A stretch of DNA of 64,000 nucleotides, taken from NCBI GenBank assembly GCA_900142905.1, contig FSRV01000002.1:4556947-4620946 (forward strand), given 5' to 3'. The translations under genes and the position numbers were made by a program. Below, piece after piece: positions 1-64,000 of the stretch; position 1 is the first letter of the stretch, and the number at the start of each line of letters is the position of its first letter. Source of the stretch: Burkholderia sp. GAS332. Its GTDB lineage: Bacteria > Pseudomonadota > Gammaproteobacteria > Burkholderiales > Burkholderiaceae. The notes below the pieces were generated by a model. That model had not been told where the DNA came from. It did not search any database and saw nothing but the letters and a program-made list of their open reading frames with translations.

Positions 1-1
1 G

Positions 2-1336
2 TTAAGCCACTTCTTCGTGTCCGGATGACGGTGCAGCAAGATCATCGCGACCGTGATCGGCGCGTGCGTGGTAGTGCTGCAAACGGCGCACCGAGCGTTC
101 GGGATTCAGTAGCCAGATGCCGAGTAAGCCGCATGGAAGCAGAATGCAGCCTAGCACCGTGAAACCATGCCGGAAGCCTTCGGCGATTCCCTGCGTGTCG
201 CCCACGAAGTGCCCCATCAGCGCCGGCGCGATGAGACCCGCCAGCGTACCCAGCGAAGCATTGATGGCGAGCGAGGCGGCGCGCTGCCCGGTGGGCGTGA
301 CTTCGCCGATGATTAACGGGGCGAAGAAAAAGATCAGCTGGCTCAGCACACTCGTCGCGCTCAGGCACAGCACCTTGATGCCCGTATCGATCGGAAGCGT
401 GGTGCCGAATAGCGCGAGACCTGCCAGGGCGACCGGCACGCTCGTCATAACGCCGCGCGATAGCCGCGAACTCACGCCCTTGCCTGCCAGCCACTGGGAC
501 AGGAAAGACACGGCGAGCGTGACGGGAATACCTGCGCCGACGATCAGCGAGAACAGCCAGCCTGCGTCGGCTGCGGGATAGCCGAGCGCGAGCCGCAGGT
601 AGGCCGGAAACCAGGTGAATCCGACCGACAGCACGGAATAGCCGACGAAGGTCAGCAGGATGCAACCCGCCAGCGTCGGATCGAGGATAAGCCGCCGGTA
701 GGGGACGTGTCGAGACGCGGGCTGAGCCGTCTTGGAGGCCGCCGCCTCAGCAGTCTCGTCGACCGTCCCTTCGGCGCCTAGCAACAGCCACAGCACCGTC
801 CACAGACAGCCGGCGACGCCGAGCACGAGGAACGCCCGATGCCAGTCGTAGTGGATGATCAGAAAGGTCAGGCACGGGCCGGCCAGCAGCATCCCGGCGT
901 TGGCGCCTTGCAGCACGATCGCGCTGGGTACGCTGCGCTTGCTGTTATCGAACCATTTATAGGTCGCGTGAATGGCGAGCGGGTAGGCCGGCCCCTCTCC
1001 CGCGCCGAGCAGAATCCGGCAGAGGATCAGCAAGGGAAACGACACCGTGCCGACGAGCGGAAACTGCACGAGTGCCCACGTGAGAGCAAGCACCGCCAGC
1101 AGCCATTTCGTCTTGATGCGGTTGGCGGCAAAGCCGAACAGCACACCGGACGTCGAGAACAGCAGAAAGAAGCTGCTGCCGACGAGGCCCAGTTGCTGCG
1201 GCGTCAGTCCGAGATCGTGCATCATCGGCACCGCCGCGAGACCGATGACGGCCTTGTCGGCGAAATTGATCAACATGAACAGGAACATCATGGCGACGAC
1301 GATCCATGCGCGCCATCGAGTGCTTATGTGGAACAT
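2..1336 (-). CDS. MFS transporter, anion:cation symporter (ACS)-like
   Basis: A 444-residue inner-membrane protein with about 12 hydrophobic segments, the usual MFS length. The N-terminal stretch with FADKAVIGLAA in helix 1 and the loop GFAANRIKTK (about residue 67-76, motif A position) resemble the ACS branch, which imports organic anions such as sugar acids or aromatic carboxylates with protons. The ATG at 1336 follows a good GGGGAG ribosome site. It lies 67 bp downstream of the acyl-CoA synthetase gene on the same strand, so it probably imports that enzyme's acid substrate. The family call is firm; the substrate is unknown. Confidence 0.85.
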   Translation of the reverse strand: MFHISTRWRAWIVVAMMFLFMLINFADKAVIGLAAVPMMHDLGLTPQQLGLVGSSFFLLFSTSGVLFGFAANRIKTKWLLAVLALTWALVQFPLVGTVSFPLLILCRILLGAGEGPAYPLAIHATYKWFDNSKRSVPSAIVLQGANAGMLLAGPCLTFLIIHYDWHRAFLVLGVAGCLWTVLWLLLGAEGTVDETAEAAASKTAQPASRHVPYRRLILDPTLAGCILLTFVGYSVLSVGFTWFPAYLRLALGYPAADAGWLFSLIVGAGIPVTLAVSFLSQWLAGKGVSSRLSRGVMTSVPVALAGLALFGTTLPIDTGIKVLCLSATSVLSQLIFFFAPLIIGEVTPTGQRAASLAINASLGTLAGLIAPALMGHFVGDTQGIAEGFRHGFTVLGCILLPCGLLGIWLLNPERSVRRLQHYHARADHGRDDLAAPSSGHEEVA

Positions 1337-1403
1337 GTCTTCTCCCCGGATCTGAGCGTGGCGAACGCGCGGTACCAGAACCGCGAGTCAAGGCGGTGGC
1401 CGG

Positions 1404-3554
1404 TTATCGGCTTCCTGAGTGAGGCGTAGGCAGTGGCTGGCGTGTCGCGCCAGCCCTGCTGACCACGAGCGCATCGACCGCGCACGAAGACTCGCCTTTG
1501 GGCCGCGCGATGAACGGATTGATATCGATCGACTCGATGCTGCCGGCGTTGGCCGCGGCGAAGCGCGACAGCGTGGCGAGAGTCTGCGCTAGCGTGTCGA
1601 CGTCGACGGGCGCCTGGCCACGCACGCCAGTCAGCACCGGCCACGCGCGAATCTCGCGAATCATCCGGTGCGCTTCCGCAACATCGAAGGGGGCTTGCCT
1701 GAACGTCACGTCCTTGAGGACTTCGACGAGAATGCCGCCTAGTCCGAACATGACGACCGGGCCGAACACCGGATCGCGCGTCACGCCGAGAATGCATTCG
1801 ACGCCGCCCTGGATCATCGGTGCAACGAGCACGCCTTCGATCTGCGCGTCAGGCACGGCGCGCGCGGCGCTCTCCGTGATACGCACGAAAGCGGCCCGCA
1901 CCGCCTGCGAATCGGCAAGCCGCAGCGCAACGCCGCCCACATCCGATTTGTGCGCGATGTCGGTGGACAGCACTTTCAGCACCACCGGAAAGCCGAGTGC
2001 GGCGGCTTCGCTGGCCGCCTCGTCCGCGCTTTTTGCCACCCGGCTCGTGACGACCGGGATGCCCGCGTCGGCCAGCAAGCGGAGTGCGTCGGCTTCGTCG
2101 AAACGCGGACGGTCGATAGCGACCGGTTCAGGGAGCGCAATCGGCGCCGGTTGCCGCTCGAAATGCCGGCTAAACGCGTGCAGCGCGGCGATCGCCCGCA
2201 CGGCGGCGGCGGGTTCCTCGAAGGTCAGACAGCGCTGCGCCTCGAGAAAATCGCGGTTCTGCTCGTCGAACAGGGAGACAACGGCGATGGTCAACGCCGG
2301 ATGGGCGGCGCGCACGCGCGCCCACAACTCGGTGACGAGCGGTCTGTGCTCCGGCGAAATACCGTTGACCGCCTGGAACGACACCATCGCGCCATATTGA
2401 CCATGCTCCAGCATCGTGTCGATGGCGTCGCCTAGCAGCGCGGGATCGTTGAGTATCTGGCCGGTGATGTCGACCGGATTGACTGCGGACGCGAACGGCA
2501 CGCGCTTGAGAATCGCCTGCCGTCCTGCTTCAGCCAGCGGGGGCACCGAGAGCCCAAGCCGGTCGGCTTCGTCGACCATCAATACACCGGCGCCCCCGGA
2601 GATCGACACGATGCCGAGCGCATCGGAAGCCGGTAACGGCGCGACCGAACACGCGTAGCCGATGTCGAATAGCTCGTGAATGTCTTGCGCGCGATACACA
2701 CCGTATTGGCGCAGCACGGCGTCGTAGATGTCGTCGCAACCGGCCAGCGACGCGGTGTGCGATGCCGCGGCGGCAGCCCCCTGCGCGGTGCGGCCCACCT
2801 TGCACATGACGACGGGTTTGCGCTGGGCGCGCGCCAGTTCGAGCGCGGCGCACAGTTTCTCGCCGTCGCGTGCGCCTTCGAGATAGCACAGGATCACGGA
2901 AGTCGCGGGGTCGAGCGCTTGCCACGCGAGCGCGTCGGCGAGCTCGATGTCCGCTTCATTGCCCGTCGATACGAAATGGCTGATGCCGAGACCGCGGCGC
3001 TGCGCCAGCATCAAAGCGAAGATCCCGAACGCGCCGCTTTGACTAATCAGCCCGATGTTGCCGCGCAGCGGTGCGGCGATTTTCAGCGCAGGGGTGAACG
3101 TGGCGTACACGCCTTGATGATTGTTGACGAAGCCGAGGCAGTTCGGTCCGAGTAAGCGGATCCCACTTTCCTTGACGAGCGCGCGTAGATCGTTCTGCGC
3201 GCGTACACCTTCTGCGCCGGTCTCAGCGAAACCGGATGAAAACATCACCATCGAACGCACACTGGCCGCCGCCGCGTCTTCGACAGCGGACATGACACCC
3301 GAGGCGGGTACCGCGCAGATGGCCATGTCGATCGGTGCACCGATGTCGCGGAGGGTCGGATAAGCCTGCAGACCCTGAATGCGTTCCTGCTTCGGGTTGA
3401 CCGGGTAAATCGCGCCGGGATAACGCTGGTTCAGCAGATAGTCGACCGGCAGGCCACCTATCTTGGCCGGGTTCGACGAGGCGCCGACCACGGCAATCGA
3501 TTGGGGATTGAACAGCGGGCCGAGCGCCGCCTGCTGACGGGATGACAAAGGCAT
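1404..3554 (-). CDS. NDP-forming acyl-CoA synthetase (acetate-CoA ligase family)
   Basis: A single-chain NDP-forming acyl-CoA synthetase of 716 residues. It makes an acyl-CoA from a free acid, CoA and ATP, using a phosphohistidine intermediate. An N-terminal CoA-binding Rossmann domain (AVVGASSNPAKIGG, about 20-35) is followed by succinyl-CoA-ligase-like domains with SHTASLAG (about 260), the usual site of the phosphorylated His. A C-terminal ATP-grasp domain includes FPVVLKVLSTDIAHKSDVGG. The ATG at 3554 has GGAG upstream; a GTG nine bases earlier is less likely. It is divergent from the double IclR regulator and followed by the MFS gene, which suggests a regulated catabolic unit. The acid is not identifiable from sequence. 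Confidence 0.88.
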   Translation of the reverse strand: MPLSSRQQAALGPLFNPQSIAVVGASSNPAKIGGLPVDYLLNQRYPGAIYPVNPKQERIQGLQAYPTLRDIGAPIDMAICAVPASGVMSAVEDAAAASVRSMVMFSSGFAETGAEGVRAQNDLRALVKESGIRLLGPNCLGFVNNHQGVYATFTPALKIAAPLRGNIGLISQSGAFGIFALMLAQRRGLGISHFVSTGNEADIELADALAWQALDPATSVILCYLEGARDGEKLCAALELARAQRKPVVMCKVGRTAQGAAAAASHTASLAGCDDIYDAVLRQYGVYRAQDIHELFDIGYACSVAPLPASDALGIVSISGGAGVLMVDEADRLGLSVPPLAEAGRQAILKRVPFASAVNPVDITGQILNDPALLGDAIDTMLEHGQYGAMVSFQAVNGISPEHRPLVTELWARVRAAHPALTIAVVSLFDEQNRDFLEAQRCLTFEEPAAAVRAIAALHAFSRHFERQPAPIALPEPVAIDRPRFDEADALRLLADAGIPVVTSRVAKSADEAASEAAALGFPVVLKVLSTDIAHKSDVGGVALRLADSQAVRAAFVRITESAARAVPDAQIEGVLVAPMIQGGVECILGVTRDPVFGPVVMFGLGGILVEVLKDVTFRQAPFDVAEAHRMIREIRAWPVLTGVRGQAPVDVDTLAQTLATLSRFAAANAGSIESIDINPFIARPKGESSCAVDALVVSRAGATRQPLPTPHSGSR

Positions 3555-3716
3555 GGATACCACTCCGCGTAGAACTGTAGGGGTGGGTCGAGCCTAACAA
3601 TCTGACAGGATGCCGGTACTAGGGTTTCGCTATGTTAAACACGCATGGAAGCGGGATAGCGGATGTGTTTCAATTGGAGCCAAGCACGCGCCAAGCGCTT
3701 TTTCCCGCACGAAACG

Positions 3717-5333
3717 ATGGTTCCGAATCCACTCCGCAATCCCCAGTTCGCCACAACGCTCGCGCATGGCCTCGCCTTGTTGAACTGTTTCAAGGTGGGC
3801 GACCCGATTCTCAGCAACAAAGACTTCGCCGAGCGCACTGGCCTGTCGAAAGCGACGGTGTCGCGGCTGACGTACACGCTCTCCATGCTCGGCTTTCTGC
3901 GCTATGACAACACCGTACGCAAGTATCGGCTGGGCTCGGCGGTCGTGTCGGTGGGCTACCCGCTTCTGCAAGGCCTGCGTATCCGTGAACTGGCGCGGCC
4001 GTTGATGAGGGAGCTTGCCGACGTGGCGCGCGGGTCGGTGTCGCTTGGGATTCGTGACCGCACGCAGATCGTGTATGTCGAGACTGCGCGCGGTCATGAA
4101 TTGCCGACGTTTCGTCCGGATACCGGTGCATCGCTGCCCATTCTCGCTTCCGCGATGGGCCGGGCCTGGCTGGGCCGCGCCGAACCTGCGCAACGTGCTG
4201 CCGTGCTCGAGCAGGTCCGCGTTTGCGATCCTGTGCAATGGGACGCGTATCACACTGACCTCGCAGCCGCTCTGCGCACATTTGCAGAGCGCGGCTTTGC
4301 CCTTAGCGAAGGCGAGATCGAGCGTGAAATCCATGCGGTTGCCGTGCCGATACGCGAACCGATCAATTCGGAAACCTTCGTTTTCAATTGTGGCGTGCCG
4401 CGCTTGCAACTGACCGACCGGACACTCGTCGACGTGATCGCGCCGCGCCTCGTGGCGATGGTGGACACACTCGAACGGCAGCTTGCGTCGCTGCCGGTGG
4501 GCGGCGACGACGCGCGAGCCTCGCCTGGTTCACTGCTTGTTGAGCGGGTATCCGTGGACTCGTTTCCCGACGACGATCGTCAATTCGCCTTCACGCTCGC
4601 GCGCGGTCTGGAAATCCTGCGCTGTTTCCAGCCCGGCGAAGTTGCACTGGGCAATAAGGATTTTGTGGCGCGTACGGGTTTGTCGAAGGCCACCGTCTCC
4701 CGGCTTGCCTACACGTTGACTGAACTCGGCTACCTGCGCCATGACGAAGTGGCGCGCAACTACCGGCTCGGCGGCGGTGTGCTGTCGATGGGCTATCCGC
4801 TGCTAGCCGGCATGCGCATTCGGCAGATCGCGCGGCCGTTCATGCGTGAGCTGGCGCTTCAAGTGCGCGGGTCCGTATCGCTTGGCATGCGCGACCAGTC
4901 GAATATGGTCTACATCGAATGTTGTCCGGGCGACAAGCGCATTCGTGCGCGGCCCGACGTCGGTGCGGTGCGTCCGATTCTGCGCATGGCAATGGGACGG
5001 GCGTGGCTCGCGGCGGTGGCGCCGCAGGAACGGGAGGTGGCACTGAACCGGCTACGCATCGCCGTGCCCGACCAGTGGCAACAGTACGGGGCGCAGGTGC
5101 AGCAGGCGCTTCACGACTACCAGCAAACCGGCGCGTGCTTCTCCTATGGCGATGCACAGAAGAACGCCTACGGCGTCGGTGTGCCGTTGTGCGCACCGGT
5201 CGACGCAGAGACGCTGGTGTTCAATTGCGCGGTGCCGGCACAATCGGCGCAGGGACGCCGGTTGATCGACGATATCGCGCCTCGGCTCTTGGCGATGGTC
5301 TCGAAGGTCGAGATTACGGCTGGCTTGCGGTAG
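3717..5333 (+). CDS. tandem double IclR-family transcriptional regulator
   Basis: One polypeptide of 538 residues carries two complete IclR modules in tandem. Each has an N-terminal winged helix-turn-helix (TGLSKATVSRL occurs in both copies, about 45-55 and 330-340) and an IclR effector domain. The copies stay similar at matching positions, for example NKDFAERTGLSK and NKDFVARTGLSK. Typical IclR proteins are about 250-280 residues, so this is a head-to-tail duplication and fusion without a stop. The gene diverges from the acyl-CoA synthetase/MFS pair, its likely target. The ATG at 3717 is preferred over the one at 3663 because the first 18 residues do not resemble IclR. Confidence 0.9.
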   Translation: MVPNPLRNPQFATTLAHGLALLNCFKVGDPILSNKDFAERTGLSKATVSRLTYTLSMLGFLRYDNTVRKYRLGSAVVSVGYPLLQGLRIRELARPLMRELADVARGSVSLGIRDRTQIVYVETARGHELPTFRPDTGASLPILASAMGRAWLGRAEPAQRAAVLEQVRVCDPVQWDAYHTDLAAALRTFAERGFALSEGEIEREIHAVAVPIREPINSETFVFNCGVPRLQLTDRTLVDVIAPRLVAMVDTLERQLASLPVGGDDARASPGSLLVERVSVDSFPDDDRQFAFTLARGLEILRCFQPGEVALGNKDFVARTGLSKATVSRLAYTLTELGYLRHDEVARNYRLGGGVLSMGYPLLAGMRIRQIARPFMRELALQVRGSVSLGMRDQSNMVYIECCPGDKRIRARPDVGAVRPILRMAMGRAWLAAVAPQEREVALNRLRIAVPDQWQQYGAQVQQALHDYQQTGACFSYGDAQKNAYGVGVPLCAPVDAETLVFNCAVPAQSAQGRRLIDDIAPRLLAMVSKVEITAGLR

Positions 5334-5460
5334 CGCGTGCAGCGCTCGTCCCGCTCGTTCGTGCATTCATGGGCTTTCGCGCTAGTCCGTTTCCGGTTGG
5401 CGCGCTGCCATACCAAGTGGCGTAGCATGGCAAACTCTTCGCGCCTATCGCCCATGCCCG

Positions 5461-6381
5461 ATGCATCCTACCCGCCCATTACCGCCGCTTCTGTCGTTAC
5501 GCGCTTTTGAAGCCGCCGCGAGGCGTCTGAGTTTCAGCCTTGCGGCTCAAGAACTCTTCGTGACACAAAGCGCCGTCAGTCACCAGATCCAGAAGCTCGA
5601 AGCCGACCTGGGCGTTGCGTTGTTCGAGCGGCGCACGCGCGCCATCGAGCTCACGCCGGAGGGACGGGCGTACTACGACAAGGTGCACGCCGCATTCGAG
5701 CTTCTGCGGATCGGCACCCGCGAGATTCGCGTCCAGGCCGACGAACGGGCCACGTTGACGGTGGGGGTATTGGCTTCGTTTGCGACGCGCTGGCTGGCGC
5801 CACGATTGCATGCTTTTTCGGCCACCCATCCCGGCATCGATCTGCAACTGCGACCCGAGATCGCGCTCGCCGACGTGTCCGGCGGCGAGGTCGACGTGGC
5901 GATCCGTTACGGCCGCGGCGGCTGGCCGGGCGTGCGTTCGCAGCAACTCATGTCGGAACGTCTGTCGCTGGTTTGCGTCCCGTCTCTCCTCGACGGAAAG
6001 CGCCGTCCGCGCAAGCCCCAGGACCTGCTGCGCTTCCCATTTCTGGCTTCGTATTCGACGCATTCGTTCGAGTGGGAGGTCTGGGCGCATCGTTTCGGGC
6101 TGGACCTGACCCAGGCGCAGCGCGTGCAGTTGCATGACTACAATATCGTCGTGGAAGCGGCCCTCGCCGGACAGGGCATCGCCATGGGCCGCCATCGGCT
6201 GATTGCCCAGCAACTGGCGAGCAAAGCACTGGTAGAGGCGCTGCCCGATGCGGTGCTCGACGACCCGCGCATCGGTTGGTGGCTCGTGACACCCAAGGGG
6301 GCGTTGGGCGATCCAGCGTCTGCCTTCCGCGCGTGGCTCATGCAGACAGCCGGGCAAGACACATTAGACGGCACGCATTAG
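5461..6381 (+). CDS. LysR-family regulator, GcvA-like
   Basis: A 306-residue LysR-type regulator. The N-terminal helix-turn-helix (LSLRAFEAAARRLSFSLAAQ, then VTQSAVSHQIQKLE, about 12-45) and the phrase LFERRTRAIELTPEG are typical of the GcvA subgroup. The C-terminal half is the periplasmic-binding-like effector domain, with GIAMGRH near residue 240. It is followed 91 bp later on the same strand by the RidA and aminotransferase genes. LysR genes are more often divergent from their target, so control of those genes is only inferred. Confidence 0.88.
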   Translation: MHPTRPLPPLLSLRAFEAAARRLSFSLAAQELFVTQSAVSHQIQKLEADLGVALFERRTRAIELTPEGRAYYDKVHAAFELLRIGTREIRVQADERATLTVGVLASFATRWLAPRLHAFSATHPGIDLQLRPEIALADVSGGEVDVAIRYGRGGWPGVRSQQLMSERLSLVCVPSLLDGKRRPRKPQDLLRFPFLASYSTHSFEWEVWAHRFGLDLTQAQRVQLHDYNIVVEAALAGQGIAMGRHRLIAQQLASKALVEALPDAVLDDPRIGWWLVTPKGALGDPASAFRAWLMQTAGQDTLDGTH

Positions 6382-6472
6382 TTTCGCTCATGCATGGGGT
6401 GCAAAAATTGATTGGTCACACGAGGGTCGAGCCAATAGGATCAGGTATCTCTTACGATCGGACGCACATGAC

Positions 6473-6946
6473 ATGACCTCTTCAATCTCCGCACGTGTCG
6501 CCGAGCTCGGCCTGACGCTTGAATCCGCCGCAGCCCCGGCCGCCAACTACGTGCCGTTTGTGCAGGAAGGCAATCTTCTCTTTATATCCGGCCAGATATC
6601 ACGCAAGGGCGGGCAGCCGGCCTACCTCGGCCGGCTAGGCGACACGCTCACGGAGGAGGAAGGCATCGAGGTAGCGCGCCTCGCGGCGCTGGGTATTCTG
6701 TCGCAGATTGTCGCCGCCACAGGGGACCGGCTGGACCGTGTGGCGCGTGTCGTTCGTCTCGGTGTGTTCGTGGCCAGTACGCCGGACTTCAATCGTCACA
6801 GCGTCGTTGCCAACGGCGCGTCCGACCTGATCGTTCAGGTATTGGGCGATGCCGGCCGCCATGCGCGCAGTGCCGTCGGCGTCGCGTCGCTGCCCGCCGG
6901 CGTGGCCGTTGAAGTGGAAGCCATTATTTCCCTTACACAAGCGTGA
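6473..6946 (+). CDS. RidA (YjgF/YER057c/UK114) family protein
   Basis: A 157-residue RidA-family protein. Archetypal members hydrolyse reactive enamine/imine intermediates released by PLP enzymes. FISGQISRKGG near residue 40 and the RVVRLGVFVASTPDF segment match the family core, and the length fits the longer subfamily. Its stop lies at the start of a PLP-dependent aminotransferase gene, with a possible GTGA overlap. That fits a pair in which RidA clears a product of its neighbour. Whether the Arg needed for deamination is conserved cannot be judged with confidence here. Confidence 0.85.
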   Translation: MTSSISARVAELGLTLESAAAPAANYVPFVQEGNLLFISGQISRKGGQPAYLGRLGDTLTEEEGIEVARLAALGILSQIVAATGDRLDRVARVVRLGVFVASTPDFNRHSVVANGASDLIVQVLGDAGRHARSAVGVASLPAGVAVEVEAIISLTQA

Positions 6947-6972
6947 ACCCAACGCGCGTCATTGGAACAACT

Positions 6973-8172
6973 ATGCCATCTCCTCTCTCGCCTGCTGCCG
7001 TGGACGCGTTGCGCGCGCTCACACCGGGTGCTCAACGTACCACCCATTTCAATCACGCGGGCGCCTCGCTGGCGTCCTCCGCCACGCTGGAGGCGATCCA
7101 TGCTTACCTTTGGCTCGAAGCCACGACGGGGCCGATGGAAGCCGCCGTGACCGGACGTGAGCAGACTGAGCGGGCGCGCTCGCTTGCCGCGCGGTTGCTG
7201 AATGCCCGGCCGGCCGAGATCGCTTTGACCACCGGCAACTCAGCCGGTTGGGGCGCCGCATTCGCCGCGTTGGGACCCTGGGCGCCCGGCGAGCGGATCC
7301 TGGTCGGGCGTCACGAATGGGGCGGGAATCTGGCTGCCATGCGCCTGTCGGCGCAGCGTGCAGGGGCGACCATCGAAGTCATTCCGTCCGATGCCAGCGG
7401 TGCGGTGGATCCGCAGGCGCTGGAGGCCATGCTTGACGACCGTGTGCGCCTGATCGCGCTGACGTGGATGCCGGCGAACGGCGGACTGATCAATCCGGCC
7501 GCGGCGATCGGGCAGGTCGCACGCCGCCACGGCATTCCCTACTTCGTCGATGCCGCGCAGGCGGTTGGGCAACTTCCAGTCGATGTCGTCGAGGTGGGCT
7601 GCGATGTCCTGACCGGTGTGTGCCGCAAGGCGCTGCGTGGTCCGCGAGGCACCGGCCTGCTGTATGTGCGAGAGGATTTTCTATCCCGGTTGACGCCCGC
7701 ATTCGTCGATATGCGATCTGCGCCGCCGGGTGCCGACGGCGAACCCGTCTTGCGGGACGACGCGGTGCGCTTCGAGCCGGCGGAATCATCGCTGGCATTG
7801 CATTGCGGACTGGCTAATGCGTTGGAAGAGGCATTGGAGATTGGCGTTGAGAATATTCGCGCGCGGATCGACAGCATTGCACACGCGTTGCGTGTGCAAC
7901 TCGCCGGGATCCCCGGCGTGACGGTGCTGGATCAGGGCCGGGAGCAGTCCGGGCTGGTGGCGTTCAACATCGCGGGTCTGGAGGCGGGTTCGGTACAGCG
8001 CAAGCTGGCGGATCAGGGTGTCGTGATCGGCAGTAACGGTGTCGCCTACACGCCGCTTGATATGGAGTCCAGAGGACTTAACCAGATCGCGCGCGCGTCG
8101 GTCAGCTATCTGACGACGGAGTCGGAGATCGACAAGTTGCTGGATGGCGTCCGCGGGTTGGCAAGCCAGTGA
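6973..8172 (+). CDS. aminotransferase class V-fold PLP-dependent enzyme
   Basis: A fold-type I PLP enzyme of 399 residues in the aminotransferase class V group, which includes cysteine desulfurases and isopenicillin N epimerase. The FVDAAQAVGQLPVDV segment places the Asp that contacts the PLP ring, and VCRKALRGPRGTG contains the probable Schiff-base Lys. The early FNHAG motif (about residue 27) is also typical. An in-frame GTG at 6943 would overlap the ridA stop; the ATG at 6973 starts nearer the conserved N-terminus and is preferred. It is probably cotranscribed with ridA. Its substrate is unknown; amino-acid racemisation, desulfuration or lyase activity are all possible. Confidence 0.85.
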   Translation: MPSPLSPAAVDALRALTPGAQRTTHFNHAGASLASSATLEAIHAYLWLEATTGPMEAAVTGREQTERARSLAARLLNARPAEIALTTGNSAGWGAAFAALGPWAPGERILVGRHEWGGNLAAMRLSAQRAGATIEVIPSDASGAVDPQALEAMLDDRVRLIALTWMPANGGLINPAAAIGQVARRHGIPYFVDAAQAVGQLPVDVVEVGCDVLTGVCRKALRGPRGTGLLYVREDFLSRLTPAFVDMRSAPPGADGEPVLRDDAVRFEPAESSLALHCGLANALEEALEIGVENIRARIDSIAHALRVQLAGIPGVTVLDQGREQSGLVAFNIAGLEAGSVQRKLADQGVVIGSNGVAYTPLDMESRGLNQIARASVSYLTTESEIDKLLDGVRGLASQ

Positions 8173-8226
8173 CCCGCTACGCCTTCCGTTTAGTCGACGT
8201 TTTTGCCGAGGCGATTTTGGCGCTAG

Positions 8227-9687
8227 TCATCTAAGCTCCACCGAAACAAAACTGCGTGCGTGGTTGCGCTGGATCAGCACGGCGACCTGTTTGCCTGCCT
8301 TTGCTTCCAGCGCGCTCACGTCCGCCGACGTTTCGACCAGCGTGTCATTGAGCGACAGGACGATATCGCCGGGCTGAATGCCGGCGCTTGCCGCCGGTCC
8401 ATCCACGCCGTCCACCATCAGACCCACGGCTAAATCGCTCGCACGCCGCTCGTCCTCATTCAGCGGATGCATGCTCAAGCCCAGACGATCCCCTGTGCTG
8501 CTTTCGACGGGGCGAGCTTTGGGGCTTTCCGCGGACGCGCCGACCATGACCGCCATGGTCATCGGCCGGTGATTGCGGATCAGCCTGAGTGTCGTTTTCG
8601 TCCCCGGCGGCAAAGCAGCCGCATCGTCGGCGAGTTCGGCCGAGCGATCGATCGGCTTGTCGCCGATCCGGATGATCACATCGCCAGGCTTGAGGCCGCT
8701 CGCGGCAGCCGAAGTGCCGGGCTGGACGGAATTGACCAGCGCGCCTGCCGGCCGTGGCAGGCCAAAGGCTGCGGCGAGACCCGGGCCGACGTCCTGTACG
8801 TCCACGCCAAGGCCGCCTGGAGAGGTCGCTTGCGTGGCTTGCACCTGTGAGCGCACCTTGGCCGCCAGGTTGATCGGGATGGCAAAGGCCAGATTTGGGG
8901 ATCCGCTTGAGTCGGAGTAAGTCTGCACGTCGATGCCGACCACCTCGCCGGCACGATTGAACAGCGGGCCGCCCGAATTGTCCGGGTTGGCGGCGAGATC
9001 GGTTTGGAAAAAGGGAAAACTGCTGCCGTCCTGGAGTGTGCGAGTCGTGGCGCTGACAATGCCGGCTGCAACGGTATTCGCGAAGCTGTCGGGCGAGCCG
9101 ATCGCCAGGATCGGTTCACCGACGCGCACGCGCGACGAGTCGCCCAGTTTGACGGTCGGGAGCTTCGTGGCATCGACCTGAATGATCGCGACGTCGCTCT
9201 GGACGTCGACCGCCACGACCTTTGCCTTGAACTCGCGTCGATCGGTCAGCCTGACCGTCACTTCGTCGGCTTGATCCACCACATGAGCGGTGGTCAGAAT
9301 GAGGCCGTCGGGACTCACGATAAAGCCGGAGCCCATCCCCGTGATGACGCGTGCCGAACTGCCTTGAGACGCCGGTGATTGCGGCACCACATGCTTGACG
9401 AGGGCGAGAAGGGGATCGTCAGCATCCATTGTCGCGGGGGCGGGTAGCGACGCTTGCTGCGCAGGGGCAGTCGCGCTGATATTCACGACGGCGGGCCCGT
9501 ATCGCTCCACGATGGTCGGGAAGTCGACCGACGCTGCAGCGTTGACGGGTGAAACCCGCTTCGCCTTCACTGGGGGCGGAGGCACGGCTTCGGCATTCGC
9601 CGTCGGCTGCAGGTACGGGTAGCCAGAGAGAAAGGCTGCGATCAGGGCAGCGGGGAACCAGGTGCGTGCAAGAGTTGGGTGCAACAC
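8227..9687 (-). CDS. DegP/DegQ/MucD-like periplasmic serine protease with two PDZ domains
   Basis: A trypsin-like HtrA protease of 486 residues. A hydrophobic signal-type N-terminus (about 10-30) is followed by a proline-rich linker. The catalytic His is in LTTAHVVDQ, the Asp in QSDVAIIQV and the Ser in DNSGGPLFN. Two PDZ domains follow, the first with LKPGDVIIRIGDKPI and the second with IQPGDIVLSLND. The family usually reads NPGNSGG before the Ser; here it reads NPDNSGG. Such proteases degrade or refold damaged envelope proteins. The GTG start follows a strong AAGGAGGT site. The gene is monocistronic and convergent with the aminotransferase. Confidence 0.9.
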   Translation of the reverse strand: MLHPTLARTWFPAALIAAFLSGYPYLQPTANAEAVPPPPVKAKRVSPVNAAASVDFPTIVERYGPAVVNISATAPAQQASLPAPATMDADDPLLALVKHVVPQSPASQGSSARVITGMGSGFIVSPDGLILTTAHVVDQADEVTVRLTDRREFKAKVVAVDVQSDVAIIQVDATKLPTVKLGDSSRVRVGEPILAIGSPDSFANTVAAGIVSATTRTLQDGSSFPFFQTDLAANPDNSGGPLFNRAGEVVGIDVQTYSDSSGSPNLAFAIPINLAAKVRSQVQATQATSPGGLGVDVQDVGPGLAAAFGLPRPAGALVNSVQPGTSAAASGLKPGDVIIRIGDKPIDRSAELADDAAALPPGTKTTLRLIRNHRPMTMAVMVGASAESPKARPVESSTGDRLGLSMHPLNEDERRASDLAVGLMVDGVDGPAASAGIQPGDIVLSLNDTLVETSADVSALEAKAGKQVAVLIQRNHARSFVSVELR

Positions 9688-9940
9688 AGTGCACCTCCTT
9701 GGCGGTCAGAGTGCCAGGGCCAGGCGCGCGCTTAGCGGGCCGATCGATACATGAATGCATCGATAGCGCCGGTACGACAATGCACGGTCCTCCCCTACAT
9801 GATTTATAGAAGAGCGGTGGGAAAACTGCACCGAGTGCTAATCCTGGGGTGCGGTTTTCGAGCGGCGTGGATCGCTACTAGCGCAAGCAGGTTGCGCAAA
9901 AACGCGGCACAGCCTGGCGCCTGAGCGCCGAAGGACGACT

Positions 9941-10444
9941 TCACGCCGCGCGGTAGCATGCCTCACTCGTGCTGGCGGGAATAAGCCGTTCGCGTTGCAT
10001 CGCGACCGCCTCGCCAAGCCGCTTGCAGAGCTGGTCCGCGTTCCGGATGCCTGGCAAACGCCGCACGGGATGCGCGGGGTCGTTGGTCGTCAGGATGATC
10101 GTGCCGGTGCCGAATAGATGCAGCCACCAAGGATGGATCGCGGTGATGTGTTGAATCCGGGAGAGATCGAGACTCGATGCACGGCGATTCAGAATACCTT
10201 GCGTCCAGGTAATGCGCGTGGTGTCGATGACGATTCGGGTGAACGCGGTTTTGACGAACGGCAAAGCGACACCGATCAGGACCGCGCAGGCTTGTGCCAG
10301 CAGCACGGGCCACTGAAGCGGGAAAGCGTTCAACGCGCAGACATGGATAGCGCCAATCATGACCATGACAACGCCGCCCTTCAGGAGCGCCGGAAGGTTG
10401 CAGGCCTGCGACGGCGCGCCGCTGAAAATCACCTGATTGACCAT
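9941..10444 (-). CDS. PH (bPH2-like) domain membrane protein
   Basis: A 167-residue protein with two hydrophobic stretches near the N-terminus (GGVVMVMIGAIHVCALNAF and the LAQACAVLIGVALPF segment). A bacterial pleckstrin-homology-like domain follows. ITWTQGILNRRASSLDLSRI is the typical strand pattern of YdbS/YdbT-type proteins, followed by GTGTIILTTND. The ATG at 10444 has a GAGGAG site; a longer reading from 10567 would run through a terminator hairpin and is rejected. The function of this family is poorly known. Membrane location is inferred from the hydrophobic segments. Confidence 0.75.
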   Translation of the reverse strand: MVNQVIFSGAPSQACNLPALLKGGVVMVMIGAIHVCALNAFPLQWPVLLAQACAVLIGVALPFVKTAFTRIVIDTTRITWTQGILNRRASSLDLSRIQHITAIHPWWLHLFGTGTIILTTNDPAHPVRRLPGIRNADQLCKRLGEAVAMQRERLIPASTSEACYRAA

Positions 10445-10486
10445 CGCACATACTCCTCTTTCTGATCCACAGCCCTGTTCGTTCTT

Positions 10487-10512
10487 CGAAAAAGGCAGTG
10501 CTGCCTTTTTCG
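10487..10512 (-). terminator. intrinsic terminator hairpin
   Basis: A perfect 12-bp inverted repeat with a 2-nt centre (arms CGAAAAAGGCAG and CTGCCTTTTTCG). It lies between the small gene at 10616-10930 and the PH-domain gene, both on the minus strand, so it probably ends the upstream transcript. The T run inside the stem makes it plausible in either direction. Confidence 0.75.
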
Positions 10513-10615
10513 GTCCTCGTGCCGGTGGTGGGCCCAGTATAGCCCTCGCGACGAAGATCGTCCGCAACGCCTGCGCACCGGGCGGGGAGCGCGGCAGACG
10601 GGGCGGGACGAGGCT

Positions 10616-10930
10616 TTACGCGTCTTTCAGCCAGGGCATTTCCACGGGCGACACCACCAGACGCCGGGACTCCCGTTTCAGTTCGAAAATGAATCCGACC
10701 AGGATCATCGAGTCGGCATAGGGGATCGGGAATACGTGAGGATTGTCCACGCTGCGCAGCGGGTGCGCGGAGGTATCCGCCGTGGTGGCGGCGTTCGCGC
10801 GGACGCTCTCGAGTTCGTCGGCCATTGCCGGCCCACTGACTTTCAGGACGCGGCTACGCAGGTCGCTGAAGGGTTCGATGCGCGCCCCGTCTTCGTTGTA
10901 TTCGGGCACTTCATAGATGAACCAGGACAT
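10616..10930 (-). CDS. hypothetical protein, 104 aa
   Basis: Not assigned to a family. The protein is small, soluble and acidic, begins MSWFIYEVPEYNEDG and has no signal peptide or membrane segment. The C-terminal half (LVGFIFELKRESRRLVVSP) looks like a beta-rich core. The ATG at 10930 is preferred over one eight codons upstream because the conserved-looking sequence begins there. It stands alone, with a strong terminator about 100 bp downstream. It is likely real because of its length, normal codon use and terminator; nothing indicates its role. Confidence 0.6.
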   Translation of the reverse strand: MSWFIYEVPEYNEDGARIEPFSDLRSRVLKVSGPAMADELESVRANAATTADTSAHPLRSVDNPHVFPIPYADSMILVGFIFELKRESRRLVVSPVEMPWLKDA

Positions 10931-11162
10931 GTGCGTCTCCCAGGAAAAGGGCATCTATTCTAGCAGTGGGCGTAACGGACTGCCTCCGGACGCTTATCCA
11001 GCGCCTGCCCTGCTATGCTGGCACCGACTCTTATTTCGTTACCCAGCACGTGATATAGGCGGTGCCTTTTCTGACCTGTTTGTTGCTCATACTTCGCTTT
11101 CGTATGGGCGGCAATCGTCCATCGTCTGCATGAAACGCGCGTTCCAATCGCTCTGATCCACT

Positions 11163-12785
11163 ATGCGTCCATCATCCACCGGCGAGTCCTCCAATATTGA
11201 CCGCGACGAGCCGGTCGCGCAGCCGGACCCAACGGCCCGGTTCACCGACGCGCTGGAGAAGGTGACGCCGCTGTTCGAGTTGCAGCCGCCGTTAGAGGCC
11301 AACATGCTAGCCGAGGCGTTGCAGCTCGCGGCGGTCAGCTCGCTTGGCTTGGGCCGGCTCGCCGATGCCGAGTCTTATTGGCGCCGTTCGATCGAAGCGA
11401 ACCCTCGGTTCGTCGACGCGTACACGAACCTCGCCACCTTGCTGAAAGGACTCAACCGCCTGTCCGACATGGAAGCGCTGTTTCGGCAACTGCTGGAAGT
11501 GAGCCCGGATCTCGCTGACATTCACAACCAGCTTGGCTCTTTACTCCAGGACCAGGGGCGCCTCTCCGAAGCAGAGGCGGCGTATCAGCAAGCGGCGCTG
11601 ATTCGCCCCGACCGCCTCGAATTTCATTACAACCTCGGTACCGTGCTCAGACCGCTCGGCCGTTGGCATGAAGCTGCTGAGGCATATCAGCGGGCGATCG
11701 CGTTACGCCCTGACTTCGTCATGGGTTACAGCAACCTCGGCAACATACTGAAGGAACTCGGACGCCTGCCGGAAGCCGAGGCTGCCTACCGGCAGGCACT
11801 CGCCATTCGCGGCGACTATCACATGGCGAAGTACGCTCTGGCGATACTGCTGCTTAGCATGGGGCGCTTCGAAGAAGGATGGCGGCTCTATGAGGCGCGT
11901 CACGCGGATCCTAGATCCATGCAGCATAAGACGCAGAAGCTCCTAGGCCGTCCCCGCTGGCAAGGCGAAACACTGGCAGGAAAACAGCTGCTGGTCTGGC
12001 AGGAGGGCGGGCTCGGCGATGCGATTCATTTTGCCCGCTACTTTCAGTTGCTCAAGGCGCAAGGCGCGGCCCAGATCGCCTTTGCCTGCGCTCCAGCGCT
12101 GCACCGGCTGTTCGCCTCGGTCGAGGGCGTCGACGTGGTGCTGGCGCATGAGCCGGGATGGGCTGCAGCGGCGAATTACGACTACTGGATGAGCCCATTG
12201 AGCGCGCCGCTGTATCAGTGCACGACGAGCGACACCATTCCGTTGCCCGTCCGGCTGACGCTGGATCCATCTCTCCTCGAAGCCTGGCGCGTGCGCCTTG
12301 CAACGCTTCCTGCGGGTCGCAAGATCGGACTCGTGTGGAAAGGTAATGTCCTACACCAGAACGATGCGAACCGGTCGCTGCAATCCCTCGCGATGCTGGC
12401 GCCACTCTGGCGCGTGCCCGGACTGAGCTTCGTGAGTCTGCAAAAGGGGGCGGGCGAGGACGAAGCTCAATCGCCGCCCGCCAACCAGCCGCTGCTGCAT
12501 CTCGGCTCCGATGTAACGGACATGGCCGACAGCGCCGCCATCATCGCGCAGCTCGATCTTGTCATCTGCGTGGATACAGCAATTGCGCATCTCGCCGCCT
12601 CCGTCGGTACGCAGTGCTGGGTCATGCTGCCCGGAGAGGCGCTCGACTGGCGCTGGATGCACGAACGCACGGACTCCCCTTGGTATCCGGATACGATTCG
12701 CCTGTTCCGCCAACCTCTGGGCGCGCAGTGGGCTACGGTTATCGAACAGGTCCGGCAGGCGTGTGCCGAGGCGTTCCCGGGGTAA
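11163..12785 (+). CDS. TPR-repeat protein with glycosyltransferase-like C-terminal domain
   Basis: The 540-residue protein begins with about five to six tetratricopeptide repeats (about 50-250), seen as recurring patterns such as GRLSEAEAAYQQAALIRPD and GRLPEAEAAYRQALAIRGD. From about residue 265 it has a GT-B-like domain: KQLLVWQEGGLGDAIHFARY and, later, LDLVICVDTAIAHLAASVG, the donor-side motif shared with heptosyltransferase-like (GT9-type) and GT41-type proteins. Proteins of this layout are common in Burkholderiales and may glycosylate proteins or surface glycans. The acceptor is unknown. The gene is monocistronic. Confidence 0.8.
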   Translation: MRPSSTGESSNIDRDEPVAQPDPTARFTDALEKVTPLFELQPPLEANMLAEALQLAAVSSLGLGRLADAESYWRRSIEANPRFVDAYTNLATLLKGLNRLSDMEALFRQLLEVSPDLADIHNQLGSLLQDQGRLSEAEAAYQQAALIRPDRLEFHYNLGTVLRPLGRWHEAAEAYQRAIALRPDFVMGYSNLGNILKELGRLPEAEAAYRQALAIRGDYHMAKYALAILLLSMGRFEEGWRLYEARHADPRSMQHKTQKLLGRPRWQGETLAGKQLLVWQEGGLGDAIHFARYFQLLKAQGAAQIAFACAPALHRLFASVEGVDVVLAHEPGWAAAANYDYWMSPLSAPLYQCTTSDTIPLPVRLTLDPSLLEAWRVRLATLPAGRKIGLVWKGNVLHQNDANRSLQSLAMLAPLWRVPGLSFVSLQKGAGEDEAQSPPANQPLLHLGSDVTDMADSAAIIAQLDLVICVDTAIAHLAASVGTQCWVMLPGEALDWRWMHERTDSPWYPDTIRLFRQPLGAQWATVIEQVRQACAEAFPG

Positions 12786-12923
12786 GGCCCGATGGGGCCG
12801 ATCAGGTTTTTCAGCCACCTATCCACGCATGCGAGAATGCTACGCTGCGCCGACAAAGGTGGCTCCGTATTGCCCGATTGACTATCCGATAGCCGCTTGT
12901 AAAAAAGAATACAGGAGCTAAAC

Positions 12924-13001
12924 GTGAGTGACTTTTCCGCTGATTATCTCGTTCCATCCGCAGCCCAAAACATGCAAACCCTGATCGCGGGGGCCGCGTG
13001 A
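12924..13001 (+). CDS. possible 25-codon leader peptide upstream of the hydrolase
   Basis: A GTG-started reading frame of 25 codons (begins VSDFSADYLVPSAAQ, ends LIAGAA) preceded by AGGAG at the right distance. Its TGA shares one base with the ATG of the hydrolase gene (TGATG). This layout suggests translational coupling. Alternatively it may be the remnant of a truncated gene. No conserved motif is seen, and expression is uncertain. Confidence 0.35.
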   Translation: MSDFSADYLVPSAAQNMQTLIAGAA

Positions 13002-13978
13002 TGCGCATCGAGACCGGAGACTTTGCCACCAACGGGATCGAGCTACGCGCCGACATTGCCGGCAGCGGTATGCCGGTCCTGCTTTGCCACGGATTCCCTG
13101 AATCGCGGCATTCCTGGCGCCATCAGGTGCCGGCGCTCGCCGAAGCGGGATATCGTGTGATCGCGCCTGATATGCGGGGCTATGGCGGCAGCAGCGCGCC
13201 GGAATCGATCGAAGATTTTACGATTCTGCATCTGGTGGGCGACATGGTCGGGTTGCTCGATACGCTGGGGCATCAGAAAGCCGTGATCGTGGGTCATGAT
13301 TGGGGCGCGCTCGTCGCCTGGGCGGCAGCGATGTTGCGGCCTGACCGGTTTATCGGCGTCGCTGGACTTTCGGTTCCGTTCATCCCTCGCACCGCCGCTG
13401 CACCGCTCGCGACTCTGCGCCGCCGGGGGCGGGAGCGCTTCTACTGGGTCTGGTTCGAACCGCGCGGTCGCGCCGAGGCAGAACTTGACGCTGATCCGGC
13501 GGAAAGCCTTCGCCGCATGTACTGGGGGCTCTCTGGCGCCGCGCCCGATCCGCTCTGGAACGGTATGGTCGCCGAGAGCGGATTTCTTGCGACCTTCCCG
13601 GCGCCCTCCGGCCTGCCGGATTGGTTGACGCCGGAGGACCTGAGGCTGCAAACAGCGGCTTTCTCCCGTGGCTTTCGTGCGCCGCTCGACTGGTATCGCA
13701 ATCTTGACCGGAACTGGGCGTTGCTCGGCGCCTTTGCCGGCACACGCATCACCCAACCGGCGATGTTTCTCGCGGGCGAGCGGGACCCTGTGTTGAATTG
13801 GCGGCGCGACGCCTATGCAGCCCATTCGGAGAACTTGGCGGGCCTTGTCTCCAGCACACTGCTCCCCGGCATCGGCCATTGGATTCAGCAGGAGGCACCG
13901 GAAGCGGTCACAGCGGCGCTCCTCGACTTCCTGCGGACATTCAAGGCTTCGGACTGGCAGGCAATGGGTTCGCGATAA
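13001..13978 (+). CDS. alpha/beta hydrolase, epoxide hydrolase-like
   Basis: A 325-residue alpha/beta hydrolase. HGFPESRHSW (about 28-37) supplies the oxyanion motif HGxP, and VGHDWGALVAW near residue 100 holds the nucleophile Asp typical of epoxide hydrolases and haloalkane dehalogenases. GIGHWIQQEAPE near the C-terminus carries the catalytic His. A cap domain lies between about 130 and 230. No signal peptide is seen, so it is cytoplasmic. The start codon overlaps the stop of a 25-codon frame. Epoxide hydrolysis is the likeliest activity, but dehalogenase or fluoroacetate-type activity cannot be excluded. Confidence 0.82.
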   Translation: MRIETGDFATNGIELRADIAGSGMPVLLCHGFPESRHSWRHQVPALAEAGYRVIAPDMRGYGGSSAPESIEDFTILHLVGDMVGLLDTLGHQKAVIVGHDWGALVAWAAAMLRPDRFIGVAGLSVPFIPRTAAAPLATLRRRGRERFYWVWFEPRGRAEAELDADPAESLRRMYWGLSGAAPDPLWNGMVAESGFLATFPAPSGLPDWLTPEDLRLQTAAFSRGFRAPLDWYRNLDRNWALLGAFAGTRITQPAMFLAGERDPVLNWRRDAYAAHSENLAGLVSSTLLPGIGHWIQQEAPEAVTAALLDFLRTFKASDWQAMGSR

Positions 13979-14018
13979 GAATGCGTGTGTCAACGCTGCC
14001 CGCGCCTATACGTCGAAC

Positions 14019-14426
14019 CTACTCCGTGGGTGGTTCATTTCGTATCACCAGCTCCATGAAACCTGAACTTGAGTCGTGCTCCCGGGAGAAGCGATGTTCG
14101 GGAAGAAGCGCCAGCAATATCTCCGCGGTTGTGCGGACCGTGCAACCGCGAGCCACATGACCACCGAACACGCGACCGCGTGGGTCGGCAACCGACATGT
14201 GCAGATGCGCGCCATCAGGTGATAGGGACCCGGCGAGCGTCAGGATTTCCAGATCGTCGCGCAGCTCAGTCGGATCCTCGTCGCCGGCAAATCGCAATTG
14301 GGCAACGCTGAGGCTCCCGATGCCCTGGATCACGAAGGCCGCCTGCAACTTGACCTGACGCAGTACGTCTTCGAGGGCGGCACGCAGATCGTCGCCAGGA
14401 AAGAGGCGCAAAGGATGGGCTTGCAT
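14019..14426 (-). CDS. PPC (DUF296) domain protein
   Basis: A 135-residue protein consisting of one PPC domain, the trimeric fold shared by prokaryotic proteins and plant AT-hook proteins. The core LQAAFVIQGIGSLSVAQLRF and GAHLHMSVADPRGRVFGGH, with the His pair expected at a metal site, identify it. There is no AT-hook. It ends 41 bp from the convergent hydrolase. The AraC gene lies 21 bp upstream on the same strand, so the two may be cotranscribed. Prokaryotic PPC proteins have no settled function. Confidence 0.82.
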   Translation of the reverse strand: MQAHPLRLFPGDDLRAALEDVLRQVKLQAAFVIQGIGSLSVAQLRFAGDEDPTELRDDLEILTLAGSLSPDGAHLHMSVADPRGRVFGGHVARGCTVRTTAEILLALLPEHRFSREHDSSSGFMELVIRNEPPTE

Positions 14427-14447
14427 CGCGAGGTTCCAGGTTAGGGG

Positions 14448-15212
14448 CTAGGGGTTCACTGTCGTTTCGCAGAACGTAACACTGAGACGGCTACGTTCGA
14501 ACATGAATGACGGGGCAATACCGAACGTCGAACGAAAAGTTCGCGACAGATGGGCGGAGTCAGCGAATCCGGCCACATGAGCTGCTTCAGTCAAGCTCGA
14601 TCCACGCATGGCCGCCTCCGCCGCCGTGCGCAGACGGCACCATAAAACATAGCGCCGCAAGGGCACGCCGGTCGCTTCGCGGAAGCGGTGCGCCAGCCGG
14701 CTGGGAGAGCGGTGCACGGCTGCCGCCAGCGCCGCCAACGTGATCGGTCCGTCGAGACGCTGACGCACGAGCGCGCAAACCTGCGAGACCAGCGCGTCAG
14801 CGCTTGCGCTGCTGTTCGCAGCCTGTCCGATCAGATTGTCCACCAATGACTGTGCCGCAACGGCGTCCCCGGCTGCCGCGCGGCGAGCGACGGCACGTAG
14901 CTGCGGGTTGAATGGCAAGGCGGCCAGGCCAGCGCTGTCGCGGCCGGGAAAGCGTGCCCACTCATTACTTTCGGGCTCCAGATAGAGCACCGCCGAGGTC
15001 CCGAACGCCGGATGGGCATGCGGGGTATCCGGCGGGACGAGGATCAGATCGGCGCGGTGCAGGCCGGTTTGCGGAGACTCATAGACAACCGGCCCGTCCA
15101 GGCCAAACGCTATTTGCGCAAGATGGTGCCGATGCTGGGCCGACGCGTAAGCGGGCGCCAGCATCAGTAGACGCTGCGGCCAAACATAGAGATGAAACGG
15201 AGTCGAAGACAT
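14448..15212 (-). CDS. AraC-family transcriptional regulator
   Basis: A 254-residue AraC-type regulator. The N-terminal cupin-like domain (HLAQIAFGLDGPVVYESPQTGLHR... then PDTPHAH) senses an unknown ligand. The C-terminal domain has two helix-turn-helix motifs, the second in EAAHVAGFADSAHLSRTFRS. The ATG at 15212 is chosen because an earlier one at 15296 would overlap the start region of the divergent methyltransferase gene and adds unrelated residues. It may regulate that methyltransferase and the PPC-domain gene downstream. Confidence 0.85.
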   Translation of the reverse strand: MSSTPFHLYVWPQRLLMLAPAYASAQHRHHLAQIAFGLDGPVVYESPQTGLHRADLILVPPDTPHAHPAFGTSAVLYLEPESNEWARFPGRDSAGLAALPFNPQLRAVARRAAAGDAVAAQSLVDNLIGQAANSSASADALVSQVCALVRQRLDGPITLAALAAAVHRSPSRLAHRFREATGVPLRRYVLWCRLRTAAEAAMRGSSLTEAAHVAGFADSAHLSRTFRSTFGIAPSFMFERSRLSVTFCETTVNP

Positions 15213-15298
15213 ATCAGCCAGTTTATTCAAGTCCGGAGAGCATTGCCGCGCGCATGCTGGTGTCTCGATCCCTAACCTGCGTGACTTGAGGTGCATTC

Positions 15299-15973
15299 AT
15301 GCCTGCCAACACCGGCTACATCCACGCGCTGCGTTTTTCTTCCCTGAGCGCGCTATACGACCCCGTCGTTGCCTTGACCTCACGCGAGCAGACGTTCAAG
15401 TCGGCCCTGCTCGATGGCGTCGCGCTGGAACCCGGGCAGCGCGTGCTCGACATCGGTTGCGGCACCGGGACGCTAGCGTGCATGGTAGCGCAGCGCGAAC
15501 CGGGGCTGGAGATGCACGGACTGGACGGCGACCCGGCGATTCTGGAGCGTGCCCGGCGCAAGGCGGCGGAACGTGGGGTTTCAATCAGGTTCTCGCACGG
15601 GATGTCGTTCCAGCTACCGTTTCCGGACAACCATTTCGACAGCGTGCTGTCGAGCCTCTTCTTCCACCACCTGAACCCCAGTTCCAAGCAGCGCACGCTG
15701 GCTGAAATTCTGCGGGTCCTGAAGCCGGCCGGACACCTGCATGTCGCCGACTGGGGCGCCGCGCAGGATCCGCTGATGCGTGCGGCCTTTCTCGTCATCC
15801 AACTGGTCGATGGATTTGGCACGACCCAGGACAACGTCCGCGGCAAGCTGCCCGGAATGATGGCGCAAGCAGGGTTCGAGGGCGTCCATGTCGACGGGCG
15901 ATTCCGCACGATGCTTGGAACCATGGAGATCGTTCGCGCTAAAAGGCGTTGCTGGCGAGATCCGGGTCATTGA
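15299..15973 (+). CDS. class I SAM-dependent methyltransferase
   Basis: A 224-residue methyltransferase of the UbiE/type 11 kind. VLDIGCGTGTLA (about 49-60) is motif I for SAM binding, and GLDGDPAILERARRKA is the acidic loop that binds the ribose. FPDNHFDSVLSSLFFHHL matches motif II with following residues. It has a GAGG ribosome site and diverges from the AraC regulator. The substrate cannot be assigned; small-molecule methylation is likely from the family. Confidence 0.85.
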   Translation: MPANTGYIHALRFSSLSALYDPVVALTSREQTFKSALLDGVALEPGQRVLDIGCGTGTLACMVAQREPGLEMHGLDGDPAILERARRKAAERGVSIRFSHGMSFQLPFPDNHFDSVLSSLFFHHLNPSSKQRTLAEILRVLKPAGHLHVADWGAAQDPLMRAAFLVIQLVDGFGTTQDNVRGKLPGMMAQAGFEGVHVDGRFRTMLGTMEIVRAKRRCWRDPGH

Positions 15974-16033
15974 AGTCCCGATTGCATACGACATGACGTT
16001 GAACTCGAGTTTTAGCAAACACGGAGAAGCACG

Positions 16034-16927
16034 ATGGCGATCACGGAATATGCCGATTACGACGGGCTGGGCCTTGCTGAATTGGTGCGTAATAAAGACG
16101 TCAAACCCGCCGAGCTGGTCGAGGAAGCGATCGGACGTGCGGAAAAACTCAACCCCAAGCTCAACTGCGTGGTGTTCCGGGACTACGACCGGGCACGTGC
16201 CACCGCACAGGGCGATTTGCCCAAAGGTATGTTCTCGGGCGTCCCGTTCTTCCTCAAGGACATCTTTGCTACCGCTGAGGGTATGCCCACGCGGATGGCC
16301 GCGGGCATCGATCACATTGCGCACCTCACTGGACAGACGCCGTCCGACGACAAATTCGAAGGGCTGACGTGGGGGCTTTACGAAGCGGGCAAACGTATCA
16401 CGGCCAGCGAATATCTACTTGCCAAGGGCGCCATGCAGGTCGCGGCGCGCAACGCCGCGGCATTCCACAAGGATTACGACGTCTGGCTGACTTCGACTTT
16501 GGGTTCGCCGCCGGTGCGGATCGGCACGTTCGATCTGGACGAGCGTGATCCTCAAAAATCATTCGCACCGCTGATCGATTACGTGCAGTACACCGCGATG
16601 CAGAACGTGACGGGACAGCCCGCGATCAATCTGCCGCTTCACTGGAACGCGGCGGGACTGCCGATCGGCGCACACTTTGTCGGGCGTTACGGCGACGAGA
16701 CGACGCTTCTGCAGCTCGCCGCGCAACTTGAGCACGCTGCACCCTGGGCGCAGCGTCGCCCTGACCTCAAGGGGTGGGCCGCGGAAATTGAGAATCAAAC
16801 GAGGCTGAGTCAACCGGCAACGCCCACCATGCTCTACAGTTGGATTGCTGTTCGGCATTGCAGGCTTCGCCGGCTTGACGGCCGAGCAACATCCGCGGGT
16901 GCCACTAGCCACGGTGCGATGTCGTGA
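16034..16927 (+). pseudogene. amidase with an internal deletion of its catalytic centre
   Basis: The first 84 or so residues match the start of an amidase-signature enzyme, including GVPFFLKD with the catalytic Lys. The reading then passes directly from PTRMAAG to DHIAHLTGQTPS, which belongs to the C-terminal third. The Gly/Ser-rich amidase signature that holds both catalytic serines is absent. The product would be 297 residues, against roughly 460-500 for the family, so about 200 residues are missing in frame near 16303. The last 35 residues or so after GWAAEIENQTR also look unrelated. It is probably an inactive remnant of a former 6-aminohexanoate-cyclic-dimer-hydrolase-like or fatty amide hydrolase. 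Confidence 0.8.
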
Positions 16928-16965
16928 CCATCAGAGGTAGTCAGTACGGCCTCATCTCCTTCCGA

Positions 16966-17047
16966 AATATTTCCAGGGGTTACTTCCATGACAGCGGTGA
17001 CGGTGCAAGCCTGTCACCGCCGCATTCCCGGTTACGCCGGAAATATT
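16966..17047. repeat. nested inverted repeats upstream of the kinase gene
   Basis: Outer arms AATATTTCC (16966-16974) and GGAAATATT (17039-17047) enclose an 8-bp hairpin, GCGGTGAC (16994-17001) and GTCACCGC (17013-17020), with an 11-nt loop. No T tract follows. It lies in the 196-bp gap between the broken amidase and the APH-like kinase. It may be an operator or an RNA structure in the kinase leader; the function is unknown. Confidence 0.5.
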
Positions 17048-17123
17048 GCCCAACAATCGTTCAATTGCCGCGTGCAACCCCCGCTGCTGTAATACGCCGC
17101 TGACAAGGCATGGCGGGTGGGAG

Positions 17124-18080
17124 ATGGGCGAGCAGGGCGGCAACGACGATGCGGCGATCGCGCAACGCATGGCGGACGTGATGGGCGAGCGGCCGCTGCG
17201 GCTCGAACGCCAGGCGCTCGCCCATAGCGGCAATGCGGTTTACCGCGCGTACATGGCGGGCGGTCGTTCGCTGGCGGTGCGCGTCAGCCCCAAAGCGCAA
17301 ACGTTTTTGCACACACCTTCGAATCTCGCCATGCTGCGCGGCTTTGGCCTGCCGGTGCAGACAGTGCTCGCGCAAGGCGCCATGCCAGCGGGCGGCGATT
17401 TCGTTGTGCTCGACTGGCTTCCCGGCCGCGATCTCTTCTATGCCTTCGACTCGCTGGATGCCAGGCAGGCCGAACGGATTGCCGAAGCCGTGGTCGCATT
17501 CCAGTGCAGGGTGGCGCAACGGCTGCCCGCCCCCGCGCAGGGCGGTTTCGGCTGGACTGCGGTCGGCGCTCGCGCGCCTCGAGGGCGCTGGACTGAAATC
17601 TTTGACGAACCTGTGCCGGCTGCGTGTCACGTCGCGACGCTTGCGCGCACGGATGCCACGATGCTCGAACGCTTTCGCGCGCGCCTTGGCCTCGTGCGTG
17701 CCTCGCTCGAGGACTACTTCGACACGCTGCACCCGGTCTGCTTTCTCCACGACCTGACCATCAAGAACGTGCTGGTCGACGGCGGAGAATTGAGCGGTCT
17801 GATCGATTTCGATACGGTGTGCTACGGCGATCCGCTGCTTGTGCTGGGCACGACGCTCGGGCACATCGATACGATGATGGGGGAGCGCGGCCGCCCCTAT
17901 GCCGAGGCGCTCCTGCGCTGTTGGGCGCCGCAGGGCGAGCGCAGGCGCGCGACGGGCTTCTACGCGGCCCTGTGGGTCATCGGCTCTCTGTCGGTTGCCA
18001 TCGAACAGGGCAACGCCGCGAGCGTGCGCTTTCTCACGCTGGTTCTCGACCAGATGCTGCGCGTGGCGGAACGCGCGTGA
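17124..18080 (+). CDS. aminoglycoside phosphotransferase (APH)-like kinase
   Basis: A 318-residue protein-kinase-like small-molecule kinase. The N-lobe carries SLAVRVSPKA, where VRV precedes the ATP site. The catalytic loop is HDLTIKNVLVDG (HDxxxxN), followed by the metal-binding LSGLIDFDTVCYGDP. This arrangement is shared by APH, choline kinase and homoserine kinase-like families. The start at 17124 (MGEQGG) follows a purine-rich GGTGGGAG; an earlier ATG at 17046 adds residues that do not resemble the family. No transport or biosynthetic partner is adjacent except the convergent BtuB-like gene. The substrate is unknown, and antibiotic resistance should not be assumed. Confidence 0.75.
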   Translation: MGEQGGNDDAAIAQRMADVMGERPLRLERQALAHSGNAVYRAYMAGGRSLAVRVSPKAQTFLHTPSNLAMLRGFGLPVQTVLAQGAMPAGGDFVVLDWLPGRDLFYAFDSLDARQAERIAEAVVAFQCRVAQRLPAPAQGGFGWTAVGARAPRGRWTEIFDEPVPAACHVATLARTDATMLERFRARLGLVRASLEDYFDTLHPVCFLHDLTIKNVLVDGGELSGLIDFDTVCYGDPLLVLGTTLGHIDTMMGERGRPYAEALLRCWAPQGERRRATGFYAALWVIGSLSVAIEQGNAASVRFLTLVLDQMLRVAERA

Positions 18081-18126
18081 GCTGCGATCGCTCAACCGTC
18101 CAGATTCCAGATGACCGGAAATGGCG

Positions 18127-18156
18127 CCCTCCCGGCAGCGTGAGCGTCCGGGAGGG
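18127..18156. terminator. bidirectional terminator-like hairpin
   Basis: Inverted repeat CCCTCCCGG / CCGGGAGGG (9 bp, 12-nt loop) in the 87-bp gap between the convergent kinase and btuB-like genes. There is no strong T tract, but the position is right for terminating both. Confidence 0.55.
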
Positions 18157-18167
18157 GCATGTGTTTC

Positions 18168-20099
18168 CTAGAACGTATAAGCCAGCTTGCCGAATGCCGT
18201 ACGGCCCAGCGTGTTGTAACCGTATGCTGTGGCGTACTGCCGGTTAAACAGGTTCGATAGATTGGCGGATACGGTGAGATGCGAATTGACCTTGTAGGCG
18301 GCACGCAGCGCCACCGTTGTATACGACGGCAGATAGATCGTGTTGGCCTGGTCGTCGAAGGTCGATCCGCCGTAAAGCAGCGAGACCCCGGTGCTGAGCG
18401 CGTGCAGGTGGAACTCGTCCCACGTGTGATCGACGCTCAGGCTGACCGTCTGGCGCGGGCGGCGGTTAAGCCACGTCTGGTCGGTGACGTCCTGCGGATT
18501 CAGAATGCCGATTGCCAGACTGACCGGCGTCGATTTGCCGATTGTGCCCTTGTACGAGAGATCGATACCCTGGATGTGCGCCCGCCCAATGTTCACGGGC
18601 AGAAAGGTCGCGGAGTTATAAGAGATGAGGTCATGGACGCGGGTGTCATAAACGGCAGCCGTGAAGGTGCCGAAAGACGTCGAGGCATCCAGCGCGGCCT
18701 CGATCGTGTCGCTGCGCTCGGGCAACAGGTTCGGGTTCGCGTAGCCCGGGTAGTACAGATCGTTGAAGGTCGGCAGGCGGAATGCATTGCCATACGAGAG
18801 CCGCGCCGTATAAACCGGCGTGATCGCATAGGCCACGGCCACATTGCCGGTATTGACCGTCTGGCCCTGAACAATCTCATGGCGGCCCGCAAGGAACACC
18901 GTCAGTGCGCCGAGCGTGGCTGACTGATGGAGCGAGACAGACGAATCGTTGCGCGCCGGCAAGCCTTGAGGGATATCGACCGGCAGGAACGCCAACTGAC
19001 GGCTAAAGTCGTAGGCGAGCTTCGTCTCTCCGGACAGCGGCAGATTGAACAGCGTCAGCCCGCGTTCCTGATGCGTCAGCGAGGTTGACGTGCTGAAGCG
19101 CGTGGAGTTGAACTCATCGGTCGGAATGGTCGGATCGTTCGAGTAGATGAACTGGCGGTCCGTGGCGTAGCCCACCGATTGGTCAAACTGCGTGGACGGC
19201 GTAATGTCCAGATGAAACGCGACGCCTGTCGTCAGCTGATAATCGGCTTGGCGGTCGTTGCCACCGGCATTGTCGTAAGACAGATCGGACCGGTGGTACA
19301 GGGCGAACGTGGAGAGCGACCAGTTGTCGTGCGCATAGCCGAGGCGGGCATCCACATCCTCAGCATGGTACGGATTGCGGCCGTCCTCGTGGCCATAGCC
19401 ATACGGCTGGGTCGCGTCGATCCCCGCGGTGTTGTAGTCGTGCAGACCGAGCGAGTAGGTCAGTCCCGACAGTGCCGAGAGCGGACCGGTGGACGGGATA
19501 CTGCCCGACGTGCGGATTTGCGTATCGAAGGTCTTGTTCGAGCCGCCGTCTACAGAGACCGTAGTCTTGTTCGGCTGATTGGCTGCATGGTTGGTGAACA
19601 ACTGCACGACGCCGCCCATCGCATCTGCACCGAACGACGCCGCCGCCGGCCCCGAGATGACCTCGACGCGGTCGAACGCCGAGGTCGGCAGATCCGCCCA
19701 CTCGGCTATGCCGGTGGTCGCGGAACCGACCCGGATACCGTCGATAAACACGGCGACTTGACTGGCTGATGAACCCCGGATACTGACCGAGGCGGCCGAG
19801 CCTGGACCGCCGGTTTGTGAAACGGTGACGCCGGGCAGCGTGGCAAGGGCCTGCGTGATACTCGGGTCGGCGGGCGACAGTCGATCGAGATCGGCGCGCG
19901 TCAGAACCTGCGTCGTGGCGAAACGTTGGTCGAACGATTGCGGCAGGTGTTGCGTGTCGCCGGTGACGAGAATATTCGGCAGCGTGGATTCGGCCGGCGC
20001 CTGCTGTGGCGGCGGCAACGACGTGTCGTCCGCGGCCTGCGCACCCTGCCACGCCGAGACGGTCAGGGCAGAGGTGATGATGAATTGACGAAGCTTCAT
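18168..20099 (-). CDS. btuB: TonB-dependent receptor, BtuB-like (cobalamin uptake)
   Basis: A 643-residue outer-membrane beta-barrel receptor. A signal peptide (MKLRQFIITSALTVSAWQGA, cut near AQA) is followed by a TonB-box-like LPNILVTGD and a plug domain with VSIRGSSASQVAVFIDGIRVG and VEVISGPAAASFGADAMGG. It ends in the aromatic residue expected of an outer-membrane barrel (KLAYTF). The length matches BtuB (about 600-650). It starts 63 bp after the NiCoT gene, which is read from a cobalamin riboswitch, so vitamin B12 or another corrinoid is the likely ligand. The ATG at 20099 is preferred; 20 upstream residues lack signal-peptide character. Confidence 0.82.
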   Translation of the reverse strand: MKLRQFIITSALTVSAWQGAQAADDTSLPPPQQAPAESTLPNILVTGDTQHLPQSFDQRFATTQVLTRADLDRLSPADPSITQALATLPGVTVSQTGGPGSAASVSIRGSSASQVAVFIDGIRVGSATTGIAEWADLPTSAFDRVEVISGPAAASFGADAMGGVVQLFTNHAANQPNKTTVSVDGGSNKTFDTQIRTSGSIPSTGPLSALSGLTYSLGLHDYNTAGIDATQPYGYGHEDGRNPYHAEDVDARLGYAHDNWSLSTFALYHRSDLSYDNAGGNDRQADYQLTTGVAFHLDITPSTQFDQSVGYATDRQFIYSNDPTIPTDEFNSTRFSTSTSLTHQERGLTLFNLPLSGETKLAYDFSRQLAFLPVDIPQGLPARNDSSVSLHQSATLGALTVFLAGRHEIVQGQTVNTGNVAVAYAITPVYTARLSYGNAFRLPTFNDLYYPGYANPNLLPERSDTIEAALDASTSFGTFTAAVYDTRVHDLISYNSATFLPVNIGRAHIQGIDLSYKGTIGKSTPVSLAIGILNPQDVTDQTWLNRRPRQTVSLSVDHTWDEFHLHALSTGVSLLYGGSTFDDQANTIYLPSYTTVALRAAYKVNSHLTVSANLSNLFNRQYATAYGYNTLGRTAFGKLAYTF

Positions 20100-20162
20100 G
20101 ATGGGGTGTTCGTTCTTGTCGATGCTTGTAAATAGAGGGCCGCCTGGCGGCGGCCACAAGGC

Positions 20163-21221
20163 TTAACGTTTGGCGGACCAGGTTTCCAGCTCGTCATAAC
20201 GCTTCATGCGATAGATGACGAACGAGGCCAGCCAGGCGACGATGAACACGCCAATAATGATGAAGCCGAGGTTGTTGAAGTTATCGTTGAGCGTGCCGAT
20301 GGCGTCCCAGAACACCCCTTTGAGGCTGAGCTGGTCAGCGAGCAGCCCTAGCGCTTCAATGCCGCCGATCAGCACGGCCACGACCACCGATACCAGCGTG
20401 ATCGTCAGGTTGTAGTAGAGCTTGCGGATGGGGCGCACGAAGGCCCAGTCATAGGCGCCCAGCATGAGCACGCCATCGGTCGTATCGACCAGCGACATGC
20501 CCGCCGCGAACAGCACCGGGAACACCAGCACGATCCAGATAGACAGCCCCTGCGCGGCCTGGCTGGCGGAGATGCCGAGCAGGCTGACTTCCGTGGCGGT
20601 ATCGAATCCGAGGCCGAACAGGAAACCGAGCGGCAGCATCCAGATCGGATTCGACACGAGACGGAACATCGGGCGGAACAGCCGCGCGAGCAATCCGCGG
20701 TTGTTCAACAGCAGGTCGAGGTCTTCATTGTCGTAAGGCTCACCGCGCCGTACCTTATTGAAGGCGCGCCATACGCCCCGCAGGATGATGATGTTCATCG
20801 CGGCGATGAGGAACAGGAAGAGGGCGGAGACGCTGGTCGACACAATCCCGCCCAGGTCTTTCCATGCCTCGAAGCGGCCCTCCAGCGCGGCGGCCGTCGC
20901 GGCCACGGCGGCGGCGACCAGCAAAACGACCGCGGAGTGGCCGATCGCGAAGAAAAAGCCGATCGTGACAGGACGTTGACCGTCCTGCATCAGTTTGCGC
21001 GTGACGTTGTCGATCGCGGCGATATGGTCGGCGTCGACCGCGTGGCGCAGACCGAAGCCATAGGCCAGCAAGCCGGTGCCGAGCAACAGAGGATGGCCGT
21101 GAAAAGCGATGAACGCCCAGATCCAGGCGCCAATATTGAAGACGGCGAGAACGCTATAAATGGCGATGACGCGTCGGCGCAAGGTTCCCTGCGGGGAACC
21201 GGTTTGAACAGCAGTGGACAT
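20163..21221 (-). CDS. HoxN/HupN/NixA-family (NiCoT) transporter, probably cobalt
   Basis: A 352-residue inner-membrane NiCoT transporter with about eight hydrophobic segments. Signature motifs are present: GLRHAVDADHIAAIDN (the HX4DH metal motif in helix 2), GLGFDTATEVSLL and GMSLVDTTDGVLMLGAY. The family imports Ni2+ or Co2+. Because the leader contains a cobalamin riboswitch and the next gene encodes a BtuB-like receptor, Co2+ supply for B12 synthesis is the likeliest role. The ATG at 21221 has AGGAT upstream; reading further upstream would enter the riboswitch. Confidence 0.88.
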   Translation of the reverse strand: MSTAVQTGSPQGTLRRRVIAIYSVLAVFNIGAWIWAFIAFHGHPLLLGTGLLAYGFGLRHAVDADHIAAIDNVTRKLMQDGQRPVTIGFFFAIGHSAVVLLVAAAVAATAAALEGRFEAWKDLGGIVSTSVSALFLFLIAAMNIIILRGVWRAFNKVRRGEPYDNEDLDLLLNNRGLLARLFRPMFRLVSNPIWMLPLGFLFGLGFDTATEVSLLGISASQAAQGLSIWIVLVFPVLFAAGMSLVDTTDGVLMLGAYDWAFVRPIRKLYYNLTITLVSVVVAVLIGGIEALGLLADQLSLKGVFWDAIGTLNDNFNNLGFIIIGVFIVAWLASFVIYRMKRYDELETWSAKR

Positions 21222-21321
21222 GACAGATCCTGAGGTTTGGGCTGTCGTTGCAACGAGCGACCGCATAGGCGGTGCTTGCACATCGGGACACCCCGCCCCG
21301 GTGTGGCTGCGCAGACCTCGG

Positions 21322-21505
21322 TTTGATGGCAGGTCTCCTGGCTCGCGGGTCAACGTCACGTGCCGACCTTCCCGGTGTTCCAGTGGTCATGAGTGGCACG
21401 GACTCGCCGCTTACAGTTGCGGGGGCAGCCGCAGACTCGGAGCATCGCTGCTCGTACTGCGTTCCCTTTTGATCCCGGTGACGGGAACCATCAGCGCGAA
21501 GCGTA
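21322..21505 (-). promoter_or_regulatory. cobalamin riboswitch
   Basis: On the minus strand the leader contains the hallmark B12-aptamer blocks in order: AAAAGGGAAC, CCCCGCAACTGTAAGCGG, CCACTGG, CGGGAAGG and finally the B12 box AGCCAGGAGACCTGCC (complement of 21328-21343). It lies about 100 nt before the NiCoT start codon. Adenosylcobalamin binding should repress the transporter and, if cotranscribed, the BtuB-like gene. The region after the B12 box has a GC-rich ACACC/GGGTGT pairing near 21300 that could serve as the expression platform. The 5' limit is approximate. Confidence 0.95.
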
Positions 21506-21623
21506 CCGATGCGTAGTGGCTGCCGTCAACCACCACGGCGCTTACGGTGCGCTGCTCATCATTATTGTTACTGGTTTGTTGTTTCTGTCACCTAAGGCAT
21601 TGATAGGGCAATACTGAATGCTT

Positions 21624-21666
21624 TCAGTGAGCTTGTGGCGCAACGTTTTCGCGGCCTGAACCCTAT
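21624..21666 (-). pseudogene. remnant of a metE 3' end
   Basis: Minus-strand translation gives [13 protein letters not shown], nearly the C-terminus of the MetE encoded at 30594-32876 ([13 protein letters not shown]). The DNA matches 30610-30652 at 37 of 43 positions in the same orientation, and most differences fall at third codon positions. Nothing upstream of it resembles metE. It lies between the PAAR gene and the cobalamin riboswitch, and probably marks the far edge of the inserted VgrG/Rhs island. Confidence 0.75.
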
Positions 21667-21734
21667 GAAGGTTTCGCGCGACGCGTAAAGGTCCGATCGT
21701 TCGTACAGGCGTTCACGACCGCGTCCTGTGCGAA

Positions 21735-21998
21735 TCAATGGTCGCTGATGGTGACGTGATCGCCTAGCGCAATCAGCTTACAACCGCAGGCCGCGCTGTG
21801 CCCGTACATCGCGACGCGCCTGCCGTTGTCCATAATCATGTCCGACCCTTCGATGATCGGATTGGCACCATGTGTCGGGCACGATACCAGATCGCCGACG
21901 CGGGCAACCTGGCGCCCGAGGACGTCCATGGTGTCGGAGCCGGTGATGATGAAACCGCCGTGTGTCGTGCTGTCGCCCACGCAGGCAATTGAAGACAT
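21735..21998 (-). CDS. PAAR-domain protein (type VI secretion spike tip)
   Basis: An 87-residue PAAR protein that would sharpen the tip of a VgrG trimer. GDSTTHGGFIITGSDTMDVLGRQVARVGDLVSCPTHG and SAACGCKLIALGD contain the His and Cys residues expected at the zinc site. The ATG at 21998 follows a GGAG site. It is last in the minus-strand island after vgrG, rhs and the immunity candidate. The Rhs protein shows no PAAR domain of its own, so this is the likely partner. Confidence 0.88.
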   Translation of the reverse strand: MSSIACVGDSTTHGGFIITGSDTMDVLGRQVARVGDLVSCPTHGANPIIEGSDMIMDNGRRVAMYGHSAACGCKLIALGDHVTISDH

Positions 21999-22041
21999 GG
22001 AAAACTCCTATGATTCAGGATCAAGTTTTTGGCGCGATACT

Positions 22042-22248
22042 GTGAACGAGAAGGGCCGTTCTGAGCGTGGACTTATAGATAAACTTTTTACTTTGCCGAG
22101 GATCCCCTCGCACGGGCAGCCGCATTTCCCATGGATGCAAATCGCCGACCACCGGCTTGCCACCGCCGGCTTCAAACCAGGTGAGCGCGTCAGCTTCGGC
22201 ATCGATTACCGTTACGCCCAGTTGATCATCAGGCCAGACCTCGGATGA
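22042..22248 (+). CDS. SymE-like small protein
   Basis: A 68-codon frame on the strand opposite the rest of the island. Its second half, PWMQIADHRLATAGFKPGERVSFGID followed by a short strand, resembles the AbrB-like fold of SymE proteins (pattern PWLRLxGxWLxxAGFxxGxxVxVxV). SymE members occur near Rhs loci in other proteobacteria. The GTG at 22042 is a guess: an ATG at 21997 would overlap the PAAR start, and neither has a good ribosome site. It may be a decayed or tightly repressed toxin. Confidence 0.5.
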   Translation: MNEKGRSERGLIDKLFTLPRIPSHGQPHFPWMQIADHRLATAGFKPGERVSFGIDYRYAQLIIRPDLG

Positions 22249-22259
22249 CAGAATGAACA

Positions 22260-22281
22260 AAGGGCCGCATTCGCGGCCCTT
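22260..22281. terminator. bidirectional terminator
   Basis: A perfect 9-bp stem AAGGGCCGC / GCGGCCCTT with an ATTC loop in the 36-bp gap between the SymE-like gene (plus) and the immunity candidate (minus). The A run on one side and the T on the other suit termination both ways. Confidence 0.8.
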
Positions 22282-22284
22282 CCA

Positions 22285-22614
22285 CTAGTCGATGCCCTTG
22301 ATACGTAACGCCTCTTCGAGTGTTACTTCGTCATCTTGGTCGCCATCCTCGAAACATCGGACAGATCGGCCATCCAGCGCCTCTTGTAGCAAACGATATA
22401 GATCGGGCGATCTAAAATTAACCTCCAGCCATAGCGACTTTTCATCTTCTTTCGTCAACCGGATATCGTAATCCGACAAGGCTTTAAGATCCCGATCCTT
22501 CAAGCAGACTTCACGTCCTTGCGCCTTGACACAGGCAGCACTTGCCTTCAATACATCCATGACCTGTTGCGCTGAAGATGTATCAACAAACACTAGTCTA
22601 TATTCGTAGCTCAT
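22285..22614 (-). CDS. candidate immunity protein for the Rhs toxin
   Basis: A 109-residue acidic, soluble protein (starts MSYEYRLVFVDTSSAQQ) with no family I recognise. Its ATG overlaps the rhs stop codon (ATGA at 22611-22614), the arrangement expected of a toxin/immunity pair. The local base composition is visibly more AT-rich than the surrounding genes, as is the end of rhs; this is common in exchanged toxin tips. The high Asp/Glu content at the C-terminus (EDGDQDDEVTLEEAL) would suit binding to a basic nuclease. Immunity function is inferred from position alone. Confidence 0.7.
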   Translation of the reverse strand: MSYEYRLVFVDTSSAQQVMDVLKASAACVKAQGREVCLKDRDLKALSDYDIRLTKEDEKSLWLEVNFRSPDLYRLLQEALDGRSVRCFEDGDQDDEVTLEEALRIKGID

Positions 22615-25600
22615 GATCCGTGTGGCCTTCCTCGAACAGCTGGTAAATCGGCAGGATTTCGAATGCCAATATGCGTTTCATTCGGATCCAGCGACACTGC
22701 ACCACGATCGTTAAGCTGATTCCCAACAGGATCTTCTTTGTGAACGTGCGCGTTATTGCCAGATTTGTACGGGCATGGGCACTTGTTCCCGTATTTGTGA
22801 ACCCTGACTTCAGAACCGTCCGCATGCTTCCATGTCTGGTTCGCACCGTTGTCTTTCGTTTTAGAAAAACCGGCATCATCCAATACTGATCCAACGCCCG
22901 AGACACTCTGGCCTTTCACGCGAGGCAAGTCTGAGGCCGCCGACAGACCCAGAGGATCAATCCAGCCCGTGGGGTTGTCGGCGTAAGCGTATGGGTTGAT
23001 GCCACCGGCAAGGCCAATGGGGTCTTTCGATATGAACCGCCCCGTGTTGGGATCATAGTACCGATGCCGGTTATAGTGCAGCCCCGTCGCTTCATCATGA
23101 TACTGCCCCTGAAAACGCAGCGCGTTAGCGGCCTCTGCCGGGTCCGGTTTCTCCTTCCAGGTGTTTTTCCAGCCACCCCACGCCTTGTACCGCGCGAGCC
23201 ACACGACTGTGCCCGATTCGTCCACCAGTTCCTGCGGTGTGCCCAAATGATCATTCTGGTAGAACAGCGTGGCATGGCGCGTCGTCGCCGGCATCTGCAC
23301 GAAACGCCCATCGGTCCCGGTTGCCAAATGCGCGGGTTCAACCATCGTTTCGTCAAGTCGCGCGAGCGGCACGAACGAACCCGGCTCATGCAGATAGATC
23401 GATGCGGCCTGCCATTGATGCTCCTCATACAGCGTGTGCATGCGCTGCGCGACGGGCAACGAATGCGGGTCGTTCGGGTCATCGCGCACCAGATGGGAGG
23501 AGCGATAGCGGTACGGACGGAAGTCGCCTGCTCGTCGCGGCGGCTCGTGGAAACGTTCCTCCATCAGCAGCACGTCGCCGTCCCACGTGAATATCGTGCG
23601 ATCGATTCCGCCACCGGCTTGTTCGACTTCCTTCAATGTGCGCCGCCCGAACACGTCATAGCGGAAGCGCACCACCCGTTCCGCGCGTACGGTGCCGTTA
23701 AGGTAACGAACACCGCCATTCGCAAGAGGTTCTGTGCGGTCCAGTTCATTTGCGTCCGGCGTTTTCGTGTAACGGCTAGCTTCCTTAAGCCGGTTGGCGG
23801 CGTCGTAGCAGTACAGCCACGTCCGCCCGTCGAGTTCAATCCGCCGTATCAGGTTGCCGCGCTCGTCGTAGTCATAACGGACACGGTTCAGTTCGGCGAG
23901 TACGTTACCGATGCACTTTGGTAGTGACCGCCTCCACTCGTATAGCTTCGTCGCGTCCTCGGAACCACGCTTGTTGTGGCGCAGCGGCGGGTATTTCTCG
24001 TCTGGATGCGCGCGTAGCCAGGCGGCATCTTCCGCCGCATTGCGTGCAAACCGTTCCGCCTTTTCCTGCGGCGTCTCCACGACCGGCGGCGGTGTCATCT
24101 TCTCCGGGTCCACCGGATTGCCTGCGGGGTCAAACGCGAAGATTTCCGTCAGGTCCGGGGTGACGGCCTTCAGCAGCCGCCCCACCGGATCATAGGTGTA
24201 GTTGGTCACGCCGCGCGTGCGGTCCTCGATGCGCGTCAGGTGTCCCGCTGCGCCATACTGCAAACGGCGTTCCGCGATCCGCTCGTGCGGGCTTGCCGCG
24301 CTCGCGGGCCTCACCACGAACCGCGCCAGCCGCCCGGCAGGATCGTATTCGCGCCGTTGGCTGAATGCCGTATGCGTGCGCCCGGTTTCGCGGTGCAGCC
24401 TGTCCCGCTCGAAGTCGATCAGAGGCTGGCCGTCGACCAGTAGCCCATGCACATGCCCCGAGCCGTAACGGAGCCAGTCGATGGTGCATGTATTTGGCAG
24501 GATGGTTCTTGTGCGGTTGCCCAGCGCGTCGTATTCGTGACGCGTGACTGTCACGTATTCGGCTTCCGTGGCGGGATTCTGGTGCTGTTCTTCAGCGATC
24601 AGGTTGCCCGCGTCGTCGTAGTGCAGTTGTACCCGGCTGGATTCGGTCTGCGCGGTCACGAGCCGCCCGCGTGCGTCGTAGTAGAAACGTTCGCTATGGG
24701 TTCCTGTTCCAGGTGCGCGTATGTGGCGTTTCGTGAGCCGCCCAAGCGCGTCGCGCACGAATTCGGTTTCCACGTCCCCCTCGCGAGAACCGCTAAGTCG
24801 TCCAGCCTCATCGTAGGAGTAACTGGTCGTGCAGCCGTCGAAATCCTTCTGTTCGATCAACTGACCGAGCACGTTGTAACGGAATTCCGTGTCCTCGTCG
24901 CCTTCGTTGCGCAACCGTTCGAGACGCCATTGCGAATCATAGAAATAGGAAATGTACCGGCCTGCCGCGTCCTTGCGCCATGTCGGTTGGCGGCGCATGT
25001 TGAAGCTGTATTCGGTAAGTTGCCCAGCGCCGTCGCGGTAGGACTTCAGGTTGCCTTCGTCGTCCCAGGTGAACTGTTCCTCGACGCCGTCTGCGTGCGT
25101 GACCTGCACGAGCTGGCCGCGCGCGTCGTGCCTGTACGCCGTGATATTGCCTTCGGCATCGGTGCGCCGCGCCAGATGGCCGCGCTCGTCGTAGCCGTAG
25201 GCAGTGGCATACCCGGAACAGTCGACGGCTTCCGTAAGTCGACCCGTGTTGTCATACTGGAAGCGCTTCACGCCGCCTTTCGGATCCGTGAGCGACAGTA
25301 AGCGGCCCGCACTGTTCCAGACGTATTGCGTCGTCCGTCCTACCGCATCCGTCACCGTCGCGGGCCGCCCGAGCGTGTCATACGAGGTCCGCGTGACATC
25401 GCCGGTAGCTGCCGTGACCGTGACCGGCAACCCTTGCGTACTGTATTCCGTGCGCGTCGTATTGCCGAGCGCGTCAGTGATCGCGATCGCGCGCCCGTTC
25501 GCGTCGTATTCGAAGCGCTGCATCTGCCCCAGCGCATCGCGGGTGCCAATGAGGTTATTGTTTTCATCCCAGTCGAAACGCTCACTGGTGCCGTCGCCAT

Positions 25601-27470
25601 GCTCGACCAGCACGATGCGGTTATGGGCGTCGTAGCGGTGGAACGTGGCATTGCCGGCGGCGTCTGTGACTTTCGTGTACCAGTGTTCGCGGTGATACTC
25701 GAAGCGTGTATCCTCGCAAACTTCGCGCTCATCGTTGCCCACCCAGGTGCGCACGCATTTCGCGTCAGCCGGGGGAAGCAGGCCCGACCGCTTGCCCGGC
25801 CAGTCCCATTCGAGATTCGCGGCGCGTCCATTGAAATCGGTGTAGCGCACCAGCAGATGATGCTGGTACGCAAACTGGCGTTTGTGGCCCAGTATGTCCT
25901 GATGTTCGATCAGGTCGCCTTCGGGGCTGTACCTGTACGACGCGAGCGTTTCCGTGCGACGGCTCCCGGAGCTGACGCGATGGATCGCGGCGATCCGCCC
26001 GCCCGTGTAGTCAAGACGGATCGTGTTTTCCGCACGGTCGCTGACCGTGACCAGTTCGCCCTTGTCGTTATAGCTGAAGGTTAGCCCCAGCCCGTCGCGT
26101 CCGGTGCGCGCCGTCAGGCGGAAGCGTTCCCGCGTCGAAGTGCTGTGCCGTTCATAGTCCTCGCGCGAGCCGTCCAGATATGCGAGCTGCACGCTCCACG
26201 CGTCGAGGCGGCTGACGCTCAGTTGCTCGGTCGGTACTTCAACGGATTCGCCCACTTCGACGGGCGGCAGCGGCACGGCACGGTTATCGGTATCGAAGAA
26301 TACGAGCGCGCCTCCCTTCATTTCCAGCGATAGGTGATACGGGCTGCTCCAGCGAGCGCCCAGCGGGCTCTCGTCGTAGGCCGCGAGGCTTGAGCGGTAA
26401 CGGCGCGTCCAGACAATAGGCACCACTCCATCGAGCGCGAAATCGGTCTGTTCCAGGTTCTCGTCGCCCATCGCGTAGTTCACGGGCTTGGCGCTGGTCG
26501 TACTCGGGCAGCCACATCCTGTCTTCGCTGGCAGGTCGCTGGGTTTTGCGCCTAGCTGCGTCGTGTCGCGATGTTCGCCGGGTTTCGTGTGAGGCTCTTT
26601 CATCGTGCCCGGTGCAGCCTGTGCGACGTGCGATGGCTTGTGAGCACGCCGCGCCCTGATTTCTTCCACGATCTGCACGGCCATGAATATCAGCGTGCCC
26701 GCTGTGGCGGCATCGCCGAAGGCCTTGTCGAGCATCGGCCCGGTATCGCGGTCGAACTCGTCAAGCCACGCTAGGATTGCGTCGCGCTTGCCCGATACTT
26801 TCAGCAGTTCGTCAATACCGTGTAGGGCGATTTCCTCGCCCGTTGGCACCCAGGACAGGAACCCGGTGTTCTTCTTTACGGCGCCCATCTGTTCGGCAGC
26901 TGAAACCGGGTTCTGCACAAAGCGGCGCACGGTGCGCGATGCATCGCGTACGCCTTTCACGATGTCCTCTTTAAACCCCTTCAGCTTTTCATCGAGCGTC
27001 GACATGAATTCGATCACGTCTCCGCCAGCGGTCGCCCAGAACAGGTCAACCAGCACGCCGACAGCAGCGCCCTTCGCAAACGCGAGCAGCACCTCCTTGA
27101 CCACCGCGCGCGCCGGACGGCTCGCATTGCCCGCAGCAGGCACGACTCCGATTGCATCGACCGCGAGAATGCCCCAGTTGAACAGGTTCTTTGCCGCTCC
27201 CGTCACGCTGCATATGCGGTAAATGTCGGTGCCCACGTCGTACAGCGACATGACATTGCCGACCACGGGCAGCATATACAGGCACTGGACAAAAATTCCG
27301 TGACTGTGGTTCGACACTGAGTCAACGCCGGCCTGCACGAGATTGGGTGTCGTGGCAGGTGCCGGAAAGGGGCTGGTAATGACGCGCCGGGCCACTGCGT
27401 TGTTCCTGATTTCCTGCGGAATCTGGCGGACAAGTGTGTTCGGTGAGTTCGGGGTATTCGCGCTGGACAT
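22611..27470 (-). CDS. Rhs-family polymorphic toxin (T6SS cargo)
   Basis: About 1619 residues. The N-terminal 300 contain two hydrophobic regions (MLPVVGNVMSLYDVG and FAKGAAVGVLVDLFW), likely for delivery. A DUF6531-like region begins near GCGCPSTTSAKPVNYAMGDE. A long array of YD/Rhs repeats (for example YDERGHLARRTDAEGN) builds the cocoon. The conserved core ends with DPIGLAGGINPYAYADN and DPLGL, the self-cleavage region. The last 110 residues (22611-22943) are the variable tip: NNAHVHKEDP, THIGIRNPADLP and RGRPHGS suggest a His-based nuclease, perhaps polymorphic toxin type 24, from memory only. The ATG at 27470 is chosen; a TTG at 27503 has a GGAG nearby and is possible. Confidence 0.9.
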   Translation of the reverse strand: MSSANTPNSPNTLVRQIPQEIRNNAVARRVITSPFPAPATTPNLVQAGVDSVSNHSHGIFVQCLYMLPVVGNVMSLYDVGTDIYRICSVTGAAKNLFNWGILAVDAIGVVPAAGNASRPARAVVKEVLLAFAKGAAVGVLVDLFWATAGGDVIEFMSTLDEKLKGFKEDIVKGVRDASRTVRRFVQNPVSAAEQMGAVKKNTGFLSWVPTGEEIALHGIDELLKVSGKRDAILAWLDEFDRDTGPMLDKAFGDAATAGTLIFMAVQIVEEIRARRAHKPSHVAQAAPGTMKEPHTKPGEHRDTTQLGAKPSDLPAKTGCGCPSTTSAKPVNYAMGDENLEQTDFALDGVVPIVWTRRYRSSLAAYDESPLGARWSSPYHLSLEMKGGALVFFDTDNRAVPLPPVEVGESVEVPTEQLSVSRLDAWSVQLAYLDGSREDYERHSTSTRERFRLTARTGRDGLGLTFSYNDKGELVTVSDRAENTIRLDYTGGRIAAIHRVSSGSRRTETLASYRYSPEGDLIEHQDILGHKRQFAYQHHLLVRYTDFNGRAANLEWDWPGKRSGLLPPADAKCVRTWVGNDEREVCEDTRFEYHREHWYTKVTDAAGNATFHRYDAHNRIVLVEHGDGTSERFDWDENNNLIGTRDALGQMQRFEYDANGRAIAITDALGNTTRTEYSTQGLPVTVTAATGDVTRTSYDTLGRPATVTDAVGRTTQYVWNSAGRLLSLTDPKGGVKRFQYDNTGRLTEAVDCSGYATAYGYDERGHLARRTDAEGNITAYRHDARGQLVQVTHADGVEEQFTWDDEGNLKSYRDGAGQLTEYSFNMRRQPTWRKDAAGRYISYFYDSQWRLERLRNEGDEDTEFRYNVLGQLIEQKDFDGCTTSYSYDEAGRLSGSREGDVETEFVRDALGRLTKRHIRAPGTGTHSERFYYDARGRLVTAQTESSRVQLHYDDAGNLIAEEQHQNPATEAEYVTVTRHEYDALGNRTRTILPNTCTIDWLRYGSGHVHGLLVDGQPLIDFERDRLHRETGRTHTAFSQRREYDPAGRLARFVVRPASAASPHERIAERRLQYGAAGHLTRIEDRTRGVTNYTYDPVGRLLKAVTPDLTEIFAFDPAGNPVDPEKMTPPPVVETPQEKAERFARNAAEDAAWLRAHPDEKYPPLRHNKRGSEDATKLYEWRRSLPKCIGNVLAELNRVRYDYDERGNLIRRIELDGRTWLYCYDAANRLKEASRYTKTPDANELDRTEPLANGGVRYLNGTVRAERVVRFRYDVFGRRTLKEVEQAGGGIDRTIFTWDGDVLLMEERFHEPPRRAGDFRPYRYRSSHLVRDDPNDPHSLPVAQRMHTLYEEHQWQAASIYLHEPGSFVPLARLDETMVEPAHLATGTDGRFVQMPATTRHATLFYQNDHLGTPQELVDESGTVVWLARYKAWGGWKNTWKEKPDPAEAANALRFQGQYHDEATGLHYNRHRYYDPNTGRFISKDPIGLAGGINPYAYADNPTGWIDPLGLSAASDLPRVKGQSVSGVGSVLDDAGFSKTKDNGANQTWKHADGSEVRVHKYGNKCPCPYKSGNNAHVHKEDPVGNQLNDRGAVSLDPNETHIGIRNPADLPAVRGRPHGS

Positions 27471-27509
27471 GTTCTGGCGGGTGATCCGGTGAATAGGGGG
27501 CAACGCTCC

Positions 27510-27530
27510 GTTAGCCGTTAGCCGTTAGCC
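27510..27530. repeat. three tandem GTTAGCC repeats
   Basis: GTTAGCC occurs three times in a row, followed by the degenerate GTCAGC that overlaps the vgrG stop codon. It occupies the short gap between vgrG and rhs. It may be slippage-derived; no function is evident. Confidence 0.7.
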
Positions 27531-27531
27531 G

Positions 27532-30306
27532 TCAGCTGATGGCGGGTGGCTTCAGCAGGCCCTGCGCGAGCGCAGGAACGCCAGAGGCGGCTGGCGCGGC
27601 ACGGCTGGTCGCAGACATCGCCTGACTGGTGAGCGCGCCCACCACAGCCTTTTCGAGCGCGGCAATGCCACCTGTAGCGGCCTGGCCGGCCACGCTGGCA
27701 ACCGTGGAGGCAATGGTGCTGACAGACGCAACTTCAGCCATCGCCAGGCTCGGCAGGACACTGCCAGCAGCGCTGCCGGAGCCAGCGACCTGCGGCGTAC
27801 CCTTGGGGTCCAACCACCTGCGCGCCTGATCCTCCAGGTCGTGCGCTTCCTCGAAGTATTCGACCGTGCCGCCGCCGCGTGGCGCATTGGACAGCGTGCC
27901 GCGACCGTTGGCATCCAGCGTGCCGTTGCGCCAGCTGCCGTCGGGAAACGTCACCTTGTATTTCGCGTTCGGCACCGGCTGGCCGTTCGGGTACGCATGC
28001 CACAACTGCATGCCGGTCGCCTCCTGTGCGGGCATCAGCGGCAGCGCCTCGCGTAGCGTGCCGGACGGCCCGATACGCAGTGGACCTTTCAGCGTGATAT
28101 CGCCCGCGCTGCCAATCTCCACCTGGCCGCCGGACAGCTTGATATAGGCGCCACCACACATCAGCGTGAGAGACTTGTCCGCGTTCAGCGTGATTGAATC
28201 GCCAGCGCTCGCGATCGTGACGCCCTTCAGGGCCGACAATGACAGCGCATCCCCCTGCGCCTGCACATCCACCTTGCCCGCCGCGGCATAAATTTTCATG
28301 CCCCGCGTGTTCGCGAACAGCGACACTGCATTACCCGCCGCCACCGTATAGTTGCCGCCGATAGCCGCATCGGCATTGCCGCCCGTTGTCGTGAAGAAGT
28401 GCCCACCTGCCGAGAGTTGCAGGTGTTCGCCGCTGGTGACCGCCACACCGTGCGGCGCGGAGGCGAGCAGCACGGCCTGCTGCAAGTCCTTGAGTTGTGT
28501 TTCGAGCAGCGTCTTTTGTGCTTCGCACGCAGCGACCACCGCCTGAGCCTTGCTGACCGCTTCAGAGAGGCTCTGCATGCGCGCTTGCGCGGCCTGCAAC
28601 TGTGCCAGCGCGACGCTCATGTCGAGCGCCTGGCCGTTGGCCGCGGGCTGCGCGTCGGCGCTGAAGAACAGACCCTTGCCCGCGCGCAGCACGCCCCATT
28701 GGCCCGTGCGCAGTTCGAATCCCTCGCCACGCCGCTGCCGTTGCGAATCGACCAGGTGACCCATGTTGAGCTGGGTCTTGTCGCCGTAGTCGGTCGACAG
28801 CTTGATGCCTTCCTTGCCCTGCTTGTCTTCCAGGCGCAGCTTGTTGCGCCGCGTACGGATCATGTTGCGGGTGTTCCAGCCGGTCTGGCCCGTCACGAGA
28901 TCGACGGCCTGGCTATGGTGTTGCACGAACGCTATGAACGGACAATTTGGGTTTCCGTTCATGAATGCCACGCTGACTTCGGTATCCTTCAGCAGCGGAA
29001 AGTGAAAGCCCGTCTGGTTCGCGCCGGCAAATGGTTTCGCGAGCCGCAGCGGCACTGACTCGCCGCCTTCCGGCCATTCGTCATAGTCGAAATCGAATCG
29101 CACTGAGTAGTGACCAGCTAGCGTCAGGTGCGCCTCTGCGTCGTTGTTCGGTGACGTGACGCGTGCCGAAAGCGTCCCGGCGATTTTTGGCCAGTTGTCT
29201 TCCTCGAGCTTCAGGCGGAACGGACGCCCGGAAGGGATCGAACGGAACGAGTTGATATAGGATTGGTTGCGCGCGGCTTGATGCACGACTTCAATGATGA
29301 CCTGGCCGTGCGGCGCGTCCGGTAGCGGTTCGTCCATCTTCAGCACGAGGCCAGGACACAGGTCATGGACGGTGCTCCTGCCGTCGTAGACGATCTGCCA
29401 CGCCACCGCAGCCTCGTGTCGCAGGCGTGCTTCCCATGCAGCTTCCTGGGCATTCAGGTGGTGCGTACCAAATACGTACGTCTGCCCCCAGGTGGTTTTG
29501 TCGTCACGCGCGACATTGGCCTCAGCCTCGAAACGTTCCCATGCATTGTCCGGGTTGTAGTCCGCCACGCGCACCGATTCGGGAATGGTCTCGCTATGCG
29601 TCTGCAACGCGATCACGGCTTCGTGACCCGACTCAAGGCCCGAGGTCTCGCGATAGGGGATGATCACGTCAGGCCGGTATGTATAGCCATCCACATCATC
29701 AGCGAAATGCACCTCGTCGCCGATCTTGCCTAGGCGGATAAAGCAGAAAAGGCCTGTCTGACGCATCAGCAGGTCAATATAGTCCCAGTCCGACATCTGG
29801 AATTGCATACGGAATGCGAGCTTGGGAAACGCGCGCCGCAGCTTGAAACTGAACTGGTGCGTGCTGAAGTCGTGACGACGCAGGATAGCCGCGATGATGT
29901 CGGGCACCGACTTATTCTGGTAGATGCGCGTGGCGCGCGTGAGGCGCAGGCGGGCAATATGCGCCTCAACCACGATCCGGTATGCGCAGAAGTCACGCGT
30001 CCTGCGCGTACGGGTCACCTGAGTGATGCAGCCGTTGAAGATCCGGGCTTCGCCGCCGTCGGGCGGCGGATCGATGGTGAATATCGCGTCGCGGCCCAGA
30101 TAGTCGGCACGATTCAGGTCGACGTTGGCTGTCAGCTCCAGCGCGATCCTGTAGGGTTCGCCCAGCCGTTCAACCGCTTCAACCGAGATGATTGACAGGC
30201 CATCGGTCGACGGTGCCTGCCTGACTTCCAGGTGATAATGCTGATGTCCGGTGATCCATCGCGCCGCTGCGCCTCGGGCTTGTCCCTTGCTGACTACATC
30301 CGCCAT
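27532..30306 (-). CDS. vgrG: VgrG (type VI secretion spike) with C-terminal extension
   Basis: A 924-residue VgrG. The N-terminal gp27-like part begins YHLEVRQAPSTDGLSIISVEAVERLGEPYRI. A gp5/OB part includes GNPNCPFIAFVQHHSQAVD, and the DUF2345 needle with GVAVTSGEHLQLSAGG and DITLKGPLRI follows. After about residue 770 an Ig- or transthyretin-like domain (GMQLWHAYPNGQPVPNAKYKV) precedes an Ala-rich hydrophobic tail. The extension likely docks the downstream Rhs cargo. The ATG has a GGAGG site. No Tap (DUF4123) or Eag adaptor and no T6SS structural genes are seen nearby, so this is an orphan cluster. Confidence 0.95.
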   Translation of the reverse strand: MADVVSKGQARGAAARWITGHQHYHLEVRQAPSTDGLSIISVEAVERLGEPYRIALELTANVDLNRADYLGRDAIFTIDPPPDGGEARIFNGCITQVTRTRRTRDFCAYRIVVEAHIARLRLTRATRIYQNKSVPDIIAAILRRHDFSTHQFSFKLRRAFPKLAFRMQFQMSDWDYIDLLMRQTGLFCFIRLGKIGDEVHFADDVDGYTYRPDVIIPYRETSGLESGHEAVIALQTHSETIPESVRVADYNPDNAWERFEAEANVARDDKTTWGQTYVFGTHHLNAQEAAWEARLRHEAAVAWQIVYDGRSTVHDLCPGLVLKMDEPLPDAPHGQVIIEVVHQAARNQSYINSFRSIPSGRPFRLKLEEDNWPKIAGTLSARVTSPNNDAEAHLTLAGHYSVRFDFDYDEWPEGGESVPLRLAKPFAGANQTGFHFPLLKDTEVSVAFMNGNPNCPFIAFVQHHSQAVDLVTGQTGWNTRNMIRTRRNKLRLEDKQGKEGIKLSTDYGDKTQLNMGHLVDSQRQRRGEGFELRTGQWGVLRAGKGLFFSADAQPAANGQALDMSVALAQLQAAQARMQSLSEAVSKAQAVVAACEAQKTLLETQLKDLQQAVLLASAPHGVAVTSGEHLQLSAGGHFFTTTGGNADAAIGGNYTVAAGNAVSLFANTRGMKIYAAAGKVDVQAQGDALSLSALKGVTIASAGDSITLNADKSLTLMCGGAYIKLSGGQVEIGSAGDITLKGPLRIGPSGTLREALPLMPAQEATGMQLWHAYPNGQPVPNAKYKVTFPDGSWRNGTLDANGRGTLSNAPRGGGTVEYFEEAHDLEDQARRWLDPKGTPQVAGSGSAAGSVLPSLAMAEVASVSTIASTVASVAGQAATGGIAALEKAVVGALTSQAMSATSRAAPAASGVPALAQGLLKPPAIS

Positions 30307-30375
30307 TCGCTCGCCTCCGTCCGTGTAGAGTGCATGAGATCTTGCGCGCTGACTGTCGGACGAAATCGAGAAAAA

Positions 30376-30397
30376 ATCTATAGGATATCTATAGGAT
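30376..30397. repeat. tandem 11-bp repeat in the vgrG upstream region
   Basis: ATCTATAGGAT occurs twice with no gap, in an AT-rich patch about 70 bp before vgrG in otherwise GC-rich DNA. On the minus strand it supplies TATAGAT-like hexamers that could be a -10 element or a regulator site for the island. Confidence 0.55.
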
Positions 30398-30593
30398 TTT
30401 CGAAAACCCTTGTCGAATCACGGGAGAGCAATTGCATGAAACGTTACAGATGGTGACGGGTCGTTGTAACCCCGCCGTTCCTTGAGAGCGTTGCCGACAA
30501 GGCGATGCATGGCGCGCATCAAGGCGACCAGCGGATCACCTGATGTCGGCCTACGGTAGTGGCGAAGCGTTGGAACGCCCGCGCGGCGGTTGC

Positions 30594-32876
30594 CTAGACG
30601 GTGCAGTTGTCAGTAAGCTTCCGACGCAACGTCTTCGCGGCCTGAACCATATTGCTCAGCGCGGCTTCTGTCTCGGGCCAGCCGCGTGTCTTCAAGCCGC
30701 AGTCTGGATTGACCCAAAGCCGTTCAGCCGGCACCACTTCGCAGGCACGTTCAAGCAACTGCTGCATCGCATCGGCGCTCGGTACGCGCGGCGAATGGGT
30801 GTCATACACGCCCGGTCCGATACCGTTCGGATAGGCGAACTCGACAAAACCGTCGAGCAGTTCCATCGAAGAGCGCGAGGTTTCGATCGTGATGACGTCC
30901 GCGTCCAGATCGGCGATCGCCGGCAGAATGTCGTTGAACTCGGAATAGCACATATGCGTATGAATCTGCGTCGCGTCGGACACACCGCCCGCAGCAATCC
31001 TGAACGCGCGCGTCGCCCATTCCAGATACGCCGGCCAGTCTTCCTGGCGTAATGGCAAGCCTTCGCGGAAGGCAGGTTCGTCAACCTGGATGATCCGGAT
31101 GCCGGCTTTTTCAAGGTCGATCACCTCGTCGCGAATCACGAGCGCCAACTGCAGCGCCGTGGTCGAGCGGGGCTGGTCATCGCGAACAAATGACCATTCG
31201 AGCATCGTCACCGGTCCAGTCAACACCCCTTTCACCAGGCGTTCCGTCAGAGACTGCGCGTGGCAGGCGGCGTCCACCATCATGGGTTCAGGCCGATAGA
31301 CGTCACCGTAGATGATCGGCGGTTTGACGCACTGTGAGCCGTAGTTCTGGACCCAGCCGTTTTCCGTGAACGCGAAGCCCCAGAGCTTATCGGCAAAGAA
31401 TTCGACCATGTCGTTGCGCTCCACTTCACCATGCACGAGCACATCGAGTCCGAGTTCCTCCTGCTTGCGAATCACGCTTGCCGTTTCGGCGCGCATCCGT
31501 TCGAGGTAATCGAGCGCTCGCATCTCGCCCCGCTTGTACGCCGCGCGAGCTTGCCGGATGGCGGGTGTTTGCGGAAACGAGCCGATCGTCGTGGTCGGTA
31601 ACAGCGGGAGTTTCAGTGAGTGCCGCTGCACACGGCTGCGGACCGTGAAGGGGCTCTTGCGGCTCGCCATCGCATCGGTGATGCTCGCCACTTTTCTTTG
31701 AACGAGGACGTTGATGACGGCGCCTGAGGCACGCCGCGCGTCGAGTGCGGCATCCGCCGCAGCGAGCGCCGGCTCAGCGGCAACCGGGTCGCGGAGCGCG
31801 AGCGCGATCGTGCTGAGCTCATCGAGTTTCTCGGTCGCAAAGGCGAGCCATGACTTAAGCTCGGCGCCGAGTCTCGTTTCGGAGGCTAGCGTGACGGGCA
31901 CGTGAAGGAGCGAGCATGACGGTGCGATCCAGAGGCGCTCACCGCGTTCCGCGTGCAGCGTATCAAGCGAGCCGACAATGTCGCTCAGATCCGCGCGCCA
32001 GATGTTGCGGCCGTCGATCACACCCGCCGATAGCACCTTGTCGGCGGGCAGCGCGGTTCGCCATGCGTCGAGTTGTTGCGGGGCCCTGATCAGATCGATG
32101 TGGACACCGTGTACGGGAAGTTTCGATACCCGCGGCGCGTGATCGGCCGCCGTGTCGAAATAGGTCCCCAGCAAAACCTTGACGCCCGAGACGCCCAACA
32201 CGTCGTACGCTGCCGAGAATGCCTCGAGCCATTCCCCGTTGAGGTCGAGGCACAAGGCCGGCTCGTCGAGTTGAACCCATTCGATGCCGCGTTGTTTGAG
32301 TGTGTCGAGAATGCGCATATAGCGGATCACCAGCTTCGGCAACAGCGACAGACGGTCGAAGCCGGGAACAGGACTCTTGGACAGCCACAAATAGGTGATC
32401 GGCCCGATCAACACCGGCTTGACCGGCAGATCCAACGCGAGGGCCTCGTCGATTTCGTCAAAGAACCAGTCGACGCCGCCATTGAAGCTCGTATCGGGTC
32501 CCAGTTCCGGCACCAGGTAGTGGTAGTTGGTGTCGAACCACTTGGTCATTTCCATGGCCGGCTCGGCTTTGTTGCCCCGCGCGAGCTCGTAGTACTGCGT
32601 CAGCGAAAGCCGCGCCGGCTCGAATCCGAACCGCTCCGGCAGCGAGCCAAGCAGCGCGCTCAGGTTGAGCATCTGATCGTAGTAAGCGAAGTCGCCGACG
32701 GCGACGAAATCCAGCTTCGCCGCACGTTGCAATTCCCAGTGCCGGATGCGCAGTTCTTTCGCGATGCCCTTGAGATAGGCATCGTCGGACTCTCCGCGCC
32801 AGAACGATTCCTGTGCGAACTTCAGTTCGCGTTGCGCGCCGATGCGCGGAAAACCAGAGATGTGAGTGCGGGCCAT
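30594..32876 (-). CDS. metE: cobalamin-independent methionine synthase, copy 1
   Basis: A 760-residue MetE, which transfers a methyl group from 5-methyltetrahydropteroyl-triglutamate to homocysteine. The N-terminal barrel starts [15 protein letters not shown]. The C-terminal barrel keeps the zinc ligands: His and Cys in [12 protein letters not shown], Glu in ITIETSRS and Cys in [10 protein letters not shown]. Full length and intact motifs argue for activity. The ATG at 32876 has AAGGA upstream. It diverges from a MetR gene. Its 3' end abuts the VgrG/Rhs island and is partly duplicated at 21624-21666. It differs clearly from copy 2, so this is an old paralogue, not a recent duplication. Confidence 0.95.
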
Positions 32877-32953
32877 GGACAATCCTTGCTTGAATAGCCC
32901 GCAGTGTGAGAGTCACGCTATGATTCAACAAGCGACATGTTTTCATTACCGTA

Positions 32954-32966
32954 TGAGCCACATTCA
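32954..32966. promoter_or_regulatory. possible MetR binding site
   Basis: TGAGCCACATTCA fits the MetR-type pattern TGAA-N5-TTCA with one mismatch, in the 155-bp divergent region between metE copy 1 and its adjacent metR. A single match of this kind can occur by chance. Confidence 0.4.
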
Positions 32967-33031
32967 TATCAAAGCCGTTCACCCCGTTTTTCACCCGGCC
33001 TTTCAGCCCATTTCTCTGCGCCGGTCCCGCC

Positions 33032-33955
33032 ATGCTTGAACTGCGCCATCTTCGTTCGCTCGTTGCCATCGCCGATTCCGGCAAGCTGGTCGCCGCCGCT
33101 GAGCGGGTCAATCTGAGCCAGTCCGCGCTTTCGCACCAGATCCGCGATATGGAGGCCCATTACGAGGTGTCCCTGTTCGAGCGGACCCGCCAGGGCCTGC
33201 GTTTCACGGCGGCGGGCGAGCGGCTATTGGCGCTGGCGCGTGAATCGATTGCGGCGGTCGCTGCCGCTGAGCGAGATCTGGTCCGGCTTAAGGGCGATGT
33301 ACGGGGCGAGCTTCGGATCGTGCTCGAGTGCCATACCTGTTTTGACTGGCTCATGCCGGTCATGGATGAGTTTCGCCGCCGTTGGCCGGAGGTGGAAGTC
33401 GATCTGGTCGCTGGCTTTCATGCCGACCCGATGAGGCTGTTGAACGATGGCAAGGCGGACGTGGTCATCGGCTCAAAGCCGTCCGCCCGGCGCAATCTGC
33501 ATATCGCGCCGCTGTTCCGCTTTGAGATTCAGGTGGTGATGGCCAATGAGCATCGTCTGCGGAACAAGCGGCGTGTTGCGCCGGAGGATTTGCGCGGTGA
33601 GACGCTGATCACCTATCCGGTGCCGGAGGCCCGCATCGACCTGATTCGCGAGGTGCTGGAGCCGTCCGGCATCAAGCTCGAGCGCCGCACGGCGGAGTTG
33701 ACGATTGCCATCATGCAACTCGTGGCGAGCCGCCGAGGCATCGCCGCGCTGCCGAACTGGGGCGTCAAGAACTATGTCGACCATGACTATGTGGTCGCCA
33801 AACGGGTCGGCACGGGCGGGCTGTGGAGCGAACTCTATGCAATAGCGCCGAAAGGCATTGCGGGTCGCCCCTATTTCGACGATTTTGTCCGGATCGTCCG
33901 CGACATTTGCGCGGCGCAACTGGACGGCATCGAACTGCTGTCCGATAGCGATTGA
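33032..33955 (+). CDS. metR: LysR-family regulator, MetR-like, copy 1
   Basis: A 307-residue LysR protein. The N-terminal HTH reads LRHLRSLVAIADSGKLVAAAERVNLSQSALSHQI. The effector domain has LRIVLECHTCFDWLMPVMDEF, the ECHxCxxWLxP phrase typical of MetR. It also has LITYPVPEARIDLIREVL and GIAALPNWGVK. MetR activates metE with homocysteine as co-inducer. It diverges from metE copy 1, its probable target. cobF follows 32 bp later with its own AGGAG-type site and is likely on the same transcript. Confidence 0.9.
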   Translation: MLELRHLRSLVAIADSGKLVAAAERVNLSQSALSHQIRDMEAHYEVSLFERTRQGLRFTAAGERLLALARESIAAVAAAERDLVRLKGDVRGELRIVLECHTCFDWLMPVMDEFRRRWPEVEVDLVAGFHADPMRLLNDGKADVVIGSKPSARRNLHIAPLFRFEIQVVMANEHRLRNKRRVAPEDLRGETLITYPVPEARIDLIREVLEPSGIKLERRTAELTIAIMQLVASRRGIAALPNWGVKNYVDHDYVVAKRVGTGGLWSELYAIAPKGIAGRPYFDDFVRIVRDICAAQLDGIELLSDSD

Positions 33956-33987
33956 ACACTGGCATCAAGTAACCAGGAGTAGGCAGG

Positions 33988-34752
33988 ATGAAAAAAATTC
34001 TGATCATCGGGATCGGCGCGGGAAACCCGGAGTACCTCACCGTTCAGGCGATCAATGCGCTCAACGAGGCCGATGTGTTCTTCGTGATGGACAAGGGGGT
34101 TGCGAAGGAGAAGCTGATTGCGCTTCGCAAGGACATCATCGAGCGCTATGTCAAGGATGATGGCTATCGGATCGTCGAGGCCACGAGTCCTGAACGCAGG
34201 CGCGACGTCGCCGATTATCTGACTGCTGTCGAAGACCTGAACCGCGACAAGCAGCGCGTGTTTGAACGGCTCATTTCAGAGGAACTGAGCGACGGCGAGT
34301 GCGGCGCGTTCCTCGTATGGGGCGACCCGTCGCTTTACGACAGCACGATACGTATCCTCGATGCCATCGCGGAAGGCGGACAACATGAATTCGACTACGA
34401 GGTCATTCCGGGCATCAGCAGTGTCCAGGCGCTGGCGGCCCGGCACCGAGTGCCTTTGAATCTCATCGGCCGCTCGATCGAGATCACGAATGGCCGGGGG
34501 ATTGCCGAAGGGTTTCCGAGTAATGTCGACAGCGTCGTCGTGATGCTGGACTCGCAGAATGCCTACCGGCACCTCGCGGATGAAGATCTGGACATCTACT
34601 GGGGGGCGTACGTGGGAACCCCCGACGAAATTCTCATTTCAGGCAAGTTGCGAGACGTCATGGATGACATCGAACGCGTCAGGGCCGAGGCTCGTAGCAC
34701 CCATGGCTGGATTATGGATACCTATCTGCTGCGAAAGCGTGGCGGCGCGTGA
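33988..34752 (+). CDS. cobF: precorrin-6A synthase (deacetylating)
   Basis: A 254-residue SAM-dependent methyltransferase of the tetrapyrrole methylase fold. It begins ILIIGIGAGNPEYLTVQAINAL and continues with VFFVMDKG and FLVWGDPSLYDSTIRIL, then the VIPGISSVQALAARH loop. This is the CobF pattern: C-1 methylation and deacetylation of precorrin-5 in the aerobic cobalamin pathway. No other cob gene is in the window, so it is detached from the main cobalamin cluster. It sits 32 bp behind metR copy 1, linking B12 synthesis to methionine control by position. Confidence 0.92.
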   Translation: MKKILIIGIGAGNPEYLTVQAINALNEADVFFVMDKGVAKEKLIALRKDIIERYVKDDGYRIVEATSPERRRDVADYLTAVEDLNRDKQRVFERLISEELSDGECGAFLVWGDPSLYDSTIRILDAIAEGGQHEFDYEVIPGISSVQALAARHRVPLNLIGRSIEITNGRGIAEGFPSNVDSVVVMLDSQNAYRHLADEDLDIYWGAYVGTPDEILISGKLRDVMDDIERVRAEARSTHGWIMDTYLLRKRGGA

Positions 34753-34831
34753 CGCGTAGCCGTGCGCTGGGCAAGCCGCACGGCATGGGGGGCGTACGGG
34801 CGGAGGGCCCCTTCGCGACGGCGCGTGCGCC

Positions 34832-37123
34832 TTAGGCAGAGGCGCGCAGCGTCTTGGCAGCCGCCACCATGTTGGTCAGTGCCGGAATGACTTCTTCCCA
34901 CTGACGCGTCTTCAAGCCACAGTCCGGGTTCACCCACAGGCGTTGCGCCGGAATGCGTTCAGCCGCCTTCTTCATCAACTGAACGATGTGCGCTTCGGTC
35001 GGGATGTTCGGCGAGTGAATGTCGTACACACCCGGGCCGATCTCGTTCGGATAGTTGAAGTTGTCGAACGCGTCCAGCAACTCCATATCCGAGCGCGAGG
35101 TCTCGATGGTGATCACGTCGGCGTCCATGTCGGCGATCGACGCGATGATGTCGTTGAACTCCGAATAGCACATATGCGTGTGGATCTGCGTTTCGTCATC
35201 CACGCCATTGGCGGTGATACGGAACGACGTCACCGCCCAGTCCAGGTATTCCTGCCATTGCGCCTTGCGCAGCGGCAGACCTTCGCGCAAGGCGGCTTCG
35301 TCGATCTGAATGACGCGCACGCCGGCCTTCTCGAGGTCTAGGACTTCTTCGCGGATCGCCAGTGCCAGCTGATAGCACGACACCGAACGCGGTTGGTCGT
35401 CGCGCACGAAGGACCAGTTCAGAATCGTCACCGGGCCGGTCAACATGCCCTTCATCGGCTTGTTGGTGAGCGATTGGGCGTACTTGATCCATTCGACGGT
35501 CATTGCCTTCGGGCGGCTGATGTCGCCGAACAGGATAGGCGGCTTCACGCAACGCGAGCCATACGACTGCACCCAGCCGAACTGGCTGAAGGCGTAGCCA
35601 TCGAGCTGTTCGCCGAAGTATTCCACCATGTCGTTACGCTCGGCTTCACCGTGCACCAGCACGTCCAGCCCCAGCGCTTCCTGCTCGCGCACGCTGCGTT
35701 CGATCTCGGCCTGCATCGCGGTCTTGTAGCCGGCTTCGTCCAACGCACCGCTCTTGAACTGGCTGCGCGCATGGCGGATCTCGCCGGTCTGCGGGAACGA
35801 GCCGATGGTCGTGGTCGGGTACGCCGGCAGCTTCAACAGTGCAGCCTGCTTGTCGGCGCGCGCCGGGTAGGCGTTCTTGCGTTGACTCAGGGCCGGGCTG
35901 ATCTTCGCGAGGGCAGCCTTGACCGCCGGGTTGTTCACACGCGGCGAAGCGCGGCGTGCGGCAATAGCGGCACCGTTAGCGGCCAGCTCTGACTTGACGG
36001 CGTCGCGGCCTTGGTTCAAAGCGCTCGCCAGCACCTTCAGTTCGCCCAGCTTTTGCAGTGCGAAGGCGAGCCACGAGCGGACTTCCGCATCCAGCTTCTG
36101 TTCGCTTTCCAAGTCCACCGGCACATGCAGTAGCGAGCACGACGGTGCGATCCAGAGGCGCTCGCCCAGTTGCTTCGCGACCGGCTCGAGCCAGTCCAGC
36201 ACGCCGTTGAGGTCCGTCTTCCAGATGTTGCGGCCGTTGATCACGCCGAGTGACAGCACGCGGTCCTGCGGCAATTGCGCAATCACCGCAGCGACGTCAG
36301 CGCGGGCATTGATCGCATCCAGATGCAGGCCTTGCACCGGCAGCTTGCAAGCCAGCGACAGGTTGTCGAGCAGCCGGCCGAAGTACGTCGCCAGCAGCAG
36401 CTTGACCTTGCTGTTCGCCAGCGCGTCGTACGCGGTGACGGTCGCTTGCTGCCATTCAGCGGACAGTTCGGTAACGAGGATCGGCTCGTCGATCTGCACC
36501 CATTCAACGCCTTGCGCTGCCAGCGTGGCCAGCAGTTCAGCGTAGACCGGCAGCAGGCGCGGCAGCAGAGCCAGCTTGTCGCCGTCGTCCTTGGCCTTGC
36601 CCAGCGCCAGGTAGGTCACGGGGCCGACGACCACCGGCTTGGCCTTGACGCCTTGTGCCTTAGCCTCAGCCAGTTGTTCCAGCAGGCGCGACGGGTCGAG
36701 TTTGAACTCGGTGCTCGCGCTGAATTCGGGGACGATGTAGTGATAGTTGGTGTCGAACCACTTGGTCATCTCGCCGGCTGCGACGCCGCCGCAGCATGCG
36801 CTATGGTCCTCGGCACCCTTAGCCGTTCGGCCGCGGGCGACGCGGAAATAGTTGTCGAGCGTATCGCCGTGGAAGCCCTGCACGCGTTCCGGCAAGTTAC
36901 CCAGGGTGAAGCTCATGTCCAGCACCTGGTCGTAGAAGGCGAAATCGCCCACGGCAGCCAGACCCAGATCAGCCTGGTGTGTCCAGTGACGCTGGCGCAA
37001 CTGGGCGCCCAACGCTTTCAGTTCGCCGAGCGAGGACTCGCCTTTCCAGTAGGACTCAAGTGCGAATTTCAGTTCGCGCTTCGCGCCGATGCGGGGGAAG
37101 CCCAGATTGTGTGTCGTTGCCAT
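34832..37123 (-). CDS. metE: cobalamin-independent methionine synthase, copy 2
   Basis: A 763-residue MetE with all zinc ligands present ([30 protein letters not shown]). It begins [25 protein letters not shown] loop with [17 protein letters not shown] carries a Cys pair that copy 1 lacks. It is divergent from its own MetR gene and convergent with cobF, 79 bp away. The sequence reads as the better conserved, probably housekeeping, copy. Two full MetE genes in one short region are unusual. Confidence 0.95.
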
Positions 37124-37233
37124 CGTGTCGCCTTGATTCGGTCAGGTTGCGGATCCGTGGATCGTATCGAAGGCGATTTATGAAGTAAAATGGTGTTAAT
37201 TCAACGAACCATTAGTTTTGCTCATGTACGATC

Positions 37234-38118
37234 ATGCTTGAGAGAATTCATCTGGCCATCGTCCAGGCGGTGGACAAGCACGGCTCCCTTACCGCTGCGG
37301 CGGACATTCTGTGCGTGACGCAATCCGCACTGAGCCATTCCATGAAGAAACTGGAGCAGCAACTGGGTGCCGACGTCTGGTTACGCGAGGGGCGCAGCCT
37401 GCGCTTGACCCAGGCCGGTCAATATCTGCTTGCCGTTGCCAATCGCGTGCTGCCGCAACTGGCGCTCGCCGAAGAACGCCTTGGCCAGTACGCGCAGGGT
37501 GAACGCGGCGCGCTGCGCATCGGTATGGAATGCCATCCCTGCTACCAGTGGTTGCTCAAAGTGGTCTCCCCCTATCTTGCGCGCTGGCCGGACGTGGATG
37601 TCGACGTCAAGCAGAAATTCCAGTTTGGCGGAATCGGCGCGTTGTTCGGCTATGAGATCGACCTGCTGGTGACGCCCGATCCGCTCTATAAGCCGGGCTT
37701 GCGCTTCGAACCGGTGTTCGACTACGAGCAGGTACTGGTGGTGAACCGCGAGCACCCGCTGGCCACGGTTGACTATGTGAAGCCGGACCAGTTGACGCAG
37801 GAGGTGTTGGTCACGTATCCGGTGGAGACCGACAGGCTCGACATCTACAACCAGTTTTTGATGCCGGCGGGTGTCACGCCACGGCGCCACAAGGTGATCG
37901 AGACCACCGACATCATGCTGCAGATGGTGGCAAGCGGCCGGGGCGTCGCGGCGCTGCCTCGCTGGCTGGTGGAAGAGTATGCGGGCAAGATGAACGTCGT
38001 GCCGGTGCGCCTGGGGCGAAAGGGCATCGCCAAGCAGATTTTCCTGGGCGCGCGCGAGACAGACACTGAAATTGACTACCTCAAAGCCTTCGTTGACCTG
38101 GCTCGCAAGCTCAGTTAG
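37234..38118 (+). CDS. metR: LysR-family regulator, MetR, copy 2
   Basis: A 294-residue MetR. The HTH reads GSLTAAADILCVTQSALSHSMKKLE. The MetR signature is MECHPCYQWLLKVV, followed by VFDYEQVLVVNREHPLA and MVASGRGVAALPRWLVEEY. It diverges from metE copy 2 across 110 bp that include TGAA (in TTATGAAG) and TTCA (in AATTCAAC) half-sites. Its last 8 bp overlap the end of the convergent VOC gene. Confidence 0.92.
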   Translation: MLERIHLAIVQAVDKHGSLTAAADILCVTQSALSHSMKKLEQQLGADVWLREGRSLRLTQAGQYLLAVANRVLPQLALAEERLGQYAQGERGALRIGMECHPCYQWLLKVVSPYLARWPDVDVDVKQKFQFGGIGALFGYEIDLLVTPDPLYKPGLRFEPVFDYEQVLVVNREHPLATVDYVKPDQLTQEVLVTYPVETDRLDIYNQFLMPAGVTPRRHKVIETTDIMLQMVASGRGVAALPRWLVEEYAGKMNVVPVRLGRKGIAKQIFLGARETDTEIDYLKAFVDLARKLS

Positions 38119-38509
38119 CGCAATTGAACATCCATTGGACTCCAAACCGATCAGTTAGCTTGCCAAAGTAGCCACCCCAAGGCTGAACAGCAAGCGGGGT
38201 GGTGACCGTTGCGCCTTGACCTAGCCGCTTGAATAGCGCGTCTGTCTGGTCACGGCTATCCGTCATCAGGATGTGCGCCGAGCCGCGCATCGGTTCGGCG
38301 TCGTCGTTGTCTGACGCGTAAAAGAGAACACCCGGTCCTTCGAATCGGGCGTGCATGATTTTGCCTCGCATCGCCTCATTCTCCAGCGGCGTGCCGAGCG
38401 CGCCGTAGCGCAGGACTTCCACCACTTTCCCCAAACCGCACGCGGTGTAGAAATCGAGGGCTTGCTCGCACGTTGTTGTGAAGAACAGGTAGTTTGATTG
38501 CTGCATCAT
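38111..38509 (-). CDS. VOC-family (glyoxalase/PhnB-like) protein
   Basis: A 132-residue VOC-fold protein of the PhnB kind. It begins with NYLFFTTTCEQALDFYTACGLGKVVEVLRYG and ends with TTPLAVQPWGGYFGKLTDRFGVQWMFNC. The C-terminal WGGYFGKLTDRFGVQW is the usual second-half signature. Such proteins bind a metal and small metabolites; a specific activity cannot be assigned. Start at 38509 behind a GGAG site. It overlaps metR by 8 bp tail to tail. Confidence 0.85.
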   Translation of the reverse strand: MMQQSNYLFFTTTCEQALDFYTACGLGKVVEVLRYGALGTPLENEAMRGKIMHARFEGPGVLFYASDNDDAEPMRGSAHILMTDSRDQTDALFKRLGQGATVTTPLAVQPWGGYFGKLTDRFGVQWMFNCAN

Positions 38510-38550
38510 CGCTCCGCTCCGGGTGTCTCTCGTGGTTCTTTGCCGGCGTG

Positions 38551-38973
38551 TCAACTGGCGCCGCGTTGAATGGCCTCGCCTAATTCAGCGTTGGAATACG
38601 CTCTGCCACCGATACCCCATGCACCGTCTACCGCGTACGTCACATTGACAAACGTACGCTCCCGCGGATGCGAACCCGCGCTGAGCCGGTCGATGATGTC
38701 AGTGACTTCGCTGACGAACGTCTGTTTGACGTCGGTATTCGGGAAGGTGGTCGCAGGCACCTTCACTTCGACAACAGCTAGCGACTGGGGCTTGCCACCG
38801 ACATAGCTCTCCGACTCAGGGCTCCGGATCAGATGGCCGATGACGTTCGGGGTCATGAACCTGTTGCCGCTCAGGCCGTGTGCGCGCAGCAGCGCGTTTG
38901 CGACGAGCGGTAGCACTTCGCGCTCGCCGTGCGGGGTGAGCAGGCCTTGTGTGACGTGGACTGAAATAGGCAT
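38551..38973 (-). CDS. tautomerase-superfamily protein
   Basis: A 140-residue protein beginning Met-Pro-Ile, so processing would expose the catalytic Pro1 of the tautomerase superfamily. The length suits the fused two-unit cis-CaaD/MSAD-like group rather than the short 4-oxalocrotonate tautomerases. PATTFPNTDVKQTFVSEVTDIIDRL and FVNVTYAVDGAWGIGGRAYS match this group. It diverges from a TetR gene with clear operator repeats between them, so it is probably the gene repressed by that regulator. It is followed by the VOC gene on the same strand. Confidence 0.75.
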   Translation of the reverse strand: MPISVHVTQGLLTPHGEREVLPLVANALLRAHGLSGNRFMTPNVIGHLIRSPESESYVGGKPQSLAVVEVKVPATTFPNTDVKQTFVSEVTDIIDRLSAGSHPRERTFVNVTYAVDGAWGIGGRAYSNAELGEAIQRGAS

Positions 38974-39039
38974 TGAATTAACTCCTTGATCTAACGGTTG
39001 GTCGAATCAGAGTTCTTGCGCTGTCATCACGGTCACGAT

Positions 39040-39110
39040 ATAACGATCGTGATGTCGCGATAGTTTCATAACGATCGTGATGTCGTCAAGCACTAAATAG
39101 CGATCGTTAT
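39040..39110. promoter_or_regulatory. operator repeats for the adjacent TetR regulator
   Basis: An 18-bp sequence, ATAACGATCGTGATGTCG, occurs twice exactly (39040-39057, 39068-39085; start spacing 28 bp). The inverted core CGATCGTTAT follows at 39101-39110. Each copy contains the palindromic core AACGATCGT. They fill the divergent region between the tautomerase and TetR genes, as expected for an autoregulated repressor. Confidence 0.75.
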
Positions 39111-39124
39111 CTGGAGAGGCGTGC

Positions 39125-39703
39125 ATGGCACATCGGGCGGGTAAGAAGGAAGAAAGCAAGGCGAGAATTCTCACGAGCGCGGGCCGGGGATTTCGTAGCC
39201 GTGGGTTCGGTGGCTCGGGGATCGACGGTCTGGCAAAGGACGCCGACGTGACGTCGGGGGCGTTCTATGCGCATTTCAAGTCGAAAGCGGCTGCCTTCCG
39301 CGAGGCGGTAGTCGTGGGTCTGGAAGACCTGCGACGCGGCATCGGGCAGACACGCGAGCAAATGGGGGGCAACTGGCGCGCGTGGTTCATCGACTTCTAC
39401 CTGGGCGACCGGCGTACCTGTGATCTGGCCGACAGTTGCGCACTGCAGAGCCTGTCGGGCGAAGTGGCGCGCGCCGATGACGAAACCCGCCAAGCCTATG
39501 AGACGGAGTTGCGCTCGATTATCGAAGCCGTGGCCGCCGGCCTCGACGGCAGGCCGAAGGCCGGGCGCGAGGAAGCGACCGCGCTGCTCGCGCTTCTGGT
39601 GGGCGGGGTTACTCTTGCGCGGGCCGTCAAAGATCCCGCCATTAGCGACGAGATTGCCGTGGCCGTCCGCAAAGCCGCGCTTGATCTCGGGGTTCGCTCA
39701 TAG
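39125..39703 (+). CDS. TetR/AcrR-family transcriptional regulator
   Basis: A 192-residue TetR-type repressor. The N-terminal HTH is FRSRGFGGSGIDGLAKDADVTSGAFYAHFKSK, and FYAHFKSKAAAFREAV is the family's recognition and post-recognition helix pattern. The C-terminal ligand domain has CALQSLSGEVARADDETRQAYE. It is preceded by three copies of a palindromic operator and diverges from the tautomerase gene. The ligand is unknown. Confidence 0.88.
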   Translation: MAHRAGKKEESKARILTSAGRGFRSRGFGGSGIDGLAKDADVTSGAFYAHFKSKAAAFREAVVVGLEDLRRGIGQTREQMGGNWRAWFIDFYLGDRRTCDLADSCALQSLSGEVARADDETRQAYETELRSIIEAVAAGLDGRPKAGREEATALLALLVGGVTLARAVKDPAISDEIAVAVRKAALDLGVRS

Positions 39704-39784
39704 TCTCGACTGCGTTTTCCAGGTTGACCGTCGGGAACGAGCGTCTGCGGCGACGATAAGATCGCGTATCTCCTGCGTGGCTGC

Positions 39785-40216
39785 TCACGCGTTCGCGGAC
39801 GCTTCCAGTTCGGCAAGACGCTTGCGCAACAAGCGATCCTCCTGGAAACGGCTGGTTTCGTCGCGAATCACGGCGACGATGCCGGTGAGCTCGTCTTGCG
39901 GCGAATGTAGCAGCGCGACCGTAAATGCAATCGACAGTGACCGCCCGTCCTTATGCACGGCGGGGACACGCAGCACGTCGTTGCCATAACGGGTTTCGCC
40001 CGTTGCCATGGTCTTCTGATAGCCGTCCCAATGGCGGCCACGCAAACGTTCTGGAATGATCAGGTCTAACGACTTCCCCAGTGCTTCGCTTTGCGTAAAG
40101 CCAAACATACGTTCGGCCGCGGGGTTCCACAAGGTGATGCTGCCGCTGGCATCGGAGATGACGATCGCGTCGCCGATTGCGTTGACGAGTTGCTGGAAGT
40201 CGATAGCGCTTTGCAT
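39785..40216 (-). CDS. stand-alone PAS-domain protein
   Basis: A 143-residue PAS-domain protein: FQQLVNAIGDAIVISDASGSITLWNPAAERMFGF is the start of the PAS fold, and VHKDGRSLSIAFTVAL plus GIVAVIRDETSRFQEDRLLRKRL the end with a PAC-like region. No kinase, GGDEF or HTH output domain is attached. It may act as a sensor partner in trans. It lies 140 bp downstream of frc and behind a terminator, so it is probably a separate unit. Confidence 0.85.
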   Translation of the reverse strand: MQSAIDFQQLVNAIGDAIVISDASGSITLWNPAAERMFGFTQSEALGKSLDLIIPERLRGRHWDGYQKTMATGETRYGNDVLRVPAVHKDGRSLSIAFTVALLHSPQDELTGIVAVIRDETSRFQEDRLLRKRLAELEASANA

Positions 40217-40306
40217 GGTGCTCCCCGAATGTAAAAGCGCAGATCCCTAACGAGGAAACTGCGCTGGATACGGCGTTGAAAACGGCGCCCACGAGAAACG
40301 CAGTAT

Positions 40307-40338
40307 CCGCAGGCCCAATCCAGCAAACGGGCCTGCGG
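40307..40338 (-). terminator. terminator-like hairpin after frc
   Basis: A perfect 10-bp stem CCGCAGGCCC / GGGCCTGCGG with a 12-nt loop, just beyond the frc stop. A weak T-containing tract follows on the minus strand. It probably ends the oxalate operon. Confidence 0.65.
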
Positions 40339-40356
40339 CGTCACACCGTCACTCGA

Positions 40357-41607
40357 TTAAACCGCTTTGACTTCGCGCAGATTGAAGATGTCCTGCTTGC
40401 TGTAGCCAAGGCTCGTCAGCACTTCGTCCGTGTGTTCGCCGAGCAGCGGCGATGCGGTGACTTCCGGCTTCATATCCGAGAACTTGATCGGGCTGCCCAC
40501 CGTCAGATACGAGCCGCGTTTCTTGTGCGGCACTTCGACAATCGTGCCGCTCGCGCGCAACGACGGATCGTTGGCCAGTTCCTTCATCGTCAGCACCGGC
40601 GCGCAGGGAATGTCGAACTGACGCAAGATGTCGACCGCTTCGAATTTGGTCTTGTCGGCGAGCCAGGCTTCGATGGTGCCGAAGATCTCGAAGATATGCG
40701 GTTGACGTGCTTCAGCGGTCTTGTAGGCGGGATCGTTGATCCACTCGGGTTTGCCGAGTGCCTTGCAGATCGGCTCCCACGCGTGGCCCTGGATCGTGAA
40801 GTAGATATACGCGTTCGGATCGGTTTCCCAGCCTTTGCACTTGAGCACCCAACCCGGCTGACCACCGCCGCCCGCATTGCCGCCGCGCGGCACCACGTCG
40901 CTGAATTCGCCGTGCGGGTATTGCGGATATTCCTCAAGATAGCCCACGCGCTCCAGGCGCTGCTGGTCCCGCAGCTTCACGCGGCACAGGTTCAGCACGC
41001 TGTCCTGCATCGACACGGCGACCTTCTGACCTTTGCCGGTTTTGTCGCGACCCAGTAGTGCAGTCAAAATGCCGATCGCCAGATGCATGCCGGTGTTGCT
41101 GTCGCCGAGCGCCGCGGCGCTGATGGTCGGCGGACCGTCCCAGAAGCCCGTGGTGGACGCTGCACCGCCAGCGCATTGCGCGACGTTCTCGTAGACCTTC
41201 AGGTCATCGTAGTGATGGCCGTCGCTGAAGCCCTTCACCGAAGCGACGATCATCTTCGGATTGAGTTCGTTCAGACGTTCCCATGAAAAGCCCATCCGGT
41301 CCAACGCGCCTGGGCCAAAATTTTCGACTAGGACGTCAGATTCACGAATCAGCTTTTCGAGTACTTCCTTGCCTTCGGGCTTTTTCGTGTCCAACGTGAG
41401 CGACTTCTTGTTGCTGTTGAGCATCGTGAAGTAGAGCGCGTCGGCGTCGGGAATGTCGCGCAACTGGTTGCGCGTGACGTCGCCCGAACCGGGTCGTTCA
41501 ACCTTGATCACGTCGGCGCCGAACCAGGCGAGCAACTGCGTGCACGCGGGGCCGGCCTGAACGTGGGTGAAGTCGATGATCTTGATGCCTTCGAGAGGTT
41601 TGGTCAC
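40357..41607 (-). CDS. frc: formyl-CoA:oxalate CoA-transferase
   Basis: A 416-residue class III CoA-transferase of the CaiB/BaiF family that moves CoA from formyl-CoA to oxalate. It begins [35 protein letters not shown]. The catalytic Asp lies in [15 protein letters not shown], which matches the Frc active site. It is last in an operon with oxc and oxlT, in the usual oxalate-degrading arrangement. The GTG start has GGAG nine bases upstream. Confidence 0.95.
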
Positions 41608-41633
41608 TTTGCTATCTCCGTGGTTACGCTGGA

Positions 41634-43376
41634 TTACTTTTTCATCGCCGCGCTTTGCGGATTCAGATTGGTCAGGCGGCCGCTTTCGGTGCCGGCCGCT
41701 TCATCGATGACGGCATTGATCAAGGTCGGCTTACCCGATGCAATCGCTTCGAGCAGTGCCTTCGTCAGTTCTTCCGGTGTGGTCGCATGGTGGCCGACAC
41801 CGCCGAAGGCTTCGATCATCTTGTCGTAGCGCGCACCCTTCACGAACACGGTCGGCGCGACGTCCTTGCCGCCTGTCGGGTTCACGTCGGTGCCGCGATA
41901 CACGCCGTTGTTGTTGAATACAATCGTGCACACAGGCAAGTCGTAACGGCAGATGGTTTCGAGTTCCATGCCGCTGAATCCGAACGCGCTGTCACCTTCG
42001 ATCGCGACAACCGGTTTGCCGCTCGTCACCGCTGCGCCGATCGCAAAGCCCATGCCGATGCCCATGATTCCCCACGTGCCGGAATCGAAGCGTTTGCGCG
42101 GCTCAACCATATCGATGATGCTGCGCGCGTAGTCGAGCGTGTTCGCGCCTTCGTTGACGACGTTGATGTCCGGACGCGTCTTCAGCACATCACGAATTGC
42201 ACGCAACGCGCTGTGGAAATTCATCGGCGACGGGTTCTTGTCGAGCGTGGCGGCCATCTTGGCGAGATTCTTGTTCTTGCGCTCGGCGATCGCGCCAGTC
42301 CATTCCGCGCTCGGCTTCGCGAAGCTCGCATCGAGACCTGCGCGAAGTGCCGCTACGCACGAGCCGATATCGCCGATCACCGGCGCGGCAATCGCGACGT
42401 TGCTGTCGATTTCGGTCGGAGAAATATCGACCTGGACGAACTGCTTCGGCGCCGCGCCCCATGTTTTGCCCTTGCCATGCGAGAGCAGCCAGTTCAGACG
42501 CGCGCCGATCAGCACGACAACGTCGGCTTCCTGCAGCACGAACGAGCGTGCCGCCGACGCCGATTGGTCGTGCGTATCGGGCAACAGACCCTTGGCCATC
42601 GACATCGGCAGATACGGCATGCCACTTTGTTCGACGAACGCGCGAATCTCCGCGTCAACCTGCGCGTAAGCCGCGCCTTTGCCGAGCAGGATCAGCGGAC
42701 GCTTCGCGCTCTTCAGCACATCGATCGCACGCTTGACCGATTCCGGCGCCGGCAACTGACGCGGCGCGGCGTCGACCACTTTGACCAGCGACTGTTGGGC
42801 CTTCACGGCATCCAGCGTTTGCGCGAGCAGCTTGGCCGGCAAGTCGAGATACACGCCACCTGGGCGGCCCGACACCGCGGCACGGATCGCACGCGCCACG
42901 CCGATGCCGATGTCTTCCGCATGCAGCACGCGGTACGCGGCCTTCGCGTACGGCTTGGCCGCATTCAACTGATCCATCTCTTCGTAATCGCCCTGCTGCA
43001 GATCGACGATTTCGCGCTCGCTCGAGCCGCTGATCAGGATCATCGGGAAGCAGTTGGTGGTCGCATTGGCGAGCGCAGTCAGGCCGTTCAGAAAACCCGG
43101 CGCCGACACCGTCAGGCAGATACCCGGCTTTTGCGTCATGAAACCGCTAATGGCCGCTGCATTGCCCGCGTGCTGTTCATGACGAAAACCGATGAAACGC
43201 ATCCCTTCAGCTTGTGCAAGCCGCGCGAGGTCGGTGATCGGAATCCCGACCAGTCCAAAGATCGTGGTGATGTCGTTCAGTTTCAGCGCGTCGATGACGA
43301 GATGGAATCCGTCGGTCGTCTCGGCCGCTTGTTGTGTCGAAGTCTCTTCTACTGTTTGCCGGTCGGCTTCTGCCAT
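41634..43376 (-). CDS. oxc: oxalyl-CoA decarboxylase
   Basis: A 580-residue thiamine-diphosphate enzyme that converts oxalyl-CoA to formyl-CoA and CO2. The N-terminal Pyr domain has [17 protein letters not shown], with the Glu that activates the cofactor. The C-terminal PP domain shows the ThDP motif in [14 protein letters not shown] through NNNGVYRG. The length equals the family norm (about 568-580). A strong AAGGAG site precedes the ATG. frc follows after 26 bp. Confidence 0.96.
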
Positions 43377-43439
43377 GATGCTGCTCCTTGGTCGCGGGAC
43401 GTTATGGATTCGTCGTGAGTGGCGAGCTCACGTTGTTGT

Positions 43440-44768
43440 TCATTCAGGCGAGCCGCCGGACGACGGCTGCAGCCGCGCTTCAGCGATGACCGCGCCGGCG
43501 GGCGCGCCTGAGTTCTCGATCCAGCGCTTTCTCATCGGTGCGAGGATGAACTTCGCGGACACGGCTGCCGCGATCGAGATCACCGCAGCCGAGATGAACA
43601 CGGTGCTCCACCCGCCGTTCGCCGACAGCACCGAGGCGATCGGCACCAGCATCGACGCGGTGCCTTTCGCGGTATAAAGCGTCCCCGCATTGGCCGCGGC
43701 GTATTTGCTGCCGAATGTGTCCGCGCAGGTCGCCGGGAAGATCGAGAAGATCTCGCCCCAGCACAGGAACACGGCGGCGGCGAAGAACATGAATGCGTAA
43801 GGGTTGTGGCCGAACTGCATGAGCCCCAGCAGCGCGACGCCTTCGCCGAGAAAGATCATGAACATGGTGTTTTCGCGGCCGATGCGGTCCGACAGAAAAC
43901 CGCACAGCGGGCGCGTGAAACCGTTGCACAGGTTGTCGATCGACAGCGTCATGGTGAGCAGTGGCAGCGTGATGCCCAGCAGATTGACCGGCAGTTTGGC
44001 AAAGCCATATTCCTTCGCAATCGGCCCAAGCTGCGCGGTCGCAATGATCCCGCCGGCGGCGACGAACACGAACATCAGATACAAGACCCAGAAGAGCGGC
44101 GAACGGATCATCTCGCCAGGCGTGTAGTCGATCTTGCTGGCGACCACGCGCTTGGCCGCGACTGCGGTTTTGGGCGGCTTCGGCCGTATCAGCATGGTGG
44201 CGAGGAGCAAAATGCAGACGCCCTGAAAAATGCCGAAGAACATGAACGTGTGCTGGTAGCCCGAGCGCTGGATCATGTTGGCGATCGGAATCACGGTGAG
44301 GGCGGCGCCGGCGCCGAAACCTGCCGCGGTCAAACCGGCCGCGAGCCCGCGCTTGTCCGGAAACCATTTGAGTGCCGTGCCGACGCAGGTGCCATACACG
44401 CAACCCGCGCCGATACCGGCGATCACGGCGGCGACGTATAGCTCGGCGAGACTGCTCGCGTGCGCGTCGATGATCCAGCCGAGCGCCGCGCACAGCGAAC
44501 CGCCGATCACAACCGGGCGTGGCCCGAACTTGTCGACGAGCCAGCCTTCGACCGGCACGAGCCAGGTTTCGGTGACGATGAAGACCGTGAACGCGGTCTG
44601 GATTGCCGCGTGACCCCAATGGTGGGCGTTGTCCATGGGTACGACGAACAGCGTCCACGCATATTGCAGATTCGCGACGAGCCCCATGCACACGATGCCG
44701 ATTGCCAGTTGCACCCAGCGGTGATGCCTGAACGCCGTACCGCTCCCGGATACCTTGGAAGGTTCCAT
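43440..44768 (-). CDS. oxlT: oxalate/formate MFS antiporter
   Basis: A 442-residue MFS protein of the OxlT family with 12 predicted helices. It would exchange oxalate for formate, which together with oxc-driven proton use can build a proton motive force. It begins WVQLAIGIVCMGLVANLQYAWTLFVVPM. GIGAGCVYGTCVGTALKWFPDKRGLAAG carries the family's loop and GNRG-like signature. It is first in the oxlT-oxc-frc operon. Formate export is inferred from the family. Confidence 0.88.
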   Translation of the reverse strand: MEPSKVSGSGTAFRHHRWVQLAIGIVCMGLVANLQYAWTLFVVPMDNAHHWGHAAIQTAFTVFIVTETWLVPVEGWLVDKFGPRPVVIGGSLCAALGWIIDAHASSLAELYVAAVIAGIGAGCVYGTCVGTALKWFPDKRGLAAGLTAAGFGAGAALTVIPIANMIQRSGYQHTFMFFGIFQGVCILLLATMLIRPKPPKTAVAAKRVVASKIDYTPGEMIRSPLFWVLYLMFVFVAAGGIIATAQLGPIAKEYGFAKLPVNLLGITLPLLTMTLSIDNLCNGFTRPLCGFLSDRIGRENTMFMIFLGEGVALLGLMQFGHNPYAFMFFAAAVFLCWGEIFSIFPATCADTFGSKYAAANAGTLYTAKGTASMLVPIASVLSANGGWSTVFISAAVISIAAAVSAKFILAPMRKRWIENSGAPAGAVIAEARLQPSSGGSPE

Positions 44769-45389
44769 GTCTTTCGTCTCCTGTAGTTTCCGTCGCGCTC
44801 GAGCGGCGCGTTGGACATACGTGATCGAATCGCTTCATCGCCCGTTTGTCTGCGAGCGATAAAACGCCAGTGGTCGGCCAGAGGGAATTGCACTAACGAA
44901 ACGCTTTACCGGTTGAGCGCACAACAACCGGGTAAAAGGTGTTTCGCGTGGCGCGTGTCTGAGGGGATGCTGCGCGAGAACAGCGATAAGGAAAAGTTAA
45001 AACATTTTATGGTTTGCATTAGGCATCCCTAATAGATAGGTTGCCTTTGCCGACTATCGGGTGAGGAGAAACACGACGCTGCGCCCACTGCGCGGGGATG
45101 GGGTGCACCGCAAGAACACGCGCCAGCCTCCCGGTGCGTTTGCGTTCGAGGCATTTTTTGACCCACGAATTCGTGGATTGCGGAGATTACCTATATCGAC
45201 GCGCGGCTGCTGCGCGGCCGGCCGGAGGGGCATTGAGCGTAACGATCGCACGCAGAGGTCGTCGCTGTCGTAGCTGAGGAAAACGGATGCATAAACAAAA
45301 CACTATCGTTTTTCGAAAAAACTTTAACTGTTGTTTATTGATGCGCGCTTCTATTCTTGCTCATGCCAACTTGCCTGAAGGAGACGACC
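44769..45389. other. 621-bp intergenic region upstream of oxlT
   Basis: The longest gap in the window, between divergent oxlT and the 129-aa gene. It has an AT-rich stretch (44990-45035), a perfect palindrome at 45163-45176 and a second AT-rich patch with TTTTTCGAAAAA near 45308. No convincing gene is present. It most likely holds promoters for both directions and operator sites. Confidence 0.6.
45163..45176. promoter_or_regulatory. 14-bp palindrome, candidate operator
   Basis: CCACGAATTCGTGG is a perfect palindrome in the oxalate upstream region. Its position suits an operator for oxlT-oxc-frc or for the adjacent small gene. No regulator gene lies next to it. Confidence 0.45.
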
Positions 45390-45779
45390 ATGAATCCATC
45401 CCAGTTCGACGCTCGCGAGAGCGTGCTTGATGCGGAAGTCGAGGCGCAACTGTGCGCCTATAACAGCGCTTTCGATGAACTCGGCCTGCGCTTCCGTTGG
45501 GATGCACGCACGCTGGCGTCACTCGCCATGATCGACGGTGAGGAAGCGCAGATTGCCGCGTACATCGAAGCGCACCACGCGCACTTGCTGAATGCGTATA
45601 GCGTCGGGTTTCTGAGCCGCGCCATTCTCGAGAAGAAAAACGCTCGCTATCCAGCGTGCCTAGCGATGCGCGTCGAAAGCGCACCGTCTCTGAGCGACGC
45701 GGTCCATCAGCCAAAGACGATCAGCCGGCGCGAGCAGGTGTCGTACGAGATCGCGCTGCCGGCGCTGGCTGGTGTTTAG
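45390..45779 (+). CDS. hypothetical protein, 129 aa
   Basis: I do not recognise a family. The protein is acidic and soluble with no signal peptide; ESVLDAEVEAQLCAYNSAFDELGLRFRWD and IDGEEAQIAAYIEAHHAHLLNAYSVGFLSRAILE look helical. The ATG at 45390 follows a strong GAAGGAGA site. It is divergent from the oxalate operon and tail to tail with the ATP-citrate-lyase-like gene. It may belong functionally with oxalate genes, but that rests on position only. Confidence 0.65.
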   Translation: MNPSQFDARESVLDAEVEAQLCAYNSAFDELGLRFRWDARTLASLAMIDGEEAQIAAYIEAHHAHLLNAYSVGFLSRAILEKKNARYPACLAMRVESAPSLSDAVHQPKTISRREQVSYEIALPALAGV

Positions 45780-45817
45780 ATGCGGCGCGCGCCGCTCGAT
45801 TGATCAGCCATGCTCAA

Positions 45818-48517
45818 TCAGGCGACAAACTGGCACTGCGACGCCGGCGTGCGTGTGTCCATGTTGCGGCCGCGGTTCATGTGGTCGTCAACCTCAGCCG
45901 CGCAGCCGAGCATGCGGGGATACAGGAAGATCGTAAACGCGGCCGTCTCGAGCGCCGAGCCGGTATATCCGCCGCTGCGATACGGCTGCCACAGCATCCG
46001 CAACAGCAGCGCGGCAATGACCGCGTCCACGTTGACGCAGTAGACGTTGCGCGACACGCCTGCATCGAACAAGGTTTGCACCAGCGTGCGATAGAACTCG
46101 TGGAAGACGTTGTACTCATTGCGCCCGGCCATCAGCTCGCGAATGAAGACCTCGCGCGGATCGTGATTGATCGGCTTGTCCTTGAAGACCGGGTGATTGA
46201 CGCCCGGAATCTTCTGGATGTCGAGGCTCCCAGTGTTCTTCTTGTTCGACTTGTAACGGGCATACGCCTCGACATACTTCAAGGCCAGCGCCTTCAGGTC
46301 GATACCATGGTTGGGATCGCCCGGATCGACCAGGCCTGTGTCCTTGAACTGCTCGATCAGGAAGGCGATACCTTCGTAGCCGTTGCCACCGTGGGTGTAG
46401 CCGGTGTGGGTCAGGAAGCCGACAAGGCCTTTGTTGAGTTGCACTCGCTCGGGGTCCTCGGGTCCATCGGCCGAGACCGCGCCCTTGGCGCCCTGGGCCG
46501 AGATCGTGCCCGGCCCGTTAGACAGCAGCAACCCCACCAGCACCTGGAAAGCGAACAGATCGGCCGGCTGGGGTGCGAAGCCAAGCAGCGCGACGAACGC
46601 GACTTCGCTGATCGGCCGGTTCTGCATGATCTCGCTCATCGCGATACCGCAGAAGCTGTCTGGCTGATGTTGGTCGGCGTTCACCGACGCGCCGATCAAG
46701 GCGCCGAACAGGCGCAGCCACCACGGCAGGCTCTCAGCAGTCAGACGCGAGACGCGTTTGCGCAGCAGCGGCCCCCACGCCAGGGTAGCGCTGATCGCGG
46801 CAAGCACGGCATCCGCAGTGGGATGGCCCGGTAGTGTTTCGAGGTAACGCACGAAGACCGACTTTGCGCCTCTGGCGCGCAGGCCCTCGAGCATCGCTTC
46901 GGCGCGGACGTCGGGATCGGCGCGGACGAACAGGGCAGGGTCATCCACCTTGATCCGGCTCAGATCGAAGCTTTCGTCCAGCGCGTCGCTCATGCCGGCC
47001 GCCATGAAGGCGTCGATCAGCGCCCGCGTGGCCTGGCGCGCCTCGCCCTGGGCGCGCGGCCCGAGGATGCTCGCGGCCGCGGCCAGCACCGTGTTGGGCG
47101 CATTGCCAGCCTCGCGCGCCGCCTGTGCTGCGGCCAGCGCCGGATGACCGTACAGGTTGAGGCCGGCGCCGATGGCGACATTGATCAGGCGCCGGTCGTT
47201 CTCGCCACCGGGCTCGTGCAATAGCGCGAGGCTGACGTTGGCTTCCAGCGGGTACTGCGCAGCGTCGAGCATCGATACGCCGTACAGGCTGGTGACTTGC
47301 GTCCTGGCATCCATTTGCGAGGCGCCCGAGGCGTCCTTTAGCGTCTGGCGCGGCGGCACCGCGCCGATCTGCCGGTTCAGCGCCGTGATCTGTTCGTTAT
47401 ACGGCGCGCTCGCCTCGACGACCGGCAGGTCGATCTCGGGCGGTAAGGTCAGACCGTGGCTCGCGCCGAACCACGGCTTGAGTGCAAGATTGCCCTCTGA
47501 CGCGAAGTCCGGGCGGCAGGCGTTCTCGCCCATCACCGCAGTCAGTGCGGCCGGAATGTGGGCGATGTTGGTCACGAGTGCGCCCTTGGCGGAGAACACG
47601 GGATGCTCGGGCGTGAAGATGCCGTCCACGCCGAATTTCTCCATGAACCAGCGTTCCTTGCTAAGCGCGTCGTCGGCACCCCCGGCCATGGCGCCGGCAT
47701 GTCCGACCGCGCGGGTCAGCTTGGATTTCCAGCGCCCGACCACGCACGCCACCACCGGCTTGGTGAAGGTGGCGTCGAGCTCGTAGTAGCCACCGGGTTC
47801 GACATAGAGCACGGCCGCCTTGCTGCGTGCATCGTTGGAGAGCGCAAAGGCGAATTCAGGCGCCGCGAAGTGGATATAGACATCCTTGCCGCAGGAAATC
47901 GAGGTGGTGGTACCCCAGCCGGCCATGCGCAGATAGGTTGCGATGGTGGTGGTGAAGTTGCCCGAGTTGGAGAAGATCGCAATCGAGCCGCGGCGCAAGG
48001 CTTCCTCCGGATGGTCGCCGCCCAATGCGCCGCCGATCCGAACCTGGTTCCAGGCATCGGCCACGCCCAGGCTGTTGCCGCCGAAGATGTCGATGCCGTT
48101 GGATTGACCCATCGCGCGGATCTCGCGCGAGTCATGCACGGCCAGCTTCTCGGTGACGATGAAGATCTTCTTCAGATCCGGATTCACGCGGATCAGTTCG
48201 GCCACGCCATCACGCGCCGCCGCGGGCGGCAGGTAGATCACGCCGCAGTTGAAGCGATGGCCGTCGTTGATGCCTTCCAGCACGTTGTTGTAGACCGGCA
48301 CGTTGCCCAAGGACGTCTCGAGCACCTGGCCGCGCTTGCCCGGCGCGGTGCCGAACACGACGTTGCCGCCTGAATAGACATGGCCTACCGGTGTCACGTC
48401 GCTCGACTCGCCGCCCAGGATGTTGAGCACACAGACCCGGTCTTCACGTGTGGCCACCTGGGCGAGCGAACTGATGCCGACGAAATACTTGAAATCGCCT
48501 ACGCCGTGTTTGTACAT
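45818..48517 (-). CDS. ATP-citrate-lyase-like large subunit (SCS-alpha plus citrate-synthase fold)
   Basis: An 899-residue protein. Residues about 1-360 resemble the succinyl-CoA synthetase alpha/CoA-binding part, including IAIFSNSGNFTTTIATYL and VGHAGAMAGGADDALSKERWF, where GHAGA matches the phosphohistidine loop of ATP-citrate lyase. Residues about 410-870 resemble citrate synthase, with FALLGFAPQPADLF-like core, LLSNGPGTISAQG, HTGYTHGGNGYEG and GVNHPVFKDKPINHDP. ATP-citrate lyase reads ADHGPAVSGAH where this has SNGPGTISAQG. The chain is also about 290 residues longer than bacterial AclA. It is third in an operon with a 2-hydroxycarboxylate transporter and an AclB-like subunit. The exact substrate is open. 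Confidence 0.7.
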   Translation of the reverse strand: MYKHGVGDFKYFVGISSLAQVATREDRVCVLNILGGESSDVTPVGHVYSGGNVVFGTAPGKRGQVLETSLGNVPVYNNVLEGINDGHRFNCGVIYLPPAAARDGVAELIRVNPDLKKIFIVTEKLAVHDSREIRAMGQSNGIDIFGGNSLGVADAWNQVRIGGALGGDHPEEALRRGSIAIFSNSGNFTTTIATYLRMAGWGTTTSISCGKDVYIHFAAPEFAFALSNDARSKAAVLYVEPGGYYELDATFTKPVVACVVGRWKSKLTRAVGHAGAMAGGADDALSKERWFMEKFGVDGIFTPEHPVFSAKGALVTNIAHIPAALTAVMGENACRPDFASEGNLALKPWFGASHGLTLPPEIDLPVVEASAPYNEQITALNRQIGAVPPRQTLKDASGASQMDARTQVTSLYGVSMLDAAQYPLEANVSLALLHEPGGENDRRLINVAIGAGLNLYGHPALAAAQAAREAGNAPNTVLAAAASILGPRAQGEARQATRALIDAFMAAGMSDALDESFDLSRIKVDDPALFVRADPDVRAEAMLEGLRARGAKSVFVRYLETLPGHPTADAVLAAISATLAWGPLLRKRVSRLTAESLPWWLRLFGALIGASVNADQHQPDSFCGIAMSEIMQNRPISEVAFVALLGFAPQPADLFAFQVLVGLLLSNGPGTISAQGAKGAVSADGPEDPERVQLNKGLVGFLTHTGYTHGGNGYEGIAFLIEQFKDTGLVDPGDPNHGIDLKALALKYVEAYARYKSNKKNTGSLDIQKIPGVNHPVFKDKPINHDPREVFIRELMAGRNEYNVFHEFYRTLVQTLFDAGVSRNVYCVNVDAVIAALLLRMLWQPYRSGGYTGSALETAAFTIFLYPRMLGCAAEVDDHMNRGRNMDTRTPASQCQFVA

Positions 48518-48551
48518 GACATGCTCCTTATGCCTTATGCGCGGGCAACCT

Positions 48552-49838
48552 TCAGGCGGCCTGGTTTGACGCGATGCCGAGCTTGGCGGCCACCTGCTCG
48601 CGGCCGCCCGCTTTCATCCACGCATCGACCTTTTGGGCATACAGCACAACCTCGCTCATATCGGAGTCGAAGCCGAAAAACCGGTACGGCAGGCCGAGCG
48701 CATCGAGGGTGTCGCGCATCGCGCCCATGCCGCGGACCAGGTTCGGGCCGCCACGGCCGATGACCACGTACAGCGGCGTCGCGCCATGCCGGCTGAAGTG
48801 CTCGCGCAGCGCATCGGCCATTGCGCGGAAGGTCTCGAAGATGTCCGTGTTATTCGACTTGCCGCCAATGATGAACAGCACATTGGTCTGTTTGATCCAG
48901 TGCTTGAAGCAGATGCGTGCCACCTCCTTCATCTTCTCGTAAGGCGGGTTGCCGCCGAAGTCGGAGGAGATGATGGCGTCGTCGCCCAGCATCTGCGTGA
49001 CGAGCGAATTGGCGCCGCCGCCGAAGGTCGGCGCGAGGATGGTCCCCGCGGCGTTGATCACGTAGACGTCGCTCTGGCCCTGGTAGGTGCGAAGCTGATT
49101 GATTTCCTGCTCGAAGTCGGAGTAGTCGACCGCGAACAGGCTCGCCGGCAGGTTCAGACGCCGCCAGCGCGGATCGTCGCGATCGAAGCCGCATTTGAAG
49201 TCGCAGGCCACGGGTGTCATGCGGCCCTTCTTATCCTCCCGCATGCGGATCGGATTCAACTCCAGCGTCGTCATGCCATAGTCGTGGTACAGCTCCCACA
49301 GCTTGGGCAGGTGCTGCACCAGCGGCGAAATGATCTGCTTGGGCGCCCCGAGCGCGGACAGCGCATTGGCGACGACGAAGGCTTTCAGGCCAGTGAGCGG
49401 ATCGAATGGCACCTGCGCCACCTGGGTCCTGTCGAGCTCCTCGATGTCGACGCCGCCGTGGTGGGTCAGCGTCATCGTCGGCGCACGGAAATGCGTCGAG
49501 TCGGTGATCGAAAAGTAGACCTCATGCTCGGCCGGCACGCCGGCCTCGAAGGTGACGCCGTTGGCCTTGGCCACCGTGTTGCCGATGCGGTGCTCGACGA
49601 AGTACAGGCGCTCCTTTTCCTTCAGCGCGGTCTTCAGGTCAGCAGCCTTGCCGATCAGCCCGGACTTGCCCTTTTTGCCAACGCCGCCCTTGAACACCGG
49701 CTTGATGAATATCAGACCATGCTTTTCGATCATGGCGCTGATTTCTTCTTCGCTGGCGTCGGGACCGAGCACTTCAGTGGTCGGGAAGTCGACGAACTGG
49801 AGCATTTTGGCTCCGTACAGCATACCGGTGACTTGCAT
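48552..49838 (-). CDS. ATP-citrate-lyase-like small subunit (ATP-grasp)
   Basis: A 428-residue protein of the succinyl-CoA synthetase beta/AclB type. The ATP-grasp part contains LIFIKPVFKGGVGKKGKSGLIG and LELNPIRMREDKKGRM. The C-terminal part (YVINAAGTILAPTFGGGANSLVTQMLGDD) resembles the citrate-binding domain of ATP-citrate lyase. The enzyme class uses ATP and CoA to activate a carboxylate. It is 34 bp upstream of the large subunit and 27 bp downstream of the transporter. The ATG follows GAGGT. Confidence 0.78.
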   Translation of the reverse strand: MQVTGMLYGAKMLQFVDFPTTEVLGPDASEEEISAMIEKHGLIFIKPVFKGGVGKKGKSGLIGKAADLKTALKEKERLYFVEHRIGNTVAKANGVTFEAGVPAEHEVYFSITDSTHFRAPTMTLTHHGGVDIEELDRTQVAQVPFDPLTGLKAFVVANALSALGAPKQIISPLVQHLPKLWELYHDYGMTTLELNPIRMREDKKGRMTPVACDFKCGFDRDDPRWRRLNLPASLFAVDYSDFEQEINQLRTYQGQSDVYVINAAGTILAPTFGGGANSLVTQMLGDDAIISSDFGGNPPYEKMKEVARICFKHWIKQTNVLFIIGGKSNNTDIFETFRAMADALREHFSRHGATPLYVVIGRGGPNLVRGMGAMRDTLDALGLPYRFFGFDSDMSEVVLYAQKVDAWMKAGGREQVAAKLGIASNQAA

Positions 49839-49865
49839 GGTGACCTCGCGGTGGAGAGGTGCTAG

Positions 49866-51212
49866 CTAGACAACTCGCGACAGGACAATCAGCACGGTCG
49901 TCACAGTAATCGCCCCGCCGATCCGGGTCGCGATCTGGGCGAACGGCATTAGCGTCATGCGATTGGCGGCCGTCAGGATGGCGACGTCGCCGGTGCCGCC
50001 CTGGCCGCTGTGGCAGGCGTTCACGATGGCCGTGTCAATCGGATACATCTTCAGCCAGTACCCCACCAAAGCACCGATCGCCATCAGGGTGGCGACGGTC
50101 GACACGATGGTGATGAGGGTCGGCAGGGTGAAGGAGGCCATCAGCTTGTCCCATGGCGTCAGCGACACGCCAATGGCGAACAGCAGCGGGTAGGTGACGG
50201 CCGTGGAGAAAAACTTGTACACAACGTAAGCGCCTTCCTGCAACTGCGGAGACACTGCGTGCGTCAGTTTCAGGATCACCGCGATAAACAGCATCGCGAC
50301 CGGCGCCGGCAGGCCGAACAGTCGCTGGCACAAGATCCCGACAACGTAGAGCGTCAACGCGGTGATGCCCGCCGCGGCGATATGGGTCACATCCATATGT
50401 CCGGAGATTTCTTGCTGGGCAGGGTCCATCTCGCCGTGCTCGCCTGGCTGCAAGCGCCCTTCGCCGGTGAAACGGGGGTATCGCTTGCCGACGAAGTTCA
50501 AGGTGCCGGCGAAAATGATCGCCGCCAGGCTGCCGAGCATGACCGGAGGCAGAACGGTCGCAAACAGGACACCCGGGTCCTGATGCAGGATCCCCGCGTA
50601 TCCGACGGTCAGCGGAATGGCCCCTTCGCCGACGCCACCCGCCATGATTGGTACGACGATAAAAAAGAACGTGTGATAGGCGCCCAGGCCCAGCGCCGTC
50701 CCGACGGCTGTGCCGACCGCGCCGGCCACGATCGTGCCGACACCGAGCGGCACGAAGATCTTAATGAAGCCCTTGATCAGGACCTGCCGGTCCATGCTCA
50801 GGATGCTGCCCACAATAATGGAAGCAATAAACAGGTAAAGAAAATTGGTGGTCTTGGTGAACTCGATGGTGACCTTCACGATCTGCGGAGGCAGCAACTT
50901 GTAATACACCAGCGCGGACGGAATAAAGGTCGCGAAGATGGCGGCGGCGCCGATCGAGCGGATGATCGGAATGCGCTTACCGATCTCGGCCAGTGTGAAG
51001 CCGAAGAACGCAAACATCACGATCACGAGCGAGATCTCGTTCGGCAGCTTGTCGATGTAGACCAGAACGGCGATGAGCGCGCCGGCCACCACGTAGATCG
51101 GCAGCGGAATGATGCCGATGCGGATTTCCATGATCCGCCACCATCCTTGGGGCCAGAAGGCCTGCTTCTTCGTCTGGTCCGGCGGGAGAGGCGTGGAAGC
51201 CGCTGTCTTCAT
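49866..51212 (-). CDS. 2-hydroxycarboxylate (citrate/malate) transporter, 2HCT family
   Basis: A 448-residue membrane protein of the 2HCT (CitS/CimH) family with about 11 hydrophobic segments. The two family GGxG loops appear as MAGGVGEGAIPLTVGYA and SGQGGTGDVAILTAANRM. These proteins import citrate, malate or related acids with Na+ or H+. The ATG at 51212 has GGAG seven bases upstream and is preferred to one at 51254. It is the first gene of the operon with the ATP-citrate-lyase-like subunits, so it most likely supplies their substrate. Confidence 0.9.
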   Translation of the reverse strand: MKTAASTPLPPDQTKKQAFWPQGWWRIMEIRIGIIPLPIYVVAGALIAVLVYIDKLPNEISLVIVMFAFFGFTLAEIGKRIPIIRSIGAAAIFATFIPSALVYYKLLPPQIVKVTIEFTKTTNFLYLFIASIIVGSILSMDRQVLIKGFIKIFVPLGVGTIVAGAVGTAVGTALGLGAYHTFFFIVVPIMAGGVGEGAIPLTVGYAGILHQDPGVLFATVLPPVMLGSLAAIIFAGTLNFVGKRYPRFTGEGRLQPGEHGEMDPAQQEISGHMDVTHIAAAGITALTLYVVGILCQRLFGLPAPVAMLFIAVILKLTHAVSPQLQEGAYVVYKFFSTAVTYPLLFAIGVSLTPWDKLMASFTLPTLITIVSTVATLMAIGALVGYWLKMYPIDTAIVNACHSGQGGTGDVAILTAANRMTLMPFAQIATRIGGAITVTTVLIVLSRVV

Positions 51213-51618
51213 GGAAGTCTCCTGAACGGATAGCCGGCTGCTTGCCACCGCCACGCCGTGCCTGAGCGACGTGCGCGGTGAATGTGCTGCGCCGGCATCG
51301 CTGATTCAGCGCGCTATCGACTTTATGGAGTGCCAAAGACATTCGTCATCGTCACCGTGGCGGCTAGACGAGTGGTCCGCAGTGTGGCTGAAGTCTGCGT
51401 TTAATTAGTGTCGTGCGCGAAGCAAGATCAAGCGTAGCATCGCGCGCCTGGCACGGATACCGTGCATACCCTGGCGGCCAGTCAGGCCGGAACGGGGCCG
51501 CTCAATTTATGCAAGCCCTGGATCGACAACGTTCGCTGTTTGTTGTTTTCGTTTGCGGTGTCGATCCGGGCGTTGCGCCAGATCGTCTGTCAGGCGGCGT
51601 GCAGGCACGCCGGGCCCA
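51213..51618. other. 406-bp region upstream of the 2HCT operon
   Basis: Between the transporter start and the aldo/keto reductase stop on the same strand. No gene, clear hairpin or repeat is seen. It should contain the promoter of the transporter/ATP-citrate-lyase-like operon, with no local regulator gene next to it. Confidence 0.5.
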
Positions 51619-52682
<1,064 letters not shown>

Positions 52683-52723
52683 ATCTGGCTAGAATTGCAC
52701 AGGGTATTGAGGGAAATTCATCT

Positions 52724-53647
52724 ATGGCTCGCGCTGGTCTGTCCGAATTAACCGCCTTCGTTGCCATTGCCGACCAGCGAAGCTTTCGCGCGGCGGCGCG
52801 TATGCTCGGCGTGTCGCCGTCGGCGCTGAGTCATTCAATGCGGGGTCTGGAGGCTCGGCTGGCCGTGAGGTTACTTAACCGCACGACGCGATCCGTCGCG
52901 CTCACCGAGGCGGGTGAGCAGCTCCTGCGGAGGGTGCGGCCCGCCATCGCGGATCTGGAGGAGGCGGTGAATCAGGTCGCGTCGGAGCATGACCGGCCGT
53001 CGGGCTCGATCCGGATCAGTGCGTCGGAGGCGTCAGTCAGACCCCTGATCCGCCATGTTCTGCCCGGCTTCCTGGCAGCGTATCCCGACATCCATGTCGA
53101 GTTCGTCGTGGACACGCGGCTTGTGGATATCGTGGCCGATGGTTTCGACGCGGGCATCCGCGTCTATAACGACGTGCCGCGCGATATGATCGCCGTCCGG
53201 TTCGGGGCCGACATGCGTTTCGCCGCGGTGGCATCGCCGGACTATCTTGCGCATCACGTGCCGCCGAAAGCGCCACACGACCTGATGCAGCACCGCTGCA
53301 TCCGCTTCCGCTTCGATAGCGGTGCGCTTTACCGGTGGGATCTCGAACATCGAGGCAAGAGCGCCAATGTTGATGTGGCTGGGCCGATGACGCTCGGCAA
53401 TCTCAATCTGATGATCGAGGCCGCCCTGGCCGGTATCGGCATTGCCTGGGTTCCGGAAGATCACGTGGTGGAGCATCTGGCGGCGGGCCGGCTGGTCCAT
53501 GTGCTGCCTGAATGGAGTCCGACCTTTCCGGGCCTGTGCCTCTATTACCCCGCGAACCGCCATCCGCCGACCGCACTTCGATTGTTCGCGCAAGCGGTGC
53601 GCGACTGGGCAAGCGGGCGGCAAGCGGCGCGGGATTCAGCAGGTTGA
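52724..53647 (+). CDS. LysR-family transcriptional regulator
   Basis: A 307-residue LysR protein. HTH: LSELTAFVAIADQRSFRAAARMLGVSPSALSHSMRGLEA. The effector domain contains VDIVADGFDAGIRVY and YPANRHPPTALRLF, common in the subgroup that often sits next to aldo/keto reductases. The ATG at 52724 (MARAGL) fits the family N-terminus. It diverges from the aldo/keto reductase, its likely target. Confidence 0.9.
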   Translation: MARAGLSELTAFVAIADQRSFRAAARMLGVSPSALSHSMRGLEARLAVRLLNRTTRSVALTEAGEQLLRRVRPAIADLEEAVNQVASEHDRPSGSIRISASEASVRPLIRHVLPGFLAAYPDIHVEFVVDTRLVDIVADGFDAGIRVYNDVPRDMIAVRFGADMRFAAVASPDYLAHHVPPKAPHDLMQHRCIRFRFDSGALYRWDLEHRGKSANVDVAGPMTLGNLNLMIEAALAGIGIAWVPEDHVVEHLAAGRLVHVLPEWSPTFPGLCLYYPANRHPPTALRLFAQAVRDWASGRQAARDSAG

Positions 53648-53695
53648 TCGCCTGGAGATCCCCGATTTCTGTTTCGTCGTGATGATCCGCTTCGC

Positions 53696-54364
53696 TTACT
53701 TGCTCGCAGACTCGACGGGAAGCTCGGCGTCTCGCGCGGGTCGGCGTACGGTTCGCACCTTCCCGCTGCCTCCGCCGCCGCAGAAAAACTGATCGCCCCC
53801 ATCGGATTCAAGCCCCGACACGAATACGCCAGGCGGCATCTCGAGGCTTTCCAGAACTTCTCCCGTTTGAGGATCGATTCGCCGCAACTCGCTCGCGTCG
53901 TTTTCCCAGGTGCCGTGCCAGAGTTCCCCGTCGTTCCAGGTGACCCCGGTGACGAAGCGGTTGGAGTCGATCGTGCGAAGAATCGCCCCGGTTTCGGGAT
54001 CGACCTGAACGATTTTCCGGTCGCGATGCCGTCCCACCCAGAGTGTCCCTTCCGCCCACGCGAGCCCTGAGTTACCGCCCCCGCCGGGCGACGGGATCGT
54101 GGCGAGCACACGGCCGGTATCCGGATCGATCTTCTGGATGCGATCGTCGGCGATCTGAAACAGATGCCGGCCGTCGAAGGCCGTTCCTGCCCGCGCGGCG
54201 ACATCGATCGAGCGCAGCGTTTCTCCGCTCGCCGGATCGAAGGCGTTCAGCTTGTCGCCGGCAGCGATCCAGACCCGCTGGCCGTCATACGTGACCCCGG
54301 CCACATGCTCGACGCCCGGAAAGGGCCCATATTCACGCACGATGTTGGCGGCTGATTTCTTCAT
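53696..54364 (-). CDS. beta-propeller protein of YncE/glutaminyl-cyclase-like type
   Basis: A 222-residue protein built from repeats of about 40 residues with patterns such as DPASGETLRSIDV, DPDTGRVLATIPS and DPETGAILRTIDS, typical of small beta-propellers. It has no signal peptide. It is 13 bp downstream of the HTH regulator on the same strand, so the two may be cotranscribed. The function is unknown; glutaminyl-peptide cyclotransferase relatives share the repeats. Confidence 0.7.
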   Translation of the reverse strand: MKKSAANIVREYGPFPGVEHVAGVTYDGQRVWIAAGDKLNAFDPASGETLRSIDVAARAGTAFDGRHLFQIADDRIQKIDPDTGRVLATIPSPGGGGNSGLAWAEGTLWVGRHRDRKIVQVDPETGAILRTIDSNRFVTGVTWNDGELWHGTWENDASELRRIDPQTGEVLESLEMPPGVFVSGLESDGGDQFFCGGGGSGKVRTVRRPARDAELPVESASK

Positions 54365-54377
54365 GTTTCCATCCTAA

Positions 54378-55595
54378 TCACTCAGGTAGGGGCGCGGGGA
54401 GTAACAAAGTCGTCGTGAATCCAGGCATGGGCGGCGTCATCCAGCGTCGCGCCCGCCCGCGTCCGAACGACTGCACCTTGCCGGCTGCTGCCAGCGAGTC
54501 GAGTGCCCGCTGCATGGTGCGCTGGCTGGCGTCCAGCGCGATCGCGAGCGCCGAGCTCGACCACGACTCACCGTCGGCGAGGAAGGCTAGCACCATCGCA
54601 TGCGGCTCTTCGACCGGCCGCGCGAGCACGACGACCTCGCGCGCACCGTGCGGCACCAGCTTGAAGCCTGGCTTCGTCGCGCTCACGCCGGCCAGCGGCC
54701 CAAGCAGCGCGCGAAGCCGCCCGACCTCGACTCGCAGCCGCGCGCGATGCGATTCATCGGCGTGCTTCGTCCGAAATGCCCGCGCGATGAGTGCGTCCCT
54801 CGACACGTCTTCAGGCCACGCTTCGGCCAAGGCGCGGGCAAGCGCGAACAATACCGGACGCCTCACGAGCGGGACCACGACGTTTGCTTCACGTACGACA
54901 TAACGACACGCGTCGACAACGAGCGCTTTCGACGCCAGTAACGCCTCGACCTCCTCGAGCAGGAGGGGCCGCTCCTCGCCGTGCGCAATCAGACGCGCCG
55001 CGGGTGTGCTCAGGAGAAGGCGTGCGCTTTCGACCTCCGCCATCAGCGACGGGATACCTGCGAGGCGCGCGGCGCGCTCAGCCCGCGCGAGCGCAGCGTG
55101 CGCGGTTTTCGTCTGGAGGCGGCGCATCGCGATCCCCGCGACGACCAGTTCGTGGGCTGCTCTCTGCGCGGGTGGGAAGGGCGCGGGATCGAGTTGGGCA
55201 AGCAAACGCTCGGCCTCGTCGAGGCGCCCGATCAGGAGGAGGCGCCGGACTTCAAGATACCGCGCATGCGCGGCGTTAAGCCGGTCGCCGTGGGCTTCGA
55301 GCGTTGCCCGCGCGGCGTCGAGCGCTTTCGCGGGCCAGCCCAGATCGCGCGAGGCGAGCGCGATTTCGGCCTCGGCGACGATGCACCTCGCGCGGGCCAC
55401 CGGCTGTTTCGGCCCGAAGGCGCGCGCCGCACTTCGCACAAGCGCTTTCGCCCGCACGAGATCGCCGAGCTGCGCCATCGCGATACCCCGCAGGGCGAGC
55501 GCAGGCGCGTCGTCGCGCAAGGCGACCCGGTTCAGCGCGCCGAACGGGTCCCCCGCCGCGAGCGCTCGCGCTGCGGCCGCCACTAGCGAGTCCAT
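54378..55595 (-). CDS. large regulator with helical repeats and winged-helix ends
   Basis: A 405-residue protein. The first 230 residues are Ala/Leu-rich helical repeats (LARAERAARLAGIPSLMAEVESARLL), TPR-like. Around 255-330 an OmpR-like winged helix is likely (FRTKHADESHRARLRVEVGRLRALLG, with ATKPGFKLVP). Near the end, ESWSSSALAIALDASQRTMQRALDSLAAAGKVQSFGRGRARRWM is a second winged HTH. It diverges from DUF899. The start at 55595 is chosen over an earlier ATG because residues upstream of it do not resemble the repeats and lie across the divergent promoter. Confidence 0.7.
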   Translation of the reverse strand: MDSLVAAAARALAAGDPFGALNRVALRDDAPALALRGIAMAQLGDLVRAKALVRSAARAFGPKQPVARARCIVAEAEIALASRDLGWPAKALDAARATLEAHGDRLNAAHARYLEVRRLLLIGRLDEAERLLAQLDPAPFPPAQRAAHELVVAGIAMRRLQTKTAHAALARAERAARLAGIPSLMAEVESARLLLSTPAARLIAHGEERPLLLEEVEALLASKALVVDACRYVVREANVVVPLVRRPVLFALARALAEAWPEDVSRDALIARAFRTKHADESHRARLRVEVGRLRALLGPLAGVSATKPGFKLVPHGAREVVVLARPVEEPHAMVLAFLADGESWSSSALAIALDASQRTMQRALDSLAAAGKVQSFGRGRARRWMTPPMPGFTTTLLLPAPLPE

Positions 55596-55725
55596 GGTCG
55601 ATTCGAATCCCGCCACACTTGTCACTCCCACCGTTCGGGTGCCGGTGACTAATCTAGCACGACCACCAACCCATTCGTCGCATCGATAACGGAACGAACG
55701 ACGAAGGACTCGCAAGGAGCGAATC

Positions 55726-56493
55726 ATGACTACGACACATACGACCGGGACACGTGAAGCGTGGCTAGACGCACGGCTCGAGCTGCTCAAGGCCGAGAAG
55801 GCGCTCACGCGGCAGAGCGACGCGCTGGTGCAGCAGCGGCAGGCACTGCCCTGGGTGCGCATCGACAAGACGTACCGATTCGAAACCGATGCGGGCAGTG
55901 CCTCGCTGGCAGACCTCTTCCAGGGGCGCTCGCAGTTGATGGTGTACCACTTCATGTTCGGGCCCGACTACAAGGCGGGGTGCCCGTCATGCTCGTCGAT
56001 CGCGGATGGGATCGACGGCGTGGCGGTTCACCTGGCGAATCACGACGTCACGCTGATGGCGGTGTCGCGGGCGCCGCTCGAGAAGCTGAAGGCGTACCAG
56101 CGCCGGATGGGGTGGAGGTTCCCTTGGGCTTCCTCGTACGGAAGTGACTTCAACTTTGACTTCAACATCGCGTTTACCGAGGCGCAACAGCGTGAAGGCA
56201 GCATTGAATACAACTACGAACACGGCGGCCACGCGATGGACGAGGCACAGGTCCCGGAACCCGTCGTCCAGTTCGCGGCCACGTGCGGAACCGACCCGGC
56301 GACGTACACGCGCGACCGGCCGGGCTTGAGCACGTTCGTCCTCGAAGACGGCGCCGTCTATCACACCTATTCCACCTATGCGCGCGGCGTGGACGGCATC
56401 TGGGGCATGTATCAGTGGCTGGATCGCGCGCCGAAGGGGCGCAACGAGACGGGCGTCTGGTGGAAGCGTCACGACGAGTACGAGGCGCGCTGA
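55726..56493 (+). CDS. DUF899 thioredoxin-like family protein
   Basis: A 255-residue DUF899 protein with a thioredoxin-like fold. YHFMFGPDYKAGCPSCSSIADGIDG carries the CPSC motif in the active-site position. LMAVSRAPLEKLKAYQRRMGWRFPWASS is the family's second signature. A redox role is inferred from the fold. The ATG follows AAGGAG. It is divergent from the HTH regulator and 41 bp before the DUF2182 gene, which it probably leads in an operon. Confidence 0.88.
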   Translation: MTTTHTTGTREAWLDARLELLKAEKALTRQSDALVQQRQALPWVRIDKTYRFETDAGSASLADLFQGRSQLMVYHFMFGPDYKAGCPSCSSIADGIDGVAVHLANHDVTLMAVSRAPLEKLKAYQRRMGWRFPWASSYGSDFNFDFNIAFTEAQQREGSIEYNYEHGGHAMDEAQVPEPVVQFAATCGTDPATYTRDRPGLSTFVLEDGAVYHTYSTYARGVDGIWGMYQWLDRAPKGRNETGVWWKRHDEYEAR

Positions 56494-56534
56494 GTCAGGT
56501 CATGGGGCACGTTAGCGCAACCGGGAGCCGGGAA

Positions 56535-57338
56535 ATGTCAGGACGCTTGATCGACGCGCGGGTTTCCCAGCGGGCTTTCTTCGGCGTCTCGGCACTGCTC
56601 TTCACTGTCAGCACGGCGGTGACGATCGTCGGCGGCGCGTCCATGTCGGCGATGGGCGAGATGCCGATGCCCGGCGGCTGGACGATGTCGATGGCATGGA
56701 TGCGGATGTGCGGACAGACGTGGCCTGGCGTCGCGGCGTCGTTCCTCGGCATGTGGGTCGTGATGATGGTCGCGATGATGCTGCCCTCTCTCGTCCCCAT
56801 GCTGTGGCGCTACCGCGAGGCCGTCGGCGGGACAGGCGAGACGTGCCTGGGCTGGCTGACGGTGCTGGTGGGCGCGGGGTACTTCTTCGTGTGGACCGCG
56901 TTCGGCATGGCCGTCTTTCCACTGGGCGTTGCGCTGGCGGCGCTCGAGATGGAACTGCCCGTGCTGGCGCGTGCGGTTCCGCTTGCGGTCGGTGTGATTG
57001 TGTTGATCGCCGGGGCGTTGCAGTTCACTGCGTGGAAGGCACGTCGCCTTGCTTGCTGCCGCAACACACCCGGGCGTTGCCTTATGTTGTCCGCGAACGC
57101 CGCCACGGCGTGGCGACACGGCCTGTGCCTCGGCCTCCATTGCAGCTACTGCTGCGCTGGGCTGACGATGATCCTGCTCGTTGCCGGGGTCATGGATTTG
57201 CGTGTGATGGCTGCTGTGACGGCGGCTATCACCGTCGAACGTCTTGCCCCGCGTGGCGAGCGCATGGCGCGCGTCGTCGGGGCGGGTATCGTCGGCGCCG
57301 GGGTGTTGCTGATGGCGCGAGCGGTGGGGCTTGGATGA
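56535..57338 (+). CDS. DUF2182 integral membrane protein
   Basis: A 267-residue membrane protein with about six or seven hydrophobic segments and Met-rich stretches (SMSAMGEMPMPGG and MVAMMLPSLVPML) typical of DUF2182, described as a predicted metal-binding membrane protein. HCSYCCAGLTMILLVAGVMD holds His and Cys residues that could bind metal. Start at 56535 (behind GGGA); an ATG at 56502 is possible. Likely cotranscribed with DUF899. Confidence 0.85.
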   Translation: MSGRLIDARVSQRAFFGVSALLFTVSTAVTIVGGASMSAMGEMPMPGGWTMSMAWMRMCGQTWPGVAASFLGMWVVMMVAMMLPSLVPMLWRYREAVGGTGETCLGWLTVLVGAGYFFVWTAFGMAVFPLGVALAALEMELPVLARAVPLAVGVIVLIAGALQFTAWKARRLACCRNTPGRCLMLSANAATAWRHGLCLGLHCSYCCAGLTMILLVAGVMDLRVMAAVTAAITVERLAPRGERMARVVGAGIVGAGVLLMARAVGLG

Positions 57339-57423
57339 GGCGCCCGCCACCGCTAATCGCGCGTGTTCGCTGGATGGCTGTCGCGGTAGCAGCCGGGGTT
57401 TCAGTCGCGATCCGCGACCCGAT

Positions 57424-57454
57424 GAGCGGGCGGCGGTGAGCGCCGCGCCCGCTC
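57424..57454. terminator. terminator-like hairpin
   Basis: Inverted repeat GAGCGGGCG / CGCCCGCTC (9 bp, 13-nt loop) in the gap between the convergent DUF2182 and sterol-desaturase-family genes. No T tract, so the call rests on position. Confidence 0.45.
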
Positions 57455-57468
57455 CATGCCAATGACAA

Positions 57469-58473
57469 TCAGTCTGTCACGCCGCCGTAATTGCGTTGTC
57501 CCCGCAGACGCATGGCGATACGACCGAACGCGCGCCATTGCTGGGCGATCAACCCGTTGCCATAGGAACGCCCCGCGCCGTGCGGCGGGGGCAACTGGTC
57601 ACGAATGCCGGTCGGCTCGACGGTACGGTCCCACGACACGGTCCTGAACATCATGTCCCACCACGGAAACAGCACGCCGAAGTTACAGCCGTAGCGCGTG
57701 CCTTCATGGCCGTAGCCGACTGCGTGATGACGCCGATGAAAAATCGGGCTCACGATCACGCGTTCGAGCAACCATCCATACGGCAACCTTGCGTTCACGT
57801 GCTGCACGCTTTGCATGAAGTTGCCGACGGCTACCAGCACGACGAACTGCGTCGGCTGCACGCCGATAAACAGCGAAATCGCGGCGAAGAACGCCGCCTG
57901 AATGATGTCGTCGAGAAAGTGATTGCGGTCGTCGGCCCACAACGACATCTGCTGCTGGCTATGGTGCACCGCGTGCAGTTCCCACCACACCCCGAAGCGG
58001 TGCTGCCAGCGGTGATACCAGTAGCCGAAGAAATCGAGCACGATCAGATAGATGAGGAACGACACAACCGGCTGATCGGTAACGCCCGGCCACAGTCCGT
58101 CGATATCGATGTTGGGCACGTTGTGGATCGCCATCAGGCTCTGCCAGTGATCGAACAGCGGCTGCAGCATGAAGAAGAACGCGATATTGATGATGCCGAG
58201 CTTGGCGATCCACGTGTAGATCACGTCGGCTCGCAGCGCCTTGCGATCGGACCACGCCTCGATGGGCCGCAGCGCTTCCAGCGGCCGCAAGGCGATATAC
58301 GTGATCAGGATTTCCAGCACGCCGACGATGACCCAATAGAGTGCGTCGTAGGTGTCCTCGTCGTATCCCATCAGGCCGAAGCGATAGAAAAACGGCTGCA
58401 CGATGTCGACGTACAGGAGGGTCTGCAGCGTCGAGATGCCATTGTCGAGTTGGGCGAGGATTTCGTGGATCAT
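57469..58473 (-). CDS. sterol desaturase/fatty acid hydroxylase family protein
   Basis: A 334-residue membrane di-iron enzyme. His boxes are visible: WYHRWQHRFGVWWELHAVHHS supplies the first two, and FHRRHHAVGYGHEG the third. Hydrophobic helices flank them. The family hydroxylates or desaturates lipids. The substrate is unknown. A YncE-like secreted propeller lies 47 bp upstream on the same strand and may be cotranscribed. Confidence 0.9.
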   Translation of the reverse strand: MIHEILAQLDNGISTLQTLLYVDIVQPFFYRFGLMGYDEDTYDALYWVIVGVLEILITYIALRPLEALRPIEAWSDRKALRADVIYTWIAKLGIINIAFFFMLQPLFDHWQSLMAIHNVPNIDIDGLWPGVTDQPVVSFLIYLIVLDFFGYWYHRWQHRFGVWWELHAVHHSQQQMSLWADDRNHFLDDIIQAAFFAAISLFIGVQPTQFVVLVAVGNFMQSVQHVNARLPYGWLLERVIVSPIFHRRHHAVGYGHEGTRYGCNFGVLFPWWDMMFRTVSWDRTVEPTGIRDQLPPPHGAGRSYGNGLIAQQWRAFGRIAMRLRGQRNYGGVTD

Positions 58474-58520
58474 CGAAAGCCTCTTGAAATTGCGAGTTCT
58501 GTCATAAAACGAAGGCCTGT

Positions 58521-59531
58521 TCAGTCCGGATTGGGCGCATACACGGGTGCCCGGTTGGCAAAATACAAACCGTGCGGTGAGCGTCCGACCGCGATCGTGT
58601 CGATAAGTTTATGCGTCGTCAGATCAATGATGCCGACGTGCCGTGAAAAACGGAATGTGACCCACAGATAGCGGCGATCCGCGGACAGTTCCATGTCGTC
58701 AGGGCCGGGCATGAGTCCGGTAATGTCGGCGGTCTTCGTCAGCGTGTTGTAGTCGAGAATGCTGATCGTGCTTTCCACGCGGTTCGTGAGCGCCACGTGC
58801 TGGCCGTCGTCGAGATTGCGGAAGTTGTGCGCGCCGCGTCCCGTTTCGATTTTCTTCACGACTTGCTGTTTGTGCCAGTCGACCACGGCGACGTCGTTTT
58901 CGCCCGTCATACCGATCAACAGATAGCGGTCGCCCGGCGTCATCCAGAGGCCGGCGGGGGTATTGCCGACATGCAGCTTCCAGAGCACCGTCTGCGTCGC
59001 CAGATCGATCGCGGCCACTTCGCCCGTGTCTTGCAGCGTGACGAACACGATCTTGCTATCGGACGAGAACGTCATGTGGCTCGGTGTCTTCGAGAGCGGG
59101 ACACGTTTGGCGAGCGTCATGTTCTGGCCGTCGTAGTGGTACACGTCGACGCGATCCAGTCGTAGGCCTGCCGTCACGAACCATTTGTGATCGGGCGAGA
59201 AACCGAGCTGATAGGGGTCTTCAATATCTTCGACCGTCCGTTGCACCTTGCCCGTGTGCGGATCGAGAAACATCAGGTTGTTCGAGATCGAATCCGCCAC
59301 GATGAGCGAGTGACCGTCGGGCGTAATCATCAGGTGATGCGGTTCCTTACCGGTTGGCTCCGTGCCGATGACCTTGTGCGTAGCGGGATCGATCAGCGTC
59401 AGTTGGGCTTCGCCGGAGTCGAGCACGATCACGTTGTCGGCGGCCTGCGCCGGCATCGCCATGGTGAGCGCGCAATAAGTCAGCGCAGCAAGCGCGCCGG
59501 TTTTTTTAATCGAAACGAGTGAAATTGGCAT
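58521..59531 (-). CDS. secreted YncE/cytochrome-D1-like beta-propeller
   Basis: A 336-residue protein with a signal peptide (ALAALTYCALTMAMPAQAA, cleaved near residue 31). About seven YVTN-like repeats follow, for example DPATHKVIGTEPTGKEPHHLMI and DLATQTVLWKLHVGNTPAGLWM. It is probably a periplasmic beta-propeller. It lies before the sterol-desaturase-family gene and likely shares its transcript. Its ligand or partner is unknown. Confidence 0.85.
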   Translation of the reverse strand: MPISLVSIKKTGALAALTYCALTMAMPAQAADNVIVLDSGEAQLTLIDPATHKVIGTEPTGKEPHHLMITPDGHSLIVADSISNNLMFLDPHTGKVQRTVEDIEDPYQLGFSPDHKWFVTAGLRLDRVDVYHYDGQNMTLAKRVPLSKTPSHMTFSSDSKIVFVTLQDTGEVAAIDLATQTVLWKLHVGNTPAGLWMTPGDRYLLIGMTGENDVAVVDWHKQQVVKKIETGRGAHNFRNLDDGQHVALTNRVESTISILDYNTLTKTADITGLMPGPDDMELSADRRYLWVTFRFSRHVGIIDLTTHKLIDTIAVGRSPHGLYFANRAPVYAPNPD

Positions 59532-59752
59532 CTGAACGATAGACGGGCAGGGAAAACAATTTGGGGAAGCATCAAGGCGGCGTGCGCGAGGAGATTCAGC
59601 GCAGGTAGGCCGCGCTCAAACCGTTAATGCTGATTACTGCTGCTTTACTACTGCATTAACGCGCCAGGTCGCTCTGTCGATGACACACGACGCTTTGTTA
59701 TTTGTATGAAGGGTTCGGCGATGCATGAGGCCATGCCAGCGGGAAAAAGCGA

Positions 59753-59783
59753 AAGGGCGCGGCTGATAACAGCGCGCGCCCTT
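59753..59783 (-). terminator. intrinsic terminator after the zinc-finger gene
   Basis: Stem AAGGGCGCG / CGCGCCCTT (9 bp) followed on the minus strand by a T-rich tract ending TTTTTCCC. It ends transcripts from the zinc-finger gene at 59826-60155. Confidence 0.75.
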
Positions 59784-59825
59784 GATTTGATACCAGCTAC
59801 CTGGTTCCTGTACTCGCGGAGACGT

Positions 59826-60155
59826 TTAGTCGAAATCGAACATGTCGAACAGCGAGCGCTTCTTCTTGTATCCCCGATGATCCGTTCGGTGATTGTCGTA
59901 GCTTCGGTGATTGTCATGCGTGCGGTTGTTGTCGTACGCATGATCGCGATGCCGGTCCCCATCCGGGTAGTCGTTCCGGCTCGTGCGTGCGCTAGCGTGA
60001 ACCGCCGCGTTGTCGCTCCCGGTATCCTGCGCAATCAGCTTGTCGAGTTCGCCGCGATCGAGCCAGACGCCCCGGCAGGCCGGGCAGTAGTCGATCTCGA
60101 CCGAGCGGCGCTCGGTCATCAGCAGGTCAGTGGTCGTGCAAACGGGGCATTTCAT
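59826..60155 (-). CDS. TFIIB-type zinc-finger (zf-TFIIB) protein
   Basis: A 109-residue protein. The first 45 residues form a zinc ribbon: MKCPVCTTTDLLM supplies CxxC and YCPACRGVWLDRGELDKLI the second CxxC with the conserved RGVWLDRGEL tail. The remainder is low-complexity, rich in His, Asp, Asn and Arg, with repeated DNHR units, ending KKKRSLFDMFDFD. The ATG at 60155 follows GAGGAG. The His-rich tail may bind metals. A terminator follows at 59753-59783. Confidence 0.85.
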   Translation of the reverse strand: MKCPVCTTTDLLMTERRSVEIDYCPACRGVWLDRGELDKLIAQDTGSDNAAVHASARTSRNDYPDGDRHRDHAYDNNRTHDNHRSYDNHRTDHRGYKKKRSLFDMFDFD

Positions 60156-60289
60156 TGCGTTGCTCCTCAAGGGTAAAAGGACATCGAACGCTCAACATGG
60201 CGAGCCGCCCGATCCCGGAAAAACTATCCGGCGTGACTTCGTTCAAGCCTGTCGAACCGCGCTTTTATGCGCGGCCGTCACACCGGCGC

Positions 60290-61042
60290 TTAGTGGCTCG
60301 CGCCAACCGTCCGCTTCGATTTCGCCCGGCGCACGAGCATGTTCAGTGCCTCGACAAACGCGGAGAACGCCATGGCCGTGTAGATGTAACCCTTCGGCAC
60401 ATGCGATCCGAAGCCTTCCGCGATGAGCGTCATACCGATCACGAGCAGGAAGCCGAGCGCCAGCATGACAATGGTCGGGTTGCGATCGATGAAGCGCGAC
60501 AGCGGGTGGGCGGCAAACAGCATCACCGTGACCGCAGCAATCACTGCAACGAACATGATCGGCATGTGCTCGGTCATCCCGACCGCGGTGATGATGCTGT
60601 CGACCGAAAACACGATATCGAGCACCAGAATCTGTCCAATCGCGGCCATTGCGGTCAACTGCACGGTCGTGTTCGCCTTGTCGCGCACTTCTTCCGAATG
60701 GACCACGTGGTGGTGAATTTCACTGGTCGCCTTCCAGACGAGGAACAGGCCACCACCGAGCAGGATCAGGTCACGCCACGAAAACGCGTGGCCAAGGAGC
60801 GTCACAGCGGGCGCGGTCAGTTGCGCGATCCACGCGACGGTGCCGAGCAGGGCGAGCCGCAGCACGAGCGCGAGCATGATGCCCATGCGCTGCACGCGAG
60901 CGCGCTGGGCTTCCGGCAGCTTGTTGCTGACGATCGAGATGAAGATCAGGTTGTCGATGCCGAGCACGATTTCCATCACGACCAGCGTGAGAAGCGCAGC
61001 CCATGCAGCGGGGTCGGCAATGAGTACGAGTAGAGCGTCCAT
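60290..61042 (-). CDS. TerC-family membrane protein
   Basis: A 250-residue TerC protein with about seven hydrophobic segments. Signature acidic motifs lie in [18 protein letters not shown] and [18 protein letters not shown]. TerC proteins act in metal handling, including manganese efflux. It diverges from the NhaR-like LysR gene across about 120 bp. Confidence 0.92.
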
Positions 61043-61163
61043 GGGTTCCGTAAGCGAATAAAGATGGGTAACGTCGGTATGGCGTTATCATCGCCGTCTT
61101 CATGGTTCGAATAAATCAGTGATAATCTGAGCGACATATCGTTTTTTTCGAAGTGTTGCCCAC

Positions 61164-62045
61164 ATGCTCAACTATCGGCATCTCTACTATTTCTGGATCG
61201 TTGTGAAGGAGGGCGGCTTCGCGCGCGCGGCCGAGCGCCTCGACATGGCGGTTCAGACGATCAGCGCGCAGGTGCGCGAACTGGAGAAATCGATTGGGCG
61301 TCAGTTGCTGAAGCCGGCCGGGCGCGGCGTCACGATGACTGAAGCCGGCGAGACGGCATTCAATCGCGCGGAACAGATTTTTCAGCTCGGCGAGGCGCTG
61401 CTCGACGAGATGCGCGAGGCGGGCAGTGAACGCGTTGCGCGGCTTGCGGTGGGTCTTTCGGACGGCATTTCAAAGCTCGCCGCGCACGCGCTGCTGGCGC
61501 CGGTCCTCGATACGCCGTCGCTCAGGCTCCTGTGTCATGAGGGTGAACATGCGCAGTTGTTGTCCGAGCTCGCGCTCCATCGGCTCGATCTCGTCCTCGC
61601 GTGCCAGCCGGCGCCGCACAACGCGGACCTGCGCGTCGTGAGCCAGCGCCTCATCGGTTCGCCCGTCGACTGGTATGGCCCCGCGGAGATCATCAGCAAG
61701 TCCGCTCGTGCCGGTTTCCCGCAGTGCCTGGCCGACCTGCCCGTCCTCCTGCCCACCGGGCACGGCGCGTTGCGCGCGCGCCTCGACCGGTGGTTCGAAG
61801 CCCAGGGGATCCGGCCTCGGATCGTCGGGGAATTCGAAGACAGCGCGCTGATGGCGGTGTTCGCCGCGCGCGGTCTCGGCGTGTTTCCGCTCGCGGAACT
61901 GGGTGCGGAGGACGTGGCGCTGCTGCGAGGCGTGCGCTGGCTCGGCCGGGCGGAAGGCGTGGTCGAAGAGATTCACGCGATCCGCTCGCGGCGCGGGCAA
62001 CATCATGCGCTCGCTTCTCAGGTGGTCGCCGCCGGCCGTGCGTGA
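61164..62045 (+). CDS. LysR-family regulator, NhaR-like
   Basis: A 293-residue LysR regulator. The start MLNYRHLYYFWIVVKEGGFARAAERLDMAVQTISAQVRELE is the NhaR-type HTH. The effector domain includes LLPTGHGALRARLDRWFEAQGI. NhaR responds to Na+ in E. coli; here it diverges from terC, the likelier target. Its 3' end overlaps the convergent TerB-like gene by 28 bp. Confidence 0.9.
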   Translation: MLNYRHLYYFWIVVKEGGFARAAERLDMAVQTISAQVRELEKSIGRQLLKPAGRGVTMTEAGETAFNRAEQIFQLGEALLDEMREAGSERVARLAVGLSDGISKLAAHALLAPVLDTPSLRLLCHEGEHAQLLSELALHRLDLVLACQPAPHNADLRVVSQRLIGSPVDWYGPAEIISKSARAGFPQCLADLPVLLPTGHGALRARLDRWFEAQGIRPRIVGEFEDSALMAVFAARGLGVFPLAELGAEDVALLRGVRWLGRAEGVVEEIHAIRSRRGQHHALASQVVAAGRA

Positions 62046-62479
62046 GCGCGCGGTGCGCCCGGCAAGGGGATGTGGCGGCTCGCGCTCTGGTCCGGCTTCG
62101 GTCCCCACGCGTTGAACACGGCCGCGAGCAAGGCGATTTCGCCCTCCGCCAGATAGTCGTCCGCGATCGTGACGGCGATGCACAGGCGAATCACCTTGCG
62201 GCGCAACGCGGGCTCGTCGATCTCGGCGATCAACGCGGCGAGCAGGGCCGCGTCGAGGTTGCCGACCGGTGGCGCGAACGGCGTGTGCGCGACCGACTGA
62301 TCCTCACACAGCGCCTGCACGATCCGCGCGAATTGCGCCGGTGCGAGGCCGAGTTCGCAGGCGATATCGAGGCCTTCGAGTGCGCGCTCTTCCGCGTTGC
62401 TGACGTTACCGTCGGACGTGAGCGCCAGCGCGACAATACGTGCGGCGGCTTGAGGACTGTTGCGCGGATAGGTCCGCAT
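62018..62479 (-). CDS. TerB-like protein
   Basis: A 153-residue, mostly helical protein. ALTSDGNVSNAEERALEGLDI and IAVTIADDYLAEGEIALLAAVFNAWG are paired segments of the TerB/DjlA N-terminal fold (D-G-x-v-s/l-aEgE pattern). No membrane segment. The end overlaps the convergent LysR gene by 28 bp. Family assignment is good; its role beyond possible metal or stress response is unknown. Confidence 0.75.
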   Translation of the reverse strand: MRTYPRNSPQAAARIVALALTSDGNVSNAEERALEGLDIACELGLAPAQFARIVQALCEDQSVAHTPFAPPVGNLDAALLAALIAEIDEPALRRKVIRLCIAVTIADDYLAEGEIALLAAVFNAWGPKPDQSASRHIPLPGAPRAHARPAATT

Positions 62480-62570
62480 GTTCGGGCTCCTGGGGCGGAC
62501 GATGTCCGCAGTGGTGAAGGCCTCAGTCTGCGTTAGATCATGGAACGGATAAATCTGTTAATTCGGGAGT

Positions 62571-62595
62571 GAAGGTTCGAAAAAACCGAACCTTC
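62571..62595. repeat. hairpin with A-rich loop upstream of the DUF2322 gene
   Basis: Perfect 9-bp arms GAAGGTTCG / CGAACCTTC around an AAAAAAC loop, 104 bp before the DUF2322 start. It could be a terminator for an unseen transcript or an operator. Confidence 0.4.
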
Positions 62596-62698
62596 TGCGA
62601 TGAACATGTATGCAGCCTCATCGTTCGGCGCGATGCAAAACAGCCTATCGGATAAGATACGGCTCGCCGCAATTTTCCGAATAGAAGGAGTGTTTTCA

Positions 62699-63031
62699 GT
62701 GATTCAACCGAGCAACGTGTTCAAGGACAACCTCGCCCAACTGCCCGCCATTGACGGTATCGAACGTATCGATCTGGTCGACGGCCAGGGCGCTGTGGTG
62801 GCCAGCATCGAGAACAAGCCGGGCAAGCAGGGCTCGCTGGCGGTGTACCACTATCTGCAGCAGACCTTCGGCACGCTGGACGTCAAGGCGGCCGAACACG
62901 GCCTCGCGGTGTTCGCCGAACATACGGCCGACGCGCGCAACCGTCCGGGTGCCCACCCGAACGTCGACCATTTGCTGGCGATTGTGGCTGGTGGGGAAGC
63001 GTTGCGTATCGACGTCGTCGCAGCGGGCTGA
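62699..63031 (+). CDS. DUF2322 family protein
   Basis: A 110-residue DUF2322 protein. The family pattern is seen in FKDNLAQLPAIDGIERIDLVD and ENKPGKQGSLAVYHYLQQTFG, then GLAVFAEHTADARNRPGAHPN. Function unknown. The GTG at 62699 follows AGGAG; an upstream ATG at 62600 adds residues that do not resemble the family. It is convergent with the MDR oxidoreductase. Confidence 0.8.
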   Translation: MIQPSNVFKDNLAQLPAIDGIERIDLVDGQGAVVASIENKPGKQGSLAVYHYLQQTFGTLDVKAAEHGLAVFAEHTADARNRPGAHPNVDHLLAIVAGGEALRIDVVAAG

Positions 63032-63052
63032 GCGCGCTGTCCCACGCGGCAT

Positions 63053-64000
63053 TCAAACCGTCACGACAATCTTCCCCAACTGTTCGTTCGACTCCAGAAA
63101 GCGATGTGCGTCGACGATCTGGTCGAACGGAAATGTTCGGGCAATGATGGGCTTCAACGAACCCGACGTCAGCCCGTCGAGGATGAAAGCCTTGGCGGCG
63201 GCTAACCGTGCCGGATCGCTCACGATCTCGTGCACCAGGTAGCCGCGCAGCGTCAGTGCCTTGCTCAACACGGTGAACAGCGGGAAGGGTGTCGGCTCAG
63301 CGCTCAAGCCGCCGTACTCGATGAGGATGCCGCCGCGCGACATCGCGTCCGTGAGCGGCTCGAATATCGGGCCACCGATGGGGTCCAACACGACCCTCAC
63401 GCCCTTTGGTCCCGCGATGGCCTTCAACCGGGCCGCCAGATCTTCCTCCGCGGAAGCGACGACATGGGCCGCGCCCAATTCGAGCAACGCCTGCCGCTTG
63501 GCGGAGGTCCGCGTGACGGCAATGGGGATCGCGCCGACCTTATTGGCAATCTGGATCGCAGCAAGACCGACACTGCTCGACGCGGCAGTCACGACAACGA
63601 AGTCTCCCCGGCTCAGCTTGCCAATGTCGATCAACGCACCATAAGCGGTGAGATATGGCATCCAGACGGCTGCGGCCGCGTCCCAACTGAGCGACGGCGG
63701 ATGCTTGACGACGAGCTCGGCAGGAAAGGTGACGACTTCACCATAGGCGGGCCAGCGGACCATGGATACCGGCGGCACGATGCTGACGGCGTCGCCCGGC
63801 GCGAAACCCTGCACCCCTTCGCCCACTGTTTCGACGATACCCGCCGCTTCGAGTCCAAGGCCCGACGGTAGCGCTGGCGTTTCGATGTAGGTGCCCGCAC
63901 GCAGCAATGCCTCGGCGCGGTTAAGACCCAACGCCTTCACACGAATTTGAATCTCCCCCTGAGCGGGCGGGGGAATCGCGACGTCCTCGATGCGCAGAAC
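63053..64000 (-). CDS. MDR (quinone-oxidoreductase-like) dehydrogenase, 5' end cut by the window
   Basis: At least 315 residues; the frame is open to the window edge, so the start is outside. LRIEDVAIPPPAQGEIQIRVKALGLNRAEALLR is the family's N-terminal domain. VVTAASSSVGLAAIQIANKVG is the NADPH-binding loop. There is no structural-zinc Cys cluster, so a zinc-free zeta-crystallin/quinone-reductase type is likely. Its substrate is unknown. Confidence 0.88.
   Translation of the reverse strand, partial: VLRIEDVAIPPPAQGEIQIRVKALGLNRAEALLRAGTYIETPALPSGLGLEAAGIVETVGEGVQGFAPGDAVSIVPPVSMVRWPAYGEVVTFPAELVVKHPPSLSWDAAAAVWMPYLTAYGALIDIGKLSRGDFVVVTAASSSVGLAAIQIANKVGAIPIAVTRTSAKRQALLELGAAHVVASAEEDLAARLKAIAGPKGVRVVLDPIGGPIFEPLTDAMSRGGILIEYGGLSAEPTPFPLFTVLSKALTLRGYLVHEIVSDPARLAAAKAFILDGLTSGSLKPIIARTFPFDQIVDAHRFLESNEQLGKIVVTV

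Follow-up and report, generated by a model that had tools for sequence, protein, structure and literature searches.

Gene content of the locus

The window is the whole 64,000-nt stretch of DNA from Burkholderia sp. GAS332 that we analyzed; within it, a cassette of type VI secretion system (T6SS) genes lies between the methionine synthase gene metE1 and a cobalamin riboswitch. metE1 (30594..32882, minus strand) has an open frame of 762 codons with new last codons, and its product is assigned to the cobalamin-independent methionine synthases (PF01717, PF08267). A second gene of this type, metE2 (34832-37123), encodes a protein with 56% identity to that of metE1. On the other side of the cassette, also on the minus strand, lie a 43-nt remnant of a metE1 3' end (21624..21666), a spacer (21508..21623), the riboswitch (21311..21507; RF00174, 122.6 bits), an ORF encoding a NiCoT-type Ni/Co transporter (20163..21359; PF03824), and a gene for a TonB-dependent receptor (18168..20159; PF00593, PF07715) that we call btuB-like based on its riboswitch context.

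On the minus strand, the cassette encodes a VgrG of 924 aa (27532..30306; PF05954, PF13296, PF10106; TIGR03361), an Rhs effector of 1630 aa with a variable C-terminal tip (22611..27503; PF05593, PF03527, PF20148; TIGR03696), a small protein of 109 aa (22285..22614), and a PAAR protein, or spike tip, of 87 aa (21735..21998; PF05488, 6.2e-25). The VgrG, Rhs, and PAAR genes lie together as open frames with Pfam and NCBIfam matches; for PAAR, the Pfam match is above its cut-off, whereas the NCBIfam score of 34.6 bits falls short of the 124 required. On the plus strand, an ORF that is probably a fragment (21826..22248) ends in a stretch that appears SymE-like when the translation is read by eye; it had no Pfam match even at E 10. 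None of the five ORFs in the insert matched an integrase or recombinase in Pfam or NCBIfam, in agreement with an initial annotation of the sequence, which had seen no integrase. The same annotation had listed PAAR, SymE, immunity, Rhs, and VgrG genes as the only contents of the cassette. Pfam supports the VgrG, Rhs, and PAAR assignments and the SymE assignment comes from inspection by eye alone; the list is incomplete, as it lacks a relic of an insertion sequence (IS) described below.

Rhs elements have exchangeable tips and orphan tips, and the window Rhs, with a variable tip of lower G+C content followed by a small gene, resembles them in ways that are not unusual. The G+C content is 0.52 in the tip and 0.476 in the small gene, compared with 0.62 in the window, and neither tip nor small gene matched a Pfam family. 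The same pair occurs in another genome, G189, where the small gene directly follows the tip (88% aa identity for the tip, 73% for the small gene). Based on its position, its G+C content, and the G189 homologue, the small gene is likely the immunity gene for the Rhs tip. The G189 pair sits near other Rhs-tip starts. Elsewhere in the GAS332 genome, we identified three TssC-type (VipB) matches, the T6SS component examined here, so a T6SS of the host could deliver the Rhs effector of the cassette.

A repeat derived from the metE1 3' end

A repeat search of the window identified a direct repeat on both sides of the cassette (21624-21666 and 30610-30652) with 86% identity, or 37 of 43 positions in an ungapped comparison, the same count and orientation that the initial annotation had given. 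The second copy (minus strand) lies within the 3' end of metE1, where that annotation had placed it, and matches metE1 of the relative G046 at 42 of 43 positions. The first copy, the displaced end split off from metE1, gives 13 residues when read in frame and resembles metE1 rather than metE2. It matches each of six relatives at 38 of 43 positions, namely G046, G049, G019, G158, G067, and an isolated tail in G076.

Chance as the source of the repeat was ruled out by two comparisons. Apart from metE1, no place in the window matched the remnant at more than 25 of 43 positions, and the best non-self matches of 400 random window 43-mers ranged from 22 to 36, none of them at least 37. When the 10.4-Mb genome was searched with 175 nt around the remnant, two places matched, the second at E 4.6e-7; the repeat match, as one of these two, rises above the genome-wide background that the initial annotation had named as a check.

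The two copies differ at six of 43 positions, which are four third and two second codon positions as read from the sequences, and the remnant differs from G046 at five positions, four of them third positions. Most differences are therefore at third positions, as had been noted, for just six sites; whether the remnant diverged as coding DNA, which the initial annotation had concluded, is more than five or six differences can decide. The remnant runs into a G046-type spacer and has one substitution (ATAGGG) in common with G067. Because it is equally similar to six relatives, a drifting tail of the recipient and a donor allele are not distinguishable as its origin. Two tails derived from a single recipient gene would once have been identical and would since have diverged at six of 43 positions.

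Empty sites and boundaries of the insertion

We searched 146 relatives with the 175 nt around the remnant, scoring five candidates per genome. Six genomes, including the window's own, matched this query, and in the five others the match begins at window position 21666. In G046, the metE1 end is followed by the same spacer and then by the cobalamin riboswitch, with 448 of 466 positions identical over remnant, spacer, and riboswitch; the window spacer, contiguous with the remnant, is thus native and of the G046 type. This is the order that the initial annotation had suggested looking for, with metE directly followed by the riboswitch unit in a relative that lacks the island. Homology blocks between G046 and the window stop at 21666 and restart at 30610, and bases 10086-10128 of the G046 locus (L038) align to both window copies of the 43 nt. 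The insert, a T6SS cassette missing in G046, therefore spans 21667..30609 (8,943 bp) and is accompanied by a 43-nt duplication of the metE1 tail.

The wider locus in G046 comprises btuB, the riboswitch, metE1, a LysR gene, a methylase gene, metE2, and another LysR gene, with proteins 95-100% identical to those of the window; a NiCoT piece of 86 residues aligned with 71% identity. G076 provides a second empty site, as metE1 is followed by the riboswitch and btuB at its orthologous site. Ancestral presence of the island at this site is ruled out by these two genomes, which lack it within a conserved gene order. Based on the gene order and breakpoints in G046, the island split metE from the cobalamin riboswitch unit, as first proposed. 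An isolated metE remnant away from any metE, which the initial annotation had set against its own reading, does exist in G076 as a 58-nt metE1 tail, but at a different locus: its neighbours there encode a solute-binding protein and a trypsin-like peptidase, and in other genomes the same place is occupied by a metE operon, either intact or decayed.

The proposal that the island had carried or replaced terminal codons is borne out by the new end of metE1, which reads LTDNCTV, compared with LTESIR, LAESIR, or LAESTR in relatives and a longer end (LTESTQ..) in G046. Across 30610-32882, 93 of 2273 positions differ from G046, 70 of them third codon positions. The close match to G046 metE1 continues up to 30610, and the flank then switches. 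This 3' flank (30577..30609, minus strand) is, among the 42 flanks compared, most like that of G067 at a second metE locus (19 identical nt in 24 aligned), and 0 of 300 shuffles reached its score; the next best was G044, whose score was reached by 6 of 300 shuffles. Eight of the 42 compared stretches, including that of G044, start approximately ten codons inside metE because the protein alignment ended early. Homology is thus present at one junction, where a recipient-like, G046-like tail up to 30610 gives way to a G067-like flank (short, at 24 aligned nt), as expected of a crossover at that edge.

metE1 loci in relatives

We fetched all 39 other metE1 loci with at least 70% identity in the metE1 match list. 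At 11 of the 39, btuB starts no more than ~560 nt after metE1 ends, and Rfam identified a full cobalamin riboswitch between the two genes in nine of these 11, with none above threshold in G007 and G195. Among the loci lacking btuB, Rfam was applied to G049 and G019 alone, finding no riboswitch in the former and a fragment in the latter. In G031, btuB is 4.7 kb from metE1, behind genes of the periplasmic-binding-protein, GntR, and allophanate-hydrolase types. No VgrG, Rhs, or PAAR match was found downstream of metE1 at any of the 39 loci, three of which (G059, G198, and G076) offered ≤3.2 kb of sequence. Based on these counts, the order metE1, riboswitch, btuB is of long standing, and interruption of it by the T6SS cassette is rare.

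The second metE locus varies among relatives. It holds LysR-metE2-metE1 in G049 and G019, metE2 with 47 codons of metE1 in G067, and the 58-nt metE1 tail alone in G076; in the window genome and G046, the two sides of this locus lie together with no metE. In G019, metE1 at this locus is followed by a piece of riboswitch, which makes an earlier relocation of metE1 together with its flank probable.

A degraded copy of the cassette and an IS relic

We searched 144 genomes of the genus, one per species, scoring three candidates per genome. Besides the window's own genome, just G178 contained the vgrG start and the DNA preceding it at high identity (87% over 575 nt); in 17 further genomes, the matches were vgrG relatives at 67-71% identity or short pieces. 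Nucleotide identity between G178 and the window is 91% in the 5' part of vgrG and 91% at the PAAR end, and the PAAR proteins share 94% aa identity. The G178 cassette is degraded, with VgrG matching over residues 1-420 and Rhs in three pieces. A 47-nt metE1 tail (87% identity) lies directly upstream of its vgrG, with metE2-like fragments in front of the tail; the G178 genome yielded no metE match at E 1e-100. Its neighbours differ from those of the window, with a solute-binding-protein gene and a gene for a 905-aa protein on one side and genes of the OprB, Nramp, and MFS types on the opposite side. Past PAAR, the G178 sequence continues with the DNA found after the metE1 tail in G067, a genome that lacks the cassette at that place. 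The G178 cassette is therefore bordered by a metE tail at one end and by unrelated sequence at the opposite end.

In the window, 45 nt beside PAAR (21667..21711, minus strand) separate the end of the cassette homology from the remnant, and no source for them was found in G178 or the fetched loci. The 135 nt beside metE1 were found in the window's own genome and as short pieces in four of the 144 genomes. VgrG relatives on plasmid records were distant (40 records, all at 60-80% identity), and none of the 31 records matched by a metE-vgrG junction query covered 80% of it.

Between metE1 and vgrG, we identified two relics of one IS. The first (30425..30469, plus strand) corresponds to one end of the element, its inverted repeat lying toward vgrG (IS positions 5-50, 91% identity over 46 nt), and the second (30511..30562, plus strand) corresponds to an inner fragment (75% over 56 nt to positions 436-491, E 2.2e-6). 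A repeat at about 30425-30477 recurs in the window's own genome and in six others (G178, G158, G067, G156, G151, and G029). In G158, it forms one end of a 1.2-kb element with a transposase gene (PF13808 and PF01609; DDE_Tnp_1-associated N-terminal domain and DDE transposase domain) and terminal inverted repeats, the ends of which carry GGCAATTGCATGAA in inverted orientation; a 1.25-kb alignment joins this copy to the one in G151. Based on the transposase neighbour and this alignment, the repeat at 30425 is an IS end, from an element that we take to be of the ISAs1 family. A role of the 30425-30475 repeat as the vgrG promoter was rejected, as nine of its 11 loci are not beside vgrG and the G158 copy is beside the transposase gene.

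G178 retains IS positions 8-82 in the same place and orientation, between the metE tail and vgrG. The relics occupy the same place with different internal losses, which suggests that the two cassettes descend from one in which the IS already lay between a metE tail and vgrG. The linkage of metE1 and cassette is probably older than the insertion in the window, because in G178, at a different locus, the copy likewise sits behind a metE1 tail and is separated from it by a relic of this IS. The comparison further suggests that the cassette moved together with the metE end.

How the cassette may have reached metE1

The reading we favor, and consider likely, is that an orphan T6SS cassette (VgrG, Rhs, likely immunity, and PAAR) recombined into the metE1 3' end with metE1 homology as the anchor. 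The cassette would already have been joined to a metE1 3' end before transfer, with the ISAs1-like IS between them, and a decayed form of this arrangement would persist in G178. A crossover near the last codons would leave metE1 whole with a donor-type end and flank, and the other end of the incoming DNA would rejoin the recipient 43 nt further upstream, inside the metE1 tail, either by illegitimate joining or via a second metE tail on the donor. The original tail and native spacer would then come to lie beyond PAAR, still adjoining the riboswitch. We infer the direction of transfer and the anchor mechanism, and metE1 homology probably anchored the transfer. No donor with an intact metE1-IS-vgrG arrangement was found among the searched genomes. 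Points against this reading are that just two copies of the cassette are known from these genomes, of which that in G178 is degraded, with its own 43 nt less like either window copy (35 of 43 positions to the metE1 copy, 33 of 43 to the remnant) and no metE match at E 1e-100 in its genome; that the two window tails differ at six of 43 positions, although a single recipient gene would at first have given identical ones; and that the G067-like flank is short.

Direct repeats with a completed and a displaced gene end are usual for many integrase elements. The insert here is flanked by direct repeats at a gene 3' end, one copy completes the gene and the other is displaced, and an empty site exists; the 43 nt could thus be an att core at which site-specific integration restored the gene end, with later loss of the integrase. 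Vibrio Aux3 is a precedent for T6SS genes between att repeats (PMC7721734). We nevertheless regard such integration as unlikely here: no recombinase was found among the five insert ORFs, the repeats are just 86% identical, the G178 copy has a metE tail at a single end and another kind of flank at its far end, and none of the 39 other metE1 loci (three with ≤3.2 kb) carries a VgrG, Rhs, or PAAR gene downstream. The initial annotation had considered homologous exchange at metE as likely as site-specific insertion; homologous exchange stands, and it is better supported than that parity allowed, because no recombinase occurs in the five ORFs and the linkage of metE1 tail and IS recurs at another locus in G178.

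In a further alternative, the ISAs1-like element itself would have carried the cassette, or would have caused the deletions by which the cassette came to abut metE tails. In its favor, both copies have an IS relic separating the metE tail from vgrG, and related IS ends are present in six more genomes of the genus and at other places in the window's own. We rate this alternative a little lower again: a single IS end is present, next to vgrG, whereas beside PAAR the IS matched at E 1.5 (window) and 0.11 (G178) at best, and the repeat consists of metE sequence rather than of an IS end. The shared relic also favors a single linkage event over two independent insertions behind metE1 copies at a rearrangement hot spot, an explanation that would fit the varied borders of metE1 tails (the riboswitch, the peptidase gene, the stretch common to G067 and G178, and a riboswitch fragment) and that we find marginally less probable still. 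Least credible to us is a tandem duplication of metE1 followed by loss of all but the tail of the second copy when the cassette took its place. Reduction of metE to tails does occur in relatives (47 codons in G067, fragments in G178, 58 nt in G076), but no side-by-side metE1 pair was present among the matches listed, the tandem pairs seen were metE2-metE1, and more steps would be needed.

Recombination anchored at metE1 therefore remains our preferred reading. As a speculative extension that we hold to be doubtful, the metE1 3' end might act as a portable recombination handle in Paraburkholderia, with linked cargo such as this T6SS cassette shuttling between unrelated chromosomal loci and between species wherever a metE1 copy lies, the handle duplicating and the metE end being rebuilt each time.

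Relation to known T6SS module exchange

Exchange of T6SS effector-immunity modules by homology-facilitated illegitimate recombination has been described in Vibrio cholerae (PMC5361080, PMC9711863) and Pseudomonas aeruginosa (PMC11751169). The window resembles those cases in having homology at one end and displaced recipient sequence downstream; the non-homologous joining described there for the other end may apply here as well. The anchors described there are the region upstream of the module, a chaperone gene, or the vgrG 3' end, whereas here the anchor would be a metabolic gene. In addition, a whole orphan cassette from vgrG to PAAR moved here, and the displaced piece is a gene tail, not an immunity gene. 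Module exchange of a similar kind is thus already published, and it is the metE1 anchor that is unusual. PMC5361080 also mentions exchangeable and orphan Rhs tips and describes illegitimate events as rare compared with ordinary homologous recombination. Aux3 of V. cholerae (PMC7721734) similarly has T6SS genes between direct repeats and an empty site in relatives; however, it is described as having att sites and an integrase and as excising, whereas the window has diverged gene-end repeats and no recombinase was found among the insert ORFs.

Judged by title or the start of the abstract, none of the papers listed for metE with VgrG and Burkholderia concerns an insertion like this one; our literature search also found no paper joining ISAs1 with type VI secretion and Rhs. 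The window is a fairly clean case, in that both breakpoints of the T6SS cassette are base-exact against an empty site and no integrase was found. It suggests that orphan vgrG-Rhs cassettes can spread with an ordinary metabolic gene as the homology arm, and tails of housekeeping genes beside vgrG offer a searchable signature for islands of unknown origin.

The second metE locus

To compare the second metE locus, where metE lies in MFS/solute-binding-protein surroundings, five loci (L040, L041, L287, L159, and L039) were set against two others (L284 and L285). In genomes G049 and G019, the MFS-side genes and the solute-binding gene flank LysR-metE2-metE1; in G067, G178, and G076, LysR-metE2-metE1 is cut down to tails or fragments at the MFS/solute-binding locus. 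Among the loci compared, LysR-metE2-metE1 is missing from this locus in the genome of the window and in G046. Approximately 10 kb of other DNA separates the same MFS and solute-binding genes in G158 (L286).

Within G019, a long metE2 match adjoins a two-part metE1 match (L041 7710-9982) that consists of two overlapping matches, 1-546 and 543-759; this metE1 copy appears to be frameshifted.

Cassette and riboswitch unit

The Rhs tip/immunity pair of the window's T6SS cassette is also found in G189 (L250 9866-11797), close to several further Rhs-tip starts, an arrangement that resembles an orphan-tip array. An ORF at window 21826-22248 (+), encoded on the other strand from the cassette, has a SymE-like C-terminal stretch, and ~160-170 nt of this region recur in G026 and G067 at 80-83%.

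Following the cobalamin riboswitch, the NiCoT ORF (window 20163-21359) is full length. In G046, G076, and G158 (loci L038, L051, and L215), nothing longer than short pieces matches it, and in these genomes the riboswitch still precedes btuB.
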